Of a stretch of DNA of 64,000 bases, positions 1-64,000 are shown one piece after another. The stretch is from Sphaerochaeta pleomorpha str. Grapes (GTDB lineage: Bacteria > Spirochaetota > Spirochaetia > Sphaerochaetales > Sphaerochaetaceae), in the NCBI RefSeq assembly GCF_000236685.1, contig NC_016633.1, forward strand, positions 868,001 through 932,000, read 5' to 3'. The translations under genes and the position numbers were made by a program. Within the stretch, counting starts at the first letter, position 1. Every line of letters starts with the position of its first letter. The notes under the pieces are model-generated. The model saw only the letters and a program-made list of their open reading frames with translations. It was not told where the DNA came from and did no database searches.

Positions 1-437
1 TTGAAATGGAAATGTATTCCTTACAAAGAAACCATAAGAAAGAAGCAACCCTGATTATCTTTGACTTGAACAACCTAAAACGAACAAATGACACCTATGG
101 GCATACAGCCGGTGATGAAATGCTCCGCTCCACTGCCAGATTGCTTGCAACCTGTTTTGCGAAAGTCGGAAATATCTACAGAATCGGGGGAGATGAATTC
201 TGTGTCATTTGCAAAGCTCTGCCAGCTGCAGAAGCCAAAAGATTGCTTCTAAACCTACAAGAGAAACTGGACCGACAGAACAAAGAAAATAAGGAATGCC
301 CGCTGGTACTTGCCTACGGTTATGCTACAAGCAACAAAAATTTCGGGTTGGGGATTGATGAAACCTTATCGAAGGCAGACAATTTGATGTACGAGCACAA
401 ATCCCTGATAAAAATGAAACAACAGCAACAAAACTGA
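1..437 (+). CDS. Diguanylate cyclase GGDEF domain (5' truncated by window edge)
   Basis: C-terminal part of a GGDEF protein that makes cyclic di-GMP from two GTP. The frame is already open at the first base, so the true start and any sensor domain lie upstream of the window. The visible part carries the substrate-binding stretch FDLNNLKRTNDTYGH, then the intact signature RIGGDEFCV, and ends in the usual SKADNLMYEHK helix, so the domain should be catalytically competent. I see no RxxD inhibitory site in the few residues before the signature. It ends with a Gln-rich tail. It is one of three c-di-GMP genes in the window besides a decayed one. The family assignment is secure; the partner sensor domain is unknown. 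Confidence 0.9.
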   Translation, partial: EMEMYSLQRNHKKEATLIIFDLNNLKRTNDTYGHTAGDEMLRSTARLLATCFAKVGNIYRIGGDEFCVICKALPAAEAKRLLLNLQEKLDRQNKENKECPLVLAYGYATSNKNFGLGIDETLSKADNLMYEHKSLIKMKQQQQN

Positions 438-504
438 AGCCCCAGCTTGTACAGTGGCATTCCATCGCCTATCCTATGAATCAGAGATACATAGGAGGCA
501 ATCA

Positions 505-1380
505 ATGAAAAAACACGTAGTGTATGTTGGCATGATTATTCTCTGCTTTCTCACTCTCACGGGGTGCATGGCCACGCACAAGACAATGTCCAAGGGAATC
601 GTAGATAGTACGTTTTCCGTACCTAACGGAGACCATACTATCCCGGTTACCCTCACCATGCCCATCGGGGAAGGAGAAGTTCCCGTTGTAGTGATGATGC
701 ATGGAACAGGCAGCAATAAGGATGAAGCAGGCAATGCCTACCTCATGCTGGCACCAAAGATGGCAAAGGCAGGAATAGCAGCTGCACGCTTCGATTTCCC
801 GGGTAGCGGAGACAGTACTGCAAGCTATGAACTTTACTCCAACACGGAAGCCATACGTGACTGTGAGGCTGTCGCTGCCTTTGTGTCAGGGATGGCAGGC
901 ATTGATAAAAACAGGATCGGCGTGATGGGATGGAGCCAAGGCGGTACAGACGCCTTGCTCGCAGCAGGGTCTAGCAATACCTTTTCAAGCGTACTTACCT
1001 GGGCAGGGGCCTTGGAATTAGGGGATATGGCAACACCCGAGATGCGGAGTGAAGCAGAAAAACAAGGGTATACGTTCATGGAATTCGAATGGCGCGAACC
1101 TCTGAAACTAAGCAAGAAATGGATAGACGAAGTCGATACCATGGATGTGCTTTCCTACGCCGCAAAAATAAAAGCGCCCATTGCCTCAATCCATGGTACC
1201 GTTGATACAACTGTCCCGTTCACCGATAGCGAGAAAGTCCAGGCGGTATCGAGAAACCCGAAGAGCAAACTCATCCCTATCGAAGGGGCAGATCATCTCT
1301 ACGGGGTTTTCTCAGGCGACCTTACCCTCTTCGAGGAACTCTCTGCCAAAACAATCGAATGGTTCAAGTCCACCCTATAG
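505..1380 (+). CDS. Alpha/beta-hydrolase lipoprotein
   Basis: A secreted serine hydrolase of the dienelactone hydrolase/acyl-esterase type. The ATG at 505 is chosen over an upstream in-frame ATG at 454 because AGGAGG lies a few bases before it and a lipoprotein signal follows at once (MKKH, hydrophobic run, lipobox LTGC). The mature protein has an oxyanion motif MMHGTGSN, the nucleophile elbow GWSQGG, an acid in SIHGTVDTTVPF and a late histidine in GADHLYG, in the order expected for the Ser-Asp-His triad. About 291 residues. The substrate cannot be deduced; family members cleave esters or short peptides. The last six bases overlap the stop of the convergent TolC-like gene, so the two messages share an end. 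Confidence 0.85.
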   Translation: MKKHVVYVGMIILCFLTLTGCMATHKTMSKGIVDSTFSVPNGDHTIPVTLTMPIGEGEVPVVVMMHGTGSNKDEAGNAYLMLAPKMAKAGIAAARFDFPGSGDSTASYELYSNTEAIRDCEAVAAFVSGMAGIDKNRIGVMGWSQGGTDALLAAGSSNTFSSVLTWAGALELGDMATPEMRSEAEKQGYTFMEFEWREPLKLSKKWIDEVDTMDVLSYAAKIKAPIASIHGTVDTTVPFTDSEKVQAVSRNPKSKLIPIEGADHLYGVFSGDLTLFEELSAKTIEWFKSTL

Positions 1381-3015
1381 GTCTTGCATTCCAAGCAGAT
1401 TGTCCAATTCCAGGGAAAGCAACTCCAGTTCACGCAGACTCTGCAAAACAGTAAAGGCTGAGGCATAGGTAAGATTTTCCCGTATCTCGATACTGCTTGC
1501 GCTGCCAAGGCCCATAGTGGTGCGAATCCTCTCTACTTCTACGTCATTAGCCTTGATCTGATAATCAGACAAGGCAAGACGAAGAGAGAGGATCTGCTGA
1601 TTGAGACGTCTCTGGAAGTCTTCCAGGTTTGAAGTCACCCCCTGCATAGCTTCCGTGACCTGGATAATTGCCTGGGAAAGGCTTTCGCCTGCAATTTCCT
1701 TGGTCATGGAGGTTGTTCTCATGGCCAAATCTGATGCCGAGAAGTTTACAGAAACCGATACTACCGGTTTCCCATTCGAAAACAATTCCCCGATTGAGCC
1801 AAAAAACCCATTACCCTGGGAGGTGTCATAATAAGGGGAAAGCTGCATGCCAAGAGAGAACATCGGGCTGTCTGCAAGATTATTGAACATGGAATCTATC
1901 TGCGCTATACGTTTCTTCCTCAGAGCCTCTTTGTAGGTGGCATCATTTTTCAACACCTTTTCAAACAGGGCTGAGTCATCTAACAAAGCAGTGCCCCTAT
2001 AAGAAAACAAACGCTCCACATTTTCCAAGGAAACGGACACCCTGTAGGGGACAGAGGAAAACAGAGGGCCATAGAGAGTGCCAAGCGAATCTTCCACCGA
2101 ATCTATCTGATCTGAAAGGCTGGAAATTTGGAGAAGCAATTGTTCCCTCGCATAGGTCTTCCGCTCCAAGTCATTCTTGCTTACCCGACCGGCTATATAA
2201 TCACTATCGGTATCACTCAGTTCTTCTTCAACAAGTTTCTGCTGCCTTTGCAACAGATAGCGGCTTTCCATTAGATTCTGACGCAAGACAAACAGACTGC
2301 TCCCCTGGAGTACCAAGGCTGACTGGGTCGAGGCAATAGCATCCATTGCACCCGTTTGTTCCAAAGTCTTACGCTCAAGTATCTTACTTGCATATGACGT
2401 ATCAATGAGCCCTTCACCAAGTCCTAGCGGTTGTTGGAATGTAAAACCAACGGAGGGTTTATGGGTCCACCTCCAATCTGTTTCCAAGTCATTGAGAGAA
2501 AGCGTTGAGCCTTCCTTTACCGTCAAAGAAACACTCCCGGCAGAAGGAAGCTGCTGGGTCATCGAGGCCCCGATACCCAGCTTGTGAGATTCCGTGGTCG
2601 TTGTGATACCCCCTGTAGTATTTACAGTAACCAGACTGTACGAATACAAGGGATTGGAAGCATCGGAAAACAACGCGAAAACAGGCTTTGCCTGGTCTTT
2701 GAGATTGGCCAGTTGCCTGCTCTGTATCTGATACACCGAACGCAACTGCTGTAAAGTGGCATTCCGTACAGATAGGTTCGCAGCCAAGGCTTTCGAAAAA
2801 GCTCCAAGGGAAATAGCCTGATCGGTTTCTTCTCCCTGCCATTGGGTCAAGAAAGCCTGCACCTGTGATATGTCCAGGCTTTCGTAAGAAGGCTTGGAGC
2901 CTGGATTTGGCTGTACAAGGTCAGGATAGGACTGGGCCGGCAGCAAAAAGGAAGACGAACCAAGGACTGTGCCCACCAGAAGAATGGTCCGTATATAGTT
3001 TCGAATATGGGTCAT
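1375..3015 (-). CDS. TolC-family outer membrane efflux protein
   Basis: Outer membrane channel component of the tripartite pump encoded with the next two genes upstream. A signal peptide (basic start, hydrophobic core, cleavage near PAQS) is followed by about 520 residues of alternating amphipathic segments and long coiled-coil helices, the pattern of outer membrane factors. The helical stretches around residues 240-300 and 440-500 are the probable periplasmic tunnel helices. Its ATG overlaps the stop codon of the RND gene by four bases (ATGA), so translation is probably coupled. At 546 residues it is slightly longer than classic TolC (about 470-490). Family assignment rests on architecture and operon context more than on a single motif. 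Confidence 0.85.
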   Translation of the reverse strand: MTHIRNYIRTILLVGTVLGSSSFLLPAQSYPDLVQPNPGSKPSYESLDISQVQAFLTQWQGEETDQAISLGAFSKALAANLSVRNATLQQLRSVYQIQSRQLANLKDQAKPVFALFSDASNPLYSYSLVTVNTTGGITTTTESHKLGIGASMTQQLPSAGSVSLTVKEGSTLSLNDLETDWRWTHKPSVGFTFQQPLGLGEGLIDTSYASKILERKTLEQTGAMDAIASTQSALVLQGSSLFVLRQNLMESRYLLQRQQKLVEEELSDTDSDYIAGRVSKNDLERKTYAREQLLLQISSLSDQIDSVEDSLGTLYGPLFSSVPYRVSVSLENVERLFSYRGTALLDDSALFEKVLKNDATYKEALRKKRIAQIDSMFNNLADSPMFSLGMQLSPYYDTSQGNGFFGSIGELFSNGKPVVSVSVNFSASDLAMRTTSMTKEIAGESLSQAIIQVTEAMQGVTSNLEDFQRRLNQQILSLRLALSDYQIKANDVEVERIRTTMGLGSASSIEIRENLTYASAFTVLQSLRELELLSLELDNLLGMQDL

Positions 3016-6000
3016 AGGGCGCTCCGCTTAGTTACTTTTTCTTTCCGGTCATAAATCATCCCATAAAACATCGGAATGATGAACAAAGCCGTCAACGTAG
3101 AGAACAAGAGACCGAAAATTATCGTACTTGCCATAGGGGACCAGACAACAGAATATCCACTAAAACCGATTGCAGTCGGAAGAAGACCGACAATGGTAGT
3201 CAAGGAAGTGAGAAGAATCGGGCGAATCCTGGTGAGCGTAGCTTCCTGGATGGACTCTGACACCCCCTTTCCAGTGGCACGCAACTCGTTGATAAAACTG
3301 ATCAACACGATTGCATCGTTTACAGCGATTCCTGCCAAGGCAACCCCGCTATAGATAACCGTTGTCGAAAGGGGGGTTCCAGAGAAGAATAGATAGAGCA
3401 CGACTCCGATAAAAGCGAACGGTATGGAGATAAGAATCAAGAGAGGTTGGCTGTAACTGTTGAACTGGGCACCCAAAATAAGGTAAATCAAGAAAATACC
3501 CAGCAAAAACACCCTCAGGATATCCAGCAGGAGGTTCCTGAAATCACTGAACTCACCTCCGACTGAAAAAGTAACGTCAGGATAGTCAGCCTGGAGGCTG
3601 GAATCCCAAAGTTCCTGGATGTTTGCATTCACTGCAGTCAAGTCGACTGAATCCTCGGCCTCCGCGGTGACGGTAATCTCCCGTTTGCCCGATACCCTGC
3701 GTATAGATCCCAGCGAATTTCCGGTTTCTATCGTCGCAATGCTTGAAAGGGGAATCAAACGCCCGTCATCGGTAGGAACCATGAGTTGCTCCAGACTATC
3801 AAATTTCTGGGCATTCCCGCTGTCGAAGCGCAAAGAAATATCAATCTGCTCATTGTTCTGGAAAAAAGTCCCTACGGTTATGCTGTCAAACCGTGCCCTG
3901 AGAAAGGTTCCCACAGTCGATACACTAACGCCCAAGGCGTTGGCACGGTCCTGATTCAAACGGATCTTCAATTCAGGGCTGCCTGATGTAAAATCATCCT
4001 CTACATTCGAGACTCCATTGGTTTTCAACAAAAGGTTCTGGATGGCCTGGGAAGAATCGATAATCTGATTGTAGGAATCCCCTGAGAGCCGGAAGCTCAA
4101 CGGTGCAGTTATCGGTGGTCCTGTCTGCGCTTTTCTAAAGAGGACCTGCTCGGCACCTGTAATATAATATGTCTCATTTTCGACCTCTTGTATTATCTCG
4201 TCGATACCCCGTGTCCTGGCATCCCCCTGTTCGGCAAGGTCAACCGTTATCTGGGCAACGGTCGAGCTGGCTTTTGAGCTGTCACTACCCGTCTGACTCC
4301 CAATACGCGAACTGATGGAAAGAATCTCTCCCTTGCCTACTTTGGGAAGAAGCACTTTCTCATACTCCCCGACAATCTTGTTGGTTTCAGCAAAAGGAGT
4401 TCCCCTGGGAGTATTGATATCGATAGAGAAATAGCTGTAATCCTCGGCCGAGAACAAATCCTGCTTGAGAAATCCAATGAGACTGAATACTCCTATGCTG
4501 ACCAACAGTGCAAGCACAAGTACAAGAGCCTTGTGTCGATACCATGAGGCAAATATGTTACCATAGCCCCTCTTTACCGACTCAAACCACCAACCGGCTT
4601 CCTTTTTCGGTTTGCGCCTTTTTTTGTCTTCTTTTCCCCAATCTGCAAAATGGCTGGGAAGGAAAAACAAAGCCTCACCAGTACTGGCAATCAAGGCAAT
4701 GGAAACAGTCAGCGGTATAACCCTGAGGAACTTTCCAATAGTACCCGGGATGATCATCAGCGGGAGGAAAGCAGCAACGGTAGTTCCAGTTGCGGCAATA
4801 ATGGGCCAGACCACCTGGTTGGTGCCCTGTATGGCTGCCTCATGGCGACGCAACCCAAGCTGTTGCAAGCGGAAAGAGTTTTCAATGATCACGATTGCAT
4901 GGTCTACGATCAATCCAAGCACAAGGACTAAACCGAACAGAGTATTCGTATTGATAGTCTGCCCAAGCAGGTCAAGGGCAATGAAGGTTACGGCAAAAGT
5001 CACCGGAATACCCAAGGCTGTCATCAAGGCATTGCGGAACCCTACGAACAACCATAGGATAAAGACCAGAAGGAACAACCCCATGACGGCATTTCCTGTC
5101 AACACCGAAAGGCTGGAGGCAATCTGTACCGTAGAGTCGTTGAACAACGTAAGGTTCGCGGCAAACGAAGTATCTTGCTTTGCCTGGTCAACGATAGCAC
5201 GGGTTCCCTTGACTACAGATACTGAACTTCCCCGCAGTACTTTGGTGACACGGAGGCTTATCGCAGGCTTGCCATTGAACCTGGCAAGGGAGGAATCAGG
5301 GTCGAAGCCAAAGGCTACATTGGCAACGTCACCGACGGTTACAACCCCGTCACCGGTGCTCGAGCGCTTTATGATTACCTTCGCCACATCATCAACACTC
5401 TGGATTGATCCAAGGGTGCGCAAAAGGTATTCCCTTGAACCTGTACTGAGAGTTCCGCTTGGAATAATACTGTTTTGGTTCTGAATGGCCCTGAGTACCT
5501 CATTGACTGACAAACCAAGCGAGCTAAGGCGACCAGGGTCAAGGTCTACCAAAATCTGTCGGTCTGGCAGCCCGATGATGTCAACGTCTGCCACATCATT
5601 TACCGTAAGAATTTTATTCTTGAGGGAAAAGGCCTCTTGCCGGAGCTCTTCATAGGGAAGATCCCCGCTGAGAACCACCTCAATGACTGGAAGAAAATCT
5701 GACGAGGAAAAATCGTCAACCAGCGGCGAAAGCACCCCAGAGGGGAGATCAACTTGACTGAAACGGGTCTGGGCATCCTGAAACAGCGTCTGGAACTCTG
5801 CATTCGAGATGCCATCGTCGAATTCTACCCGCACAACCGAAAGACCCTCACTGGTAGTGGAACTGACTTTCTTGAGCCTGTTCATTCCCTGGAAGGCATT
5901 CTCTACCGGTATGGTCACCGTCGACTCTACATCCTGGGCACTGGTCCCCGGATAGGGGACGATGACATTGACCCAAAAGAACGGCACTTCTGCAAATTGT

Positions 6001-6149
6001 TCCTGGGGAAGACGAAGGATACTGAAAACCCCAAGGGCAAGCAACGTAATCATAAGTATATTTACAAGGACCGGTTTCGTTACGGAAAAACGCCCTACAC
6101 TGAATCCGGGGCGTTCAAGCCGATCCTCTCTTTCCTGCTGAGAATCCAT
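3012..6149 (-). CDS. RND efflux pump inner-membrane subunit (AcrB/MexB-like)
   Basis: A 1045-residue proton-driven RND transporter: N-terminal TM helix, first periplasmic loop with the PGTSAQDVE motif, TM2-6, second periplasmic loop, TM8-12. AGGAG precedes the ATG. In TM4, where AcrB has adjacent aspartates 407/408, this protein has D416-H417 (GLIVDHAIVIIEN), and in TM10 the AcrB lysine 940 position reads N in GIAVNDAIVL. The proton relay therefore differs from the drug-efflux archetype, and the substrate may not be a classic drug. It lies between the adaptor and the TolC-like gene, overlapping the latter by four bases. The pump class is certain; the substrate is unknown. Confidence 0.95.
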   Translation of the reverse strand: MDSQQEREDRLERPGFSVGRFSVTKPVLVNILMITLLALGVFSILRLPQEQFAEVPFFWVNVIVPYPGTSAQDVESTVTIPVENAFQGMNRLKKVSSTTSEGLSVVRVEFDDGISNAEFQTLFQDAQTRFSQVDLPSGVLSPLVDDFSSSDFLPVIEVVLSGDLPYEELRQEAFSLKNKILTVNDVADVDIIGLPDRQILVDLDPGRLSSLGLSVNEVLRAIQNQNSIIPSGTLSTGSREYLLRTLGSIQSVDDVAKVIIKRSSTGDGVVTVGDVANVAFGFDPDSSLARFNGKPAISLRVTKVLRGSSVSVVKGTRAIVDQAKQDTSFAANLTLFNDSTVQIASSLSVLTGNAVMGLFLLVFILWLFVGFRNALMTALGIPVTFAVTFIALDLLGQTINTNTLFGLVLVLGLIVDHAIVIIENSFRLQQLGLRRHEAAIQGTNQVVWPIIAATGTTVAAFLPLMIIPGTIGKFLRVIPLTVSIALIASTGEALFFLPSHFADWGKEDKKRRKPKKEAGWWFESVKRGYGNIFASWYRHKALVLVLALLVSIGVFSLIGFLKQDLFSAEDYSYFSIDINTPRGTPFAETNKIVGEYEKVLLPKVGKGEILSISSRIGSQTGSDSSKASSTVAQITVDLAEQGDARTRGIDEIIQEVENETYYITGAEQVLFRKAQTGPPITAPLSFRLSGDSYNQIIDSSQAIQNLLLKTNGVSNVEDDFTSGSPELKIRLNQDRANALGVSVSTVGTFLRARFDSITVGTFFQNNEQIDISLRFDSGNAQKFDSLEQLMVPTDDGRLIPLSSIATIETGNSLGSIRRVSGKREITVTAEAEDSVDLTAVNANIQELWDSSLQADYPDVTFSVGGEFSDFRNLLLDILRVFLLGIFLIYLILGAQFNSYSQPLLILISIPFAFIGVVLYLFFSGTPLSTTVIYSGVALAGIAVNDAIVLISFINELRATGKGVSESIQEATLTRIRPILLTSLTTIVGLLPTAIGFSGYSVVWSPMASTIIFGLLFSTLTALFIIPMFYGMIYDRKEKVTKRSAL

Positions 6150-6186
6150 ATATATCTCCTAATTTGGATATATCGTAATCAAGACA

Positions 6187-7275
6187 TCAGTACTGGGTTA
6201 CGACAGGGTCTCCATCGAGAATCCTGGTCAAACCACTGACCAGAACACGCCTACCGACCAAATCCAGGGAAGGGTCAACGCTTTCCACTGCGGTATTGTC
6301 GCCATATTGGTCAACAACCTGTACCTCAATTTTTTTTGCATTCGTACCATCTACCAAATAGATAAAGGTACTGTTATCACGATAGACCATTGCTGAATTG
6401 GGAACCAGGTTGTAAAGAGGAGCCTTTTCATTGAGTATCGTGACATTTGCAGACAATCCTGCACGAATAAGCTCAGGCCTTGGATTATCAAAATCTATCA
6501 AAACCGCCCAGCTGCCTGTCTGGGTATTGCTTGCCGCACTTATTGCGGAGACAACACCTTCTGCCTCGATTGTCTCGGTAGGGGTCTTAATCGTTATAAA
6601 AGCCTTTGCCCCTTCATGTACAAGAAACAGCTGGGACTGCCCAACTGCAAGGGTAATGCGCAGATGGTCAAGATTTACAATCCGTGCAATCTGTTGCCCG
6701 GTCTGTAAAAAATCACCCACTACAAGTTGGGGGTTCCTTTCGGCAACACTTCCAGCAAGCGGTGTAAAAACCTTGGTATACCCCAAAGAGTCAGAGGCCT
6801 TCTGAAGCTGGGCTTTGATTCCATCGTAATTAGCCTTTGCCCCTTCAAGCTGAACCAGGGAAATCGCCCCGCGGTCATAGAGTTTCTGGTTTGCCTGCAA
6901 CTCTTTCAGGCTGTTTTCATATTGCTTGGTCAATTGGCTCAAGCTAAGGGAAGCAATGGTATCATCCAAGGTCAACAACACCTGTCCCTTTTCCAATTTC
7001 ATCCCGAGCGTAAAATCAATTGTCTTGATAACCCCACTACCCAGAGCCTTTACCACCGCCTCTTCGCGAGCTTGGATGGTCCCACTCCCTACTACCCGGT
7101 CCCTCAGCGGAGATCGTACAATCTCCACAGCTTTTGAAACCACTTGGGTGTAATCCGTAGCGGCCGCTATTTCATCATAAGAGACCTGAGAGGATTCTTC
7201 CTTGGTACAGGAAATTCCCAGTAATAACAAACCGGCTAACACAATCAACAAAGTCCATGTATGAATTGCTCTCAT
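6187..7275 (-). CDS. RND efflux periplasmic adaptor (membrane fusion protein), lipoprotein
   Basis: Adaptor that links the RND pump to the outer membrane channel. I start it at the ATG at 7275, because GGAGA is well spaced before it and a lipoprotein signal with lipobox LGISC follows; an upstream in-frame ATG at 7299 lacks this. The order is typical of HlyD/AcrA-type proteins: a biotinyl-lipoyl half motif (GSGVIKTIDFTLGMKLEKGQ), a coiled-coil hairpin, the second lipoyl half (VFTPLAGSVAERNPQLVVGDF), a beta-barrel domain and a membrane-proximal domain. First gene of a three-gene operon. A perfect inverted repeat lies about 190 bp upstream and could be an operator. Confidence 0.92.
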   Translation of the reverse strand: MRAIHTWTLLIVLAGLLLLGISCTKEESSQVSYDEIAAATDYTQVVSKAVEIVRSPLRDRVVGSGTIQAREEAVVKALGSGVIKTIDFTLGMKLEKGQVLLTLDDTIASLSLSQLTKQYENSLKELQANQKLYDRGAISLVQLEGAKANYDGIKAQLQKASDSLGYTKVFTPLAGSVAERNPQLVVGDFLQTGQQIARIVNLDHLRITLAVGQSQLFLVHEGAKAFITIKTPTETIEAEGVVSAISAASNTQTGSWAVLIDFDNPRPELIRAGLSANVTILNEKAPLYNLVPNSAMVYRDNSTFIYLVDGTNAKKIEVQVVDQYGDNTAVESVDPSLDLVGRRVLVSGLTRILDGDPVVTQY

Positions 7276-7465
7276 ATATTCTCCGTATATCGATACCAAT
7301 GGTATTCATTAATACATATTCTTACACTAAAAGACAAACTTTTTCAGAAGAAGATGCTATAACCTTACTATAAATAAGTGTAATCGTACGGATATGAAAA
7401 GGGCAAGGAGAAATAGAATGATTGTGTAATAATAAAGAATTACGTAGCGATTTGATGAGTATAGA

Positions 7466-7488
7466 TGGTTTTTCAATGTGAAAAACCA
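7466..7488. promoter_or_regulatory. Perfect 10-bp inverted repeat upstream of efflux operon
   Basis: Arms TGGTTTTTCA (7466-7475) and TGAAAAACCA (7479-7488) are exact inverse complements around a 3-base spacer. It sits between the end of the GGDEF-EAL gene and the start of the efflux operon, both on the minus strand. No T-run follows on either strand, so an intrinsic terminator is unlikely. An operator for a dimeric repressor of the pump is the simplest reading, but no regulator gene lies next to it. Confidence 0.4.
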
Positions 7489-7567
7489 CCCAATTGGGAA
7501 AATCACCATTACATCGATGCGAAAAATCCTTGCACAGAATTTCCTGGTTGTCACCTACGGGCAAAGA

Positions 7568-9604
7568 TTATTTCATCGTCTGTAAAAACAGTCGATACGC
7601 TTGGACTGGCAGGGGTTTTGAGTAAAGATACCCCTGTATCTGGTTACATCCGATCGATTGGAAAAAATCAGCCTGTGCTTTGTTTTCCACCCCTTCTGCA
7701 ATCATCCCTACGCCAAGGTTTTTTGCCATTGTCACAATATTCTGCAATGCAGTCTCCACCCTTGAAGAAGTTCCTATCTGCTGGGTGAATTCCATATCGA
7801 TTTTCAGAATATCTATAGGAGAACTCGTCAGTAAACGCAAAGAGGAATACCCGGAACCATAATCATCAAGCAGAAGAATGAAGCCTTGAGCCCTGAGCAA
7901 TTCCAGAGTCTTCAATAATTGTTTCGGATCATCCATAGAGGTGCTTTCGGTAATTTCAAAGCAAATAAGCTCATGTGAAAGAAAATGGTTGTCCACTATT
8001 GTAAGGATGGTCTCAAAAAGCGTGCTGTCATAGAAATCAAGCTGTGAAAGATTGACCGAAATAGGCAACGGTTCGATTCCCGATTCTACCAAAGACTGTT
8101 GCAAGACACAGACAGATTCCAGAATACTAAGATCAAGTTCCAGTATCATTTTCCTTTTTTCGAAGAGGGGAATAAATACCTTCGGACTAAGCAAACCTAG
8201 CGTAGGATGATTCCAACGGGCCAAAGCCTCTGCTGAAACAAACTTCTGTTCCTTTAGGTTGAATACCGGTTGCAGATGCATACCGATCTGAAGCGTTTTA
8301 AGCGCCGAGGGTATTTCTTCTGACAATCGTTGGTTCCGTAAGCTTTCCTCCCCTTTTTTTATTTCAAAAAATGCAAAATTTTGTTCGGAATGTCCATTTG
8401 TCGCACTATACAACGCAAGTTTTGCCATCTTATTGATACGGTCAAGGGGTATTGAATCATCACTGACTCTAGCTATGCCCAAGGCAGTAGGCAAATCAAG
8501 ATACTGATTTGAAAATCCCAAGGCCCTATTCGACTCCTGAAGGAATACCGCAGGGTCAAAATCCTTTTCACTGAGGACAAAGGCGAAATGGTCGGAATAC
8601 AGATGTCCAAATGTACCTATTTTTGCAAGCCATTGATCTAAAAACATTGCACAGTGGAGAAGCAGATGCTCTCCTTTCACCCGTCCGTAGTGCTCGATAT
8701 ACTGTTGAAATTGAAGGATTTGCCAACGGACATATAAGAAATGGCTTTCCTTTTCCTTGAAAAGCAAGGCCCTCGCATTGTCATAAAACGCTTCCCTATT
8801 GGGAATAGCGAAGCGTCCCCTTGCATTGCTACTATGCCGGATAGGTGTTTTCCATTGGAAGACAGTACATTCCATCAAATATTCGGTACCCGAGGGAGAT
8901 GGATAAGGCATGGGGGTAAAAGCCAACTGCAGTTGTGCAAAACCTGGAATATCTGGTTTATGAACCATAAAACTGAACAAAACTTTTTTTTGCAGGATTT
9001 TGGCCTTTGCAAGGGAAGCCTCAAAATAAACACAGGCCTTTTCATTCAGCAGGTGCAAAAAATTTGGGAGGCTGCTTTGCAATTCCTGTACCGAGGAAGC
9101 CTGCAAAAACGAGAGAAGTCCACTCTGAGCCGAAAGGAGGCGAAGACTATGGGGGAAATAGGTAAAGAGGGCAGAAAATACATGGCATTCAGAGGTTGCT
9201 ACTGTTTTTTCCAGCAACAAACCCACATTTCCATACGTTTTCTGTTGTTGACTATCCCAACGAACCAAATCTTTTGTAAGAGAATTGCAGGCAAGTCCCT
9301 TTCCAGCCGAATCTTCCGGTAGCAGTGACCTATCGCTGAAACGTGTTTCATTAGGTTCACTCACGACTACCAGGATATAACGGGCATCCATTGGTAGCGC
9401 TAACGTTTGATACCCCGTGGGAGAAAGCAAATCAGCCAGGAATACTGATAGATATCCTCGCCCACTTTTCAATACCGTTTCGTCACGGGTAGAAGTTACA
9501 ACAATACCGTAGAAGTCTGAAAGCTTATCAACAAAAACTTTCTGCTTAGTATCCGGTTCGTCAACTATGAGGAGAATTGCCGGTGCAACGGCTTTTCGAT
9601 TCAT
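7568..9604 (-). CDS. Receiver-like / degenerate GGDEF / EAL c-di-GMP phosphodiesterase
   Basis: Protein of 678 residues likely to hydrolyse cyclic di-GMP. The N-terminal 100 residues resemble a receiver fold (LLIVDEP, then FLADLLSP) without a convincing phospho-acceptor set. The middle has a GGDEF-like domain whose signature has become YSDHF, so cyclase activity should be lost. The C-terminal EAL domain keeps its motifs: SAEALARW, SVNLSQLDF, FEITES, LLDDYGSGYSS, LKIDMEF, IAEGVENKAQAD and QGYLYSKPL, including the metal-binding glutamates, the DD pair and the catalytic lysine. The inactive GGDEF may serve as a GTP-sensing module, as known for similar proteins. It is transcribed alone, and about 290 bp separate it from the efflux operon. 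Confidence 0.88.
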   Translation of the reverse strand: MNRKAVAPAILLIVDEPDTKQKVFVDKLSDFYGIVVTSTRDETVLKSGRGYLSVFLADLLSPTGYQTLALPMDARYILVVVSEPNETRFSDRSLLPEDSAGKGLACNSLTKDLVRWDSQQQKTYGNVGLLLEKTVATSECHVFSALFTYFPHSLRLLSAQSGLLSFLQASSVQELQSSLPNFLHLLNEKACVYFEASLAKAKILQKKVLFSFMVHKPDIPGFAQLQLAFTPMPYPSPSGTEYLMECTVFQWKTPIRHSSNARGRFAIPNREAFYDNARALLFKEKESHFLYVRWQILQFQQYIEHYGRVKGEHLLLHCAMFLDQWLAKIGTFGHLYSDHFAFVLSEKDFDPAVFLQESNRALGFSNQYLDLPTALGIARVSDDSIPLDRINKMAKLALYSATNGHSEQNFAFFEIKKGEESLRNQRLSEEIPSALKTLQIGMHLQPVFNLKEQKFVSAEALARWNHPTLGLLSPKVFIPLFEKRKMILELDLSILESVCVLQQSLVESGIEPLPISVNLSQLDFYDSTLFETILTIVDNHFLSHELICFEITESTSMDDPKQLLKTLELLRAQGFILLLDDYGSGYSSLRLLTSSPIDILKIDMEFTQQIGTSSRVETALQNIVTMAKNLGVGMIAEGVENKAQADFFQSIGCNQIQGYLYSKPLPVQAYRLFLQTMK

Positions 9605-9856
9605 CTTTGAAGCCCTCTTTTGTGTAAAATTGATCTAGACCTGCAAGAGATTTCGTTTCCCTCCGAAATGACCTACATTACTAGTCTTTTAGCATAATAC
9701 ATGCATATGTCCAAGATAATTCAAAAAAATATATGAAATCATGGAATTTCACCTGAAATACTGCATATTTTCAAATATGTTGTGCATACTACGTCTCTTA
9801 AAGCAGTGAATTTATGATAAGGCGCTACAGGGAAACGAGCTCTGTTCCGGTGATGG

Positions 9857-9885
9857 TTGTCTTACAGCCATTTCTATGGTATAAT
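9857..9885 (+). promoter_or_regulatory. Probable sigma-70 promoter of the CDF transporter gene
   Basis: TTGTCT (9857-9862) and a perfect TATAAT (9880-9885) are separated by exactly 17 bases. Transcription would begin near 9892, giving a leader of about 126 bases before the ATG at 10018. The rest of the 9605-9850 spacer is A+T-rich and shows nothing else that I recognise. Confidence 0.6.
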
Positions 9886-9904
9886 CGGACTAAATCACAA
9901 TGCA

Positions 9905-10016
9905 TTTTGTCACCGAAAGTGCCTTTTGCACTTCACCGTCTCAAGACGGAAGACAGGGAGAAGCCATCTTATTCTCCCCTATTGGGAAGCTATTCCCACT
10001 GCATTCTAAGACAGGA
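9905..10016 (+). ncRNA. Structured 5' leader with multiple hairpins, candidate cis-regulatory RNA
   Basis: Four hairpins follow one another: AAGTGC/GCACTT (9917-9933), CCGTC/GACGG closed by a TCAA tetraloop (9936-9949), GGGAGAA/TTCTCCC (9956-9978) and TGGGAA/TTCCCA with loop GCTA (9983-9998). The flanks TTTTGTC (9905-9911) and GACAGGA (10010-10016) can pair, with two wobble pairs, closing a multibranch junction and covering the AGGA just before the start codon. I do not recognise the yybP-ykoY or NiCo consensus. A metal-responsive or other riboswitch is inference from this fold and from its place in front of a cation transporter gene. Confidence 0.45.
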
Positions 10017-10017
10017 T

Positions 10018-10956
10018 ATGAGTAAAAAAAATACAGAACTGACACTTTTACGGGTGACTACCATAATTTGCCTGGCCTTTGGCATTTTGGGTATTGTCGC
10101 AGCACATAGGGCACATTCGAAATCAATGTTTTTCGATGGCATGTATTCTTTGGTACAAAGCCTCTTCATCTTGACCTCAGGCATTATTGTTACCCTTTTG
10201 TTTCGGAAAGACGATGAGCGCTTTCAATTCGGGTATAGCGCCTTTGAGCCTTTTTTTATTGTCATCCGCTCAGTTGTGCTTTTGACTATGAATTTTTCCC
10301 TCGCCTTCGGGGCCCTGGGCTCCGCTCTCAAGGAAGGCTACCTAATCGATACCTCCTTAGCCCTCTCTTTCTCGCTTGTTTCTTTGGTAGTTTGCCTTAT
10401 TGTGTGGCAGATTCTCTCCCGTTTTGCAAAGAACCTGCATTCCCCGGTTTTAAAAGCAGAGGCCCGCTCCTGGTTTCTGGACTCTGCAATCAGCTCAGCT
10501 TCCGTTCTGGCCATTATCGGCATAGGCGTTGCACAGAGGACCGGTCATCTATCACTCGCCTACTATATTGACCCGATTATAACCATAGTCTTCGTCCTTG
10601 CGCTCTCACCGGTACTCAGCAGTCAATTGAGAGATAACACCCGCGAGTTACTCGGAGGTGCACCCCCTGAGAAAATCCAAAAGAATCTCAAAAAAATCGT
10701 CAGTAAGCATGTCAAGAAAAATGATTTCCTCAAGAATGAAATCTTTGCTGCAAAACAAGGAAGGAATCTTTCCATCACAGCCTATATCTTTTTGAAAAAA
10801 GAGATGCCTTTGAAGCAACTGGACATGATCAGGAAAGATATCCTCTCAGATTTACAACACTATTGCTCCTGGAGCGAAGCCGATATTGTCTTCACCATCG
10901 ATTCAAGCTGGATTCCCCTTTCCTTGCCTTCTGCTATCTCAGGACGTACTTCTTGA
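10018..10956 (+). CDS. Cation diffusion facilitator (CDF) family transporter, divergent
   Basis: Inner-membrane cation efflux protein of about 312 residues: six predicted TM helices (residues about 10-235) and a C-terminal cytoplasmic domain (about 245-300) typical of CDF dimers. The frame stays open upstream to 9814, but family homology starts only at MSKKNTELTLL, so the ATG at 10018 is taken. In the metal-site helices the first aspartate of TM2 is kept (FDGMYSLVQ) while the usual His and second Asp are Tyr and Gln. In TM5 (ARSWFLDSAISS) the Asp stays but its His partner is gone. The transported ion may therefore be unusual. It is expressed from its own promoter behind a folded leader. Confidence 0.8.
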   Translation: MSKKNTELTLLRVTTIICLAFGILGIVAAHRAHSKSMFFDGMYSLVQSLFILTSGIIVTLLFRKDDERFQFGYSAFEPFFIVIRSVVLLTMNFSLAFGALGSALKEGYLIDTSLALSFSLVSLVVCLIVWQILSRFAKNLHSPVLKAEARSWFLDSAISSASVLAIIGIGVAQRTGHLSLAYYIDPIITIVFVLALSPVLSSQLRDNTRELLGGAPPEKIQKNLKKIVSKHVKKNDFLKNEIFAAKQGRNLSITAYIFLKKEMPLKQLDMIRKDILSDLQHYCSWSEADIVFTIDSSWIPLSLPSAISGRTS

Positions 10957-11001
10957 AGGTTTTTGCCGAAAAACCATTCTTGACTCTTCCATCTGTGATA
11001 G

Positions 11002-11034
11002 TATCTCCCTAAAGAATTACTTTTCAGGGAGATA
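11002..11034 (+). promoter_or_regulatory. Hairpin covering the Shine-Dalgarno of the b-type membrane protein
   Basis: TATCTCCCT (11002-11010) and AGGGAGATA (11026-11034) form a perfect 9-bp stem. An inner AAAG/CTTT pairing shortens the loop. The 3' arm contains the only good ribosome binding site (AGGGAGA) for the ATG at 11039. There is no T-run, so translational control is more likely than termination. Confidence 0.45.
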
Positions 11035-11038
11035 AAAA

Positions 11039-11449
11039 ATGGGACAGGAACTCGGAGGCTTTTTCGGATTTCTTATCATCGTATTGTATGGTTTGACCGT
11101 GCTGAATTATATTGTCAAATGGGTAAACAAACGGTATGGCGCTAGCATGAAAACCCATGAAAAAGGCTACTCGGTTTTCAAGAAATGCATGAAAATTGTC
11201 ATACGGAACCATAAACTCTTTGGTCTTCTGACAGTTGTATTCCTTTTGACCCATTTCTTTATCCAGTTCAACCAGTATGGTATCAGCATGACAGGTGTTG
11301 TAGCTGCAGGGGTCATGGTGCTTCAAGTCCTTTTGGGCCTCTACGGGTTTTTGACAAAGAACAAGGGGAAAGGCTGGTTGCTGATCCACCGTTCCATCGC
11401 TGTCATCCTGCTTCTCTCAATACTCAGCCACCTTATACTGGCTTTCTGA
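11039..11449 (+). CDS. Small four-helix membrane protein with two H-x13-H helices, putative dihaem cytochrome b
   Basis: A 136-residue protein, almost entirely membrane-embedded: TM helices near residues 8-28, 57-77, 84-105 and 115-135. Helix 2 has His58 and His72, helix 4 has His117 and His131. Both pairs are spaced H-x13-H, the arrangement by which cytochrome b of bc1 complexes and ferric reductase/NADPH oxidase membrane domains hold two stacked b haems. No flavin or NAD domain is attached, so an electron donor or acceptor must be another protein. It faces the quinone operon and lies 7 kb from the NADH dehydrogenase. The family name is unknown to me; haem binding is inferred from the spacing. 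Confidence 0.6.
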   Translation: MGQELGGFFGFLIIVLYGLTVLNYIVKWVNKRYGASMKTHEKGYSVFKKCMKIVIRNHKLFGLLTVVFLLTHFFIQFNQYGISMTGVVAAGVMVLQVLLGLYGFLTKNKGKGWLLIHRSIAVILLLSILSHLILAF

Positions 11450-11453
11450 TTTA

Positions 11454-12194
11454 TCAAGAGGATTCTCTGTCCCTCAGATGCATCCAGGGACAGAGATGTC
11501 TGTCCAAAAAGGAAAACAGGGCGAAGAACCCAGTTGCCAAGAGGCTCAGGCATACCATGCCTGCATACATATCCAGATAGTCCATCCTTGCCCAGCTGTC
11601 CATAATATACCACCCCAATCCAGTTGTCGTTGCAAAGGTTTCGGCCAAGAATAAAACGGCTGTTGCAGTACCGGTAGAAACCCTCAGTGCAGTAAACAGC
11701 GAAGGTAACACGGAAGGAAGTATGACATGTACCAAAATGGCAAACCGGGAAGCACCAAGGCTGCGTACAGAATCGACATAACGCTCATCTACGGCCTGAG
11801 CTGCATCCCTTATGACAAAATACAGCTGGAAAAATATTATCAAACCAATGAGAAATACCTTGGATAGGTTTCCAAGCCCCAAAAACAACATGATTACCGG
11901 CAATAAAGCAACCTTTGGTATCGGGTAGAGGATATAGGCAAAAGGCGTAAGCATTTTGTCGGTTTTTCGGCTCCTGCCAGCTGCGAGGCCCAGCCAGGTT
12001 GCCAGAACAGTTGCTGTAATGAGTGCAATGAAAATCCTGTAGGTCGATATTCCCAGATGTCTTACCAAAGACCCCTGTAAAAGCGCAAGCACCGTATGAG
12101 AAGCCACGGCATGGGGATAGGGAAGAAAGGGCTTCCCTGCCAAAAAGGCCAGGGCATACCACGATGCTATAAGCAAGAATCCTGCCTTCTTCAT
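11454..12194 (-). CDS. ABC transporter permease (SsuC/TauC/ThiX type)
   Basis: Inner-membrane subunit of an importer, 246 residues, six predicted TM helices, with the coupling-helix motif of this class (RSLGASRFAILVHVILPSVLPSLFTAL, in which the EAA-like segment is RSLGASRFAILVHVILP). It ends four bases from the convergent membrane-protein gene. Its ATG overlaps the ATPase stop by four bases. Permeases of this family import sulfonates, nitrate, thiamine precursors or aromatic acids. Here it is the last gene of an operon that begins with ubiD-ubiA-ubiX, so an aromatic quinone precursor is a reasonable substrate guess. Confidence 0.9.
   Translation of the reverse strand: MKKAGFLLIASWYALAFLAGKPFLPYPHAVASHTVLALLQGSLVRHLGISTYRIFIALITATVLATWLGLAAGRSRKTDKMLTPFAYILYPIPKVALLPVIMLFLGLGNLSKVFLIGLIIFFQLYFVIRDAAQAVDERYVDSVRSLGASRFAILVHVILPSVLPSLFTALRVSTGTATAVLFLAETFATTTGLGWYIMDSWARMDYLDMYAGMVCLSLLATGFFALFSFLDRHLCPWMHLRDRESS
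11464..11496. repeat. 11-bp perfect inverted repeat at convergent gene ends
   Basis: TCTCTGTCCCT (11464-11474) and AGGGACAGAGA (11486-11496) form a perfect stem with an 11-base loop. It lies inside the last codons of the permease gene, just past the stop of the convergent 136-residue gene. No T-run follows on either strand, so it could be a factor-dependent stop or an mRNA 3'-end stabiliser. Confidence 0.4.
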
Positions 12195-12952
12195 TGGGCA
12201 TTCCCCCTTTCAAGCAATTTCCGAAGCTGGACACAAGTCTCAAAATAGGAGGGGCTCTTACGGTAGTCATCCCTTTTCTGGTGATTGTTTTCGATTGTCG
12301 GAAGGAATACCGAGGAACCTTGTTTATCCCGTTCCATTACATGGATGGAATCACTGAGATACACAGCCTCTTCAATGCTATGGGTTACCATAATGCACGT
12401 CATCCCGTGACGTCTCTGGATTTTGAGCAACAATTCCTGCATATTTTCCCTATTCATGGCATCAAGAGCAGAAAAGGGTTCATCCATCAAGAGGAGGTCA
12501 GGTTCCGTAACCACTGCACGGGCGATGGCACACCGTTGCTTCTCTCCTCCTGACAGTTGCGTAGGAAAGGAACGTGACAACGATGCTATGCCAATCTCTC
12601 CCATTATCCGCATCACTTTTTCTGCAATCAGTTCCTGCGGTACTTGTTTCAAGCGGAGGCCGAGGGCAATATTGTCATATACCCGTTTCCAGGGAAGCAA
12701 TCCAAAGTCCTGGAGGATGATTGCCCTGTTACTTTGCCTATCCAATAGGTCGTTGCCATCAAAAGACAACGAGCCCGCCTCAGGCTGTAACAAACCCGAA
12801 AGCAGATAGAGCAATGTGGTCTTGCCACAACCGGAATGGCCGATTATGGCATGGACCTGCCCTTTTTCAAAGGTATGGGTGCAAGAGGAAAATAAGTTGA
12901 CTGAGCTCTTCCCCTGGCGATAGGAAAAGGATACGTCCCTGATTTCAACCAT
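12191..12952 (-). CDS. ABC transporter ATP-binding protein (SsuB/TauB type)
   Basis: Cytoplasmic ATPase of the importer, 253 residues. Walker A is GHSGCGKTT, the Q-loop is in ILQDFGLLPW, the signature is LSGGEKQR, Walker B is LLLMDEPFSALD and the switch histidine is in MVTHSIEEAVYLSD. This is the usual set for nitrate/sulfonate/taurine importers. The start codon follows the stop of the binding-protein gene directly (TAAATG), and its own stop overlaps the permease start, so the three transporter subunits are translationally coupled. No C-terminal regulatory domain is present. Confidence 0.93.
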   Translation of the reverse strand: MVEIRDVSFSYRQGKSSVNLFSSCTHTFEKGQVHAIIGHSGCGKTTLLYLLSGLLQPEAGSLSFDGNDLLDRQSNRAIILQDFGLLPWKRVYDNIALGLRLKQVPQELIAEKVMRIMGEIGIASLSRSFPTQLSGGEKQRCAIARAVVTEPDLLLMDEPFSALDAMNRENMQELLLKIQRRHGMTCIMVTHSIEEAVYLSDSIHVMERDKQGSSVFLPTIENNHQKRDDYRKSPSYFETCVQLRKLLERGNAQ

Positions 12953-13888
12953 TTACAAAGCCTGTACAACAAGCGGGTCGACCAGATCCCCATAGGAGGG
13001 TTCTGCATCTAAAAGCTGCCTACCATGCATCCAGTCGACAACTTTCTGTACCTGTGAGGGTGTAGGAACACGGGGCTTTTCATAGGTAACAAAGGAAAAA
13101 ACCGGTCCGACTGGTTGGGGAAAACCTGCCTGCTCCACCAAAAAAGTACGATATCCATCGGGGTTCGCATTGATAAGCTGGCCTGCTTCCCAATAGGCTT
13201 TGAAAACCTTTGTCAGGGTGCTACGGTTTTTATCGGAAAACGACGAGGCAAAAATCATCACCCCCGGGGCATCGGGCAACGAGGTACTGTCACCCAATGC
13301 TTTTGCACCTTTTGTAACTACCAATGTATAGAGAGGCTCCGGAAGGCAGGCTGCAGGAATCTGCCCATTGAGCAACAACTCCATCCGCACTGGGATTTTG
13401 GGAACTGCAATAAGTTTCAAATCTGCTTCAGCGACCCCGGTCGAAAGAACCAGGGAATCAGCCAGATATTCGATAATCGTGTTGCTACTGACTGCTATTT
13501 CCTTTCCAGCAAGCTCGTTGAGACTGGTAATAGCCCCATTTGGGGAGGCTGCTATACCATAACGGCCATTGGTTACAGAGAGTATTGAAATGTCAAACCC
13601 AGCCTGCTCAAGAAACAAAGCACCGAGGGTATCGCCCACCATTCCGTCTATCTTTCCTGCCTGGAACGCGGCATCACGTTCGACAGGGCTCTGAAATTTG
13701 ACCAGTTCAACAGACACCCCCTGTTTCTCGAACAGGTTCTGCCAGGAAGCGAGCATAAAGGGAAGGGAATCGACATCGGGCATGATTCCAATCCGTATTG
13801 TTTGTATTTCTGCATTTGGCTGGGCAAACAGACTGCATGCGACAACCAGCAGAAAAACCATAAGCAAACTACTCTTTTTCCCTTTCAT
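12953..13888 (-). CDS. ABC transporter substrate-binding protein, NMT1/SsuA-like
   Basis: Extracytoplasmic ligand-binding protein of about 311 residues. I prefer the ATG at 13888, with GGAG six bases before it, over the ATG at 13900 inside the end of ubiX. The signal peptide runs KGKKSSLLMVFLLVVAC, and VVAC can be read as a lipobox, giving a membrane-anchored receptor. The mature part starts with IRIGIMPDVDSLPF and has the NMT1/THI5-like pattern (AGKIDGMVGDTLGALFLEQAG; a hinge near PAACLPEPLYTLV). Ligands of this family are small anions or aromatic compounds. Location inside the ubiD-ubiA-ubiX operon suggests a benzoate- or naphthoate-like quinone precursor, which is inference. Confidence 0.85.
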   Translation of the reverse strand: MKGKKSSLLMVFLLVVACSLFAQPNAEIQTIRIGIMPDVDSLPFMLASWQNLFEKQGVSVELVKFQSPVERDAAFQAGKIDGMVGDTLGALFLEQAGFDISILSVTNGRYGIAASPNGAITSLNELAGKEIAVSSNTIIEYLADSLVLSTGVAEADLKLIAVPKIPVRMELLLNGQIPAACLPEPLYTLVVTKGAKALGDSTSLPDAPGVMIFASSFSDKNRSTLTKVFKAYWEAGQLINANPDGYRTFLVEQAGFPQPVGPVFSFVTYEKPRVPTPSQVQKVVDWMHGRQLLDAEPSYGDLVDPLVVQAL

Positions 13889-13890
13889 CT

Positions 13891-14460
13891 TCAACTCCAT
13901 CGTTTGGTATTCGTATCGGCAAGATGCAGGGAATCCAATACCCTGTCAACTGTAGAATCTATAATGTCATCCACCGTTTTTGGGTGGCAATAAAACGTAG
14001 GGACAGGGGGAAGTATCATCGCCCCTGCATTGCTCAAGGTCAACATGTTCTGCAGATGGATGGAAGACAAAGGGGTTTCCCTTGCAACCAGGACAAGGGG
14101 TCGCTTTTCCTTCAGGGCTACACTGGCGGCTCGCTCGATCAGGTTTGAGGAAAGACCGCAGGCAAGGGAACCAAGCGTACCCATCGTGCAGGGAATAACG
14201 ACCATTGCATCGATAGGGAACGAACCGCTTGCAAGGGGAGAAGCCAAGTCCCCATGGTTATGCAATCTGATCCTGTCCCCTGGCAGAAAGGCAAGCCATT
14301 CTGCTAGTGTCTTACCGGTTTCCTCAACCATTACCCTTTCACCCCAAAGAGATACTACCAGATGCACAAACACCTCTTGGTTCTGCCCTAGCCTCTGTAA
14401 CAGATGCAAAGCATATACGGAACCGGTGGCCCCGGTAATAGCGACAACAATCTGTTTCAT
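13891..14460 (-). CDS. ubiX: Flavin prenyltransferase UbiX
   Basis: Makes prenylated FMN, the cofactor of UbiD decarboxylases, from FMN and dimethylallyl phosphate. At 189 residues it has the normal size. The N-terminal ITGATGSVYALHLLQRLG is the phosphate-binding start of the flavoprotein fold; PCTMGTLGSLACGLSSNLIERAASVALKE and the LVLVARETPLSSIHLQNM stretch are diagnostic for the family. Its ATG overlaps the UbiA stop (ATGA) and its stop lies two bases before the binding-protein start, so the biosynthetic and transport genes sit in one coupled operon. Confidence 0.95.
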   Translation of the reverse strand: MKQIVVAITGATGSVYALHLLQRLGQNQEVFVHLVVSLWGERVMVEETGKTLAEWLAFLPGDRIRLHNHGDLASPLASGSFPIDAMVVIPCTMGTLGSLACGLSSNLIERAASVALKEKRPLVLVARETPLSSIHLQNMLTLSNAGAMILPPVPTFYCHPKTVDDIIDSTVDRVLDSLHLADTNTKRWS

Positions 14461-15320
14461 GGCAGGTATACCTCCAAAGCTACGAATGTAAGAAACAATA
14501 CACTGACAATTTCATTGATATGGTAAGCTGCAGTAGTCACATGTTTCAATGTACCTGGGGCAACCAAGGCATTTTCTACAAACAACAGGCTGCCCACTGC
14601 CAGGCATCCACCATAATACCAAAAACCTACCTGGTAGAAAGACCCCCAGAGCACTAAGAGGACAAATGAAACCAGATGGGAAAAAGCAGCAATATACAAT
14701 GCTTTTTTCGCACCAAACCTTGCAGGGATCGAATGCAAGCCCTGCTCACGGTCAAAGTCTATATCCTGCGTGGCATAGATGATGTCAAATCCTGCAACCC
14801 AAGTGGCAACCGCCGCAGACACGATAAAATACCTGAAGGCAAACGCTCCGTTTAACGCCAACAACGTCCCCATGGGGGCGATGGCAACCGTGGCCCCGAG
14901 AAAATAATGACAAAGATAGGTAAACCGCTTGGTATAGGAATAGGTAAAAACCATTGCCAGGGCTACCGGTAGCAAAGCGACACACAACCAGTTGAGCATA
15001 CAGGTCGAACCGACCAAAAGCAGGATACAGGCAAGGGCAAAGACCCAAAGGTCAAAGCGTGTAAGACGACTTGAAGGAAGGTGCCTTCCCGCAGTCCTTG
15101 GATTTTTGGCATCGAGAGAATGGTCCACCAACCTATTGAGGGCATTGGCACCGTTTCTTGCCCCGATGATCGCAAGGAAAATCCACAACAATTTCTGGCT
15201 TGGGATTACCCCTCCGGTTTCCAGCAACAGTGCAGAGGCAGCAAAGGGAAGCGAGAACAAGGTATGCTGGATCATAACTGCCTGGGCAATCTTCAAAGGT
15301 TTTATACTATCCTTTTTCAA
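14457..15320 (-). CDS. ubiA: UbiA-family polyprenyltransferase (4-hydroxybenzoate/MqnP type)
   Basis: Membrane prenyltransferase, 287 residues, about eight TM helices, that joins a polyprenyl diphosphate to an aromatic acid. The first Asp motif reads NRLVDHSLDAKNPRTAGR and the second YATQDIDFDREQGLHSIP, both complete. The NPRTAGR form is that of ubiquinone UbiA and of the futalosine-pathway enzyme MqnP rather than MenA. Translation starts at TTG (15320), with GAGG eight bases upstream and no better start. Three bases follow the ubiD stop. A matching polyprenyl diphosphate synthase is encoded at 20514. Product: prenylated acid, the substrate of the adjacent UbiD. Confidence 0.93.
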   Translation of the reverse strand: MKKDSIKPLKIAQAVMIQHTLFSLPFAASALLLETGGVIPSQKLLWIFLAIIGARNGANALNRLVDHSLDAKNPRTAGRHLPSSRLTRFDLWVFALACILLLVGSTCMLNWLCVALLPVALAMVFTYSYTKRFTYLCHYFLGATVAIAPMGTLLALNGAFAFRYFIVSAAVATWVAGFDIIYATQDIDFDREQGLHSIPARFGAKKALYIAAFSHLVSFVLLVLWGSFYQVGFWYYGGCLAVGSLLFVENALVAPGTLKHVTTAAYHINEIVSVLFLTFVALEVYLP

Positions 15321-15323
15321 TCT

Positions 15324-16775
15324 TTATACCTCGATCCCCAGTTGATCCCAGATTTCGTCGACATGGCGGACTACTGCACTATCCATGACGATATCATCAG
15401 GCCAAAGCCGGGTATGTCCATCGAGGGGGGTCTTCTTGGTTGCATCGATCCCCAATCTGGTTCCTTGCAGGGGAAGAGGCGAAGCATGGTCAAGGGCATC
15501 AAGGGGACCTTCCGAGAACACGACATCACGCTTCCCATCGATATTGTTGAAGACTTTCCACATTACCGTTGAGAGGTCATGGACATCGACATCAGCGTCT
15601 ACGACAATGATCATTTTGGTATACATCATTTGTCCTAGCCCCCAGAGGGCGTACATCACTTTCTTGACCTGGCCAGGGAATCGCTTTTTGATCGAAACAA
15701 TCGCACAGTTGTGGAATACCCCGGAAAGCGGCAATTCAAGGTCTACAATCTCAGGGATTACCAATTGAAGGAGCGGAAGGAACAACCGTTCAGTGGCCTT
15801 TGCCATAAAACAATCCTCCATCGGCGGTTTACCAACCACCGTTGCAGGATAGATAGGTTTCTTCTTATGGGTAATACATTGGACATGGAACACAGGATAT
15901 TCCCCTTGCAGCGAGTAATAGCCTGTATGATCACCAAAGGGACCTTCTGTATGCAGTTTTTCCTGAGGATCAACATATCCTTCGAGCACAAACTCGGCAT
16001 CTGCAGGCACTTGTAGGAGGATGGTGACACAATCGACCATATCTACCGGTTTTCCCCGTAAAAAACCTGCAAAGAGAATCTCATAGATTCCCTCGGGAAG
16101 AGGGGCTGTTGCAGCATAGGTTATGGCAGGGTCGCAACCAAGCGCCACCGCAACTGGCATCATTTCGTTTCGCTCTTTATACTTCTGATAAAAATGGGAT
16201 CCGTCCTTATGGATATGCCAATGCATCCCGGTGGTGTTTTTATCAAACACTTGCATCCGGTACATACCCAAATTGGAAACACCTGTTTCTGGGTCGCGGG
16301 TGAAGACCAGAGGCAAGGTAAAGAAAGGTCCCCCATCCTGGGGCCAGCAGGTCAGCACAGGCAGTTTTGAAAGATCGGGATTGTGATCAATCACTTCCTG
16401 GCACGCAGCTTTTCTGACTTTTTTGGGAAAGAAAGATCGGAATATCGATAATTTGGGGATAATCGAGGCAATATCAATACTCTTTGCCTGACTGAATCCC
16501 CATTTGATCAAATCATCAATTTCCTTTTGCTTCTCTTCAAGGTTTCCAACCCCCAATGCCATGGCCATACGTTTATACGACCCCATGGCATTCATCAAAA
16601 CCGGGTACTCTGATCCTTTTACCCGTTCGAATAGCAAAGCAGGTCCCCCTGCCTTACTGACACGGTCAGTAATTTCCGTTATTTCAAGATAGGGGTCGAC
16701 CTCCTGTGTAATTCTGCACAGTTCCCCTTCTGCTTCCAGTCTCTGTATAAAATCCTGTATGTCTTTGTATGCCAT
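15324..16775 (-). CDS. ubiD: UbiD-family prenyl-FMN-dependent decarboxylase
   Basis: Decarboxylates a prenylated aromatic acid in quinone synthesis, using the cofactor made by UbiX. 483 residues from the ATG at 16775; an in-frame upstream extension to 16832 lacks homology and runs into a terminator. Family hallmarks are present: MNAMGSYKRMAMALG, the MYRMQVFDKNTTGMHW segment, the catalytic-glutamate motif HTEGPFGDHTGYYS, and PATVVGKPPMEDCFM. No clear ribosome binding site precedes the start. It is the first gene of the ubiD-ubiA-ubiX-ABC operon, and lies immediately downstream of the terminator of the FMN-lipoprotein gene. UbiD could also act on a free aromatic acid, but with UbiA adjacent a quinone role is the better reading. 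Confidence 0.93.
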   Translation of the reverse strand: MAYKDIQDFIQRLEAEGELCRITQEVDPYLEITEITDRVSKAGGPALLFERVKGSEYPVLMNAMGSYKRMAMALGVGNLEEKQKEIDDLIKWGFSQAKSIDIASIIPKLSIFRSFFPKKVRKAACQEVIDHNPDLSKLPVLTCWPQDGGPFFTLPLVFTRDPETGVSNLGMYRMQVFDKNTTGMHWHIHKDGSHFYQKYKERNEMMPVAVALGCDPAITYAATAPLPEGIYEILFAGFLRGKPVDMVDCVTILLQVPADAEFVLEGYVDPQEKLHTEGPFGDHTGYYSLQGEYPVFHVQCITHKKKPIYPATVVGKPPMEDCFMAKATERLFLPLLQLVIPEIVDLELPLSGVFHNCAIVSIKKRFPGQVKKVMYALWGLGQMMYTKMIIVVDADVDVHDLSTVMWKVFNNIDGKRDVVFSEGPLDALDHASPLPLQGTRLGIDATKKTPLDGHTRLWPDDIVMDSAVVRHVDEIWDQLGIEV

Positions 16776-16796
16776 AATCAATAAGTACCACAATTC

Positions 16797-16841
16797 AAAA
16801 AAAATGTCTTGGATAGCAAGTTGGCCACCCAAGACATTTTT
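16797..16841 (-). terminator. Intrinsic terminator after the FMN-binding lipoprotein gene
   Basis: A 13-bp stem with core ATGTCTTGG/CCAAGACAT (16800-16812 with 16829-16841) has a 16-base loop and, read on the minus strand, is followed by a run of eight T. It lies 16 bp past the lipoprotein stop and 22 bp before the ubiD start. Incomplete termination here would give high lipoprotein and low ubiD-operon expression from one promoter. Confidence 0.85.
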
Positions 16842-16856
16842 ACTATCATTTAGAGG

Positions 16857-18158
16857 TTATTTCTTTACTACACCAGCAGCAAGAGCCTTGTTAACAAGGG
16901 TGAAGAAGCTTGAAACATGAATTGAGGCACCACCGATATCATCGGTATGGCCTTCACTGTCCTTGTAGGAAATCTTTGCAGGATCCTGGGTGGACAGTAG
17001 ATAATTCTCGACAGCAGCTGCCTGGACATGCCATTCAGCGCTTGCCTTGCCAATTGCAACCATGCCATAAGAACCATCGGCAGAATAGGCTTTCTTGTCA
17101 TCACCATTCTCGTTTACTCCACTCCAGTTAACATTGACAATTCTGCCATTGCTCACAAACAGGGATACAGTCTCTTTCCAGCCGGTTGAGCCAAAAGCGT
17201 CCTCACTGGCAAAGTAGGTTCCATCGGCGTAGGAACCGATGGCAACAGGACCGGCTGCGAGGGCTTTCCCGACAAGGTTGGCAAACCCGCCTACATGCAC
17301 GGACACCCCTGCAATGTCATCGGTATGACCTTCATTGTCAGAATAGGAAAGCTTGGCAAAATCCTGGTTTGCAATGAGATAGGCTTCGGCTTTCTCGGCC
17401 TGAACGTACCAGTCAGCCTGGGCTCCACCGAATTTGACCATGTTATAGTTTCCGGCTTTATCGAAAGCCTTCTTATCCTGGTTGGCCATGTTCACACCAC
17501 TCCAATCGGCACCGGCTATGCGGCCATTGATAACAGTGAGTGAAACATAGTCTTTCCAGCCTGAGGAAGCATATGCTTCATCGATTGCAAAATAAACTCC
17601 GTCGGCCAGGGGCCCACGGCCGACAGGACCTGCACTGAGAGCTTTCGCGGCAAGGTTGAAAAATGCACTTACATGCACAGAAACCCCGGCAATGTCGTCG
17701 GTATGGCCTTCATTGTCCTTGTAGGTAATCTTGGCAGGGTCCTGGGTGGAAACCAAATAGGCCTCGGCTTTGGCAGCCTGTACAGACCAGTCAGCCTGGG
17801 CATTGCCAAACTTGACCATATTGTATTTTCCAGCCTTGTCAAACGTCTTTTTATCGGCACCACCGTTACTATTGACCCCGTTCCAATCTGCGGAGACAAT
17901 TTTCCCGCCCTGTACGGTAACAGTAGCGGTTTCCTTCCACCCTGAAGAGGCAAAAGCGTCATCCATTGCGAAATATATACCATCGGCATATTTGGCAGGT
18001 TCTGCCTGCTTGGCAGGCACAGGGGCTGCAACAACTTGTTTAACTACGGTCTCAGCGGCTTCCGTTTCTGACTTAACAGCTTCCTTCGAACAGCCTGTGA
18101 CCAGCAAAGCAACGGAAGAAAGCAAGACCAAACAGGTAAGCAAAGAATTCCTTTTCAT
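16857..18158 (-). CDS. Lipoprotein with three FMN-binding-type repeats (PplA-like)
   Basis: A 433-residue lipoprotein: signal with lipobox LVTGC (Cys23), an Ala/Pro/Lys linker, then three repeats of about 120 residues starting near 57, 183 and 308. Each has the pattern DGxYF, GWK, V-x-GRI or GKI, a W-x-GVN segment, YxMV, W-x-VQA, EAYL and a closing EGHTDDI. The end motif is AGVSVHV in repeats 1 and 2 and GGASIHV in repeat 3, in the place where flavinylated proteins carry SGAT-type acceptor sites. This resembles Listeria PplA, which has two such domains and carries FMN for extracellular electron transfer. The ATG at 18158 (AGGAG upstream) is preferred to GTG at 18170. Flavin attachment is inference. 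No ApbE-type transferase is in the window. Confidence 0.82.
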   Translation of the reverse strand: MKRNSLLTCLVLLSSVALLVTGCSKEAVKSETEAAETVVKQVVAAPVPAKQAEPAKYADGIYFAMDDAFASSGWKETATVTVQGGKIVSADWNGVNSNGGADKKTFDKAGKYNMVKFGNAQADWSVQAAKAEAYLVSTQDPAKITYKDNEGHTDDIAGVSVHVSAFFNLAAKALSAGPVGRGPLADGVYFAIDEAYASSGWKDYVSLTVINGRIAGADWSGVNMANQDKKAFDKAGNYNMVKFGGAQADWYVQAEKAEAYLIANQDFAKLSYSDNEGHTDDIAGVSVHVGGFANLVGKALAAGPVAIGSYADGTYFASEDAFGSTGWKETVSLFVSNGRIVNVNWSGVNENGDDKKAYSADGSYGMVAIGKASAEWHVQAAAVENYLLSTQDPAKISYKDSEGHTDDIGGASIHVSSFFTLVNKALAAGVVKK

Positions 18159-18579
18159 AATTCTAATCACTCCTAAAATATCGGTAACTTAGCCTCAGTA
18201 TAAACGCAAGTTTTGTTCCGGTACAATATGCAAGTCGCAAGTTATTCGGGAAACCGGCAACAAACAAATCTCGAATCAGGTGTTCCATATCCCTTCGATT
18301 CCCCCACCCTTGCTGTATCAATATTTGGGAAATTCGCTCCAAGAAACATATTCTTCTGAAAAAATAACTTTTTATCGATAACTCAGAACATTCGAATTGT
18401 ATTATTTCCTAGTTTTATGCTAGACTAATTTTCGGACATTGGTTGCAGGTGTGTTTCAGGCACTTTGTAAGATTTTTATAGAACAACGAATAAATATCTT
18501 TTTGCCTCACTTTCAAAGGGATACCAAGGTATAGTCATACCAAAGACTTCCCTCAGGCACGATATAAAGGAAAAGGATT
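18159..18579. promoter_or_regulatory. Divergent regulatory region between FMN-lipoprotein and NADH dehydrogenase genes
   Basis: A 421-bp spacer between two divergent genes of the same putative pathway, so it must hold both promoters. On the plus strand, TTGTAT (18397) and TAGACT (18421) are 18 bases apart, a weak promoter candidate. TTATCGATAA (18372-18381) is a perfect 10-bp palindrome. I find no FNR/CRP-type site and no small ORF that looks real. Confidence 0.4.
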
Positions 18580-20508
18580 ATGGAAAAAAAGCGTATTGTG
18601 ATACTGGGCGGAGGTTATGCTGGGGTCCATGCAGCAAAAAAACTTCACAAAGCCTTCAAGAAAATGCAGGACAAAGTAGAAATCATCCTCATTGACAGAA
18701 ACAGACATCATATACTGATGACTGAATTGCATGAAGTTGCAGGAAACCGCGTCGATGAAGAATCTGTCAAGATCTCCTATGAACGGATTTTTGCAGGGAA
18801 GATGGTAACGGTTGTCCAGGATGAAATTGAATCCATAGACTTCGAAGGCCAAAAGCTCAAGGGAAAACGCAATGTCTATGCTTATGACCAGCTGATTATT
18901 TCCACCGGAGCCGAAGCTACAGACTTCAGAATCCCCGGCGTCAAAGACCATGCCTTTTACCTGTGGAGCCTTGAAGACGCTTTGAGGATCCGCACTCATG
19001 TTGAGCAGATGGTCAAGGAAGCATCCTTCGAACCTAACAAGGAAAAGCGAGCCCAGCTGTTGACCTTCGTGGTTGCCGGCGGTGGATTTACCGGTGTTGA
19101 ACTTGTCGGGGAACTGATTGAATGGTTACCCTTGCTCTGCAAAAAATACGGTGTGGACTATTCTGAGGTAAACCTCATCAACGCAGAGGCCTTGGGAAGT
19201 ATTTTGAACATGTTGCCCGAGAAACCCAGGGCAAAAGCCGTCAAATATATGCAGAAAAAGGGTGTCAAAATCCTCCTCAATTCTTTGATTGTCAATGTCG
19301 ATGCCGATGGTTTCACCACCAAAGACGGTACGGTGTTCAAGACCAAGACCTTAATCTGGACCTGTGGTATCAAGGGTTCTGATTTCTGTGCGAACCTCCC
19401 TATTACGGAAGGCAAGCGTGGAAGAATGCAGGTTTCCGCTTTCATGCAGTGTCCAGACCATAAAAATGTCTACCTTGCAGGTGACGGACTCTGGTACCTT
19501 GAAGACAATAACCCCGTTCCTCAGATTGTCGAGGCTGCCGAACAGACAGCTGCTACCGCTGCCGAAGGCATTATCCATACAATATATGAAGAATTGGGCC
19601 TGAAGACAAAACCCGTAAAGCCGTTCAAATCGAATTTCCATGGATTCATGGTTTCCCTTGGTGGCAAATATGCAGTTTCCCATACAGGTGGATTTTCCAT
19701 GTCCGGGTTCTTCGCCCAGATGATCAAACACTTGGTCAACATGTACTACCAGGCAGGCGTCTGTGGTATAAACGGGGCTTGGACTTACTTCAAGCATGAA
19801 ATCCTCCAGATTAAAAACAAGCGGTCTCTCATCGGTGGCATGGCTGCCTACAGGGTCCCTTCCTATTGGGTAGTGTTTTTGCGCATGTACCTCGGTGTCA
19901 TGTGGCTTATCGAAGGAATCGGGAAAATCAAAGACGGTTGGCTTACCGATACTACTGGCGGTAAAGTCTATTGGGATACCGCAGCCACTGTATGGGAAGC
20001 AGGTGCCGATGCCGTCGGTGCTGCCTCAGAGCAGGTTGCAGAGGTCGCCACTGCCGCAGTCGACGGGGTCACCCAGACAGTTGCCCAGTTTGCTCCTCCT
20101 CTCATCGCCCAGCCTTTGGCCCTGTATACCTGGATCAACACGACGTTTGTTGCCCAATTCCCCTACTTCTTCCAGCTCATGATCGTATTGGCTGAGGTTG
20201 GAATCGGATTGTGTTTCATCGGAGGTCTTTTCACCTTCCCTGCAGCAATCGTTTCCCTTGGCTTGTCTATCATGTTCCTTATCGGGGCTATGGCAGGAAA
20301 GGAAATCCTCTGGTATATGGCAGTGTCCATTGTTATGCTTGGTGGTGCTGGTCGTGCATTCGGCCTCGATTACTGGGTAATGCCTTATTTGAAAAAGGTT
20401 TGGAACAAGACTCCTCTTGCCAAGAAAACCTATCTGTTCATGGATGAACCCGAGTTCACCAAAAAGCAGATGGCAAAACGGATGGCAAAACAGAAGGATC
20501 TTATTTAA
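18580..20508 (+). CDS. ndh: Type II NADH dehydrogenase with C-terminal membrane extension
   Basis: Flavoprotein that oxidises NADH and reduces quinone at the membrane. The first 420 residues are a complete NDH-2: FAD motif ILGGGYAGVHAA, NAD motif VVAGGGFTGVELVGEL, FAD motif VYLAGDGLWY and the quinone-site stretch PQIVEAAEQTA. About 220 further residues add a first hydrophobic helix (near 430), an Ala-rich amphipathic insert, and three or four TM helices resembling DoxX proteins. Ordinary NDH-2 enzymes stop near 400-430 residues. A C-terminal TM extension is a known mark of the Listeria Ndh2 that serves extracellular electron transfer. AAAGGA precedes the ATG. The polyprenyl synthase follows after five bases. 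Confidence 0.93.
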   Translation: MEKKRIVILGGGYAGVHAAKKLHKAFKKMQDKVEIILIDRNRHHILMTELHEVAGNRVDEESVKISYERIFAGKMVTVVQDEIESIDFEGQKLKGKRNVYAYDQLIISTGAEATDFRIPGVKDHAFYLWSLEDALRIRTHVEQMVKEASFEPNKEKRAQLLTFVVAGGGFTGVELVGELIEWLPLLCKKYGVDYSEVNLINAEALGSILNMLPEKPRAKAVKYMQKKGVKILLNSLIVNVDADGFTTKDGTVFKTKTLIWTCGIKGSDFCANLPITEGKRGRMQVSAFMQCPDHKNVYLAGDGLWYLEDNNPVPQIVEAAEQTAATAAEGIIHTIYEELGLKTKPVKPFKSNFHGFMVSLGGKYAVSHTGGFSMSGFFAQMIKHLVNMYYQAGVCGINGAWTYFKHEILQIKNKRSLIGGMAAYRVPSYWVVFLRMYLGVMWLIEGIGKIKDGWLTDTTGGKVYWDTAATVWEAGADAVGAASEQVAEVATAAVDGVTQTVAQFAPPLIAQPLALYTWINTTFVAQFPYFFQLMIVLAEVGIGLCFIGGLFTFPAAIVSLGLSIMFLIGAMAGKEILWYMAVSIVMLGGAGRAFGLDYWVMPYLKKVWNKTPLAKKTYLFMDEPEFTKKQMAKRMAKQKDLI

Positions 20509-20513
20509 GCCAT

Positions 20514-21503
20514 ATGAATGATTTCTGGAATGATGAAAAAGATATCCAAACAGAATTGGAACTTGTACATGATTTGATTATCAGCACCGTGGATAAAGCC
20601 CAGGGCTTTATCCGACCGGTGCTGCATTCACATGTAAAAACACAAGGAAAACTACTTCGGCCTGCTTTGGTTCTCATTACCTCCAACCTAAGCGGAGAGA
20701 CAGACCGAAACCAAGCTGTTCGTATAGCAAGTGTACTTGAATTCATACACCTAGCTTCACTTGTCCATGACGATATAATCGACTCTGCCCAGAAACGGAG
20801 GGGGAACCTTACTGTTTTTGCACAGGTCGGGGCAAAACAAGCAGTGCTTGCAGGGGATTACCTGCTTGCCTGCGCCATGTCGTTGCTCACAGGTAAAGAA
20901 GCGGATATGGACAATGTAGTCGTTTCCAATGCTTTGGTAAGATTGTGTGAAAGCGAGTTGAACCAAGATGCCGGCCAAGGCAATTTTTTCATCTCTGAAA
21001 GGGAATATTTCAAGCGCATCGCTGGAAAGACAGCCTCGCTATTCGCCTTGAGCTGTTATGCCGGTTCCTCGACTGCAAAACTCCCAAGGGAACTGAGAAA
21101 AAGATGCCATCGCATAGGATATTCTTTGGGAATGGCCTTCCAGATCCAAGATGACATTCTTGACTTTACCGGAAGCGAGTCAAAACTCGGGAAAACCATC
21201 GGCAATGACCTGAGGTGTGGGATCCCCACCCTTCCTTTGATTCTTGCCCTGAAGACGGAGAACGAAAAAAGCACTCTGGAGCGTCCTCTCCATGATTTGC
21301 TTGCAAAAAACAAATCTCTTTCGGCTTCTGCGACCAAAAAGGCCGTTTCCCTGGTACTGAGTCTCGGTGGCGTAGAGCAGGCAAAAGTTGTAGCAGACAG
21401 GTATGGAAACAGAGCGCTAAATGACATACAATCGTTACAACACGAGAAGGTAGAAAAACAACTTTCTTCCCTTTTCGAAAAATTATCCATACGATCGAGA
21501 TAG
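20514..21503 (+). CDS. Polyprenyl diphosphate synthase (long-chain, quinone side chain)
   Basis: Trans-prenyl synthase of 329 residues that extends farnesyl or geranylgeranyl diphosphate with isopentenyl units. The first Asp-rich motif is DDIID (86-90) preceded by FIHLASLVH, the second is DDILD (213-217); GKLLRP (45-50) and the basic residues after the first motif are also present. Small residues before the first motif (LAS) fit a long product such as the quinone tail. Five bases separate it from the NADH dehydrogenase stop, so the two are co-transcribed. With the UbiA at 14457 it would supply and attach the tail, as DmkB and DmkA do in Listeria. Confidence 0.92.
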   Translation: MNDFWNDEKDIQTELELVHDLIISTVDKAQGFIRPVLHSHVKTQGKLLRPALVLITSNLSGETDRNQAVRIASVLEFIHLASLVHDDIIDSAQKRRGNLTVFAQVGAKQAVLAGDYLLACAMSLLTGKEADMDNVVVSNALVRLCESELNQDAGQGNFFISEREYFKRIAGKTASLFALSCYAGSSTAKLPRELRKRCHRIGYSLGMAFQIQDDILDFTGSESKLGKTIGNDLRCGIPTLPLILALKTENEKSTLERPLHDLLAKNKSLSASATKKAVSLVLSLGGVEQAKVVADRYGNRALNDIQSLQHEKVEKQLSSLFEKLSIRSR

Positions 21504-21514
21504 GAATTACCATA

Positions 21515-21784
21515 ATGCAAGATACAACGGAACCTACTATCGAAGAGGTAGTCTTCCATGAATCATTTGAAACTACGCTACAATTTTTACAGCATAGGGC
21601 AGAGAAAGACCATTTGACCCTCACCGATATTGAGGGGGAACTCCACCACCTCACTATCTATGAAGGCCAAGACTGGGGAGGCAGAGGGGAAATAAAAAAC
21701 TCCGAAATCCAAGGCCAGGTATATGCCTATATTGAATTCATCCAACGAATGAAAAAAAGCATGGAAGCAAAACCCTCTATCTAG
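21515..21784 (+). CDS. Small protein of unknown function (89 aa)
   Basis: I do not recognise this family. A TAGGA site precedes the ATG, it starts 11 bases after the polyprenyl synthase stop, and a strong terminator covers its stop codon, so it is very probably the third gene of the ndh operon. It is soluble, acidic in the first half (TTEPTIEEVVFHESFE), with a WGGRGE turn and a basic C-terminal helix (IEFIQRMKKSMEAK). No Cys, no signal peptide, no TM segment. The context suggests a link to quinone or NADH metabolism. Confidence 0.7.
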   Translation: MQDTTEPTIEEVVFHESFETTLQFLQHRAEKDHLTLTDIEGELHHLTIYEGQDWGGRGEIKNSEIQGQVYAYIEFIQRMKKSMEAKPSI

Positions 21785-21794
21785 AGGGTTTTTT
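21769..21794 (+). terminator. Intrinsic terminator of the ndh operon
   Basis: AACCCTCTA (21771-21779) pairs with TAGAGGGTT (21782-21790), extended by A-T pairs, and six T follow on the plus strand. It overlaps the stop codons of both convergent genes. Confidence 0.85.
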
Positions 21795-22986
21795 CACCTT
21801 CCAGGTTTCTCAACGAAGATATTTCCTCAGTCACTTCAAGGACTCCCAGGTACTCTTTTTCTGCGTTTCTCACTGCAAAGTAACGGATAAGGACAAACTT
21901 CCCTCCCCTTTGCAACCAGAAAGATTCAGCGTCTTTTTTCCCTTCCTTGAATTCCTGAATCAGTTTTTCGACTACCTTGAGACTCTTTGGGGGGTGACAG
22001 TTTGCAACCTCTCTGCCAATAATGCTGCGTGTGCGGGGAAACACCCGCTCCTTTCCCTCTGAGAAATAGCTAACCTTGTCATCCTTGCCTACAAAGGTAA
22101 TATCACAAGGAAGGGAATTGAGCACGCATTCCAGTTCTTCTGTGGCAAAGGATCCACTGGGCAAACCTATCTGCCCTCTTTCTGTCACTTCCTCTGGTTC
22201 CCCACCAAGGCTTGCATTCCAACGATACCAGGCAACTGCATCCGAGGGGGAAGCCCCTTCGATGCCTCCGTTGAAACAGAAACCAATCTCAGGGCTGTCC
22301 TTTGCGACGGTCACCCAAGCCTTTTCGTCAAGCTTTTCCATAAGGAGCGGCATCAGGATGGTATTTTCTTTGGTCACCATGCTCTGTATCTTTGCAATTA
22401 GTTCATCGAGTACCGAAAGTTCGTCAATGCCGCCTTGGGAAAATCCAATCATCAGCTTTTTCCAAAGTCCCCTGATTTCATCATCGACCCCCCACATTAC
22501 CTTAGGAGGGGCTGTCACCCCCGCAGCCTCAAGATAGGGGAACAACAGGTTTTCCTTTCTCAGGTAGTGTACATGCAACTTCGTCAGTTCCTTGACGGCT
22601 TCCACGAGTCTTTCCTTGCTGGCACTATCTGGGTGTTCGCTATATGCCATTTTTGCAGGAAAGACTTGTTTCTCCAAAAACTGCAACAGACCTTCATTTT
22701 CTTTGATGAACACAAAGGCAGGATGGCCTTTTACGGTAGAAACATCCTTTTTTGTTTGGTTTTTTTCAACGGAACCCTCAAAAACAGAGGCATGTACGTC
22801 GCACAGTTTCTGGATCTCCTCGACTTTCAAGCCCTTTTCGATCAGTTGACGTTCAGCTTCTGCGATTTCTTCCGCAGCAACCCCGGAAAAGTGTTCCAAA
22901 AACAGTTTTCTGGCTTCCTCGACAGACACTCCTGCATGCAACTGCCTAATGATGTCTTTGAGCACTCTCATTTTTTCAGCGTTCAC
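21781..22986 (-). CDS. DUF438 protein: hemerythrin-like domain plus PAS domain
   Basis: About 401 residues in three parts: an N-terminal DUF438 helical domain (MRVLKDIIRQLHAGVSVEEARKLF, of which the core is LKDIIRQLHAG), a hemerythrin-like HHE domain (GHPAFVFIKENEGLL through the YLRKENLLFPYLE helix) and a C-terminal PAS domain (SLPCDITFVGKDDKVSYF to YLGVLEVTEEIS). Such proteins are thought to sense oxygen or NO through a diiron or haem centre. I choose the GTG at 22986, because AGGAG lies eight bases upstream; an in-frame TTG at 23004 would precede that site. Fourteen bases separate it from the flavodiiron gene, so the two form an operon for oxygen/NO handling. Confidence 0.85.
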   Translation of the reverse strand: MNAEKMRVLKDIIRQLHAGVSVEEARKLFLEHFSGVAAEEIAEAERQLIEKGLKVEEIQKLCDVHASVFEGSVEKNQTKKDVSTVKGHPAFVFIKENEGLLQFLEKQVFPAKMAYSEHPDSASKERLVEAVKELTKLHVHYLRKENLLFPYLEAAGVTAPPKVMWGVDDEIRGLWKKLMIGFSQGGIDELSVLDELIAKIQSMVTKENTILMPLLMEKLDEKAWVTVAKDSPEIGFCFNGGIEGASPSDAVAWYRWNASLGGEPEEVTERGQIGLPSGSFATEELECVLNSLPCDITFVGKDDKVSYFSEGKERVFPRTRSIIGREVANCHPPKSLKVVEKLIQEFKEGKKDAESFWLQRGGKFVLIRYFAVRNAEKEYLGVLEVTEEISSLRNLEGEKTL

Positions 22987-23000
22987 TGTGTACGCTCCTT

Positions 23001-24188
23001 TCAAAGGCCTAGGGCTTCGGCAAAAGCCTTGGCCTTTTCAAAATCCGACAACCGAGGATTCCAGTTGCATTTTATTTCCGGTTCGACGACCGAAAACCCC
23101 GCTTTTTCAAGTTTTTCCCGTAACACCTTGTTCCCTTCGCCCGACCAGCCATAACAACCAAAAACCCCTGCTTTTTTGTTTTTAAATTGCAACTCTTCCA
23201 AGAAACAAATCCAGCCACCGACCGAGGAAAGTACATTGCCTCCCACCGTGGGGGACCCCAGCGCTATAGCCTTGGAACGAAACACCTCAGTCATGATCTC
23301 ATTTTTATCTGACTTGGAGATATTATATAGTTTGACTGTAAGGGAGGGGTCTGTATGTTGGAGTGCATCGGCGATTGCATGGGCCAAGGCCATCGTCCCA
23401 TTCCACATAGTGTCATAGATTACGGTAACCTGGTTTTCCTGGTAAGCGTCAGACCATCTCTGGTATTTTTCGACAATCTGCAAAGGATTTTCTCTCCAGA
23501 TTGCTCCATGGCTCGGGGCAATGATATCGATGGGGAGGTTGAGCGAGAGTATTTCCACCAGCTTCCTTTTGGCAAAGGCGGCAAAGGGCGTAAGGATGTT
23601 TGCATAATATTTCATGGCTTCATGATCGAGAAGACAGGTATCGGCCTTGTCATTGAAAAGGCCTTCCACTGCATAATGTTGCCCAAAGGCATCATTGGAG
23701 AAGAGTATGTTGTCGCCTGTAAGGTATGTGGCCATGCTATCCGGCCAATGCAACATCTTCATTTCGACGAAAACCAGCTTCTTGTTGTTTCCGATGTCTA
23801 AAGAATCTCCGGTTTTAACTACATGGAAGTTCCAATCTTCCCTATGATACTGGCCTGTAAGTGATTTGACTGCATTAGCGGTACAATAGATGGGGGTATT
23901 TGGAATTTCCTTGAGCAACGCGGGGAGAGAACCGCTGTGATCGACTTCGCCGTGGTTTGCCACGATGCAATCAATGGAAGAAAGATCAATTTCCTTTTTC
24001 AGATTATCGATGAACTCAGTACTATGAGGTTCCCATACAGTATCGATGAGTACAGTCTTTTCCTCTTGGATCAGATAGGCATTCTGGCTGGATCCATTCT
24101 TGATCGAGTAATCGGAACCGTGAAAAGACTCAAGCTCCCAGTCTAATTTTCCTACCCAAGTAACATTGTTTTTAACATTCGTCCCCAT
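23001..24188 (-). CDS. fprA: Flavodiiron protein FprA (A-type flavoprotein, O2/NO reductase)
   Basis: Reduces O2 to water or NO to N2O in anaerobes. 395 residues. The N-terminal metallo-beta-lactamase-like domain has the full diiron ligand set His79, Glu81, Asp83, His84 (ANHGEVDHSG), His147, Asp166 and His227. The C-terminal flavodoxin domain starts at VTVIYDTMWNGTMALA and includes SPTVGGNVLSSVGG. No rubredoxin or NADH-reductase domain is fused, so separate electron donors are required. GGAGG lies eight bases before the ATG. Operon with the downstream DUF438 protein. Confidence 0.95.
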   Translation of the reverse strand: MGTNVKNNVTWVGKLDWELESFHGSDYSIKNGSSQNAYLIQEEKTVLIDTVWEPHSTEFIDNLKKEIDLSSIDCIVANHGEVDHSGSLPALLKEIPNTPIYCTANAVKSLTGQYHREDWNFHVVKTGDSLDIGNNKKLVFVEMKMLHWPDSMATYLTGDNILFSNDAFGQHYAVEGLFNDKADTCLLDHEAMKYYANILTPFAAFAKRKLVEILSLNLPIDIIAPSHGAIWRENPLQIVEKYQRWSDAYQENQVTVIYDTMWNGTMALAHAIADALQHTDPSLTVKLYNISKSDKNEIMTEVFRSKAIALGSPTVGGNVLSSVGGWICFLEELQFKNKKAGVFGCYGWSGEGNKVLREKLEKAGFSVVEPEIKCNWNPRLSDFEKAKAFAEALGL

Positions 24189-24267
24189 GCTCTAATCCTC
24201 CATGTTCTTTACATAAGAATACTAAGATGAAAGGACTTGAAATCAGGATTGCCATTGATACAAGACC

Positions 24268-24295
24268 TTCAACCAAGGGGCCTCCCTTGGTTGAA
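24268..24295 (-). terminator. Strong hairpin after the CBS-domain gene
   Basis: TTCAACCAAGGG (24268-24279) and CCCTTGGTTGAA (24284-24295) are perfect inverse complements with a 4-base loop. It lies 25 bp past the CBS gene stop and about 80 bp before the flavodiiron start. The T-run after it is poor, so it may be a terminator or an RNA-stability element. Confidence 0.55.
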
Positions 24296-24320
24296 TTACT
24301 CTGTACCTGCCCGCCCTGTG

Positions 24321-24764
24321 TTAATAGGGGTTGGTAATAAAGTGTTCCAGTTGATCTATCTGGAAATCCCTTTCCTCGAGGGCTGCCTTGACCACATCGC
24401 CGATGGAAATCATGCCTACGACCTTGTCGTCTTCCATGACGGGAAGGTGGCGAAACCTTCCGGCAGTCATGAGCTGAAGGCAATCTTCCAGACTCTGGTG
24501 CGGCTTCACATAGGTTACCCCTTTTGTCATGACCTCGGAAATTTTAATGGCCGCCGTATTTAGATGTTCGGTCTTCCTGGAAAAATGTTTGACAATATCG
24601 CGTTCAGACAGAATTCCCTTGATTGCTCCCCTTTCATCAAGCACGAGCAGGGCACCGATTTTGTGTTCGGTCAATTGCAAAAGTGCATGAGATAGTGTGT
24701 CATCGGGTTTTATACTGAAAACTTTACTTCCCTTCTGGTCAAGAATCGATTGTACATTTGCCAT
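24321..24764 (-). CDS. Tandem CBS-domain protein
   Basis: A 147-residue cytoplasmic protein made of two CBS domains (residues about 5-60 and 75-135), which usually bind adenine nucleotides and regulate a partner. The first has LLVLDERGAIKGILSERDIVKHF, whose core IKGILSERDIVKHF is classic; the second has LPVMEDDKVVGMISIGDVVK. The ATG at 24764 follows AGGAGG; an in-frame extension to 24791 lacks homology. No effector domain is attached. Similar stand-alone proteins are common and their partners are mostly unknown. It is separated from its neighbours by hairpins on both sides. Confidence 0.92.
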   Translation of the reverse strand: MANVQSILDQKGSKVFSIKPDDTLSHALLQLTEHKIGALLVLDERGAIKGILSERDIVKHFSRKTEHLNTAAIKISEVMTKGVTYVKPHQSLEDCLQLMTAGRFRHLPVMEDDKVVGMISIGDVVKAALEERDFQIDQLEHFITNPY

Positions 24765-24895
24765 AAAATTCCTCCTATGATTGGAAAACAACCTGTATCC
24801 TATAAAAAGGGTAGCTCACAGCGTGCGAATTCGCAAGGAAATAATCGGAATTTACGCCAGATAGGGGGATGAGCTCAATGAATTTGCAAGGACCT

Positions 24896-24935
24896 AAAAG
24901 CCTGGCCCGATCTCTTGAAAAAAATTGGGCCGGCC
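24896..24935 (-). terminator. Intrinsic terminator of the arsR-acr3 operon
   Basis: On the minus strand GCCGGCCC pairs with GGGCC-A-GGC (one bulged base), and TTTT follows. It lies 24 bp past the acr3 stop. Confidence 0.75.
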
Positions 24936-24958
24936 AAAAGGGCGTATCATGCACGCTT

Positions 24959-26026
24959 TTATGCAGGAAAACGGTTTTTTGTCTTGTTTGCAATTCTCAC
25001 GAGGGTGAGCATAACGGGGACTTCGACCAATACCCCAACCACGGTAGCTACCGCTGCGCCAGAATTGACTCCAAATACTGAAATTGCGACTGCCACTGCC
25101 AGTTCAAAGAAATTCGAAGCCCCAATCAACGCAGCGGGGGCTGCTACAGCATGGGGAAGTTTCCAAACCTTTGCCCAGTTGTAGGCGATGATAAAAATCA
25201 GAAAGGTCTGCAGTATCAGGGGAAGCGCAATAAGGAGGATATGCAAAGGATTATCAATGATAGTCTGTCCCTGGAAGGAAAAGATAATCACCAAGGTAAG
25301 CAAAAGCCCAGCGACGGTGATGTTGCTGAATTTAGGGATAAACGTATTTTCAAAATAGGCCAGACCGTGGCGCCGGGTAACATAGCTTCGCGTTAGCCAA
25401 CCGGCAAGAAGGGGAATAACCACAAACAGCACGACTGACAAAAATAGGGTTGCCCAGGGGATTGCAATCCCGCTGATACCGAGTAACAAACCCACTATCG
25501 GGACAAAGGCAACCAGTATAATAAGGTCATTGGTAGCAACCTGGACAAGCGTATAGGCGGCATTCCCCTTGGTAAGGTAACTCCATACGAACACCATGGC
25601 AGTACAGGGTGCGGCACCGAGCAGTACAGCACCGGCAAGATATTGCCTGGCAAGCTCGGCACCTATCAAATTCCGAAACACTACAAAGAAGAAGAAATAG
25701 GCAATCGCATACATCGTAAACGGTTTAACCAGCCAGTTTACTACCCAGGTGATCACCAATCCTTTGGGATTTTCCCCTACTTTCTTTACACTGGAAAAAT
25801 CGACTTTGAGCATCATAGGGTAAATCATAAGCCAAATGAGAATTGCAATTGGCATCGAAACATTTTCATATTCGAACCGACCAAGGAAAGAGGGAATCTG
25901 GGGGACAAACACCCCGATCATGACACCTGCAGTCATGCATAGCAGAACCCAGACGGAGAGGAACCGTTCAAAGAACCCTATCCCACTTTTTGCAGTACCG
26001 GCTTTCGCTTTTTCGTTTTTTTCCAT
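24959..26026 (-). CDS. acr3: ACR3-type arsenite efflux transporter
   Basis: Ten-helix inner-membrane carrier of 355 residues that exports As(III) using the proton gradient. Diagnostic stretches are YPMMLKVDFSSV in TM2, LLGAAPCTAMVFVWSYLTKG with the essential cysteine in TM4, NDLIILVAFVPIV and the late GASNFFELAVAVAIS. It starts four bases after the arsR stop, so ArsR and the pump form one operon. No arsenate reductase gene is adjacent; reduction must come from elsewhere or the cell meets arsenite directly, as expected in an anoxic habitat. Confidence 0.95.
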   Translation of the reverse strand: MEKNEKAKAGTAKSGIGFFERFLSVWVLLCMTAGVMIGVFVPQIPSFLGRFEYENVSMPIAILIWLMIYPMMLKVDFSSVKKVGENPKGLVITWVVNWLVKPFTMYAIAYFFFFVVFRNLIGAELARQYLAGAVLLGAAPCTAMVFVWSYLTKGNAAYTLVQVATNDLIILVAFVPIVGLLLGISGIAIPWATLFLSVVLFVVIPLLAGWLTRSYVTRRHGLAYFENTFIPKFSNITVAGLLLTLVIIFSFQGQTIIDNPLHILLIALPLILQTFLIFIIAYNWAKVWKLPHAVAAPAALIGASNFFELAVAVAISVFGVNSGAAVATVVGVLVEVPVMLTLVRIANKTKNRFPA

Positions 26027-26030
26027 TCTT

Positions 26031-26381
26031 TTATTCCTTGACGCAAGGATTTTTACAAGAGTTGGCAGTATTTGTGCCGAGTTCTTTACAGATACAGTTT
26101 TCTTTGTCTTTCCAAATGAGCTTCAGGAAAGCCTCCAAGTTCTCGAACATCTCGCTATTCAGCGAATAGGTCATCCAAGTCCCCTTGCGTTCTGATTTTA
26201 CAAGCTTGCAAGACGTCAAAAGGTTCATATGGTAACTGAGGGTCGGCTGGGTTATCGAGAAAGATTCAAGGATATCACAGGCACAAAGGGGACCACAGGA
26301 GAGCATATCGACGATCTGCAATCGTGTTTCATCCGAAAGGGCTTTGAACAACGGGATATACGAGGCATAGCCTGGCTGCAT
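26031..26381 (-). CDS. arsR: ArsR-family metalloregulator
   Basis: Arsenite-responsive winged-helix repressor of 116 residues. The ATG at 26381 has AAGGAG six bases upstream; the frame continues upstream but without homology. Features: LFKALSDETRLQIVDML, the metal-binding helix SCGPLCACDILE with two close cysteines, the recognition helix TQPTLSYHMNLL, then the wing. The C-terminus has four more cysteines (ENCICKE, SCKNPC), possibly extra arsenite ligands. It should repress its own operon in the absence of As(III). Confidence 0.93.
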   Translation of the reverse strand: MQPGYASYIPLFKALSDETRLQIVDMLSCGPLCACDILESFSITQPTLSYHMNLLTSCKLVKSERKGTWMTYSLNSEMFENLEAFLKLIWKDKENCICKELGTNTANSCKNPCVKE

Positions 26382-26737
26382 GGGCGACTCCTTATATAGA
26401 ATAGTATCAATATCATTGAATATCATCAATATAACAAGGTACCGAAAAGGACGAATACTTTTATAAAAAAAAGTATATTTTCGTTTGTTCCCAGAGGGAA
26501 GTGTTTTACATTCAAACACAGTTTAAATGCATTTCTAATTTTTATTTGATTATATCATCATTTATAATATAGTATTTTATTTTTTAATATTCTTTCTCTT
26601 ATTATTTAATGTATTTTTTTTTTTTTATATCTTGTTTAGTACTTTTCTATTCACAATTACCTTATTGACAAAACAAGCTAGGAGAGCCTATCATCCTCTT
26701 CGAATCGATATACCAATACAACAAAAGCAAGGCAGGC
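26382..26737. other. A+T-rich spacer between arsR and glycerol dehydrogenase, with a T13 tract
   Basis: The 356-bp divergent spacer holds the arsR operator at one end and, from 26521 to 26660, about 85 percent A+T by eye, including thirteen consecutive T (26614-26626). This is far from the composition of the flanking genes. It may hold UP elements or a nucleoid-protein site for the gldA promoter; no ORF in it looks real. Confidence 0.5.
26405..26434 (-). promoter_or_regulatory. Probable ArsR operator
   Basis: Just upstream of arsR, the segments TATCAATATCATTGA and TATCATCAATATA form imperfect inverted and direct repeats of ATCAA/TTGAT half-sites, the type of sequence bound by ArsR/SmtB repressors. 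Confidence 0.45.
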
Positions 26738-27841
26738 ATGCAAATGGCACGAACAAAACTCTTCCGCGCTCCTCTCAAATATGTACAGGGAAAAGACGCC
26801 CTTCTTTCCTTCTATGAGGAAACCAAGGACCTAGGAACCTCATATCTCTTCATTTGCAGCAACAGCGGATATAAGAGTTGTCAGGAAAACCTGAAAAAAA
26901 GTTTCGAGAATTCTGCGTGCACCCTACGCTTTGAGATTTTCGGTGGGATCAGCTCCAACGGAGAAATCAACAAGATGCGCGAAATCGTACAGGCTGACAA
27001 TATCGAAGTGGTGGTAGGAATCGGCGGGGGATCTGCAATCGACACTGCCAAGGCAACCGCTTTCTATGAAAAACGCCCTGTTGTCATCATTCCTACTGTC
27101 TGTGCAACCGATGCACCCTGTACCGGGCTTTCGGTTATTTACAACGACGACGGGTCGTTCGATACCTATCTTTTCTACCCACGCAACCCCGAGGCAGTCA
27201 TTGTCGATACCCGCATCATCGCCAATGCACCTGCAAAATTCCTCGTTGCCGGTATGGGCGATGCCTTGGGAACCTATTTCGAAGCACGGGCCTGCGTTCG
27301 CACCGATGCCCCGAGCCTTGAAAACGGCGGGATAACCCTTTCTGCGATGGCCTTGTGCGAGCTGTGCTACAAAACCTTGCTCAAATGCGGATCCCAGGCA
27401 AAACAAGCCTGTGAAAACCATCTGGTAACCCCGGCTTTTGAAGCTATCGTCGAGGCAAATACCTACCTCAGCGGCGTTGGGGCTGACAATGGCGGACTGG
27501 CAGTTGCCCACTCGGTATACAACGGTTTTACCGCTTTGAGCGAATGCGAAAAGACTATGCACGGTTCATTGGTTGCCTTTGGAACCATCACTCAGCTGGT
27601 CATTGAGAATGCCCCGAAGGAAGAGATCAAGGAAGTCATGGACTTCTGCCATAGTGTGGGACTTCCCCTCACGTTGGAAGAAGTCGGGGTCACCGATGTT
27701 TCACGTGTGCGCATTGCAGCCGAGAAAGCCTGCATTCCAGGCGAAACAATCCATAATATGGTTGGCGATGTTACTCCTGAACAACTCTATGACGCCCTGC
27801 TTGCAGCAGACCTGCTTGGGAGACAATACCTCGCCCTGTAG
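26738..27841 (+). CDS. gldA: Glycerol dehydrogenase (iron/zinc alcohol dehydrogenase family)
   Basis: NAD-dependent oxidation of glycerol to dihydroxyacetone, or the reverse reduction of hydroxyketones; 367 residues, the normal length. NAD-binding GIGGGSAIDTAKA (94-106) is followed by IPTVCATDAPCTGLSV. The catalytic metal ligands are Asp175 (GMGDALGTYFEA), His258 (GLAVAHSVYNG) and His275 (MHGSLVAFG). An AAGG motif lies before the ATG at 26738; a second ATG two codons later is also possible. Transcribed alone and closed by a strong terminator. Neighbouring arsenic genes seem unrelated to it. Some members of this family act on other small polyols. Confidence 0.93.
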   Translation: MQMARTKLFRAPLKYVQGKDALLSFYEETKDLGTSYLFICSNSGYKSCQENLKKSFENSACTLRFEIFGGISSNGEINKMREIVQADNIEVVVGIGGGSAIDTAKATAFYEKRPVVIIPTVCATDAPCTGLSVIYNDDGSFDTYLFYPRNPEAVIVDTRIIANAPAKFLVAGMGDALGTYFEARACVRTDAPSLENGGITLSAMALCELCYKTLLKCGSQAKQACENHLVTPAFEAIVEANTYLSGVGADNGGLAVAHSVYNGFTALSECEKTMHGSLVAFGTITQLVIENAPKEEIKEVMDFCHSVGLPLTLEEVGVTDVSRVRIAAEKACIPGETIHNMVGDVTPEQLYDALLAADLLGRQYLAL

Positions 27842-27864
27842 ATGTAAGCGTAAGGATATTGAAG

Positions 27865-27899
27865 GCGGAACCGAAAAATCTTCGGATCCGCTTTTTTTT
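27865..27899 (+). terminator. Intrinsic terminator of glycerol dehydrogenase gene
   Basis: GCGGA-A-CCGAA pairs with TTCGG-A-TCCGC (one A-A mismatch, 5-base loop) and eight T follow. Confidence 0.9.
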
Positions 27900-27998
27900 G
27901 TACCTTCAAGCGGGAAAGATGACACGTCTCTTGATTTTCCCCAATGAAACTGGCTATACAGAACCGTAGCAAACCCTTCAAAAGCGAGTTATTTGATA

Positions 27999-28481
27999 AT
28001 GAACAGTATCCTCTATATCGTGACAGCCTTGTTGCTTGGCCTTTCCTTTTTCAAAGACAAGCAAAAAACAAAAAAGGCCTTGAAAAAAGCCTGGAAATCC
28101 TTTGAAAACATTCTTCCCCAGTTTCTGGTGGTCGTACTTTTTGTCAGCCTGTTGCTCTCTGTCATGAATCCCCAGACAATCTTAAAAATCATCGGTTCAG
28201 AGTCAGGGTGGTGGGGAGTAATCCTCTCTGCCATTGTAGGTTCACTCACCCTCATCCCGGGTTTTGTGGCCTTCCCTACCGCTGCAATGTTGTTGCAAGG
28301 AGGGGCCGGGTATATGCAGATCGCCGCCTTCGTATCGACGCTCATGATGGTCGGCATCGTAACCCTTCCTGTTGAGATCCGGTATTTCGGGAAGCGTCTG
28401 GCAATCTACAGGAACACCCTGGCCTTTGCTTTCTCGTTTCTGGTTGCCTACCTCATAGGCTATGTGGAGGCCTTGGTATGA
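27999..28481 (+). CDS. Permease, first half of a split ArsP/YraQ-type transporter
   Basis: A 160-residue membrane protein with four or five TM helices, matching one half of the PF03773 permease family (ArsP, YraQ), which normally are single proteins of about 300-350 residues with two similar halves. The motif GFVAFPTAAMLLQGGAGYMQ resembles the conserved pore helix. ATG at 27999 is chosen; an in-frame TTG two codons earlier is possible. The stop overlaps the start of the second half by four bases (ATGA), so the two are made together and probably form one transporter. ArsP exports trivalent organoarsenicals; with ACR3 nearby that is possible but unproven. Confidence 0.75.
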   Translation: MNSILYIVTALLLGLSFFKDKQKTKKALKKAWKSFENILPQFLVVVLFVSLLLSVMNPQTILKIIGSESGWWGVILSAIVGSLTLIPGFVAFPTAAMLLQGGAGYMQIAAFVSTLMMVGIVTLPVEIRYFGKRLAIYRNTLAFAFSFLVAYLIGYVEALV

Positions 28482-29005
28482 AAAAAATCTTGAAAAAATA
28501 CCAGGCTTTTCTTTTGGTTTCCCTGACAATAATCGCGTATTCATTTTTCAACAGGGAACTGGGGGAAAAAGTATTTGACACCACGTTGTTCCAATTGAAG
28601 GAAATGCTGTTGGTAATCCCACCGATTTTTATCCTTTTGGGTCTGCTGGATGTGTGGGTGCCCAAGGAAACCATGGTAAAGTACATGGGGGAAAAGTCTG
28701 GGGTGAAAGGGATTTTGCTTGCGCTTTTCATAGGGTCTGCAGCGGCAGGTCCGCTCTACGGGGCATTCCCGGTAGCTGCAGTCTTTATGAAAAAAGGAGT
28801 GAAATTCTCTAACATCTTGATTTTCCTCGGTGCCTGGTCAACGACAAAAATCCCTATGTTCCTCTTTGAAGCTGCCTCCTTGGGGACCAGGTTTGCAGTA
28901 ACACGATTGCTAATCGACATTCCCGGTATTATACTGATTGCTTACGTGCTCAATGCCTTGATTCCCAAACAAGAAGTACAAAAAATATATGAAAAAACTG
29001 AATAA
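28478..29005 (+). CDS. Permease, second half of a split ArsP/YraQ-type transporter
   Basis: 175 residues, four to five TM helices, homologous in pattern to the preceding gene: GPLYGAFPVAAVFMKKGVKF corresponds to the pore segment of the first half, and GAWSTTKIPMFLFEAASLG follows. It overlaps the first half by four bases. A basic start (MKKILKKYQ) sets the cytoplasmic side. No Cys in the pore helix as in some ArsP proteins, so the substrate remains open. Confidence 0.75.
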   Translation: MKKILKKYQAFLLVSLTIIAYSFFNRELGEKVFDTTLFQLKEMLLVIPPIFILLGLLDVWVPKETMVKYMGEKSGVKGILLALFIGSAAAGPLYGAFPVAAVFMKKGVKFSNILIFLGAWSTTKIPMFLFEAASLGTRFAVTRLLIDIPGIILIAYVLNALIPKQEVQKIYEKTE

Positions 29006-29047
29006 AGAATTGTTCCCAAACCAAGTTTTCGGAGGATGAACAGGAAA

Positions 29048-29920
29048 ATGCAAAACACAAAAGCCTTGCACAGACTCGTATTGCTTGTACTTATTTTTTG
29101 CATTGCCGCAAGCTCGGTCGGCTTGTTCTCAAAAACAGGCGGCACCTCGTATACGGTAACCAACCAATATGGTGATTTCATCAGGATGTACGGCGACGGC
29201 CTCTACAGCCATGACTCCTACTTCAAAGCCCCCATTTTTCGAGCCTCCGATGCCACTATGCTGTTTCTGGCAGTTCCCCTGCTTGCCATGGGTCTTCTCT
29301 ATGACAAGAAACGCCACTGTCTGAAAAGCAGGATCGCCTTGGCTTCCGGACTTTTTTCTTTCACCTATTACAGCGCAGGCCTTTGTTTTGGAGTTAGCTA
29401 TAATTACCTGCTGCTCCTCTACATAGCCTTATTCTCAGCAAGTCTGTTTTCGCTAGGCCTCTCTTTGGTGAGCATCGATTACCCTGAGCTTCACGCAAGT
29501 ATAACAGGGCCACTCCCCTACAGGGGTATCTACACGTTCCTCCTGCTTACCTGCATCGCCTTGATCCTGGCCTGGCTTCCCGATATTCTCAGTGCCCTTG
29601 CCACCGGTCGCCCCTTAGCCTTGCTTGAAGTCTACACGACGGAAATCACATATGTTCTGGATATGGGAATTATCAGCCCCTTGGCAATACTTTGCCTCAT
29701 ACTAGTGAGAAAAAGACTCCCCCTCGGCTATGTCGTACTCGCTTTGTTACTTACCCTCTGTACGCTCATAGGCATAATGGTGCCGGTCCAGACTCTTTTC
29801 CAGATGGCAAAGGGAATCCAGCTCACTCCACCTGAGTTTATCACCAAGGTTGCAAGCTTCATCGCCCTGGCTCTTTTTTCCCTGTACCTTGCGATTCGCC
29901 TTTTCAAGTCTATACGATGA
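29048..29920 (+). CDS. Polytopic membrane protein of unknown function
   Basis: About 290 residues with roughly seven or eight TM helices and one short extracytoplasmic loop after the first helix (residues about 30-65, rich in Tyr, Asp and Gly). I do not recognise a family. The ATG at 29048 is favoured: GGAGG directly abuts an earlier in-frame ATG at 29036, which leaves no spacing, while it lies 12 bases before 29048. It follows the split permease by about 40 bases and so may belong to that operon. It ends seven bases from the convergent Crp/Fnr gene. Confidence 0.7.
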   Translation: MQNTKALHRLVLLVLIFCIAASSVGLFSKTGGTSYTVTNQYGDFIRMYGDGLYSHDSYFKAPIFRASDATMLFLAVPLLAMGLLYDKKRHCLKSRIALASGLFSFTYYSAGLCFGVSYNYLLLLYIALFSASLFSLGLSLVSIDYPELHASITGPLPYRGIYTFLLLTCIALILAWLPDILSALATGRPLALLEVYTTEITYVLDMGIISPLAILCLILVRKRLPLGYVVLALLLTLCTLIGIMVPVQTLFQMAKGIQLTPPEFITKVASFIALALFSLYLAIRLFKSIR

Positions 29921-29927
29921 AGCCGAT

Positions 29928-30653
29928 TCAATCGGTAAGTACCGAGAGCTCCTGCAGTCCATCGAGGTCGACAAGCCTAACCGTCCTTGGCCCAAGGTTC
30001 TCGATAAGCCCCGCTTCTTCCAGCTGGACCATCTTCCTGCTCAGCGTTTCCCGGGCAAGGCCCAAATAATTGGCCAGGCCTTCCCTGCTGAGCGGAAGGG
30101 TAATGACAACCCCTTCAGAATCATCTTTTCCATAGGTATCCTTGAACTCAAGAAGCATCGAGGCTATTCTCAACTCGGCATTTCGCCCACCCATGCTCTG
30201 CATCACGGTTTCGAGCCGACTCATCCTGTTTGCCATTGCCCCAATGATCTGCATCGCGATGGTGCTTTGCTCTGCCAATAATTTCTTGAACCGTTCCTTG
30301 GAAAGAATGCATACCTTGCAATCCTCCAGGGCCTCCACCGAATAGGGGACTTTCTCCTCGGTAAACAAAAATCTTGCCCCAAAATAGTCGTTTTTCGGGA
30401 AGATATACAGGATTTGCTCCCTTCCATCAGCAGATGTCCTGAAGGCCTTGGCACTCCCCTCCCTGATAACGGTGAACCCAAGCGGTTCGTCACCCTCGTT
30501 TGCAAGGTGCTCGCCCTTCTGATACGTCCTATGGGTCATTTCCTCTGTCAAAGTCTGTATGGCGTCGTGACTGAGTGACACAAAAAGGGGCACTTTGCCG
30601 AGGCACATTTCATTTTTGCAAATCTTGCACTGGATTGTCGTATCAGTATCCAT
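29928..30653 (-). CDS. Crp/Fnr-family regulator with FNR-like cysteines
   Basis: 241-residue transcription factor: N-terminal Cys9, Cys12 and Cys17 and an internal Cys112 match the spacing of the four FNR [4Fe-4S] ligands, then a cyclic-nucleotide-binding fold (residues about 25-125), a dimer helix and a helix-turn-helix (LPLSREGLANYLGLARETLSRKM, core LANYLGLARETLSR). The recognition helix reads R201-E202-T-L-S-R206, giving the Arg-Glu-Arg contacts of CRP, where FNR has Val-Glu-Ser-Arg. It should sense oxygen but bind TGTGA half-sites. A perfect such site lies 26 bp upstream of its own start, in the spacer shared with pflB, so both autoregulation and pfl control are likely. Confidence 0.9.
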   Translation of the reverse strand: MDTDTTIQCKICKNEMCLGKVPLFVSLSHDAIQTLTEEMTHRTYQKGEHLANEGDEPLGFTVIREGSAKAFRTSADGREQILYIFPKNDYFGARFLFTEEKVPYSVEALEDCKVCILSKERFKKLLAEQSTIAMQIIGAMANRMSRLETVMQSMGGRNAELRIASMLLEFKDTYGKDDSEGVVITLPLSREGLANYLGLARETLSRKMVQLEEAGLIENLGPRTVRLVDLDGLQELSVLTD

Positions 30654-30678
30654 ATAAAGACTCCCAGACAGTATTCAA

Positions 30679-30694
30679 TGTGATTTGAATCACA
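30679..30694. promoter_or_regulatory. CRP/FNR-type operator between the regulator and pflB
   Basis: Perfect palindrome TGTGATTTGAATCACA: TGTGA-N6-TCACA, also readable as GTGAT-N4-ATCAC of the FNR class. Its centre (30686.5) is 41.5 bp before a start site predicted from a TAGAGT -10 box at 30716-30721, the class II activator position for pflB. Toward the regulator gene the site would overlap the promoter and could repress it. Confidence 0.75.
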
Positions 30695-30776
30695 GAGTTA
30701 AAAAACTATTTGCACTAGAGTCAAGCCATCAGGTGAATGGTGACATTCCCTGTACACAATATAACAGAGGTAAACC

Positions 30777-32999
30777 ATGAGTGCTACCAAAGAAAACGGA
30801 CTTACAAAAGAAATTACCATCGATACACGCAATTTCATCGTGAATACCTATACCCCCTATGACGGGGACCAGTCCTTTCTCACCGAACCTACAGAAAGGA
30901 CGAAAAACCTGTGGAAAAAGCTTTCACGCTATCTCGACATCGAACGGGAACGGGGAGGAATGTACGGCATCGATGAACATACCATTTCAACCATCACCAG
31001 CCATAAGAACGGCTATATTGACCAGGAAAACGAGGTAATCGTCGGCTTACAGACCGATGAGCCACTGAAGCGCGCAATCATGCCTTTCGGTGGAATTCGG
31101 CTGGTACAGACAGAGCTTGAAGCCTACGGCAAAGAGTTCCCCAAAGACGTACAGCAGGTATTCGATTACCGCAAGACCCACAATGACGGGGTTTTCGATG
31201 CCTATACCGACGCCATGAAGCAGGTCCGCCATACCGGAATCATTACAGGTCTTCCCGATGCCTATGGCAGGGGCAGGATCATCGGGGACTACCGCAGGGT
31301 AGCTCTCTATGGGACCGAGGCTTTGCTCGAGGCGAAAAAACAAGCAAAGACCAACTGCGTTAGCGATAGTATGGACAGCGATACCATCCGCGACAGGGAA
31401 GAACTGAGCGAACAGATTCGCTCAATCAAAGAACTTACTGCGATGGCAGCCTCCTACGGCTTTGACATTTCAAAACCTGCCCTCGATACGAAACAGGCAA
31501 TCCAGTGGCTGTATTTTGGGTACCTTGCCGCGATAAAGGAACAGAACGGGGCGGCAATGAGCCTTGGCAGAGTCTCCACTTTCCTGGATATCTATGCAGA
31601 GAAAGACCTTGCAGCTGGCACCTATAGCGAATCAGAAATCCAGGAAATGGTAGACCACTTTATCATGAAGCTGAGAATAGTACGGTTTTTGAGAACCCCT
31701 GCCTATGACGAGCTGTTCAGTGGCGACCCAACCTGGGTAACCGAGTCCCTCGGGGGAATGTGCCTCGATGGCAGGCATATGGTAACGAAAATGAGCTACC
31801 GGTTCCTCCATAGCCTCACCAATCTGGGACCCGCTCCTGAACCAAACCTTACGGTCCTCTGGAGCGAAAGGCTTCCCTCTACGTTCAAAAACTACTGTGC
31901 AAAGCTTTCCATTGAAACCTCCTCGATCCAATACGAGAACGATGATCTGATGAGTGCCACCTATGGCGATGACTATGGCATTGCCTGTTGTGTTTCTGCC
32001 ATGCGCATTGGAAAGCAGATGCAGTTCTTCGGGGCGCGGGTCAACCTGGCAAAAGCCCTGCTGTATGCGATCAACGGCGGCAAGGATGAAAAGAGCGGGG
32101 AGCAGGTAGGGCCTGAGCTTGCCTCGATGTCTGGTGAATACCTCGACTTCGACGAAGTAATGAGAAAATTCGAAGTGACTACCGAATGGCTGGCAAAACT
32201 CTATATCGACACGCTCAATGTCATCCACTATATGCACGACAAATATAGTTATGAACGCATCGAGATGGCGTTGCATGACGAAAACATTGTCAGGACCATG
32301 GCCGGGGGTATCGCAGGGTTGAGCGTGGTAGCAGACAGCCTGTCAGCTATCAAGTATGCAAAAGTGAAGCCAGTCTATGATGAGCGGAACATTGCCGTCG
32401 ATTTCATCATCGAAGGTGATTTCCCAAAATACGGGAATGACAACCCGCTCGTTGATGAAATCGCAGTCAAACTGGTCAAGGATTTCATCACGAAGATGCG
32501 CAAACACCATACGTACCGCAAAAGCATCCCTACCCTCTCGGTCCTTACCATTACCTCAAATGTAGTGTACGGCAAGAAGACGGGATCTACCCCGGACGGA
32601 AGGCATAAGGGAGAGCCTTTTGCCCCAGGGGCCAACCCGATGCATGGTCGCGATGCGAATGGCTGTGTGGCAAGTATGAAAAGTGTGGCAAAGATTCCCT
32701 ATGACTATGCCCAGGACGGTATCTCCTACACGTTCAGTGTAATCCCGGGGACACTGGGCAAAACAGAAGAACAACAGATAGAGAATCTTTCCGCTCTGCT
32801 TGATGGGTACTTCCATGAGCAAGGACACCACATAAACGTGAATGTCTTCGATAAGAGCACCTTGCTCGATGCCATGGAACGCCCTGAGCTCTATCCCCAG
32901 TTGACTATCAGAGTCAGCGGCTATGCAGTCAATTTCATCAAGCTCACCCGTGAACAACAACTTGATGTCATCAACAGAACCTTTCACGACCACCTATAA
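30777..32999 (+). CDS. pflB: Pyruvate formate-lyase (formate acetyltransferase)
   Basis: Glycyl-radical enzyme that splits pyruvate with CoA into acetyl-CoA and formate in fermentation; 740 residues. The adjacent catalytic cysteines are Cys404-Cys405 ([14 protein letters not shown]) and the radical site is Gly715 in RVSGYAVNF near the C-terminus, both as in genuine PflB rather than in glycerol dehydratase or choline lyase relatives. PFGGIRLV and the GAVSMSL-like [12 protein letters not shown] segment also agree. AGAGGT precedes the ATG. The activase follows after 11 bases. A CRP/FNR-type site sits 83 bp upstream of the start, so anaerobic induction is likely. Confidence 0.97.
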
Positions 33000-33010
33000 G
33001 GAGGAACACC

Positions 33011-33778
33011 ATGGGCATACAGGGAACCATCCATTCCATTGAGACTTTCGGAACGCTGGACGGACCGGGCATCAGGTATGTCCTGTTCCTCCAGGGTTGT
33101 TCGCTCAGGTGCCGGTTCTGCCACAACCCAGATACCTGGGCAATGGGAGGCAAACCGACCTCCGATTCAGATGAGGTAGTTAAGGGAATTCTTTCCTACC
33201 GCTCCTTCATCAAAAAAGGAGGGGTTACCCTCAGTGGCGGAGAACCCCTGAGACAACCGGAATTCGCCTTGGATATCATCAACAAATGCAAAAAAGCTGG
33301 GTTGCACACTGCCCTCGATACGGCAGGATCTGTCCCCCTTGAACGTTCGAGAGCAGTCCTGGATGCAGTCGACCTGGTCCTGCTCGATATCAAGAGCCTG
33401 GACGACCGACAGTGTTTCAGCCTCACCGGCCAAGGAAATGCTAACACCCTTGCCACCTTGGAGTATTGCCAGGCCATCGGCAAACCAGTCTGGTTGCGCC
33501 ATGTGCTCGTTCCCCAATGGACCCTGGACAGGCAAAGGCTTGAAAAACTTGCCCTGTTTCTCAAAGGCTATAGTTGCATCGAGAAAGTTGAATTGCTTCC
33601 CTATCATGCCATGGGGCAATACAAATGGGAGCAACTGAACCTCGATTACAGCCTTAAAGATGTCCCTGAGCCAACTGAAAAGGAACTTGGTATGGCAAAG
33701 AAACTATTCGAGGAGCAGGGATTGGAAGTTTTGATGACTAGTTTTGCAACAAAGGAAAAAACAGCCAAGGTCGGTTGA
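33011..33778 (+). CDS. pflA: Pyruvate formate-lyase activating enzyme
   Basis: Radical-SAM enzyme that places the glycyl radical on PflB using a [4Fe-4S] cluster. 255 residues. The cluster motif is C30-SLR-C34-RF-C37 (QGCSLRCRFCHNP), followed by the SAM-binding GGVTLSGGEPL and the KSLDDRQCFSLTG region. AGGAGG precedes the ATG, 11 bases after pflB; the pair ends in a strong terminator. No extra ferredoxin domain is present, in keeping with a PFL-specific activase. Confidence 0.96.
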   Translation: MGIQGTIHSIETFGTLDGPGIRYVLFLQGCSLRCRFCHNPDTWAMGGKPTSDSDEVVKGILSYRSFIKKGGVTLSGGEPLRQPEFALDIINKCKKAGLHTALDTAGSVPLERSRAVLDAVDLVLLDIKSLDDRQCFSLTGQGNANTLATLEYCQAIGKPVWLRHVLVPQWTLDRQRLEKLALFLKGYSCIEKVELLPYHAMGQYKWEQLNLDYSLKDVPEPTEKELGMAKKLFEEQGLEVLMTSFATKEKTAKVG

Positions 33779-33798
33779 ATACCGCTATCGAATAGGAA

Positions 33799-33840
33799 CA
33801 AGGCCACAGGGAATGTATCTCTGTGGCCTTGGTATCTTTT
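33799..33840 (+). terminator. Intrinsic terminator of pflBA
   Basis: CAAGGCCACAG (33799-33809) pairs perfectly with CTGTGGCCTTG (33821-33831), 11-base loop, and TTTT follows a few bases later. Confidence 0.85.
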
Positions 33841-33864
33841 CTTATACAATTTGAATAGAAAGCC

Positions 33865-34416
33865 TTAATCCCTTTCCTTCTGGGGTACATAGTACAGAAG
33901 GGAGACATCATAGCCAGCTTCAGTGGCAAGATGTTTCATTGTATCAAGCAACTGGTCTGAGATTTCAGGTTTTCTGCTTAAAAACCAGAGATATCGTCGC
34001 GAATCATCCCCGACCAAAGCCCACTGATAGGCTTCCCCATCCAAGGCAAACACCAGGTAGTCTGCGCTGAAAAGGCCGAAGAATTTTACCTTCAACCTTC
34101 CGGGAGCCATATCATCAGGCCTTTGGGCAACGGCTTTGACCTGGGTATACTTCCCATCGAGGGTTTTTTTGAAAGCGCTGTTCACTACACTTACCTTCCC
34201 ATCGATTCGGAGGGTGTAATCGGCAACGGCGCCTACCAGGTTTTTCTCAAAGCCATGGTCATACCGTGCTATCTCATACCACCTTCCCATATATTGGGGG
34301 ATCGAAAGGCTGGGGACTGTCTTCAAGGGTTCATAACCTCCATTGGCTGTAGTGCAGGAAACAGTCGACACCAACAAGACTGTGGCAAGGATCATCAAGG
34401 TTTTCCTTCTTTCCAT
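33865..34416 (-). CDS. blc: Lipocalin family lipoprotein (Blc-like)
   Basis: Envelope lipocalin that probably binds lysophospholipids or other lipids and helps under membrane stress. 183 residues from the ATG at 34416, which has AAGGAG eight bases upstream; the frame runs on into the glutathione peroxidase gene but without homology. The signal has a relaxed, spirochaete-like lipobox (STVSC). Lipocalin motif 1 is MGRWYEIARYDHGFE; the barrel continues with ADYTLRIDGKVSVVNSAF, then YLVFALD and a late WFLSRKP. Thirty-seven bases downstream of the peroxidase gene, so probably one oxidative-stress operon. Confidence 0.9.
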   Translation of the reverse strand: MERRKTLMILATVLLVSTVSCTTANGGYEPLKTVPSLSIPQYMGRWYEIARYDHGFEKNLVGAVADYTLRIDGKVSVVNSAFKKTLDGKYTQVKAVAQRPDDMAPGRLKVKFFGLFSADYLVFALDGEAYQWALVGDDSRRYLWFLSRKPEISDQLLDTMKHLATEAGYDVSLLYYVPQKERD

Positions 34417-34453
34417 CGAGAAATCTCCTTCTGCCTTTTCAGTGTACGGCAAA

Positions 34454-34951
34454 TCAGAGGGAAAGCAACCGTTCAATATCTTGTTTGAGTTGTTCCGGCT
34501 CTACGTTGGGAGCAAACCGTTTTACGGTTACCCCGTCGCTGGCAACCAGGAATTTTGTAAAATTCCATTTTATAGTAGAGCCCATAACCCCGGGAGCTTG
34601 CTTTTTAAGCCATCTGTACAGGGGAACGGTTTCTTTCCCGTTCACTGCAATCTTAGCCATAAGGGGAAACGTTACCCCGTGGTTCAACTGGCAGAATTGG
34701 GCAATCTCAGTGTCACTGAGTGGTTCCTGGTGGGCAAACTGGTCACAGGGAAAACCGATTACAACCAATCCTTTCTCGGCATACTGCTTGTAGAGAGCCT
34801 CCAACCCAGTATATTGGGGAGTAAACCCACATTTGCTTGCCGTATTTACAATCAAGACGGTTTTTCCTTTCAATGCAGAAAACAAGAACGGCTTGCCATC
34901 ATTTGCGATAACTGAAAAATCATATAAAGATTCAGGAGCATGTGTATCCAT
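34454..34951 (-). CDS. Glutathione peroxidase family thiol peroxidase
   Basis: Thioredoxin-fold peroxidase of 165 residues reducing H2O2 or lipid peroxides. The catalytic residue is Cys41 (NTASKCGFTPQY), not selenocysteine. The Gln (GFPCDQFAHQEP) and the WNFTKFLV tryptophan/asparagine complete the tetrad, and Cys in GFPCDQF is the usual resolving-type position. Bacterial Cys enzymes of this family mostly use thioredoxin rather than glutathione. AAGGAAGG precedes the ATG. It lies upstream of the lipocalin gene; lipid repair is a shared theme. Confidence 0.95.
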   Translation of the reverse strand: MDTHAPESLYDFSVIANDGKPFLFSALKGKTVLIVNTASKCGFTPQYTGLEALYKQYAEKGLVVIGFPCDQFAHQEPLSDTEIAQFCQLNHGVTFPLMAKIAVNGKETVPLYRWLKKQAPGVMGSTIKWNFTKFLVASDGVTVKRFAPNVEPEQLKQDIERLLSL

Positions 34952-35106
34952 TGGGTACCTTCCTTTATGTTGTGTAAAATATAATTGTTAACAATGTATA
35001 TTGTCAAGAGACTCACACCCCAAGCATAAAAAGACAACCCATCACAGGGAAATGCTTTGAATTTGCAACTTTTCAGGATAGACTGTCAGAAAAAGGAAGG
35101 GCCCAG

Positions 35107-36360
35107 ATGGCTATCGGGTACGCCTGCCAAACTTTGGCAGTCCCAAAGACAGACTTGAAACACTGCCTGCTGAAAAATGCAGACGAATCAACGTTGCTAC
35201 AAGTGGGTGCGTATAACCTTGAACATCTTAAAAATGCCATTACCTATGCTATTTCCCAAGGAATCCAAATTTTCAGGATCAGTTCCGATATTATTCCTTT
35301 CGCGTCGAAAAGCGAAATCAAATTCCCTTGGGAAAGCAGGTTTTCTGAAAAACTGAACCTAATCGGGAAGCTGATAAACAGCGGTGGACTCCGTGTCTCC
35401 ATGCATCCAGGACAATATACTGTGCTGAATTCACCCCACCCCGCTGTAGTGGAGAACAGCATTGCGGACCTGGCCTACCATACGAAATTCCTCGATAGCC
35501 TCTCGCTTGGTAGCAACCATAAGGTAATTCTCCATATCGGGGGAATCTATGGGGATAAAAGCGAAGCTACAAAGCGTTTTTGCCAGCAATACAGACAGCT
35601 CGACCAGACTATCAAGAACCGGCTTGTCTTGGAAAACGATGACAAAAACTACACGATTGCACAAGTATTGGACATTGCCAAGGAAACCGGGGCTCCGGTG
35701 GTGTTTGACAACCTGCACCATGAGCTCAACCCCTCCCCCTTACTACGAACTGATGCCCAATGGATAGCTGAATGCAAAAAAACCTGGAAATCGCAGGATG
35801 GCAGGCAGAAAATCCATTATTCGCAACAGGATAGCGAAAAGAAAAAAGGGTCCCATTCTGCTACTATTTCCCTGGATCCCTTTCTTGACTATGTTTCGAA
35901 ACTGGAAATCCAAGACCTCGATATCATGCTTGAGGTCAAAGACAAAAACATCTCTGCACTCAAATGTATGTATTGCCTTTACCCGCCCCAGGACAAATCC
36001 ATACTCTGGAGAGAATGGGAACGGTATCGCTACCTGGTTTCTGAGCGAAACCTCTTTTCCATCTTTGAGATACAGGACCTTCTTGGTGTCCAGGATAACA
36101 CGACCTCCGTTACGTTTTACCGGATGCTGGAAAATATCCTTAGGCAGGAACCCGAACGGGAACAGAGCATCACAACGGCAAAGGAACTGTTCAACCTTTT
36201 TGCAGACCAGACAACAGCGCAGGAAAAAACCCGTTTCCAGCGGGCGTTACACCGGTACAGGGAAGCTGAGATTTCACTTCCTTCACTCAAAAAGCAGATT
36301 AAGAACCTCTGCGAAAAATATTCTGTAGAGGAAGTAACCACTTCCTACTATTTTCAATGA
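35107..36360 (+). CDS. uvsE: UV damage endonuclease UvsE with C-terminal extension
   Basis: TIM-barrel nuclease that cuts 5' to pyrimidine dimers and other lesions, an alternative to UvrABC. Residues 1-290 match UvsE/UVDE: start MAIGYACQTL, FRISSDIIPFAS, the metal-site histidines in LRVSMHPGQYTVLNSP and LHIGGIYGDK, RLVLENDDKNYT and VVFDNLHHELNP. At 417 residues it is about 100 longer than typical bacterial enzymes; the extra C-terminal part (from about 295, with WREWERYRYLVSERNLF) is helical and I do not recognise it. AGGAAGG precedes the ATG. The next two genes may be co-transcribed. Confidence 0.9.
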   Translation: MAIGYACQTLAVPKTDLKHCLLKNADESTLLQVGAYNLEHLKNAITYAISQGIQIFRISSDIIPFASKSEIKFPWESRFSEKLNLIGKLINSGGLRVSMHPGQYTVLNSPHPAVVENSIADLAYHTKFLDSLSLGSNHKVILHIGGIYGDKSEATKRFCQQYRQLDQTIKNRLVLENDDKNYTIAQVLDIAKETGAPVVFDNLHHELNPSPLLRTDAQWIAECKKTWKSQDGRQKIHYSQQDSEKKKGSHSATISLDPFLDYVSKLEIQDLDIMLEVKDKNISALKCMYCLYPPQDKSILWREWERYRYLVSERNLFSIFEIQDLLGVQDNTTSVTFYRMLENILRQEPEREQSITTAKELFNLFADQTTAQEKTRFQRALHRYREAEISLPSLKKQIKNLCEKYSVEEVTTSYYFQ

Positions 36361-36376
36361 AAAGGAGATCGATCGT

Positions 36377-37186
36377 ATGGCAAACAATCAAAAAGCAAGA
36401 GGTATGATCTTGGCTGTCCTCGTCTCATACATCATCATGATCACAGTGAACGCACTGGCAAACATTTTGCCTTTCAATGGAATCACTACCGGGGACATCT
36501 CCAATGCCTTTGGCAATTTATTTGCACCAGCTGGCATAACCTTTTCTATCTGGGGGGTAATCTATACATTACTTGCACTCTATGTCCTCTATCAGATGGG
36601 AGTTTTCCGTAAGGATACTTCCAAATTCATGAATGAATTGCTTGATAAAGTTGCCCCGCTTTTTGTTTTTTCTTCCCTTGCGAATGCAACCTGGATGTTT
36701 GCATGGCATTATAAGGCTTTCCCCCTTTCCCTGATTTTGATGGTCATTATCTTGATCTGTCTTTATTTCATCCTGCAGATTCTGAAGGTACAAGACCTGA
36801 GAAAAGCAAGCTATTTTTTCTTGAGGCTACCGTTTAGCATATATTTTGGGTGGATTACCGTTGCAACGATTGCCAACGCAACCACGTTGCTAGTCAGCCT
36901 AGGCTGGAAAGGCTTTGGCCTTTCAGAGGTCATCTGGACAATCCTTATCCTCATCGTGGGCACGGCAATCGGCATTGCAACCGCTTTGGTACACAAGGAC
37001 ATTCCCTATAACCTGGTCATCGTGTGGGCTTATCTTGGAATCTTGATCAAACACAGAAGCGAAACGGGATTTGCAAAGGACTACCCTTCAATCATCATTA
37101 CGGTATATATCTGCCTGGGACTGCTTCTGGCGTCTGTTCTCTTCCTGGCCTTGAAGAAGAACAGGCAAAAAAGAACCACTGCGTAA
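36377..37186 (+). CDS. TspO/MBR-like tryptophan-rich membrane protein
   Basis: 269 residues with seven or more TM helices. The stretches FAPAGITFSIWGVIYTLL, NATWMFAWHYKAFPLSL and PFSIYFGWITVATIANAT are those of the TspO-related tryptophan-rich family, which in its short form binds porphyrins and is linked to oxygen, light or stress responses. It starts 17 bases after uvsE (GGAGATCG upstream of the ATG), which suggests a shared light/UV stress role. It is about 100 residues longer than classical TspO, so the function is not assured. Confidence 0.75.
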   Translation: MANNQKARGMILAVLVSYIIMITVNALANILPFNGITTGDISNAFGNLFAPAGITFSIWGVIYTLLALYVLYQMGVFRKDTSKFMNELLDKVAPLFVFSSLANATWMFAWHYKAFPLSLILMVIILICLYFILQILKVQDLRKASYFFLRLPFSIYFGWITVATIANATTLLVSLGWKGFGLSEVIWTILILIVGTAIGIATALVHKDIPYNLVIVWAYLGILIKHRSETGFAKDYPSIIITVYICLGLLLASVLFLALKKNRQKRTTA

Positions 37187-37209
37187 AACATTTGCAACGG
37201 AGCGCCTAC

Positions 37210-38319
37210 ATGGAAAACCAAACAACGCACAAGAAAGGATGGGAGACGATTGCAATCAGAACCATCCTATGGACGTACATCGTCATGTGCCTGGTCATCG
37301 CCGGCTTGAACTGGGGGTACCTCCCAAGGGCCTCAGCAAAGACAGCGGCGTTGATTACCAGAATCTGGCAAATCTATGAGAACTGGGTAAAAGCAGCCTT
37401 CATTTTTGCCTGTGGCTTTTTGACCTTGCGCATACGCTCAAAGAAGCAAAGGATTACCATGCGCAGAATGAACATTATAGGTCTTTCCCTAACAGCCCTT
37501 GCCCTGCACATAATTCTTCCCTTCCTCTTGAAAAACCCTGATCTCTACTTCTTCGCTATGCCCCTACCCTGGAACACAACGCCGCTACAAGCTGGAATCG
37601 AACAGTCTGCATTCTACAAAACCCATGTGCTCTCTCTCGGAGCTACTATGATACGCTGGGCGCTGTTGTTTTTCTGGGTTTACAGTGCCTGTATTTTGCT
37701 GGGAACCCTCATCTTCGGCAGACGCCTGCAATGTTCCTCGCTTTGTCTCTTCAATGGATTTGCCGCAGAGGTATTCGATCCGGCAATCCCCCTCATTGGC
37801 AAAAAAGGAAAAGGGAAACCAGCTCCCTTGGCAAAGAAAACCCTCGCTCGATTTGCTTTTCTGAGATGGCTGTTCTTTGCCCTCTCTCTGGTATTTTCCC
37901 TTTACTGGATCCTCTTGCAAGGCGGGATACCCTGGACAACCTGGATGAATCTGATGCAGAAGATAGAGGTGTATAAGTATCTGGTAACCGAATTGCTGAT
38001 GGCGATGTTTTTCTGGGTGGCCTTTATCGGTAGAGGCTATTGCCTTTACTGTCCCCTTGGCACAACCCTGGCTTTGGTTTCCAAGGTTGCAGGGCAAAAA
38101 ATCAAAACCGATAACAAAGAGTGTATCCAATGCGGGCGTTGCTCAAAGGCTTGTCCGGTATCAATCGATGTACAATCGTTTGCCAAAGAAAAAAAGGCAG
38201 TACAGGATATCCGATGCGTAGGATGTGCACACTGCGTGGATGCATGCCCGACAGAAACCCTTTCCTATGAAACCCATTGCATTTCGCTCGTGAAGAAATA
38301 CAAGAAATCAAACGTATAG
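37210..38319 (+). CDS. NapH/NosR-like membrane protein with two 4Fe-4S clusters
   Basis: Electron-transfer protein of 369 residues: five or six TM helices and a C-terminal cytoplasmic double ferredoxin domain (CIQCGRCSKACP and CVGCAHCVDACP). The paired cysteine motifs RRLQCSSLC and GRGYCLYCPLG at helix ends are the CxxxCP-like signature of the NapH/NosR/CcoG group. I start it at the ATG at 37210 with GGAG upstream, 23 bases after the TspO-like gene; the frame is open further upstream but overlaps that gene. Such proteins pass electrons between quinol and periplasmic reductases. No reductase gene is adjacent, so the partner is unknown. Confidence 0.85.
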   Translation: MENQTTHKKGWETIAIRTILWTYIVMCLVIAGLNWGYLPRASAKTAALITRIWQIYENWVKAAFIFACGFLTLRIRSKKQRITMRRMNIIGLSLTALALHIILPFLLKNPDLYFFAMPLPWNTTPLQAGIEQSAFYKTHVLSLGATMIRWALLFFWVYSACILLGTLIFGRRLQCSSLCLFNGFAAEVFDPAIPLIGKKGKGKPAPLAKKTLARFAFLRWLFFALSLVFSLYWILLQGGIPWTTWMNLMQKIEVYKYLVTELLMAMFFWVAFIGRGYCLYCPLGTTLALVSKVAGQKIKTDNKECIQCGRCSKACPVSIDVQSFAKEKKAVQDIRCVGCAHCVDACPTETLSYETHCISLVKKYKKSNV

Positions 38320-38364
38320 TATTTTTGGCAAGATACTCAATTGACAGGTAAACTTAACCTTTAT

Positions 38365-38703
38365 TAGATTGGTACCATTAGCAAAGAGGATGCCCTCGAT
38401 GCTATCGGTACCAAGTATTCTTTTCTTTCCAGATTGTGAGATTTGGGTATCGGTCCCATTAAATTTGACAAACAATTCGTTGACACCTTAGCGAAACCGG
38501 GGCCTTTTGGTATTGCAGAAGATATTATTTCGATGGTACATCATCTAAAGAAAGATAGAACTGCAAAAGAGGATGCGATGGAACAAAAAAACCAAGGGGG
38601 AAACCTGGGGTGTAACTCGATACAGGAATATCTTTTCAGCAAACCTGTTTTGCAAGAAATCGCTTTGCAAATGCCTAGAAACCAAAGAAGAAACAACCAT
38701 TGA
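38365..38703 (+). pseudogene. Remnant of an EAL-domain gene (C-terminal third, in-frame stop)
   Basis: Reading through one TGA at 38437, the frame gives DAIGTKYSFLSRL, stop, DLGIGPIKFDKQFVD, then EDIISMVHHL, AKEDAMEQKNQGGNLGC and IQEYLFSKPV. These align in order with the EAL motifs DDFGTGYSSL, LKIDKSFV, the AEGVE-EQ-L-GC stretch and QGYLFSKP. The catalytic AEGVE has become AKEDAM. No earlier part of the domain is left before the previous gene. So this is a decayed 3' fragment of a phosphodiesterase gene, just before, and overlapping by four bases, a live GGDEF/HD-GYP gene. Confidence 0.8.
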
Positions 38704-41516
38704 ACAACAACAAGACCCTGCTAGCTCTCCGTATATGTGTTCCTATGCTCCTGATGACAACCTTCATAGGAGGCCTTGGCGCCGAAAGTCTAATCCCAGA
38801 ACAGGTTTTGCCGCATATCCTGTTCGTTGTCGAAGAACCTTCGCTGACAATCCTTGAGGCAAACGAAGAGGCTATCCGGTTTTATGGGTATCGCAAAGAC
38901 ACCTTGGAGTCAATGACAGTCTCCCAACTCGATTATGGTAAGAATGGCCTCGATTTCAAGGTTACAGACCAGAAAGACCTAGTGGTCCTGCAGAAAACGG
39001 CAAAGGGGGAAACCAAGCTTGTTCTTGTGAATACAGAGCCTCTGGAAAGGGGAACTGCCTCACTCTATGCGGTAGAAATCGAGGATATCACTGGATCGTT
39101 ACTCATAAAAGGAAAAGCAAAATATAGTACTTTGCTGGTAATTCTGGGAACTTTTACCATTCTCGTTTTCCTACTTCTCCTGATCATCCATCATGTCAAA
39201 CACTATATCCTGCTGAACTATAAAAGCCAGCGGTTGCTTACTATCAACAAAATGCTCCAGGCTTTCCTCGATACCGATTCCCGGCTAGGTTTTGTCAAAG
39301 ACGGGGACCTCAGGTACCGGTACATCAATAAAGCAGTTGAGGAATTCTACCAAAAAGATGCCTCCGAAATTGTTGGATTTACAGACGACCAACTGGCAAT
39401 CCCCCAATGGAGGGAGCAACGGAACCTTACAGACGAGCAGGTCCTCAGGGAAAACCGCCTTATCGAGTCAGAAATATCCTGGAATGACCGATTTTACAAG
39501 AGTATCAAGTTCCCTGTAGAACTATCCAACGGGAAAAAAGGTATCGGTGCCTATATCGAGGATATAACCGGAGAGAAAAAACGCGGTGAAAATGACCAAA
39601 AAAGCCTTTTGCGCATGGCTATGCTTGTCGACTTTCTCAGTATTTCCTTCGAATCGCCCCAGAGCCAATTGGACGATGTGTTGGAAAAAGCTGTGACTCT
39701 TACAGAAAGTGTCTATGGGTTTCTCTACCTCTACGATGAGGTCACTGAGAAGTTTTCAAAAACCACCTTTTCGGGAGACGCACTCGCCTACCATAACATA
39801 TCATCGGCACAGGCTTCCCATACGTTCAAGCATTCAGAGCTCTGGCAAAAAATAATGCATGAGAAGAAACCACTTGCATGCAACTCACCTGCCGAAATGG
39901 AACAGCTGGCAAAAAATTGTCCACCCGAGCATTTGAAACTGACTTCGTTTCTGGCTTTCCCTGTACTCATCCATGAAAAAATCGTTGCCATGGTTGGTCT
40001 TGCCAACAAAAAGGGAGGCTATAGGGAAAACGATATCTACCAGATTTCCCTCTTGATGACTGGTGTATGGAATGCCAAAGAGAAGAATGAACGAGACAGG
40101 GAACTGCAGGCAAGCAGGGAAAACCTGCAGCTTATTCTCGATTCCACGGCAGAAGGAATTTTCGGTATCGACAGAGAAGGGAAATGCACTTTCTGCAATG
40201 CGAGCAGCCTTCGTCTTTTAGGCTATTCGAAACAGGAACAATTACTGGGCAAAGAGATCCTTGCCATCATAATCCCTTCCAAAACAGGAGAAATTGCGAC
40301 AGGGCTCCGGGCAAACGACATGGTCTCCCCTCTCGTAACAGGCAATGGGATATCTCTCGAAGACCAGGTTTTCTCAAGGCCTGACGGTACCTCATTCGAT
40401 GTTCTCATCTATGCGTATCCGCAATGGAAAAATAACCAAGTGGTTGGGTCTGTCATTACCTTTACCAATAATACGGAACGAAAGCAGAATATTGAGAAGA
40501 TCCAATTCCTCAGCAGTCATGACGAATTGACAGGGGTTTACAATCGCTCTTTTTTCGAACAGGAGAAAGCGCGCATAGACAAGGACGAATACCTTCCGAT
40601 TTCCTTAATTGTAGGCGATGTAAACGGTCTAAAGCTCTCAAATGATATCTTTGGGCACATTGAAGGAGATTTCCTACTTAAAAACATTTGCTCGGCTATG
40701 CAAAATGTCTGCAAACACAACGGTTCGATTTCCCGGACAGGGGGAGATGAGTTTGTGGTTCTCTTACCCCACACTGGCAGTTCCGAGGCAAAGGAATTGT
40801 TGGAGAGGATAAAAACAGAACTCGACGAGCAATTTCCACCGATGGGGAAAGACAGTATTTCCCTCGGCTATGCAACAAAAACGAATGCAGGGGAAAACTT
40901 ACAAGAAGTCTTCAGAAATGCGGAAAATAGTATGTATATGGAAAAAACTCTCTGCCATGGGGCTATCCAAGAGAAACAGCTCAAGCAATTGGAACTACAA
41001 CTCTATGATAAAATACCTGAAGAAAAATTGCATTCAAAGTGCATCGCCCAACTTTGTGGCAGGATGGCTGAGTTGCTGCAGCTTGAAGAGATTGCAAACA
41101 AGCAGCTCATCAGGGCCGGTTATCTTCATGATATAGGCAAAGTAGTCAAGAAAAAGGGGAATCTGAGTGAAACAGCCATTGATGCACAGGGTATGCACAG
41201 AATCTATGATCATACGGTTGTAGGCTTCAGGATACTTAAAAACTTTGACGAAACGGCAGAGCTGGCCGAAATCATTCTCTACCACCATGAACACTGGGAT
41301 GGCACCGGGTATCCCAAGCAACTCAAAGGAAAGCAGATACCGTTGGCCTCAAGAATCTTACGTTTCTGCGAAACCTATGAAATGCTTTCCCAGAATAAGG
41401 AAAGAGATGAAAAAGCAATGAAAGAATCCCTTTCATCGTTAGCGGGGACTGTCCTGGATCCAAACCTGGTGGACCTCTACATCGAAAGTGGGCAGCCTTT
41501 GCAAGTAGGTCTATAA
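38700..41516 (+). CDS. PAS-TM-PAS-GAF-PAS-GGDEF-HD-GYP sensor for c-di-GMP
   Basis: 938-residue bifunctional c-di-GMP protein. An N-terminal signal or anchor helix (cleavage near GLGA), a short extracytoplasmic PAS-like domain (about 35-120), a TM helix (about 143-165), a PAS (about 190-290), a GAF (about 305-450), a second PAS (about 475-590), an intact GGDEF domain (RTGGDEFVV near 680) and an HD-GYP domain (HDIGKV near 809, HHEHWDGTGYP near 866). Both catalytic domains keep their motifs, so synthesis and hydrolysis are both possible. The start appears to be TTG (38700), needed for a proper signal; an ATG at 38745 would cut into the helix. Confidence 0.9.
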   Translation: MNNNKTLLALRICVPMLLMTTFIGGLGAESLIPEQVLPHILFVVEEPSLTILEANEEAIRFYGYRKDTLESMTVSQLDYGKNGLDFKVTDQKDLVVLQKTAKGETKLVLVNTEPLERGTASLYAVEIEDITGSLLIKGKAKYSTLLVILGTFTILVFLLLLIIHHVKHYILLNYKSQRLLTINKMLQAFLDTDSRLGFVKDGDLRYRYINKAVEEFYQKDASEIVGFTDDQLAIPQWREQRNLTDEQVLRENRLIESEISWNDRFYKSIKFPVELSNGKKGIGAYIEDITGEKKRGENDQKSLLRMAMLVDFLSISFESPQSQLDDVLEKAVTLTESVYGFLYLYDEVTEKFSKTTFSGDALAYHNISSAQASHTFKHSELWQKIMHEKKPLACNSPAEMEQLAKNCPPEHLKLTSFLAFPVLIHEKIVAMVGLANKKGGYRENDIYQISLLMTGVWNAKEKNERDRELQASRENLQLILDSTAEGIFGIDREGKCTFCNASSLRLLGYSKQEQLLGKEILAIIIPSKTGEIATGLRANDMVSPLVTGNGISLEDQVFSRPDGTSFDVLIYAYPQWKNNQVVGSVITFTNNTERKQNIEKIQFLSSHDELTGVYNRSFFEQEKARIDKDEYLPISLIVGDVNGLKLSNDIFGHIEGDFLLKNICSAMQNVCKHNGSISRTGGDEFVVLLPHTGSSEAKELLERIKTELDEQFPPMGKDSISLGYATKTNAGENLQEVFRNAENSMYMEKTLCHGAIQEKQLKQLELQLYDKIPEEKLHSKCIAQLCGRMAELLQLEEIANKQLIRAGYLHDIGKVVKKKGNLSETAIDAQGMHRIYDHTVVGFRILKNFDETAELAEIILYHHEHWDGTGYPKQLKGKQIPLASRILRFCETYEMLSQNKERDEKAMKESLSSLAGTVLDPNLVDLYIESGQPLQVGL

Positions 41517-41578
41517 AGACAGCAAGTGTGTTCTTTTTTCCCAACGGTTCCTAAAAACCATACAGGATAGATTGGCAA

Positions 41579-41600
41579 GGCCCAGGGTTTCCCCCGGGCC
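41579..41600. terminator. GC-rich hairpin between convergent genes
   Basis: GGCCC (41579-41583) pairs with GGGCC (41596-41600), with inner GGG/CCC pairing around TTT. It lies between the stops of the c-di-GMP gene and the dehydrogenase gene. No T-run follows, so the terminator reading is tentative. Confidence 0.4.
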
Positions 41601-41615
41601 CAGAACTACTGCGTA

Positions 41616-42578
41616 TTATTTATTTACTTGGTTCACGGGTTTTTCCCCGGCAAGGAAGACCCGCACATTTTCCACGGCGATGTTGAGCAACCGCAATCGA
41701 GACTCTTTAGGGGCCCAGGCAATATGGGGGGTGACGATACAATGGGGGTGTTTGACCAAGGCACTGACCTCAGTGGGAGGTTCAACGGTCAAGACGTCCA
41801 TGGCACAGCCATAGACTTTCCCTGACTGCAGGGCGGCCAGCAAATCATCCTCATTGATGAGGGGACCACGGGAAGTATTTATTAGCATTACCCCATCCTT
41901 CATCTTTGCAAGGGTTTCCTTATTTACTAGGTTTTCTGTTTCTTTGGTAAGGGGGCAATGGAGACTGATTACATCGCTGACACCTAGCAGTTCATCAAAG
42001 GTAACATAGGATATCCCCTCTGCAACCCATGCAGGGTTCTGGTAAGAGTCAAAGGCTACGACCTTCATGCCAAAAGCCTGGGCAATGACTGCAGTGGTGT
42101 GTCCGATTCTTCCCAGACCCACGATACCCATGGTTTTTCCGGCAAGCTCTATCAAAGGGTAGTCAGTGAAGCAGAAATCGGGACAAGTAACCCAGGCACC
42201 GTCTGCAACCCGCTGAGCATGATGTCCAACCCTATGGCAGAGTTCAAGCAAGAGGGCAAAGACATATTGCGCCACGGCCGTAGTTCCATAGGTAGGGATA
42301 TTGGTTACCACGATGCCAGCCTCTTTGGCTGCAACCACATCTACGACATTGAAACCGGTTGCAAGGACCCCGATGTACTGTATACTTGGACATGCAGCGA
42401 ACTCAACTTCGCCCAGGGGTGTCTTATTTGTCAATACGACCTCAGCATCACCGATTCTTTTGACAATCTGCTCTTTTTTGGTACGGTCGTATACGGTGAC
42501 TTCTCCAAGCGCTCGAAGTCCGTCCCAGGACAAATCGCCTGGGTTTAGGGTAAATCCATCAAGTACGACTATTTTCAT
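41616..42578 (-). CDS. D-2-hydroxyacid dehydrogenase (glycerate/hydroxypyruvate type)
   Basis: NAD(P)H-dependent reductase of 2-ketoacids, 320 residues. The ATG at 42578 has AGAGGA upstream; the frame extends to 42629 without homology. Substrate-binding LATGFNVVDVVAAKEAGI, nucleotide-binding GIVGLGRIG, catalytic Arg in INTSRGPLIN, Glu in DVLTVEPPTE and His in VTPHIAWA are all present. The VLDGFTLNPGDLSWDGL start is that of glycerate dehydrogenases. Transcribed alone. The exact ketoacid cannot be told from sequence. Confidence 0.92.
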   Translation of the reverse strand: MKIVVLDGFTLNPGDLSWDGLRALGEVTVYDRTKKEQIVKRIGDAEVVLTNKTPLGEVEFAACPSIQYIGVLATGFNVVDVVAAKEAGIVVTNIPTYGTTAVAQYVFALLLELCHRVGHHAQRVADGAWVTCPDFCFTDYPLIELAGKTMGIVGLGRIGHTTAVIAQAFGMKVVAFDSYQNPAWVAEGISYVTFDELLGVSDVISLHCPLTKETENLVNKETLAKMKDGVMLINTSRGPLINEDDLLAALQSGKVYGCAMDVLTVEPPTEVSALVKHPHCIVTPHIAWAPKESRLRLLNIAVENVRVFLAGEKPVNQVNK

Positions 42579-42908
42579 ATCTTTTCCTCTCTCATTGATA
42601 GGGTATTCGCAATGGTTGCTTTTTTCCATACGGTAGGCCGGGGTTTCTCAAGATTGGCAAACACTTTGTCTGGTCCTTGGAGAATTTTACATATTGCTGG
42701 TACCTTGTGTATCTGCCTTGGCATAGGAAGTTACAGACATAGATTTTCCTTGCATCCCAGTGGCAACAGGTAATGCGGCTTTGCTTCTCACGTATTAGGG
42801 ATTCGAAGAAGTGCTTGCCTGTTCATCAGGGACCACTTTTTCTTTTACAGATTTCGCTTTGCCCGACCCACATAAAGAACCCCATCGGTAAGGATGAGGT
42901 TTTTTATG
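42579..42908. other. Spacer without a convincing gene
   Basis: 330 bp between two minus-strand genes. It contains a hairpin terminator near 42878-42905. One minus-strand frame is open for roughly 75 codons before 42610 but has no start codon or ribosome site and resembles nothing I know, so I leave it unannotated. Confidence 0.5.
42878..42905 (-). terminator. Hairpin terminator after the papain-fold gene
   Basis: AACCCCATC (42878-42886) pairs with GATGAGGTT (42893-42901) with one C-A mismatch and a 6-base loop. It lies a few bases after the minus-strand stop at 42909; the T-run is stronger on the plus strand, so orientation is not certain. Confidence 0.5.
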
Positions 42909-43559
42909 TTACTGTACTGGTTCCTTGAAGGCAATGAAACCACCGCCCCGCTTGGTGGTATCGTACCACTGTCCCAAATCAATATCCCATTTTTTGCTTG
43001 CATCATAGATAGTTGCATAATAGCAACCAGAGTTCTCCTCATAGCGAATACCGACAAGGGTTACCCAATGCCATTCATCAAGGTTTTTCAAAGACCCCCG
43101 CGACAGATTGAGAAAAGCAATTGGCGAATCGTTTTTTAGACCTTCAACGATAAACTCTACGATAGAATCGAAGGAAGGACGAAGTTCTTTTTCCTTGGGT
43201 ATTTCCAGATAACTAGAATCAAGACTCCCTTTGATGCTCTGCATATACCCTTCAACCCCTTGGTAAAACTGACTGAGCAGATGGACCCCCTGGTATCGAG
43301 GGGTCACAAATTGCCACAGTAGTTCCATCAAGGCTGTAAAGGTTTTTTTGTCATGCACGGCAATCTTGGTAGGGATGCTTCCCTTGTTCTGGAAATAAAG
43401 CATCAGATTTGTTGCGGTGCTGGGACCGCAGCCTGACAGCCTCTGCCAGTAGGAATGATACCAGAGTTGGTCACAGCCATATATGGTTGCTCCAACGGGA
43501 TCTTGTAGTTGGAGCAACATAGGGTTCTGTATCATGATAGCAAAAGACTCTTTTGACAC
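42909..43559 (-). CDS. Papain-fold (C39-like) protein, possible cysteine peptidase
   Basis: 216 residues from a GTG at 43559, chosen because AGGA lies seven bases upstream; a TTG at 43574 and an ATG at 43535 are alternatives. The order Cys44 in RLSGCGPSTATNLM, His in LDEWHWVTLVGIRY and Asp in TIYDASKKWDIDLGQW is that of the C39-like papain fold: an oxyanion-side Gln/Ser-Gly-Cys-Gly-Pro start, then a His on a strand and an Asp. There is no signal peptide, so it acts in the cytoplasm. It starts 15 bases after the rhodanese stop. The substrate is unknown. Confidence 0.7.
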   Translation of the reverse strand: MSKESFAIMIQNPMLLQLQDPVGATIYGCDQLWYHSYWQRLSGCGPSTATNLMLYFQNKGSIPTKIAVHDKKTFTALMELLWQFVTPRYQGVHLLSQFYQGVEGYMQSIKGSLDSSYLEIPKEKELRPSFDSIVEFIVEGLKNDSPIAFLNLSRGSLKNLDEWHWVTLVGIRYEENSGCYYATIYDASKKWDIDLGQWYDTTKRGGGFIAFKEPVQ

Positions 43560-43574
43560 AAACGTATCCTGCAA

Positions 43575-44003
43575 TTATTTCACTGTCCCATACGACCAGG
43601 TATTCAAGCCACCGAAATCATAGACTTGGGTATACCCCATTGCCACCAGCTTCTTGGCTGTCTGGGCACTTCGGTTGCCACTTCTGCAGTATACGAGAAT
43701 TTTTGCATCAAGGTCTGGTAATCCCTCGGGCTTATCTGAACCAATTGTTTCATTTGCAATATTGAGAGCCTTGCTGATATGCCCTTCGGCAAACTCGGCA
43801 GGAGTCCTTACATCGAGCACAATGGCTGACGGATCCTTGTCCATCATCTCTTTGGCTTCCTGTGGGGAAATCTTCTTATATACTGCCTTTGAGACAGTCA
43901 TTGCAGGTTCGCTGCTCGTTCCCTTCTTAAGGTTGGTAACCAAGAAGGCAACCAATCCCAACAAAACCAACAGTATTAAGGCTACTATGAGTATTTTATT
44001 CAT
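43575..44003 (-). CDS. Membrane-anchored rhodanese-domain protein
   Basis: 142 residues: an N-terminal TM anchor (ILIVALILLVLLGLVAFLV) and one rhodanese domain facing the periplasm. The active-site loop has Cys106 in LVYCRSGNRS, with the conserved VLDVRTPAEFAEGHI and GGLNTW ending. Such single-domain proteins move sulfane sulfur or act as redox thiol carriers. The downstream papain-fold gene is probably co-transcribed. AGGAG lies about 11 bases before the ATG. Confidence 0.93.
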   Translation of the reverse strand: MNKILIVALILLVLLGLVAFLVTNLKKGTSSEPAMTVSKAVYKKISPQEAKEMMDKDPSAIVLDVRTPAEFAEGHISKALNIANETIGSDKPEGLPDLDAKILVYCRSGNRSAQTAKKLVAMGYTQVYDFGGLNTWSYGTVK

Positions 44004-44195
44004 AAATTATTTGCTCCTAACAACAATATGCAGAAATACAGGGCACATCGTCAACTGTAAAAGGTTCATACTGTCAGAAAGAAGAAATACCGTTCCGTCC
44101 CCAAAATAACCCGGCCCCTACGCTTGTAGAGGCAAGGCATTTTCTCCCCAAAGCAAATATGAGAACCTCCCTATAAACACTTTCTACGAGGTCTT

Positions 44196-44783
44196 TCAGT
44201 CTTTCGCTTCGCTCTCGAGTTGCGACTCCAGATAGGAAATGAGGACATCAGCCTGGATGAGCTTAGCCTCAGCTTCAAGGGCGGTGGCATTCGCTTGTTC
44301 CAAGGCAAGCTTTCGCTCCAATTCCTGGGCCTGAAGTTTGTAGGCATCTTTCAGGTTCTTGATCGGGTAGGAGCAAAGCACCCAGACAGTCCCCTCAGGA
44401 GAAGTATAGCGTTCCACCGTAGACACTCCCCTCAAGGCAATGTTTACGGTCTGCACACTCAGGTTCTGCAGAACCGAGAGCACCTGTTGGGTCTTCAAGG
44501 TTTCACCGGCTTCTTCCACGAAGGTCACCAAAGAGTTGTCCACGGTTGTGGAGGCCCATCTCCCAATGGCATCCTTTGCAGCGGACTCTGCGCGTAGCAG
44601 GCTCAGTTGCGGGGTCGATTGCTTGGCCATCCCTACTTCGTAATGCAGGCTCTTTGTCGCATTAGGTGTCATGGTTGTCCAATAGGGAGAACCGTCCGGG
44701 TTTGTTTTCGCCGTTGTCGCACATCCAAATAACATGACCAGTGCAAACATGCAGATAATCGAGAGAATGCTGTTTCTTTTCAT
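44196..44783 (-). CDS. LPP20-family lipoprotein, paralogue of the gene at 45562
   Basis: 195-residue lipoprotein, lipobox LFGC, then an LPP20-like domain. By eye it is a paralogue of the protein at 45562: KSLHYEVGMAK against QDMHYESGYGK, RWASTTVDNSLVTFVEEAG against EWVSTTVKEVVITYVNDAG, and TVWVLCSYPIKNLKDAY against GVWVLCSIPLANIQKSF. A C-terminal coiled coil (LEQANATALEAEAKLIQA) is added. Last gene of the five-gene operon; GAGGA precedes the ATG. LPP20 proteins are surface or envelope lipoproteins of unclear function. Confidence 0.8.
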   Translation of the reverse strand: MKRNSILSIICMFALVMLFGCATTAKTNPDGSPYWTTMTPNATKSLHYEVGMAKQSTPQLSLLRAESAAKDAIGRWASTTVDNSLVTFVEEAGETLKTQQVLSVLQNLSVQTVNIALRGVSTVERYTSPEGTVWVLCSYPIKNLKDAYKLQAQELERKLALEQANATALEAEAKLIQADVLISYLESQLESEAKD

Positions 44784-44793
44784 GGCTCTATCC

Positions 44794-45555
44794 TCATAGT
44801 TGTATGGAGGCTAAGCTCCAGTACGTATCAGTCTCTTTGTCATAGTACCGTGAAACAATGGAGAATCCCTGCAGTAGGGCACGGGAATTCTGGTATAGGG
44901 TACGGTCCAGATCTTCATTATGGACATCCACTACCGATTTTGAAAACGTATAATCGCTTTGCAAGTCCAAGAGATTCTGGGCAGCGGAGAAATCGGCGGC
45001 CTCCAACGAATCGTTGAGGAAGTAGTAGGGACGGGAGGAGCCTACCCCGAAAAGATAGCCGCCAACCTCTGGGTAGGTTTTGAGCCACGTGGGTTTCCCA
45101 TCGTCACCATAGCTACTCTGATAAGGACGTTTTCCACCCTTCTTTTCAGGGTCACGGGCGACGACTATCGCCCCTGCCTCCTGATCGTACGTAACCGAAA
45201 TGAGTACAAGGCGCCCAATGGTATTTGCCAGCTGGGCATCATCATAATAGGCATGGTCGTCAGAAGCAAAAAACTGTTTGTTTTTTCCAGTCCCCCACTG
45301 GCTTACGACACGACTATCAAGGGCAATGGCATCTGCAATAAGGATGTTTTTCGCACAATTGACTATCGCCTGCTCCACCATTTCCTTCTCGGTGGAATAA
45401 GGACCGCTCAGTCCTACATACACATTCTGTGCATACGAGCTGACATCAAGCGAGTCAAGCGGGTTTTTTTGCACAGAAGGTCTGTAAGTCGTACATCCGG
45501 TGACCAGAATAAAAAATAGGAATAGGTAGCAAATGCCAACAATCCGTTTTTCCAT
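44794..45555 (-). CDS. Lipoprotein, LPP20-like, function unknown
   Basis: 253 residues with a lipobox LVTGC. The N-terminal half (YVGLSGPYSTEKEMVEQAIVNCAKNIL, core EMVEQAIVNCAKNIL) looks like the LPP20 pattern of a strand followed by an Ala-rich helix. The segment GGYLFGVGSSRPYYFLNDSLEAAD repeats that pattern, suggesting two related domains. No strong ribosome site: it starts six bases after the preceding stop, so translation is probably coupled. No catalytic motif is visible. Part of the lpoB-like operon. Confidence 0.7.
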   Translation of the reverse strand: MEKRIVGICYLFLFFILVTGCTTYRPSVQKNPLDSLDVSSYAQNVYVGLSGPYSTEKEMVEQAIVNCAKNILIADAIALDSRVVSQWGTGKNKQFFASDDHAYYDDAQLANTIGRLVLISVTYDQEAGAIVVARDPEKKGGKRPYQSSYGDDGKPTWLKTYPEVGGYLFGVGSSRPYYFLNDSLEAADFSAAQNLLDLQSDYTFSKSVVDVHNEDLDRTLYQNSRALLQGFSIVSRYYDKETDTYWSLASIQL

Positions 45556-45561
45556 ATCTGT

Positions 45562-46146
45562 TTATTTAGTTTTCAGTAGGTTGGCAAAGGCGTCTTTCAT
45601 TTTTGCATTTGCCGCAGCTGCTGCATCGCTTTCAGCGAAAGCCTCTGCAACGGCCTCTGCTGCCGGTTCAAAGCTCTTTTGGATATTGGCAAGGGGAATT
45701 GAACAGAGAACCCATACTCCGCCTTCGGCATCGACCCACATCTGTTCGGTAGTAACCCCTGCAAGTGTAGCCTCGGCTACCTGCTGGCTTATGCTTTCCA
45801 TGGCATCCATTGCCTGGCGGTCATTCCCGCTTCCTGCATCGTTGACATAGGTGATCACGACTTCCTTGACGGTGGTGCTTACCCATTCGGCAATCTTGTT
45901 CTTGGCCTCTACGGTGGCACGCTTGATCGAAATCTGCTTGTCACTCATCTTGCCATAGCCTGATTCATAGTGCATATCCTGTTTCGATACTGTCTTATAC
46001 ACCCAGTCTGGCTGAGGGATGCCATCGGCCCCGATGATCTGGGGGACTTTTACTGAAGCCTCAGGAGAAGCCTTGCGGGAAGTAGTACAGCCACTTAAAG
46101 CCAGGACCATGAGAATCGAGGCAAACAACACAATACCTTTTTTCAT
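45562..46146 (-). CDS. LPP20-family lipoprotein
   Basis: 194 residues; ATG at 46146 with GGAGG eight bases upstream. Lipobox ALSGC. The domain has QPDWVYKTVSKQDMHYESG, then an Ala/Lys helix and the WVLCSIPLAN strand of LPP20 proteins, and an Ala-rich C-terminal tail (EAVAEAFAESDAAAAANAK). Paralogue of the gene at 44196. Third gene of the operon. Confidence 0.78.
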   Translation of the reverse strand: MKKGIVLFASILMVLALSGCTTSRKASPEASVKVPQIIGADGIPQPDWVYKTVSKQDMHYESGYGKMSDKQISIKRATVEAKNKIAEWVSTTVKEVVITYVNDAGSGNDRQAMDAMESISQQVAEATLAGVTTEQMWVDAEGGVWVLCSIPLANIQKSFEPAAEAVAEAFAESDAAAAANAKMKDAFANLLKTK

Positions 46147-46199
46147 TTTAAAAACCTCCAAAGTTTTAATTCTGTATTTTGGGAAACATAGAAATACAC

Positions 46200-47270
46200 T
46201 TAATCCTCTACACTACCGAATTCCTGTTCCATTTGGTTTACAAAGCCTTGTACCGAATCCCCGCTAGCCTGTCTCAAGGCCTTTGCAAGGGCATCTTTGC
46301 TAGACAAGGCTGCCTGCCTGTCTGATTTGTGGTAGGAAAGGAGGAGCCTATCGTGCTCTTTCAGCTGGGCTGTCAGTTCATAGCGGGCATACTCGTAGGG
46401 GCTTCCCGCAAGGTTTACTGGTTCCAAGGTATACAGGATGTCCAAACTCGCTGTTGCCAGTTTTTCATCGGAAACCACCTTGAAGCCCAGGGACTGCAGG
46501 CTCTGGGCAAAGGCTGAACGCAGGGATTCTGCTGCAGTAACCTTCATGGGTTCTACGCTTGACAATACGGTTACCTTGACCCCGACTTGTATCGAGGAAG
46601 CCAACGTGGTGAGCTGTCGTTCAAGGGATGGCAATGCTGCGGTTTGCTTTTTCTTGCTGAGTACCTCGACTTGGTCTATAAGAGCCTGTTGCCGCTGGGC
46701 AAGGCCATAGGCTTTTCGAAGTATAAAATAGGCTGAAAGAGGATCAGCAGAGGTCTGTGACTGCAGTTTCAGTTGGTTGATCGAAGAGGAAAGCTCCCCT
46801 ATTTCGTTCTTGTAGAGATCAGCAGTCCGGCTCCGATGGAGGGCAACCCGCACATAGATCCTCGCATTCTCATCGATATAGGTATTCACCACCTCTGCAC
46901 CGATAATTTTATCGGTGGAAGAGGAAACAGTACCTTGGTCAAGCATCTGGGAGGAATCGGTGAAGGTTACGCTGCCAAACGCATCGGTAGCTGCAGTGGA
47001 GAGCGAGGATACGGTTGTTACCGACCTTACTTTTGAGTTGAAAACCTGCGAGAGCGAGGAAAAGGCTGCATCAACTGCTTTTTCCCTCGAGGAACCTGAG
47101 CCTACTGCACAAAGATAGGTATCTTCGTTGTACTTCCGGTCGTACAACTGGTTAATCCAGGACGGTTCCCTCCCTGTCTCTTGCATCGAAGTACAACCAC
47201 TCATACTGCAAACTGTTGCCACACATATACAGAGAATCAGTAGTTTCCCTGAAAGATTCTGTTTTTTCAT
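46200..47270 (-). CDS. Large LPP20-like lipoprotein
   Basis: 356 residues; lipobox SMSGC. Residues 37-150 have the LPP20 pattern (PSWINQLYDRKYNEDTYL, then AVGSGSSREKAVDAAFSSLS). A helical linker (about 150-230) leads to a second domain (about 235-345) with SIQVGVKVTVLSS and a FAQSLQSLGFKVVSDEKL strand-helix unit, similar to domains that assemble around envelope machines. Second gene of the operon, 17 bases downstream of the lpoB-like gene; GGAGG before the ATG. Function not known. Confidence 0.75.
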   Translation of the reverse strand: MKKQNLSGKLLILCICVATVCSMSGCTSMQETGREPSWINQLYDRKYNEDTYLCAVGSGSSREKAVDAAFSSLSQVFNSKVRSVTTVSSLSTAATDAFGSVTFTDSSQMLDQGTVSSSTDKIIGAEVVNTYIDENARIYVRVALHRSRTADLYKNEIGELSSSINQLKLQSQTSADPLSAYFILRKAYGLAQRQQALIDQVEVLSKKKQTAALPSLERQLTTLASSIQVGVKVTVLSSVEPMKVTAAESLRSAFAQSLQSLGFKVVSDEKLATASLDILYTLEPVNLAGSPYEYARYELTAQLKEHDRLLLSYHKSDRQAALSSKDALAKALRQASGDSVQGFVNQMEQEFGSVED

Positions 47271-47287
47271 GCATCCTCCAAAAGGAA

Positions 47288-47896
47288 CTAGAACTTGTAT
47301 TTGCTCTGCTGAATCAGTTTTTTGACGGTTTCTTCGCCAACCCAGACCTTCCTGTTCGTTTCGATGTCAATCAACTCGGCAGAGACATAGTAGGTACGCA
47401 CCGATTTGCCTGAAATCTGGTCGAGGTTGGTCCTGACTGAGCCCTGCAGCAGATAGTCTGCGCCGATTTCCTTGCCAAGTGCCTTGGCTGTCTCTTCGCT
47501 TGCAAAGTATTGCTGTTCTTCGCGTTCGTCACGAACGGTGGCACGGAAGGCTATGTCTGCAACCATGTCGACTTTTCCGGTGTTGATGAGTTCGATCTCG
47601 AACCGTTTGGCAATGATCGAAGTGTCGATGTGTTCGCTGCTGCGGTTTATGATTGATCCGACTATTACAACCGGGTTCTTCCCGTTTTTCATGCGGAACT
47701 GGTTTATCCAGGGCGAGCGGAGGCTATCAGAGACAAGGGCCTCTGCAACAATGCGGATATCAGTATCGTTCCATCCACCGCTGAGATCGATGTTGGTATC
47801 TGAGGATAAACGGTCGACAGAGACGGTCGATTGGCAGGAAACCAGCAGGGCCAAAAGCACCAGGATGATGAGGCAAGGTTTTGTAAAATGTTTCAT
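47288..47896 (-). CDS. LpoB-like penicillin-binding protein activator lipoprotein
   Basis: 202-residue lipoprotein (lipobox LVSC) with a C-terminal domain matching LpoB, the outer-membrane lipoprotein that in E. coli activates the peptidoglycan synthase PBP1b. Conserved stretches are LSGGWNDTDIRIVAEAL, VVIVGSIINRSSEHIDT, INTGKVDMVADI, GADYLLQGSVRTNLDQ and AELIDIETNRKVWVGEE. First gene of the operon that runs to 44196; GGGGG lies before the ATG. A divergent COG3014-like lipoprotein gene completes the cluster. Spirochaetes vary in peptidoglycan machinery, so the exact partner is inference. Confidence 0.88.
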   Translation of the reverse strand: MKHFTKPCLIILVLLALLVSCQSTVSVDRLSSDTNIDLSGGWNDTDIRIVAEALVSDSLRSPWINQFRMKNGKNPVVIVGSIINRSSEHIDTSIIAKRFEIELINTGKVDMVADIAFRATVRDEREEQQYFASEETAKALGKEIGADYLLQGSVRTNLDQISGKSVRTYYVSAELIDIETNRKVWVGEETVKKLIQQSKYKF

Positions 47897-48115
47897 GTAA
47901 ATCCCCCTACATTTCGTAATGGTTCTATTCTCTTATATAGCTGCAAGTCCCAAAAGGTAACAGAAAAACTTACAGGAGTACAAAAAGGCAACAAGCAAAT
48001 TCCAAAAAGCAGTTCCACGTGAAGTATCTGCAAGAAAACAACAACAATTCATAATAAACCGAAGACAGAAACAGCACAACTGAAAGTTTTATTATGACAC
48101 GATAAGTACAGCTTT

Positions 48116-48132
48116 TTACCCTATTAGGGTAA
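48116..48132. promoter_or_regulatory. 17-bp palindrome in the divergent lipoprotein spacer
   Basis: TTACCCTA and TAGGGTAA flank a single T and are perfect inverse complements. It lies in the 327-bp spacer (47897-48223) between the lpoB-like operon and the COG3014-like gene, 92 bp from the latter. A shared operator for both transcripts is the likely reading. The rest of the spacer is A-rich and shows no gene. Confidence 0.45.
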
Positions 48133-48223
48133 CCTGTTTCGATTTTTGATTGCAAGGCGCCTCCATTAATGATACATTTTTTTCATACCGTAGCAATATA
48201 AAGGCAGAGGAAAGTTACTACCC

Positions 48224-49549
48224 ATGAAAAAACTATTATGTGCTTGTTTCTGTATCCTCTCATTGATCCTGGTCAGTTGCTCCTCGGTTATTGATTTATC
48301 AAGCACCCAGCGGTTGTACAGGGAGGGTGATTTCAGCAATGCCTACCACAGCCTGATGGCGAAACAGGATATAATCTTGAGCCAGCAGGGTGCCCTGATT
48401 TTGAATCTCGATGGTGGTATGCTTTCCCACATGGATGGCAACTGGGAGCTCTCGAATTCGATGCTTTCTGTTTCGGAGCGAGAAATCCAGGACAAATATA
48501 CCCAGAGCATTACGGCAAACATTGCTTCGTTTATCGTAAACGACAACACCAAGGAATATCCGGGGGAAGATTACGAGGATATCTATATCAATGTCTTCAA
48601 AGCCTTGAATTATAATCAGATGGGCAAGGATGAGGATGCTCTGGTCGAGCTGAGGCGCTCGATTGAGAAGCAGGCTTTGCTGAAATCGAAGTATGAAGTG
48701 CAGGCAAGAAGAGTTTCCAGCTATGCAAACGAACAAGGCATCGATTCTGTAGGGTCAGACACCTATTCCACGAGTTTTTCTTCCTCTGCACTGGCCAATT
48801 ACCTTGCTATGGTAATTGCGCGGGGAAACAAGGACACAAATACCTTCGACTATTCTCTGGGCCAAGTCACCAAATCGTTCCAGACACAGCGTGAACTCTA
48901 TCCCTTTCCACTCCCTTCTTCCCTCAGCGAGGAAGATAAAGATATTGAGAAAGGCAAGGCTCGACTGAACCTTGTCGCTTTCAATGGGCTTGCGCCCGAG
49001 AAGAAGGAGTTCGTAGAATCGATTTATGTTTCCAGGTACAACTATGCGAAGATTGCCTATCCAGTATTGGTTGCCCGCCGCTCCGATGTCAAAGCTATCA
49101 AGGTAACGCTCAATGACCAAACTTCTTTTCGCCTGGAAAAGATCGAGAGTATCAATGCAATTGCCATCGAGACGTTCAAGGCAAAATCCGCAGTTACCCG
49201 TCTGAAGGCAATTACCCGCTCGATGATCAAATCCCTCGGGATTGCAGTGTACGACAGTGCTACCGAGGAGGCTGCCCGGCAATCAAACACGCAAAAAAGC
49301 ATTGCAAGTGAGCTTTTGGGGTTGGTTTTCAAGATTGCCCGCGATATTTCAGAGACTGCAGACGTACGTTCCTCGCACTTCCTCCCTTCCACTGCCTGGG
49401 CAGGGGGAATAACAATAGATCCGGGAACCTATACTATCAAGGTCGAGTTCCTGAACAATATCGGGAAAACGCTTTATTCCCAAGTAATCCCCAATTTCCT
49501 TGTTTCAGATACCAAGACAAACCTCGCAGAGGCTGTGTGCCCCCTGTAA
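48224..49549 (+). CDS. COG3014-like lipoprotein
   Basis: 441-residue lipoprotein (lipobox LVSCSS) with a TPR-like N-terminal part: RLYREGDFSNAYHSL and YINVFKALNYNQMGKDEDALVELRR both read as helix-turn-helix repeats. The second half is beta-rich, ending with GTYTIKVEFLNNIGK. It resembles the uncharacterised COG3014 proteins that occur beside LpoB and LPP20 genes in other bacteria (from memory). It is transcribed divergently from the lpoB-like operon and faces the small 55-codon gene. A role in envelope assembly is inference. Confidence 0.75.
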   Translation: MKKLLCACFCILSLILVSCSSVIDLSSTQRLYREGDFSNAYHSLMAKQDIILSQQGALILNLDGGMLSHMDGNWELSNSMLSVSEREIQDKYTQSITANIASFIVNDNTKEYPGEDYEDIYINVFKALNYNQMGKDEDALVELRRSIEKQALLKSKYEVQARRVSSYANEQGIDSVGSDTYSTSFSSSALANYLAMVIARGNKDTNTFDYSLGQVTKSFQTQRELYPFPLPSSLSEEDKDIEKGKARLNLVAFNGLAPEKKEFVESIYVSRYNYAKIAYPVLVARRSDVKAIKVTLNDQTSFRLEKIESINAIAIETFKAKSAVTRLKAITRSMIKSLGIAVYDSATEEAARQSNTQKSIASELLGLVFKIARDISETADVRSSHFLPSTAWAGGITIDPGTYTIKVEFLNNIGKTLYSQVIPNFLVSDTKTNLAEAVCPL

Positions 49550-49555
49550 GGTATA

Positions 49556-49723
49556 TCAGTCGTCATCAAGGGAGTCTTGGAACTTGTCATCGATCGCTTC
49601 TGGATATTTGGGACGTTTCTCTTCCGGTTTATGGTTATGAGGAACCGTATCCCGCTTCCTCCAATCAGGGTCTTCTTCATAATCGTAGGATTTTCTGATA
49701 GTTTCACGAATGTCTTTTTTCAT
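49556..49723 (-). CDS. Small charged protein (55 aa), unknown
   Basis: A short gene with an excellent ribosome site (AGGAAGGAG, then six to seven bases, then ATG at 49723). The product starts MKKDIRETIRKSYDYEEDP and ends FQDSLDDD; it is highly charged, with no hydrophobic segment and no Cys. It is convergent with the COG3014-like gene, whose stop is six bases away. I do not recognise it. Codon use looks like that of its neighbours. Confidence 0.65.
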   Translation of the reverse strand: MKKDIRETIRKSYDYEEDPDWRKRDTVPHNHKPEEKRPKYPEAIDDKFQDSLDDD

Positions 49724-49960
49724 TGCTCGCTCCTTCCTGTCAAAAAAGACAGGGACTATATTGATTGGATGAGGTAAAAAAGCTGTTTTGGATTTTCTTT
49801 AGGCATGAGTCGCCCTCAGGTAGTTGATTTCTGAACAAACCAGTATGTATGACACGTTTAAAAACAGTATTCGCCATTACTTTGTCCATACCCATACATT
49901 CATACCAAGAAGGCAAATCGTCAAGAGGTTTCCCTGTAAATAATTTTGGGCAGGATTATG

Positions 49961-52933
49961 CTAACTACAAAATTCTGCTATCTGGGGGGACGGGGAAATA
50001 CTTCCATCGCAAAGGTAGTCATATAATGCATCGGATACACGCTGCTTCATTGCAAAGCGCATTGCGACAACACTCAGTGTTTGGCCCTTCTTATTGTGTT
50101 TTATTGTCTCAAAGTTGGAGAGGAAATCCATTTCCCCCAGGTAATAGAAGGCAGTCCCCTCATCATCGCTCTTTTTGACAAACAACAGGGACTTGAAGGG
50201 ACCAGCAGGGTCTTCCCCTCGAATTGCCTTCGGTTCCTTGGAATCAAGATGGACCTGATTGCGGGTCTCCCAGGCAAACTCAGACGGGGAAATGAACTTA
50301 TCCTGATAATCAATACCGGGATCAATGGATTCACTGTCCTTGTCATAGGTAACGAAAATCGGGCAAGTCATGGTCGGGTAATGCAATTTATAGCCATAGA
50401 TAGTTGAGCTTTCATCCTTCTCCCATCCAAGGAGGCGACAGACATCCTGTCTGGTATATTTGTTGTAAGGTACCAGATCGTTGGAATCCCTGTTCACCGG
50501 ATTGGAATGCAGGTACTCATAGTCTCCGAGCAACAGTATATCTTCCAGTTCTTTTTTGTAGTCATTATCGTGTAACAGATTGAGAAAGGTCTCGGTTGGT
50601 CGTACACATTCGCCTGAGACAGAACAATACGCTATTTGGCCAAATCCGTTTCTTGTAGCTTCCTGGAAGAATCCATTCCCCAATACCGAAAGAGCAGAGA
50701 GAAGCTTTGCTGTATTTGGTTTAAACCCATAGTTTTTCTCCACCTCTTGGGTAATCAAAGCAAGGGTAATTTCACTATTGCCCTTGAGGAACAGTGAAAT
50801 CACGATTGACTCATAAGGACGGAGCCCAGGGCATATGACTTTCGAGAAAAAAGTGAGGCTTTGCACATGCAACGTCGAAAGCTGAGGCTTCCAATCAGAT
50901 TCGACTTTCATTTTGAAAACTGCATAGTTCTTGCAGTTTTCTATAAACAGAAGCGGCGAAATGGAATCGAGGCGGACAAAATCCACCAAAGAGGGAACAA
51001 CACCAAGTTTCGCCCTGACTTTACAATATTCTTCTTTCAGAAATTTCAGTGAGGAGAACGATGCTCCGTTGATAGCGTGGTAAATCCTCTCCTTTGCTAT
51101 ACGGTCGAAACTGACAGTGGAAACCCCACTTAAAGGAAGACTTCCACTACCCATTACTTTGCGCAGGGAATCTTTTTTATAGGAGGAATCGCCATAGAGG
51201 GCGATGGGTATCATATAGTTATTGGTATAGTTGCCGATGATGTCGATGATGGTCAGAAATTCCTTGCCCTTGCATTTGCGCAGTCCACGCCCGATCTGTT
51301 GGACGAAGATAATTGCAGACTCGGTCGGACGAAGCAGAATTACTTGATTCAAGGAAGGAATATCAATGCCTTCATTGAATATATCCACCGCAATAAGGTA
51401 TTCGAGGCTTTCAGGCCCATCTTCGATTTCCAGTCTCCTGAAAGCATCATTCCTGCTTTCAATATCGTCCTTTCCACTGAGTGCAAGGGTTCTGAACCCC
51501 AAAATATTGAGTTTTTCAGAAAGGATGACAGCATCATCGTTTCGACTACAGAAGATCAACCCCCGTCGTCGTTTCAAACCTATACTGTATCTGTCGATAG
51601 TCTGCTGGACTCTTTTTACCCATTCATCCATCTCAAGACGGGAGAAAGTCGAGAAGTCTTCGAAGGGTTTCCCCTCTATGGTAAGGTCTGAGATACCGAA
51701 ATAATGAAACGGACAGAGCAGATCAGCCTCAAGTGCTTGGTTCAACCTGATCTCATAGGCAATGGTGTTGTCAAACAAAGCATAAATGTCAAAGCCATCG
51801 GTGCGTTCAGGGGTTGCCGTCATGCCAAGCAGGAATTTGGGTTTAAAATAATCGAGGACCTTCTGGTAAGACTGGCCACCGGAACGATGCACTTCGTCGA
51901 CCACAATATAGTCAAACCAACCTGGAGGAAACGAGTGCAAGACTTCATCTTTACTGAGCGTCTGGATCATGGAAAAGACATAATGGCAGTCCCTCTCACT
52001 CTCCCCTCCTCCCAAAAAGCCATAAGACGCATCGGTTCCAACTATCTGCTTGAAACTCTTCATCGATTCACTGGCTATCTGCTCCCTGTGGACGATATAG
52101 AGGAATCGACCGGGGCGATAGGCTTTGACATCAAAGGCACAGAGAAAGGTTTTGCCGGTGCCGGTGGCAGAGATGAGCAGGGCCTTGGTTTTTCCTTTCG
52201 CCCGGAGTGAAGCAAGCGACTTCAAGGCTTCACTCTGCATTGAATTGGGGGTAATACCGTTGATATCGGCTTCTTCACCAGGAAGAAAATCATCTGCAAA
52301 AACAGGAACATAGGGAGTGTGCACATGTACATTTTTATACAGTTTTTCATAGTGCGTGAGCCACGCCTCGCTTACTGGTACGGATAAACTCCAGGCATTA
52401 TTGAATTCCTCCTGGGTTTTTACCAGCAAATCCCCTTGTTGCAGGGAAACCAGGCGAACATTCCATTCCCGATTGGTCGCCAATGCTTCCTGGGTAAGGT
52501 TGGAACTTCCGATAACCATAGAAGCATACTCTTCCTCTCCATGGTAGAAAAGATATCCCTTCGTGTGGAAGGGTTTGCCCGAATAGACTCTGACTTCGAT
52601 ATTCGGAAATTTCTTCCACAAGTCACGTATCGCCTTAGGATCTGTAAAATTAAGATAATCAGAAGTAAGGATTTTTCCCTTCACTCCTCTTTTCTGGGCA
52701 TCACACAAAGATTGGAAAATCATGGCAAGGCCACCTGAGGTGATGAAGGCAACGGAGAAAACAAAACTGGTACATTGGTCGAGTTCTTGCAAGAGGGTGG
52801 CAAGCACTTTAGTGCGGGGAGGATCGTTGAGAACCAGATGTGGCCCGTAGTTGCCCGAACTAGGGACTGAGGCATCGATAAAACCCGAATGAAGATTTTG
52901 GGGAAGTTGTTTTCGTACTTGGTTGGTTTCCAT
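49961..52933 (-). CDS. PLD nuclease-like / superfamily 2 helicase / DUF3427 protein
   Basis: 990 residues in three parts. Residues 20-200 are a phospholipase-D-like domain with one HKD-type motif (HTKGYLFYHG followed by MVIGSSNLTQEAL). Residues 220-620 are an SF2 helicase: Walker A SATGTGKTFL, DEVH box VVDEVHRSG, motif III GMTATPERTD, and a motif VI-like VQQIGRGLRKCKGK. The C-terminal third matches DUF3427. Proteins of this build occur in restriction and defence islands. The Nudix gene ends three bases upstream of its ATG, so they are an operon. Nuclease activity is likely but unproven. Confidence 0.9.
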   Translation of the reverse strand: METNQVRKQLPQNLHSGFIDASVPSSGNYGPHLVLNDPPRTKVLATLLQELDQCTSFVFSVAFITSGGLAMIFQSLCDAQKRGVKGKILTSDYLNFTDPKAIRDLWKKFPNIEVRVYSGKPFHTKGYLFYHGEEEYASMVIGSSNLTQEALATNREWNVRLVSLQQGDLLVKTQEEFNNAWSLSVPVSEAWLTHYEKLYKNVHVHTPYVPVFADDFLPGEEADINGITPNSMQSEALKSLASLRAKGKTKALLISATGTGKTFLCAFDVKAYRPGRFLYIVHREQIASESMKSFKQIVGTDASYGFLGGGESERDCHYVFSMIQTLSKDEVLHSFPPGWFDYIVVDEVHRSGGQSYQKVLDYFKPKFLLGMTATPERTDGFDIYALFDNTIAYEIRLNQALEADLLCPFHYFGISDLTIEGKPFEDFSTFSRLEMDEWVKRVQQTIDRYSIGLKRRRGLIFCSRNDDAVILSEKLNILGFRTLALSGKDDIESRNDAFRRLEIEDGPESLEYLIAVDIFNEGIDIPSLNQVILLRPTESAIIFVQQIGRGLRKCKGKEFLTIIDIIGNYTNNYMIPIALYGDSSYKKDSLRKVMGSGSLPLSGVSTVSFDRIAKERIYHAINGASFSSLKFLKEEYCKVRAKLGVVPSLVDFVRLDSISPLLFIENCKNYAVFKMKVESDWKPQLSTLHVQSLTFFSKVICPGLRPYESIVISLFLKGNSEITLALITQEVEKNYGFKPNTAKLLSALSVLGNGFFQEATRNGFGQIAYCSVSGECVRPTETFLNLLHDNDYKKELEDILLLGDYEYLHSNPVNRDSNDLVPYNKYTRQDVCRLLGWEKDESSTIYGYKLHYPTMTCPIFVTYDKDSESIDPGIDYQDKFISPSEFAWETRNQVHLDSKEPKAIRGEDPAGPFKSLLFVKKSDDEGTAFYYLGEMDFLSNFETIKHNKKGQTLSVVAMRFAMKQRVSDALYDYLCDGSISPSPQIAEFCS

Positions 52934-52936
52934 ATC

Positions 52937-53329
52937 CTACACCAACATCCCTTCTATTGCCTGAACGAGGGGGATATCGGCATCGGCCCAGGGAACAGAG
53001 TACAATTCATCTTTGCCAAGCCACTTTGCGCAAAGGTGTTCGGACAGGACTAAATCGCCTGCAAGGATTTCACAAAGGTAGCCGCTCATCGTGATGGAAA
53101 ATGTTTTATATTGGTACTCGACCGTAGACAGGTATTTGATTACCCTGATATCGGTATCGAGTTCTTCCTTAATTTCCCTTACTATTGCTGCTTCGCCTGA
53201 CTCCCCTTCTTCCAGCTTGCCACCGGGGAATTCCCAACGTTTGGCCATTTCCCCGAAATCCTTGCGCTGGGCAGAAAAGACTTTCCCATCCTTGATCAAG
53301 ATGGCAGCAGCGACCGTAACATGTTTCAT
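52937..53329 (-). CDS. Nudix hydrolase, MutT/CTP pyrophosphohydrolase-like
   Basis: 130 residues with a complete Nudix box: FPGGKLEEGESGEAAIVREI followed by KEEL. The beginning VTVAAAILIKDGKVFSAQR is that of MutT-like (deoxy)nucleotide triphosphatases that remove 8-oxo-dGTP or modified pyrimidine nucleotides. It is co-transcribed with the PLD-helicase gene (three bases apart), a pairing I recall from other genomes, so it may act on nucleotides made or met by that system rather than in general housekeeping. Confidence 0.9.
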   Translation of the reverse strand: MKHVTVAAAILIKDGKVFSAQRKDFGEMAKRWEFPGGKLEEGESGEAAIVREIKEELDTDIRVIKYLSTVEYQYKTFSITMSGYLCEILAGDLVLSEHLCAKWLGKDELYSVPWADADIPLVQAIEGMLV

Positions 53330-53642
53330 GGCAATACAACCCCTTGCAGATCATCGTAGCAGCAGTGATGAAATTGGTCCAGGAGAAAACAAAGTTACTT
53401 TCCAGTTGCTTTCCTGTCAGGTTTCCATTAGCCCAATGTGTTTTCCGCTATCATTTGGATTGAGAAAACCCCTATTACACAATTACTGATTACAGGTACC
53501 TGTAACAAATCAGCCCAAAATGGTCGCTTTAATAAAAAGTTTACTATTTTCATTAATTATTACGGTGATTCTAACCATAATAGTTTATAAACAATGTTGA
53601 TTCTAGTGGAAATATATACTATTAGCCGATATTATTCAAAAC
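53330..53642. other. A+T-rich divergent spacer
   Basis: 313 bp between the Nudix gene and the CoiA-like gene. From about 53500 it becomes clearly A+T-rich, as is the gene that follows, which suggests the edge of acquired DNA. No ORF or hairpin that I can support. Confidence 0.4.
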
Positions 53643-54506
53643 ATGGCTAAGCAATACGGGCTCCTCATAAAATGGGCTTTAGACAGAAATAATTTGATAA
53701 AAACCCCTGATACTGCAGAAAGGGGTGAACATTATCGATGTCCTCTTTGCAAAGAATCGGTTATTTTCAGGAAAGGAAAAATTAGGGTTCCGCATTTTGC
53801 ACATAAAAAAAATGTACAGTGTACACTTGAGAGGATCAGGAAAATAGTTGCACAGTATAAGATGGTTGAGGTATTTTCTGACTGGAAAAACTCTACAGGG
53901 GAAAAACCGCAATTCCTACGGCGGTGTGGGATATGTCAGAAATGGTCTTTCCAAAACCTTTCTGACAAGGTAGATGCGATTGATTCTGATTTCCCCCTGT
54001 CTGATGGAGCTTCTGCAGATTTAGTTCTAAAGTCCAAGGACATTCCAGTAGCATTGATCTTTATTGATTTTAACCCAAATCCTTCGAAATTAAAAAATCT
54101 GCCAATAAATTTGCCTTACATTGTGGTGGACCCAAATGAAATTGTAAAAAATCCTTATATCTGGCAACCAATAAATGATCATTTCAATAAAAACATATGT
54201 ACTTCCTGTATAAAGACGAAATCTATTCTTGCCAAACAAACATATGGGATAGAGTTAAAGAAAAACAACTTTCAATTTCGAACTATTCGTTGTTGGAATT
54301 GCAATCATACTATCTTGGTGTTCTTATGGCCGATCCGGCAAAAAGAAGGGTTGGCTGCCTCTCAGAATTGTATTTCACGACCTTCAACGTTAGTTGAAAA
54401 GTATTCAGACTTTACTGGCTCCAGCTACCTTGCAAATACGTGTCCACATTGTCATTCTGTTCAAATAGAACATTATCAACAAGAGCCACGAGAATTTAAT
54501 TTCTAA
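53643..54506 (+). CDS. CoiA-like zinc-finger protein, orphan
   Basis: 287 residues. Residues 1-65 look like the N-terminal part of CoiA competence proteins: YRCPLCKESVIFRKGKIRVP then HFAHKKNVQC, a zinc finger built of Cys and His. Later come further Cys pairs (CGICQKW, CTSCIKTK, CWNCNH, CPHCHS), so several zinc sites. The middle (SDGASADLVLKSKDIPVALIFIDFN) resembles a PD-(D/E)xK-type nuclease core with an Asp and a following acidic strand, but I cannot assign the active site. The gene is A+T-rich compared with its neighbours and has no good ribosome site. Probably acquired; function unknown. Confidence 0.6.
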   Translation: MAKQYGLLIKWALDRNNLIKTPDTAERGEHYRCPLCKESVIFRKGKIRVPHFAHKKNVQCTLERIRKIVAQYKMVEVFSDWKNSTGEKPQFLRRCGICQKWSFQNLSDKVDAIDSDFPLSDGASADLVLKSKDIPVALIFIDFNPNPSKLKNLPINLPYIVVDPNEIVKNPYIWQPINDHFNKNICTSCIKTKSILAKQTYGIELKKNNFQFRTIRCWNCNHTILVFLWPIRQKEGLAASQNCISRPSTLVEKYSDFTGSSYLANTCPHCHSVQIEHYQQEPREFNF

Positions 54507-54637
54507 TGGGAGTTGTGCACTGTTTATTACCTTGAAAAGGGCCTCATAATAAAACCACTATCCAACAGTCTGATTATAGTAACTTATAATCCAGAAACAA
54601 ATAAATCATGTGTATAATAGTTGAAGTTCTGTAAAAT

Positions 54638-55366
54638 TTATCCCGCATATGCTCTGCTTGGTTCTACCAGCTCTAAAAATTCTTTTCTCCCCAACTTGAT
54701 CCCTGAGTCATTGAGCCTGTCTTGCCTGCACTCAAAGATATGCTCAAGCACCTTTTTCTTTTCATCTTTCAGACCGAAATGCAGAAACCGGTGGCAGGTG
54801 GGACAAAGGGCTAGGATATTGGCGTAGACATCCAGACTAGTATCAATTTCATTCTGGACTGCAAGCGGAATGAGATGATGCCCCTCAACATATTGCCTAT
54901 GTAATGACTGGGAAATGAATGTTTGATGTCCTCCATCTATCTCACAATGATAATCCGAGGCCTGGAATACCTGCCTGACCATAATCCTGTCCCTGCTTTG
55001 CAAAACCGTTTGTTTAGCTATCGTTGGCTGTTTGACAGGACAGGGGCAATCGATGAGTGAAAGCGAAGAGGGATGAATCAAGAAATCCTTTCCCTCGGCA
55101 AATTCCATATAACTAACAAAACCCGAACTATACATTCTGTGGCCCTTATCATTTAGGGTAACAAATATAGGGTTTTCGGTTAAAGCCTGCTTGATTTCCA
55201 ACAACTGCGAATAGGAGTCGATATCGTACAGGCTCTCGATCTGTGGATACCCCATATCTCTCAAGATTGCTGTTATTTTACGCAGGGATCGAAAGTAATG
55301 ATCAATCGTAGCTTCACTTACTTTTTTAACATTCTTCAAATACAACCCAAAGTATTCCTGTTGCAT
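54638..55366 (-). CDS. HNH endonuclease family protein
   Basis: 242 residues. The C-terminal HNH nuclease domain reads YVEGHHLIPL, an Asn in YANILALCPTCHRFLHFG, with the CxxC zinc pair partly kept (CPTC). The N-terminal 130 residues are helical and unlike known DNA-binding domains I can name; the start KNVKKVSEATIDHYFRSLRK resembles an SAM-like core-binding fold. GAGGG precedes the ATG. It stands alone on the minus strand between the CoiA-like gene and a methyltransferase gene. Defence or mobile-DNA association is likely from the family and context. Confidence 0.85.
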   Translation of the reverse strand: MQQEYFGLYLKNVKKVSEATIDHYFRSLRKITAILRDMGYPQIESLYDIDSYSQLLEIKQALTENPIFVTLNDKGHRMYSSGFVSYMEFAEGKDFLIHPSSLSLIDCPCPVKQPTIAKQTVLQSRDRIMVRQVFQASDYHCEIDGGHQTFISQSLHRQYVEGHHLIPLAVQNEIDTSLDVYANILALCPTCHRFLHFGLKDEKKKVLEHIFECRQDRLNDSGIKLGRKEFLELVEPSRAYAG

Positions 55367-55402
55367 ACCATATCCCTCAATCTTTACCAGAAAATGCTAA
55401 AC

Positions 55403-55990
55403 CTACCACTTCCTCAACACCGCATTGATCCACTTCTCCCCTGCCCTGTCTGGTCTCTGGTCAGTAGTCTGCAGGATTTCCAGCAGCTTGAACTGACCTT
55501 GTTCGCTGATAAAGGCTTGGAAGGAATCAGGGGTATAACAGGTAAAGGTCCTGCCGTCTTTGGTAAAATCCTCTTCCCTTTCCTTGAAAGAACAATATAG
55601 GATTCCTTCGTCTTTCAAAGCTTTGGAAAGACGGCCAAAAACATCTTTCATGTCTTCTCGCCGAACATGTAAAAGCGAAGCGCTTGCCCAGATGCCATCG
55701 AAACGTTCTTCGTAATCAAGCGATTCAAAACCCATTTGCCGTACAGGAATCGAAACCAATTCCCTTGTTGCTTCCACCATGGACTGCGATAGGTCAAAAG
55801 CCTCGACCTGGTATCCCATTTGCTTGAAAGCAAGACTGTCACGACCACTGCCGCACCCGGCATCAAGAATGCTCGCCATCCGAGGCAGATGGGAAAGGAA
55901 CAAGCGATATTGGTCTTTCATATCGACGGCAACCGTCGACTGTATGAACTGTTCTTTGTTTTTATCATAGTAGGAAACAGAGTCACCCAT
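55403..55990 (-). CDS. Class I SAM-dependent methyltransferase
   Basis: 195 residues; ATG at 55990 with GGAGG eight bases upstream, preferred over an in-frame TTG at 56005. Motif I is SILDAGCGSGRDSLAF, the acidic residue after strand 2 is in EAFDLSQSMVE, motif II in FDGIWASASLLHV. It belongs to the small-molecule or protein methyltransferases similar to tellurite-resistance TehB-like proteins; no DNA-target motif (NPPY/PC) is visible, so it is not a restriction-modification partner of the neighbouring HNH protein. Confidence 0.88.
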   Translation of the reverse strand: MGDSVSYYDKNKEQFIQSTVAVDMKDQYRLFLSHLPRMASILDAGCGSGRDSLAFKQMGYQVEAFDLSQSMVEATRELVSIPVRQMGFESLDYEERFDGIWASASLLHVRREDMKDVFGRLSKALKDEGILYCSFKEREEDFTKDGRTFTCYTPDSFQAFISEQGQFKLLEILQTTDQRPDRAGEKWINAVLRKW

Positions 55991-56161
55991 GGCATTTTCC
56001 TCCAAGGCATGCAGTATAACACTGATTGCAAGAGACAGGGCAACTAAAAACCTTCCCTAGGAATTGGGCACCAAATCATACAATACTTGTTTTTAGGGGG
56101 GTCACGTAAAACAGTAGCCATGCAATGCTGAAATAGCTACCTTTAGAACAGAAGGTACCAA

Positions 56162-57499
56162 ATGAAAGAAACAATAGATCATGCTACGCTCCAAACCTTT
56201 GAAGAAAGCTTTGGCGCAGACAAAAAAAACAGGGTGGCAATGCATGCCACACTAGCCAATGGAATCCTTGAAAGTTGCAAGACAGTAGAGGCAGTGGTTG
56301 AAAACCGCCACTCCTTCTCGATTACCATAGAAGCCGGAGATATCACCGACCAGAAAAAGTCGGGTCGGTGCTGGATGTTCGCAGCGCTCAATGTAATGCG
56401 CCTCGAAGTCATGGAAAAGCTCAACCTCAAAAACATGGAACTTTCCCAGGCCTATCCCTTGTTCTGGGACAAGCTGGAAAAGTCGAACCATTTTCTTGAG
56501 AACATCATCGAAACCTTGGATGAACCGCTGGAAGGCAGGGTCGTGAGTTACTTACTCAAAGACCCCCTTGGCGATGGCGGCCAGTGGGATATGTTCTCCA
56601 ACCTGATACGCAAATATGGGGTGGTTCCCAAGGAAATGATGCCAGAGAGCAAAGCATCCTCAGAAACCAAGACAATGGACAAACTCCTTACGTTGAAACT
56701 TCGCCAATTCGCCTGTGCCCTGAGAGAGGGCAACAAAGAGGGGAAAAGCCTTGAGAATCTTCGGGCATTGAAAGAAACACAGCTAACCTCCATCTACGAC
56801 ATGCTTTGCATCTCGATTGGCATTTCACCCAAGAAATTTACCTATGAAACACGAGACAAGGATGGCAAGTTCATCCGAATCTCAGATATCACTCCCCAGG
56901 ATTTCTATAGGGACTATGTTTCTATGGACCTCGATCACTATGTAAGTCTGATCAATGCACCTACTGATGACAAACCCTATGGGAAAACCTATACCGTGCA
57001 ATATCTTGGCAATGTACGTGGGGGAAAACCGGTTTGTTATCTAAATCTTCCCATCGAAGAATTGAAGAAGGCGGCAATAGCGCAGATGCAGGACGGCAAA
57101 GCCGTCTGGTTCGGTAGCGATGTGGGACAGAGCTCGGACGGGAAAAGCGGGATGATGGCCCTGAACACCTATGATCTGGAAGGACTGTTCTCCACTTCCT
57201 TCTTGATGGATAAGGCCCAGCGTCTCGATTATGGTGAGAGTCTGATGACCCATGCCATGGTCCTCACCGGCGTGAATCTCGACGATTCAGGCAAGCCGAA
57301 CCGTTGGCGAGTCGAGAATAGCTGGGGCGATGAACATGGGGAAAAAGGATTCTTTGTCATGAGCGATGACTGGTTCAATGAATTCACCTACCAGATCGTT
57401 GTAGACATCAAATACCTGAACGAAGAACAACGGGCCCTGTTGAAACAGAAACCCATTGTTCTCAAGCCCTGGGACCCCATGGGCAGCCTCGCACTGTAA
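56162..57499 (+). CDS. pepC: Aminopeptidase C / bleomycin hydrolase (C1 family)
   Basis: Cytoplasmic cysteine aminopeptidase, 445 residues, usually a hexamer with its active sites inside. The triad is Cys70 (QKKSGRCWMFAALN), His364 (SLMTHAMVLTG) and Asn386 (RVENSWGDEHGEKGFF). AFPLFWDKLEKSN-like text (AYPLFWDKLEKSNHFL) and KYGVVPKEMMPES are typical of PepC. The C-terminus ends GSLAL, the short tail that in this family reaches into the active site to make it an aminopeptidase. Own transcription unit, closed by a terminator. Confidence 0.96.
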   Translation: MKETIDHATLQTFEESFGADKKNRVAMHATLANGILESCKTVEAVVENRHSFSITIEAGDITDQKKSGRCWMFAALNVMRLEVMEKLNLKNMELSQAYPLFWDKLEKSNHFLENIIETLDEPLEGRVVSYLLKDPLGDGGQWDMFSNLIRKYGVVPKEMMPESKASSETKTMDKLLTLKLRQFACALREGNKEGKSLENLRALKETQLTSIYDMLCISIGISPKKFTYETRDKDGKFIRISDITPQDFYRDYVSMDLDHYVSLINAPTDDKPYGKTYTVQYLGNVRGGKPVCYLNLPIEELKKAAIAQMQDGKAVWFGSDVGQSSDGKSGMMALNTYDLEGLFSTSFLMDKAQRLDYGESLMTHAMVLTGVNLDDSGKPNRWRVENSWGDEHGEKGFFVMSDDWFNEFTYQIVVDIKYLNEEQRALLKQKPIVLKPWDPMGSLAL

Positions 57500-57523
57500 G
57501 AATAGAAATCATAAAAAATATGC

Positions 57524-57560
57524 AAAGCTCCTGCCTTCCTTCTGGAAACAGGAGCTTTTT
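57524..57560 (+). terminator. Intrinsic terminator of pepC
   Basis: AAAGCTCCTG (57524-57533) pairs with CAGGAGCTTT (57549-57558), 15-base loop, and the T-run continues. The remaining 57561-57806 spacer shows nothing I can identify. Confidence 0.85.
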
Positions 57561-57806
57561 CTTGACTGGGAAAAGAAATTAAAAACCTTTCGGTTCGAGC
57601 CCCCCTTTCCCTGCATCGCAAAGCCCCCCAAACGAAGTGCAGCAATGCAAGTATAATTCATGTCTGGGGGGATACCTTATCAATTTCTAGATACTAGGGA
57701 AATCAAAACACAATACCCTTTGGTTACATTTTCTCTTGTCCCTGTATGGATTGTAGCAATCTTGCAAGTATTTTTATGAAGTAATCCTTAATAGGCAAGC
57801 ATTTCT

Positions 57807-59360
57807 TCAGGCCAACTCACCCGCCGCCTTGATCTTCACCCTGCTGGTATTTCCAGGGTAGTAAGCAAGAGGAACATCCTCCACATCGATAATCTCAACA
57901 GTCTCTTTTTGTGCCCCACTTGCTACGGCCAAGGCAATTGCCTCGTTCTTTGCAAGTTCCAAGGCCTGGGCGCGGGGAATCTTGTCAAAGGAAACAAGCT
58001 TCTCATAGGTACCGCTGACTTTGGAAATGGCAGACCCGATTGCATTGGCAGTCCCGAAATGATTGGGAGTCTGCACGCTCTTGGCTCCTACCAGGTCCTT
58101 CGGGATGATAATAGAACCACCACCGACAAGGATGACATCCATCGGCTCTGACGAAATCTTGATTGCATCCAGATTGTCCTCGACCATTGCCTGAATGGTT
58201 TCCATACCCTTTCGGACCAACTCTGCACTCAAATGGGCTACCTTGGAAGGATCGCCAAGGGTAACCATCTTGGCAGCAACTGCCAAATCGGTAGCGGTGA
58301 GCACATCGCCACCAAAGATCAGGGCTTTTTCTGCTATTTGGTATCCTACGCTGTCTGGACCTACTGTCACACTGCCATCTTCGTACTGCCGTACAATAGA
58401 ACCTCCGCCAAGACCGATGGAAATGACATCAGGCATACGGAAATTGGTCCGCACTCCCCCGATGGAAACAGCCACCCCGCTCTCCCGGGGAAATCCATTC
58501 TGGATAACCCCGATATCGGTGGTGGTGCCACCGACGTCGATTACCACCGATTCCTTGATTGAACACAGGTAGTCTGCTCCCCTGATACTGTTCGTCGGGC
58601 CACAGGCAATCGTAAGGATCGGGTAACGGCGTGCATGTTCCACTGTCATAAGAGTACCGTCGTTCTGTGACAGGTAGAGCTCTGCATTCACCAGCCCCTC
58701 TTGCTTCAGAGAGGCATCGAATCCCTCGGTAAAGGTCTTTGCAACCTTGTGCAAAGCTGCATTGAGAATGGTAGCGTTTTCCCGCTCGACAAGACCCATC
58801 GAACCGATCTCGCTGGAGATGGATACATGGATATCATCGCCCATTACCTCATGGCAAAGCAGAGCTGCCTCTTTTTCCTGTTCATTGCGTACACAACCAA
58901 AAACACAGCTTATCGCTACTGCCTCAACCTTTCCTTTGAGACTGGCAAAAAAAGACCGTGCACCTTCTTTGTCAAACGGGGCAATCTCCTTGCCATCATA
59001 CTCATAGCCACCACCAACGATGGCCGTTGCCAGAGAGACTTCCTGCAAAGCCTCTGCCCAGTCAATCATCGGAGGAATGGCAACAGAGGCAGGGGCCCCG
59101 ATTCTCAGTATTCCTATCTTTGAGAGATGCTTGCGCTCGACAATGGCATTGGTACATTGGGTGGTTCCCAACATTGCTTTTGTTATGAGCGTCCTGTCAA
59201 TCTTGGAGACAGAGAGAATTGCACGCAAAGCCTCAAGGATTCCGCTGGAGATATCAGCGCTCGTAGGTTGCTTGATATCGGCAACCACCTTGAGGTTTTC
59301 GTCAATCAAGACTGCGTCGGTATTTGTTCCCCCGACATCGATTCCCAGACGATAGTGCAT
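57807..59360 (-). CDS. hyuA: Hydantoinase/oxoprolinase family protein (HyuA-like)
   Basis: 517-residue ATP-dependent cyclic-amide hydrolase subunit with an actin-like ATPase fold. The two phosphate loops are LGIDVGGTNTDAVLID at the N-terminus and VIDVGGTTTDIGVIQNG in the middle; TQCTNAIVERK and GLGGGSIVRQYEDG are further family marks. It lacks the separate HyuB half, so substrates may be hydantoins, oxoproline-like amides or acetone-type compounds. Its ATG shares one base with the DUF917 stop (TAATG), so the genes are coupled. Last gene of the permease-DUF917-hyuA operon. Confidence 0.9.
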   Translation of the reverse strand: MHYRLGIDVGGTNTDAVLIDENLKVVADIKQPTSADISSGILEALRAILSVSKIDRTLITKAMLGTTQCTNAIVERKHLSKIGILRIGAPASVAIPPMIDWAEALQEVSLATAIVGGGYEYDGKEIAPFDKEGARSFFASLKGKVEAVAISCVFGCVRNEQEKEAALLCHEVMGDDIHVSISSEIGSMGLVERENATILNAALHKVAKTFTEGFDASLKQEGLVNAELYLSQNDGTLMTVEHARRYPILTIACGPTNSIRGADYLCSIKESVVIDVGGTTTDIGVIQNGFPRESGVAVSIGGVRTNFRMPDVISIGLGGGSIVRQYEDGSVTVGPDSVGYQIAEKALIFGGDVLTATDLAVAAKMVTLGDPSKVAHLSAELVRKGMETIQAMVEDNLDAIKISSEPMDVILVGGGSIIIPKDLVGAKSVQTPNHFGTANAIGSAISKVSGTYEKLVSFDKIPRAQALELAKNEAIALAVASGAQKETVEIIDVEDVPLAYYPGNTSRVKIKAAGELA

Positions 59361-60451
59361 TACTTCACCTCCTGGCAGCGCTCTTCAAGCGGAATATAGT
59401 CAGTGTCGCAACCAAAGTACCGGGGGCCTACCAATTCCAAGCCCTTTTCACTGCGCCACATTTCAAAACAGGGAAGCCCTACAACCAGAACCCGTTTGCC
59501 ATACTTAAGGGCATCGGTGGTAACCGGCAAGAAGGTCTCGGTATCGACAAGACAGATAAGGTCGGGAACGGTTGCCACAATAGTGTTTTCTACCGTACAG
59601 GTCAGGTTTTCGTTCTGGAACTCTACCTTGGCCTGTTTGCCCTTGCAGTCAGCAATTCCATCGAGCACCACGGTTCCAAAATTGAAAGCACCCCGGGTCT
59701 CACGAAGCACATCGCTGATCTTTCCCTTGAACAGGCGATAGCCACCGGTAAACTCCAAGAAGCTTTGCTCAGGGGTCTTATCACCACTTTCCTTGACATT
59801 GCGGATAGCTTTCCCCAAGGTCTCTGACCTGCTTACAATATTCTTTACCCCATATGCTTTGACTGTCTTGCCATCCATAGGATAGAGGGCAACTGCAACC
59901 GAACCACCACAGCTCATGGTAACGGAGCGGGCCAGTTCCTCTGTCCATTTGTTGGAAACGGTCTCGAAAATTACAGCGTTTCCCTTCTCGTCAGTAAGGG
60001 CCATGGGGGAAGCACTGACCCCGCCGATGGTAAAGGTGACCATTTGCAACTCGGGAAACGCACGCCCCATGCCGTCGACATCGACCAAGGGAAGGCCAAG
60101 TGACGCCGCACAGACAATGGGGAACATACTGTTGAAGCCGCCGGCTTCCATTGGCATGAAGGCGTAGACCTCCTTGCCAAAATATTTGCTTACCAAATCA
60201 TATAGGGCTTTTGCCTCCCTACCATTGGCCGCTTTCTCAGCCAAAACAGTAGGGGCCCCCATCATTGCCATGGGGACGATAAGGGCGTCATCCGGTATTT
60301 CCTCAGGATCGAGTAAGGTTACCGGTCCAAATTCCTTGATGGCACCCATGGCCATGAGTTTTCCAATATAGGGATCGCCGCCACCCCCGGCACCTAGCAA
60401 CGAGGCGCCGAGAGCGATGTCTTCGATTTCTTTCAATCCGATCGTTCTCAT
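59360..60451 (-). CDS. DUF917 family protein
   Basis: 363 residues. The N-terminal GASLLGAGGGGDPYIGKLMA and MEAGGFNSMFPIV with VDGMGRAFPELQM are those of DUF917, a family found next to hydantoinase genes, often as a two-domain partner. No catalytic residue is established in the family. The start overlaps the permease stop by one base and its stop overlaps the hyuA start by one base. It very likely forms a complex or pathway step with HyuA. Function still open. Confidence 0.92.
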   Translation of the reverse strand: MRTIGLKEIEDIALGASLLGAGGGGDPYIGKLMAMGAIKEFGPVTLLDPEEIPDDALIVPMAMMGAPTVLAEKAANGREAKALYDLVSKYFGKEVYAFMPMEAGGFNSMFPIVCAASLGLPLVDVDGMGRAFPELQMVTFTIGGVSASPMALTDEKGNAVIFETVSNKWTEELARSVTMSCGGSVAVALYPMDGKTVKAYGVKNIVSRSETLGKAIRNVKESGDKTPEQSFLEFTGGYRLFKGKISDVLRETRGAFNFGTVVLDGIADCKGKQAKVEFQNENLTCTVENTIVATVPDLICLVDTETFLPVTTDALKYGKRVLVVGLPCFEMWRSEKGLELVGPRYFGCDTDYIPLEERCQEVK

Positions 60452-61716
60452 TATTTTTCCTTCTTCTTTTCGAATATCCTGTGGAGGATGATATAACTGA
60501 CCATGGAAACTACGATGCCATTGATAGGCCCGATGAAAAACACGGCAATATTGCCGGTGATGTAGGCAACGACAGCACCAAGAACAAACGAGATGATCCC
60601 ATCAAGGGCAAAGCCTTTTTTGATTACCACGTTCTCTTTCTTCCCTTTGCCGAGGATCCAATAGGAAGCAATGATGACGCCGGCGATAGGGGGGATAAAA
60701 GCGGTGAGAATGCTCAAAAAGGCTTGGAATTTACTCATGAGGCCAATAGCTGCAAGCAGTGTCCCAAGTCCCCCTGCAATTGCAGTGGCAATCTTGAATT
60801 TCTTTTCCCCTACCCCAAAGAGATTGGACACTGCAATCCCGCCGCTGTAGGCATTGGTTACGTTTGTTGTCCAGGTAGCCAGTACCAAAGCGATCAGGCC
60901 AAAGGCAGGAACCCCGACTGAAGCAAGTACTGCCGAGATGTCATACTGACCGGTTACAATGGAAAGCACTGCACCGATAAGGATCATGAGAAGGCCAACG
61001 GGCAAAACGCCAAGGACAGAGGATTTGATTACGTCTTTGCGGTTCTTGGCAAACCGTGAGTAGTCGCCGCTGATAACCCCGCCAAGGGCGAAGGTAGCAA
61101 CGGTGAGGCTGATTCCGGTAACCAAGCTCATTGGGGCTGCAGGCTGATAATTTGCAATGATGGCACTTCCGTCATTTTTGGTAAAAGCGGCAAACACGCC
61201 ATAGGCCATAACCAAAAGCAAGGCGGGAACTGCAATATAGTTGAGGTATTTTAAGGCCTTATAGCCATACATAGCGGTAAGAAGCATCAGAATCCCCCAG
61301 ACAAAGGAGCTAAGCCAAACAGGAATGGATACTCCAGTCATGGAAGCGACCATTGAGGAGAAGGACGATCCGCAGACAGCACTCTGAATCCCAAACCACC
61401 CGATACAGGCTATGGCAAGCATCAAGCTGATAATGTACTGGGCACCTTTTTCCCCCAGGACAGAGCCTGCCATCGAAACGGTAGGGAGGCCGGTATCACA
61501 ACCTTCCATACCCATGAAACACATGTAGGTACAGACAATCCCATACCCTAGCAGGACACAAAGGACAACCCCACCAAGGGTAAACCCCATCCCGAGGAAG
61601 CCTCCGATCATAAGACAAGGGACGCAGATCATGCTGCCGATCCAGATCATGGCCAGACTGCCCCAGCTCTGGCGCTGTGAGGCGGAAACTTCAAAACCAT
61701 TGTTGATTTCACTCAT
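60451..61716 (-). CDS. NCS1-type permease (cytosine permease CodB-like)
   Basis: 421 residues, twelve predicted TM helices, of the nucleobase-cation-symport-1 family that takes up cytosine, hydantoins, allantoin or thiamine. The ATG at 61716 has AAGGAG seven bases upstream; the frame extends to 61809 without homology. SWGSLAMIWIGSMICVPCLMI opens TM1 (core MIWIGSMICVPCL), and GISLTVATFALGGVISGDYSRFAKNRKD holds the loop typical of CodB. First gene of the operon with DUF917 and HyuA; the imported compound is then the presumed hydantoinase substrate. A hairpin overlaps its ribosome site. Confidence 0.9.
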   Translation of the reverse strand: MSEINNGFEVSASQRQSWGSLAMIWIGSMICVPCLMIGGFLGMGFTLGGVVLCVLLGYGIVCTYMCFMGMEGCDTGLPTVSMAGSVLGEKGAQYIISLMLAIACIGWFGIQSAVCGSSFSSMVASMTGVSIPVWLSSFVWGILMLLTAMYGYKALKYLNYIAVPALLLVMAYGVFAAFTKNDGSAIIANYQPAAPMSLVTGISLTVATFALGGVISGDYSRFAKNRKDVIKSSVLGVLPVGLLMILIGAVLSIVTGQYDISAVLASVGVPAFGLIALVLATWTTNVTNAYSGGIAVSNLFGVGEKKFKIATAIAGGLGTLLAAIGLMSKFQAFLSILTAFIPPIAGVIIASYWILGKGKKENVVIKKGFALDGIISFVLGAVVAYITGNIAVFFIGPINGIVVSMVSYIILHRIFEKKKEK

Positions 61717-61725
61717 ATGCTCTCT

Positions 61726-61752
61726 CCTTGCAAGTAATTGTGTATTGCAAGG
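61726..61752 (-). promoter_or_regulatory. Hairpin overlapping the permease Shine-Dalgarno
   Basis: CCTTGCAA and TTGCAAGG are perfect inverse complements with an 11-base spacer. On the minus strand the 3' arm contains the AAGG of the AAGGAG ribosome site of the permease gene. It can act on translation, or as an operator near the promoter described next. Confidence 0.45.
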
Positions 61753-61781
61753 ATAGTAAAAAATGAGAGCGATTACGTCAT
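61753..61781 (-). promoter_or_regulatory. Weak promoter candidate for the permease-DUF917-hyuA operon
   Basis: On the minus strand ATGACG (-35, 61776-61781) and TACTAT (-10, 61753-61758) are 17 bases apart, each matching four of six consensus bases. Transcription would start near 61745, within the hairpin that overlaps the ribosome site. Confidence 0.35.
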
Positions 61782-61810
61782 TGGTTGTACATCCCAAAAT
61801 CAGGGACACT

Positions 61811-61830
61811 TTTTGTCTAAAAGGACAAAA
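61811..61830. promoter_or_regulatory. Inverted repeat after the PucR gene, possible operator
   Basis: TTTTGTC (61811-61817) and GACAAAA (61824-61830) are perfect inverse complements with a 6-base spacer, just past the PucR stop and about 30 bp upstream of the -35 box of the permease promoter candidate. PucR-type activators bind near their target promoters, so this is a possible site. Confidence 0.35.
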
Positions 61831-63360
61831 TCATGAACCTAGGACTCTTTGGACAGCCATGGCAAAGGCAAGGAAAGCATTCAGGGGAAAAGCTGAAACC
61901 TCGGAACCGAACTGTGCATTGAGCTTTTGCACCCGATATTTTACCGAATTTATATGCAGATTGAGATGCTGGGCAGTCTTTGCAACATTCCCTTGGCAAT
62001 CGAGCAGCAAAATTGCGAGCGTTCTCTGACTTTCGCTGTCTTGTTGGATTGGACGAAGACAATGGGTATGCTGCTCGATGGAGAGCTGGCCCTTCTCGAT
62101 GCAGTGCAGGCAGTTCTTTGCAAAGGTAATATCTTCGGCAGTATAGAACAGCTTACAGGGAAATATGGAACGACAAGCTTCCTTGGTTTCCTGGATGGTA
62201 AGATAGGCCTGCCTCACCTCTGTGGTGGTAAGGGTATGTTGAATTGAAAATAGCTTGCATCGTAACACACCCAGTTCCTGGGCAATGGATTCTCTCTCCC
62301 CCAGACATTTCCCATCAGTGAAGGCTACTGTGTGCTTTTCGTAGTTGTCACAGACACAGATTGCATAGTTTTCCTTCAGGATGCGGGAAAGTGAATCCTT
62401 GTAGGTCGCATTGTTTTCTTCTTCTTTGTCCGGTATGAGTACCCACATCTCCTGCAAAGCGGCGACATCGATGTGGAACAGTTCGCCAAGACGACGCATC
62501 TTGATAGGTTCGTCACGCAAGATAGTCCGTATCATTTCCTCTGATATGAACTGGTTATGCTGGGGATTCCAGATGTTGACGAACAACTGTACCACCTCGA
62601 CAATCTGCCTGAGAATTTCCTCGGAGAGTACCTTCCCTTCGGTGTTGATGGTATGCAGATACATTGCAGGTCCTTTGCCTGCAGTAATCCGGCTTTGGTT
62701 TTTCCACCAAAGCGATGGAAACCGATGGGCTTCCATCGCATGGGTAAGCGCAGATTCCGCGGCCAGCGGATAGGCAACGGCATTGAGCAACTTGTTGTTC
62801 TGGTCAGTCAGGATGAAACTGGTATGCAATCGGTCGCGGAGCATCGAAAGCAGGGTATCCATGGTCCTCAGATGCTCGGGAAGGCGGGTCACCTGGTTCA
62901 ACAAGTCGCCGGAGAACAGGGTCTGTTCGGTCCTGTCCTTGATAACTGCTTCCATGACGGAGGTAATCACTTCGCTGTAGCGGTAGTTGATACTGCCCTC
63001 GGGCATCACGATAAGGGCGATTCCGTACGCATTGGCGACATCGAGAACCCTTTGGTCGAGTTCCTTGACGATAATACCCAGGTAATACAGGATGACCCCC
63101 ACTTCCCCGTAGGAGGCAAGGTCCTTGAGAATATTACACTGGGCATCGACATCGTGGCGGATGTTATACCAGCAAGTCAGGGCAAGCTCGCTGCCGATGA
63201 ACCGGTTCTTCTCAAAGAACTCATCGAGCAAAGCCGTAGGCTGGGCATATTCCAAGACAGACACGGAAGTAACCGGACGGTCTAAGGCACTCTTTCCTGC
63301 AACTACCGTGGCATCCTTGAGGCAGGGCAATTCCAATAACTGGGATAGATTTACACTCAT
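61831..63360 (-). CDS. PucR-family transcriptional regulator
   Basis: 509 residues: an N-terminal PucR/purine-catabolism domain (LSQLLELPCLKDATVVAGKS), a long middle with GGDEF-like sensor fold of the CdaR type, and a C-terminal HTH (ILLLDCQGNVAKTAQHLNLH then INSVKYRVQKL). Such regulators turn on operons for purines, glycerate or cyclic ureides in response to an intracellular catabolite. It is 114 bp upstream of the permease gene in the same orientation and so is the probable activator of the hydantoinase operon. The start at 63360 has a weak ribosome site. The divergent sirtuin gene may share its control region. Confidence 0.9.
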   Translation of the reverse strand: MSVNLSQLLELPCLKDATVVAGKSALDRPVTSVSVLEYAQPTALLDEFFEKNRFIGSELALTCWYNIRHDVDAQCNILKDLASYGEVGVILYYLGIIVKELDQRVLDVANAYGIALIVMPEGSINYRYSEVITSVMEAVIKDRTEQTLFSGDLLNQVTRLPEHLRTMDTLLSMLRDRLHTSFILTDQNNKLLNAVAYPLAAESALTHAMEAHRFPSLWWKNQSRITAGKGPAMYLHTINTEGKVLSEEILRQIVEVVQLFVNIWNPQHNQFISEEMIRTILRDEPIKMRRLGELFHIDVAALQEMWVLIPDKEEENNATYKDSLSRILKENYAICVCDNYEKHTVAFTDGKCLGERESIAQELGVLRCKLFSIQHTLTTTEVRQAYLTIQETKEACRSIFPCKLFYTAEDITFAKNCLHCIEKGQLSIEQHTHCLRPIQQDSESQRTLAILLLDCQGNVAKTAQHLNLHINSVKYRVQKLNAQFGSEVSAFPLNAFLAFAMAVQRVLGS

Positions 63361-63628
63361 GTTGCTACGCTAGTCAATGTTGTATTATTTGTAAAGAGTA
63401 AAGGAATCGGTTTACTAATAACAGGAACCAGATACAGGGCAAATCGTTAAAGAACGACCTTCTTCATCAAAGCGAACGCTGTCAGATAGCAGACCCCAAT
63501 AGCACGCGGGTTTCATTTCCCTTAAAAGAAAATGACCGGAATTCAAAACAATGATACGATGTAAACACTATTCTTCTTTGAAAAATTGAATAGGTACATC
63601 AAAACAAACGAAAGGGATTTTGCACGTT

Positions 63629-64000
63629 ATGGACTACAAGAACCAAGCTGAAGGTCTTGAAAAGCTGAAAGAACTGGTTGAAAACAGTAAAAACACATCG
63701 GTCTACACTGCTTTCGAAGTTTCCAGGCTCAGCGGGGTGCCTGACTATCGTCTTCCCCATGGGAATGAGACTTCCCCCTGGCAAGGGATACAGATGGACA
63801 GGTTATTGAGTTGGGATTATTTCATCTCGCGTCCGGAAGTCGTCTATGCATGGGCAAGGGACATGTGGTTCTCCATGGAGGACTATGAACCGAATAGAAT
63901 TCACACCCTTCTTTCTGAAGGCATGCAATCGGGACGAATCAAGAATGTCATTACGGAAAACATAGACATGCTCCTGCAGAGGGCAGGTATCGGAAATCCT
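63629..64000 (+). CDS. Sirtuin (Sir2) homologue with replaced GAG motif (3' truncated by window edge)
   Basis: First 124 codons of a longer gene. The text VYTAFEVSRLSGVPDYR (25-41) aligns with the sirtuin NAD-binding stretch TGAGIS-SGIPDFR, and PNRIHTLLSEG, VITENIDMLLQRAG (107-120) with the PN-H-L and TQNIDGLHQRAG motifs. The Gly-Ala-Gly of the first motif is Ala-Phe-Glu (28-30), which should disturb the bound NAD pyrophosphate. The catalytic His would lie just beyond the window. It might be a regulator, an ADP-ribosyl-processing enzyme or an inactive relative. GGGA lies about 12 bases before the ATG, so the start is likely but not certain. Confidence 0.75.
   Translation, partial: MDYKNQAEGLEKLKELVENSKNTSVYTAFEVSRLSGVPDYRLPHGNETSPWQGIQMDRLLSWDYFISRPEVVYAWARDMWFSMEDYEPNRIHTLLSEGMQSGRIKNVITENIDMLLQRAGIGNP

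Follow-up and report, generated by a model that had tools for sequence, protein, structure and literature searches.

Where does a spirochaete, a member of a group usually described as fermenters, obtain the quinone for an electron-transfer chain of the kind known from Listeria? The question is raised by a block of genes at positions 11002-21794 of the window, which is the whole stretch of 64,000 nucleotides analyzed here (Sphaerochaeta pleomorpha str. Grapes, NC_016633.1, positions 868,001 to 932,000). A sequence-only reading of this DNA had proposed a flavin-based electron-transfer locus with its own quinone synthesis. Comparison with the open reading frames and with Pfam and NCBIfam models shows that every gene of the flavin/quinone block is an intact open reading frame where that reading had placed it (Table 1). 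The layout of the block is far from chance, as pplA and ndh2 stand together in 24 other loci and the operon of mqnL, mqnP, ubiX, binding protein and ABC importer genes is found in two phyla. We conclude, with a probability of roughly 0.7, that the block consists of two modules, a salvage operon for a menaquinone precursor and a Listeria-type flavin electron-transfer chain. The putative dihaem membrane protein that had been counted among its members was dropped from the conserved unit, as it scores 16.8 bits against the Ferric_reduct cut-off of 28 in Pfam and has no homologue in 30 related loci. Flavodiiron-like and hemerythrin-like genes adjoin the block, and the hemerythrin-like gene is kept at that place in the genus.

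Table 1. Genes of the block, in window positions, with the model or structure matches that identify them
Feature	Position	Strand	Evidence
136-residue putative dihaem membrane protein	11039-11449	+	sub-threshold Ferric_reduct match
ABC importer permease, SsuC/TauC type	11454-12194	-	PF00528 82 bits
ABC importer ATPase	12191-12952	-	PF00005 109 bits
Secreted substrate-binding protein of SsuA/NMT1 fold, naphthoate binding proposed	12953-13900	-	PF13379/PF09084; TIGR01728 93 bits (cut-off 163.5)
UbiX-family flavin prenyltransferase, proposed MqnM role	13891-14460	-	TIGR00421 201 bits (cut-off 109); PRK06029 205 bits (cut-off 188)
UbiA-family prenyltransferase, MqnP type	14457-15320	-	TIGR01475 268 bits (cut-off 181)
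UbiD-family decarboxylase, MqnL equivalog	15324-16832	-	TIGR03701 660 bits (cut-off 496)
PplA-like lipoprotein (signal peptide and VTGC lipobox) with three domains of FMN-binding type	16857-18170	-	2KZX, 3O6U matches
NDH-2 with C-terminal membrane extension (Ndh2)	18580-20508	+	PF07992 128 bits
Long-chain polyprenyl diphosphate synthase, DmkB role	20514-21503	+	PF00348 203 bits

The three prenylation and decarboxylation enzymes can be placed in a known pathway. Their genes had been recognized as ubiX, ubiA and ubiD, but their correspondence to MqnM, MqnP and MqnL of the futalosine pathway had been missed. The UbiD protein, encoded by a single-copy gene, scores 164 bits over the cut-off of the menaquinone decarboxylase equivalog and groups in a tree with the MqnL proteins of genomes that carry the full futalosine pathway, with E. 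coli UbiD outside; judged by these criteria, it is MqnL. The best NCBIfam family for the UbiA protein is MqnP at 275 bits, which is under the narrow cut-off of 430 for that family, whereas the proteobacterial UbiA model gives 108 bits. In the UbiA tree it is distant from MenA and lies with MqnP and UbiA, on a topology that leaves MqnP unseparated from E. coli UbiA (long branch). The UbiA protein is thus best described as MqnP-like, and the UbiX protein, which passes both of its family models, fits the MqnM role of supplying prenyl-FMN to MqnL.

The UbiD, UbiX and UbiA families accept several aromatic acids, and the enzymes and importer could in principle handle another one, such as a hydroxybenzoate or phenol carboxylate, on the way to a different prenylated redox carrier or to catabolism. 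The nearest solved relative of the window MqnL, to which it aligns over its full length, is indeed E. coli UbiD, and E. coli UbiA shares its side of the UbiA tree with the window protein. However, the UbiD score over the equivalog cut-off, the strong preference of the UbiA protein for MqnP over UbiA models, the grouping of MqnL with full futalosine genomes and the recurrence of UbiD and UbiA together with ndh2 and a polyprenyl synthase, which fits a quinone, make such a substrate improbable. By its gene content, the operon carries the final steps of futalosine-type menaquinone synthesis beside an SsuA-type ABC importer. It shares with the late steps of that pathway an MqnL equivalog, an MqnP-like UbiA and a UbiX-family enzyme in one operon, and differs by the added importer and by a genome that lacks MqnA, MqnD, MqnE and, by score, MqnC. 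The mqnP, mqnL and mqnM genes have been reported only in Mqn-pathway genomes, with the precursor transporters yet to be annotated (PMC4746308).

The early genes were sought in the complete genome with profile cut-offs, on which their absence rests. There were zero matches to MqnA/MqnD (PF02621) and, at E 1e-3, to MqnE (TIGR03700). MqnC-like proteins of full-pathway genomes score 337-353 bits on the latter model, and the window genome gives zero such matches. The best MenD match reached 77 bits against a cut-off of 244, and matches of about 60-80 bits to this model were judged to be other TPP enzymes. Hence, the spirochaete apparently lacks de novo menaquinone synthesis, and the proposal that the locus has its own quinone synthesis was wrong as stated, because the genome encodes just the last steps. 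A separate MenA-type prenyltransferase is encoded at C1:188347, so that the quinone pool may be supplied from two precursors by separate routes; as an enzyme of this type is also present in the genus, the Mqn branch may be one option and not the sole quinone route.

A precursor that is not made could be taken up, and the importer genes are candidates for this task. The predicted structure of the binding protein (pLDDT 92.8) has SsuA and TauA as its top fold matches and also resembles PqqT; importers that carry small acids or PQQ use this fold. Like these systems, the window importer combines this fold with a single permease and a single ATPase, and PqqT shows that an SsuA/TauA-like fold has a precedent as the binding protein for a carboxylated quinone. 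In contrast to them, its binding protein belongs to a distinct and conserved subfamily with the motifs GIMPDVDSxPF, SxNTIIEY and PKIPVRLE, which is linked to mqnL/mqnP; the permease and ATPase genes are also kept in the operon across related loci. None of the curated sulfonate and taurine models was passed by the binding protein, the permease or the ATPase. The best NCBIfam relatives of the permease, TauC and SsuC, stay under their cut-offs (107 bits versus 342 for TauC), and the taurine ATPase model gives 185 bits versus 357. That a sulfonate or taurine importer adjoins the three enzyme genes by coincidence is therefore highly improbable: SsuA/TauA systems are the best named relatives of the importer, but all sulfonate-family scores are far under the curated cut-offs, and the linkage is repeated across Spirochaetota and Bacillota. 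The cargo becomes predictable because the UbiA, UbiD and UbiX proteins correspond to MqnP, MqnL and MqnM, and it is most likely 1,4-dihydroxy-6-naphthoate or a close relative.

A survey of 50 species genomes, picked by the binding protein alone and with loci in spirochaetes and Bacillota, is in agreement with this assignment. MqnL is encoded in 49 of them, compared to 9 of 60 relatives, and MqnE is absent in 39. The fetched importer locus contains mqnL/mqnP/ubiX in 30 of the 39 genomes without MqnE, but in none of the 11 with it (Fisher p 4.5e-6). Matches to MqnA/MqnD at 28-48 bits, seen in relatives, were assigned to ordinary NMT1-type binding proteins, because true matches score at least 197 bits; in the survey, the latter occur only in MqnE-bearing genomes. 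The 11 genomes that pair the binding protein with MqnE belong to Negativicutes and, in one case, to Actinomycetota, which means that importing is not strictly tied to auxotrophy. MqnL and MqnP without MqnA, MqnD and MqnE could also mean that replacement enzymes form a third internal route to 1,4-dihydroxy-6-naphthoate, with the importer carrying an unrelated or earlier compound, and mqnZ has been proposed as a substitute for MqnD (PMC4746308). We consider this quite improbable, as zero known early enzymes were found among those searched in the complete genome, MqnL accompanies the importer in nearly all genomes found through it, and the genes are adjacent mainly where the early ones are absent.

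The other module carries the redox proteins. Each of the three lipoprotein repeats forms a separate domain in the prediction and matches solved proteins of FMN-binding type, which confirms that they are real. The match to 2KZX has an E-value of 4e-39 and a structural Z of 14.6, and the flavinylated 3O6U gives Z 13.3. Apart from these two and the FMN-binding domains 8P2A/8P2B, fold matches do not rise over the background. The lipoprotein has zero match to Pfam FMN_bind and reaches 83 bits on the curated PplA model NF041941 (cut-off 325), by which it is a related protein of another family. All three repeats contain the motif D-D-I-[A/G]-G-[V/A]-S, whereas the canonical attachment motif is [S/T]GA[S/T]. 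Ndh2 matches solved NDH-2 enzymes (B. subtilis YjlD, 9PXK, E 3e-58), in support of its earlier identification, and the polyprenyl diphosphate synthase is HepT-like at 209 bits, under the equivalog cut-off. The statement that EetA/EetB, RibU and ApbE genes are missing holds for the locus but, as regards ApbE and EetB, not for the genome, which has two unlinked ApbE genes (C1:1067246 and C1:1094464), found as the sequence-only reading had suggested looking for them, and an unlinked EetB-type ECF-S protein (PF07456, 118 bits, C1:1125447). Three Pfam FMN_bind proteins are encoded at C1:242014, 510099 and 1095611, and none of them identifies a terminal reductase.

The two modules travel both together and apart. 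In four Sphaerochaetaceae genomes the proposed salvage operon lies beside pplA-ndh2-pps; the operon also occurs in distant spirochaetes away from pplA/ndh2, and in Bacillota. In the window's genus pplA-ndh2-pps is a stable core, which most members carry without MqnL. In several clostridia the operon is embedded in Listeria-like ndh2-apbE-(eetA-eetB)-pps clusters. The quinone module might instead serve mainly another quinone-linked enzyme, and pplA-ndh2 the detoxification of oxygen or peroxide, or a soluble periplasmic rather than extracellular acceptor. The solitary operons of several spirochaetes, the flavodiiron- and hemerythrin-like neighbors with the conserved position of the latter, and the fact that an outer-membrane conduit was not noticed in the stretch read all speak for it; the repeated clostridial embedding and the four Sphaerochaetaceae genomes speak against it, and we regard it as unlikely but by no means negligible.

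A Listeria-like but different chain, in which a scavenged quinone would carry electrons from NADH to a putative envelope flavoprotein, is thus well supported on account of the conserved neighbors, the absence of early menaquinone genes and the recurrence in clostridia, even though own synthesis and the haem-like protein were parts of the original proposal that did not stand. We infer the following order of steps and direction of electron flow. The binding protein and ABC importer would take in a soluble hydroxynaphthoate shed by other microbes, likeliest 1,4-dihydroxy-6-naphthoate, on which MqnP/MqnL act. The polyprenyl tail that MqnP would attach comes in this scheme from the polyprenyl diphosphate synthase encoded next to it, and MqnL, with prenyl-FMN from the UbiX protein, would strip the carboxyl group to give demethylmenaquinone. 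Ndh2 would then transfer electrons from NADH to form the quinol, from which they would reach FMN bound covalently to the lipoprotein, presumably on a serine, and finally an acceptor in the envelope or outside the cell. The ApbE and EetB-like FAD transporter encoded elsewhere in the genome would belong to the electron-transfer module.

Growth experiments support the view that microbes exchange menaquinone precursors, and the uptake transporters were stated to be unknown in papers of 2016, 2017 and 2023 (including PMC4746308 and PMC10746273). With the operon importer there is, for the first time, a concrete candidate for the scavenging of such a precursor from neighboring microbes, one that is specific and conserved and whose ligand can be predicted. 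An earlier report of MqnP/MqnL with an importer or with such electron transfer was not found in a literature search with thin coverage of subscription papers, in which absence is not proof. A broader proposal is more tentative, and we would give it somewhat less than even odds: the ABC system would be the first dedicated 1,4-dihydroxy-6-naphthoate importer, serving members of Spirochaetota and Bacillota in which the early pathway was lost or never existed; the locus would represent a type in which MqnP-MqnL-UbiX and import replace DmkA; and in the genus, a second inlet, for DHNA, would be provided by a TRAP transporter of the TAXI type that is paired divergently with the MenA-type prenyltransferase.

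Lactiplantibacillus plantarum is likewise a fermenter that uses a menaquinone precursor of its neighbors, DHNA, for Ndh2 and PplA. How it takes up DHNA was described as still to be identified (PMC10746273), whereas the window encodes a candidate dedicated importer together with the enzymes. With Listeria-type extracellular electron transfer the window shares a membrane-extended Ndh2, a polyprenyl diphosphate synthase, a multi-domain flavin-type lipoprotein and, in the genome, ApbE and EetB homologues. It differs in that the DHNA prenyltransferase DmkA is not in the locus, which has MqnP/MqnL/UbiX and the ABC importer instead, that the host is diderm, that ApbE and EetB are unlinked, and that the lipoprotein has three domains with a variant attachment motif. 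Flavin-based electron-transfer loci would accordingly also come in a form supplied with a futalosine-type precursor, and their chemistry would extend to diderm spirochaetes. An ApbE gene lies between pplA and ndh2 in four genomes (G029, G026, G038 and G027), and the last of these, a Sphaerochaetaceae relative, has a near-full Listeria-type gene set in one locus, pplA-eetA-eetB-ECF-T-like gene-apbE-ndh2-pps.

Every open reading frame named in the sequence-only reading was found in the window, which spans positions 868001-932000 of a genome assembled in one contig of 3,590,853 bases. Starting at an intergenic region near 18.2-18.6 kb, the minus strand carries the lipoprotein, UbiD, UbiA, UbiX, binding protein, ATPase and permease genes in that order, no neighbouring pair overlapping or being separated by more than 24 bases, and the NDH-2 and polyprenyl diphosphate synthase (pps) genes, 5 bases apart, lie on the plus strand. 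Families were named with Pfam and NCBIfam. By profile score the UbiD protein is MqnL, reaching 660 bits against the menaquinone-decarboxylase equivalog TIGR03701 (cut-off 496). The top family of the UbiA protein is MqnP (275 bits); it also passes TIGR01475 (268 bits) and scores 108 bits with proteobacterial UbiA. Across the genus, hemerythrin and CBS genes are kept beside pps.

Positions of the features discussed (C1, own-genome contig; L, stretches fetched around matches)
Feature	Stretch	Position	Own genome
Binding protein	window	12953-13900	
Lipoprotein (PplA-like)	window	16857-18170	
NDH-2	window	18580-20508	
Polyprenyl diphosphate synthase	window	20514-21503	
Hemerythrin-like, flavodiiron-type and CBS-domain proteins adjoining the block (named by eye)	window	21781-24791	
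Arsenite efflux-type (Acr3-like) transporter with ArsR-type regulator (named by eye)	window	24959-26519	
MenA-type prenyltransferase			C1:188347
MenA-type/TAXI-TRAP pair	L099	6106-10696	C1:184605-189195
MenA-type/TAXI-TRAP pair, other genus loci	L105, L106, L206, L208, L209, L210, L212, L217, L218, L222		
Second ApbE, then single FMN_bind protein	L108	9330-10854	C1:1094329-1095853
PAGAGN repeats, genome G057	L100	271-2175	
TAXI-TRAP, Maledivibacter halophilus	L180	14303-17400	

The claim that the locus brings its own quinone synthesis did not hold, as the pathway is incomplete. MqnL occurs in the genome as a single copy, that of the window. Searches of the same genome gave zero matches to MqnA/MqnD (PF02621) and MqnE (TIGR03700), and for MenD only sub-threshold TPP enzymes. 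MqnC appears to be excluded indirectly, because full-pathway genomes contain a second radical-SAM protein, taken as MqnC, with about 340 bits on TIGR03700, and no such protein was seen here.

Since everything before MqnL is absent, the gene content points to import of 1,4-dihydroxy-6-naphthoate. In MenA-type enzymes the carboxyl group of DHNA is lost during prenylation, and it is the futalosine-type precursor that depends on an additional decarboxylase of the UbiD type, partnered by UbiX. The presence of MqnL therefore points to 1,4-dihydroxy-6-naphthoate as the MqnL/MqnP substrate. MqnP, MqnL and MqnM have been assigned to the late futalosine-type steps (PMC4746308). The binding protein has an SsuA/TauA fold (model pLDDT 92.8; structure comparison), and among the folds close to it is that of PqqT, a protein that binds PQQ, a carboxylated quinone. 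In the proposed mechanism, the importer would bring in 1,4-dihydroxy-6-naphthoate, MqnP, MqnL and UbiX would yield demethylmenaquinone, Ndh2 would reduce the latter, and the lipoprotein would receive electrons from the reduced quinone.

A binding-protein profile built from nine sequences and run over 84,980 species genomes gave 390 relatives. The best 80 of these were kept; they belong to Spirochaetota, Bacillota and a few Actinomycetota, and the closest named ones among them are Sphaerochaeta and Sphaerochaetaceae. MqnL was over cut-off in 49 of 50 genomes drawn from the best 80, the exception being a 1.8-Mb metagenome bin, against a background of 9 of 60 related genomes. MqnE was over cut-off in only 11 of the 50, all Negativicutes-type or Actinomycetota. 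True MqnA/D matches (197-255 bits) were confined to these MqnE-bearing genomes, the remainder showing none or 28-42 bits. The fetched locus held mqnL, mqnP or ubiX with the binding protein in 30 of 39 genomes without MqnE versus 0 of 11 with it (Fisher p 4.5e-6, only a guide because the genomes were selected through the binding protein and are phylogenetically non-independent); the qualitative split in operon linkage is clear. Nine MqnE-bearing Negativicutes (G091, G092, G094, G096, G098, G102, G103, G108, G109) have just one strong PF02621 protein, which is consistent with the missing MqnD described in PMC4746308, for which mqnZ was proposed as substitute.

Lipoprotein homologues occur in 31 of 60 related genomes searched, and inspection of up to 20 kb of sequence around each revealed pplA and ndh2 together at 24 loci besides the window, nearly always with pps, contig ends excepted. 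Among the pplA loci read, those of the window and of genomes G006, G016 and G029 are the only ones with the Mqn-ABC operon next to pplA. Hence, the stable core consists of pplA-ndh2-pps, and the operon forms a module that can be separated from it. Four distant spirochaetes (G057, G052, G040, G059) have mqnL, mqnP, ubiX and the binding-protein gene grouped at one locus, in most cases joined by the ATPase and permease genes, and pplA and ndh2 are absent from these loci. Upstream of the G057 importer operon, the peptide PAGAGN recurs in several short ORFs, which suggests a CRISPR-like repeat array.

In genome G027, NusG_II (EetA-type), Hpre_diP_synt_I (EetB-type), a third membrane gene and ApbE lie between pplA and ndh2 (names from Pfam matches on homologous genes of G026). 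The third gene stands where FmnA, the ECF-T subunit, would be expected; in Listeria, EetB and FmnA serve as ECF subunits that export FAD (PMC9973259). ApbE, noted in the sequence-only reading as absent from the locus, is encoded by two genes of the window genome, both at other sites, and its one EetB-type gene also lies away from the locus. The FMN_bind protein after the second ApbE has a canonical SGAT motif.

The lipoprotein has a VTGC lipobox and three repeats, modelled by AlphaFold as three equal domains (pLDDT 85.7). Among solved structures it is related to 2KZX (sequence E 4e-39; Z 14.6) and 3O6U (Z 13.3); the FMN-binding domains 8P2A and 8P2B also match, with lower Z. 3O6U is a flavinylated protein, the ApbE motif being [S/T]GA[S/T]-like (mSystems 2024 paper). 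At the motif site the repeats read DDIAGVS, DDIAGVS and DDIGGAS, and distant homologues DAVTGAT or DGVSGAT. Given these motifs and the flavinylation of 3O6U, attachment of flavin to the repeat serine is plausible.

At seven Bacillota loci (Petroclostridium L139, Thermoanaerobacteraceae L166, Marinisporobacter L177, Maledivibacter L180, and L135, L154 and L187) a single cluster unites ndh2, apbE, pps, mqnL, mqnP and the binding-protein gene, in most cases with ubiX and often with eetA/eetB; in Maledivibacter a pplA homologue (54% identical) is present too. The set is that of the Listeria type, except that MqnP-MqnL-UbiX and an importer stand in for DmkA. A 2016 paper proposed that menaquinone precursors are exchanged and described their transporters as yet to be annotated (PMC4746308), a 2017 paper showed that quinones are growth factors and called the transporters undescribed, and in 2023 the L. 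plantarum uptake route was called yet to be identified (PMC10746273). Our literature search found no paper joining MqnP/MqnL with an importer or with flavin-based electron transfer of this type.

Given its MenA-type prenyltransferase, the genus could in principle use DHNA as well. A TAXI-TRAP transporter (binding protein, DUF1850, fused permease) forms a divergent pair with the MenA-type gene in 11 genus members, most of those examined, and is a possible DHNA inlet. The Maledivibacter halophilus TAXI-TRAP, near pplA-apbE-ndh2-mqnL, is homologous to the Sphaerochaeta one (56% and 44%).
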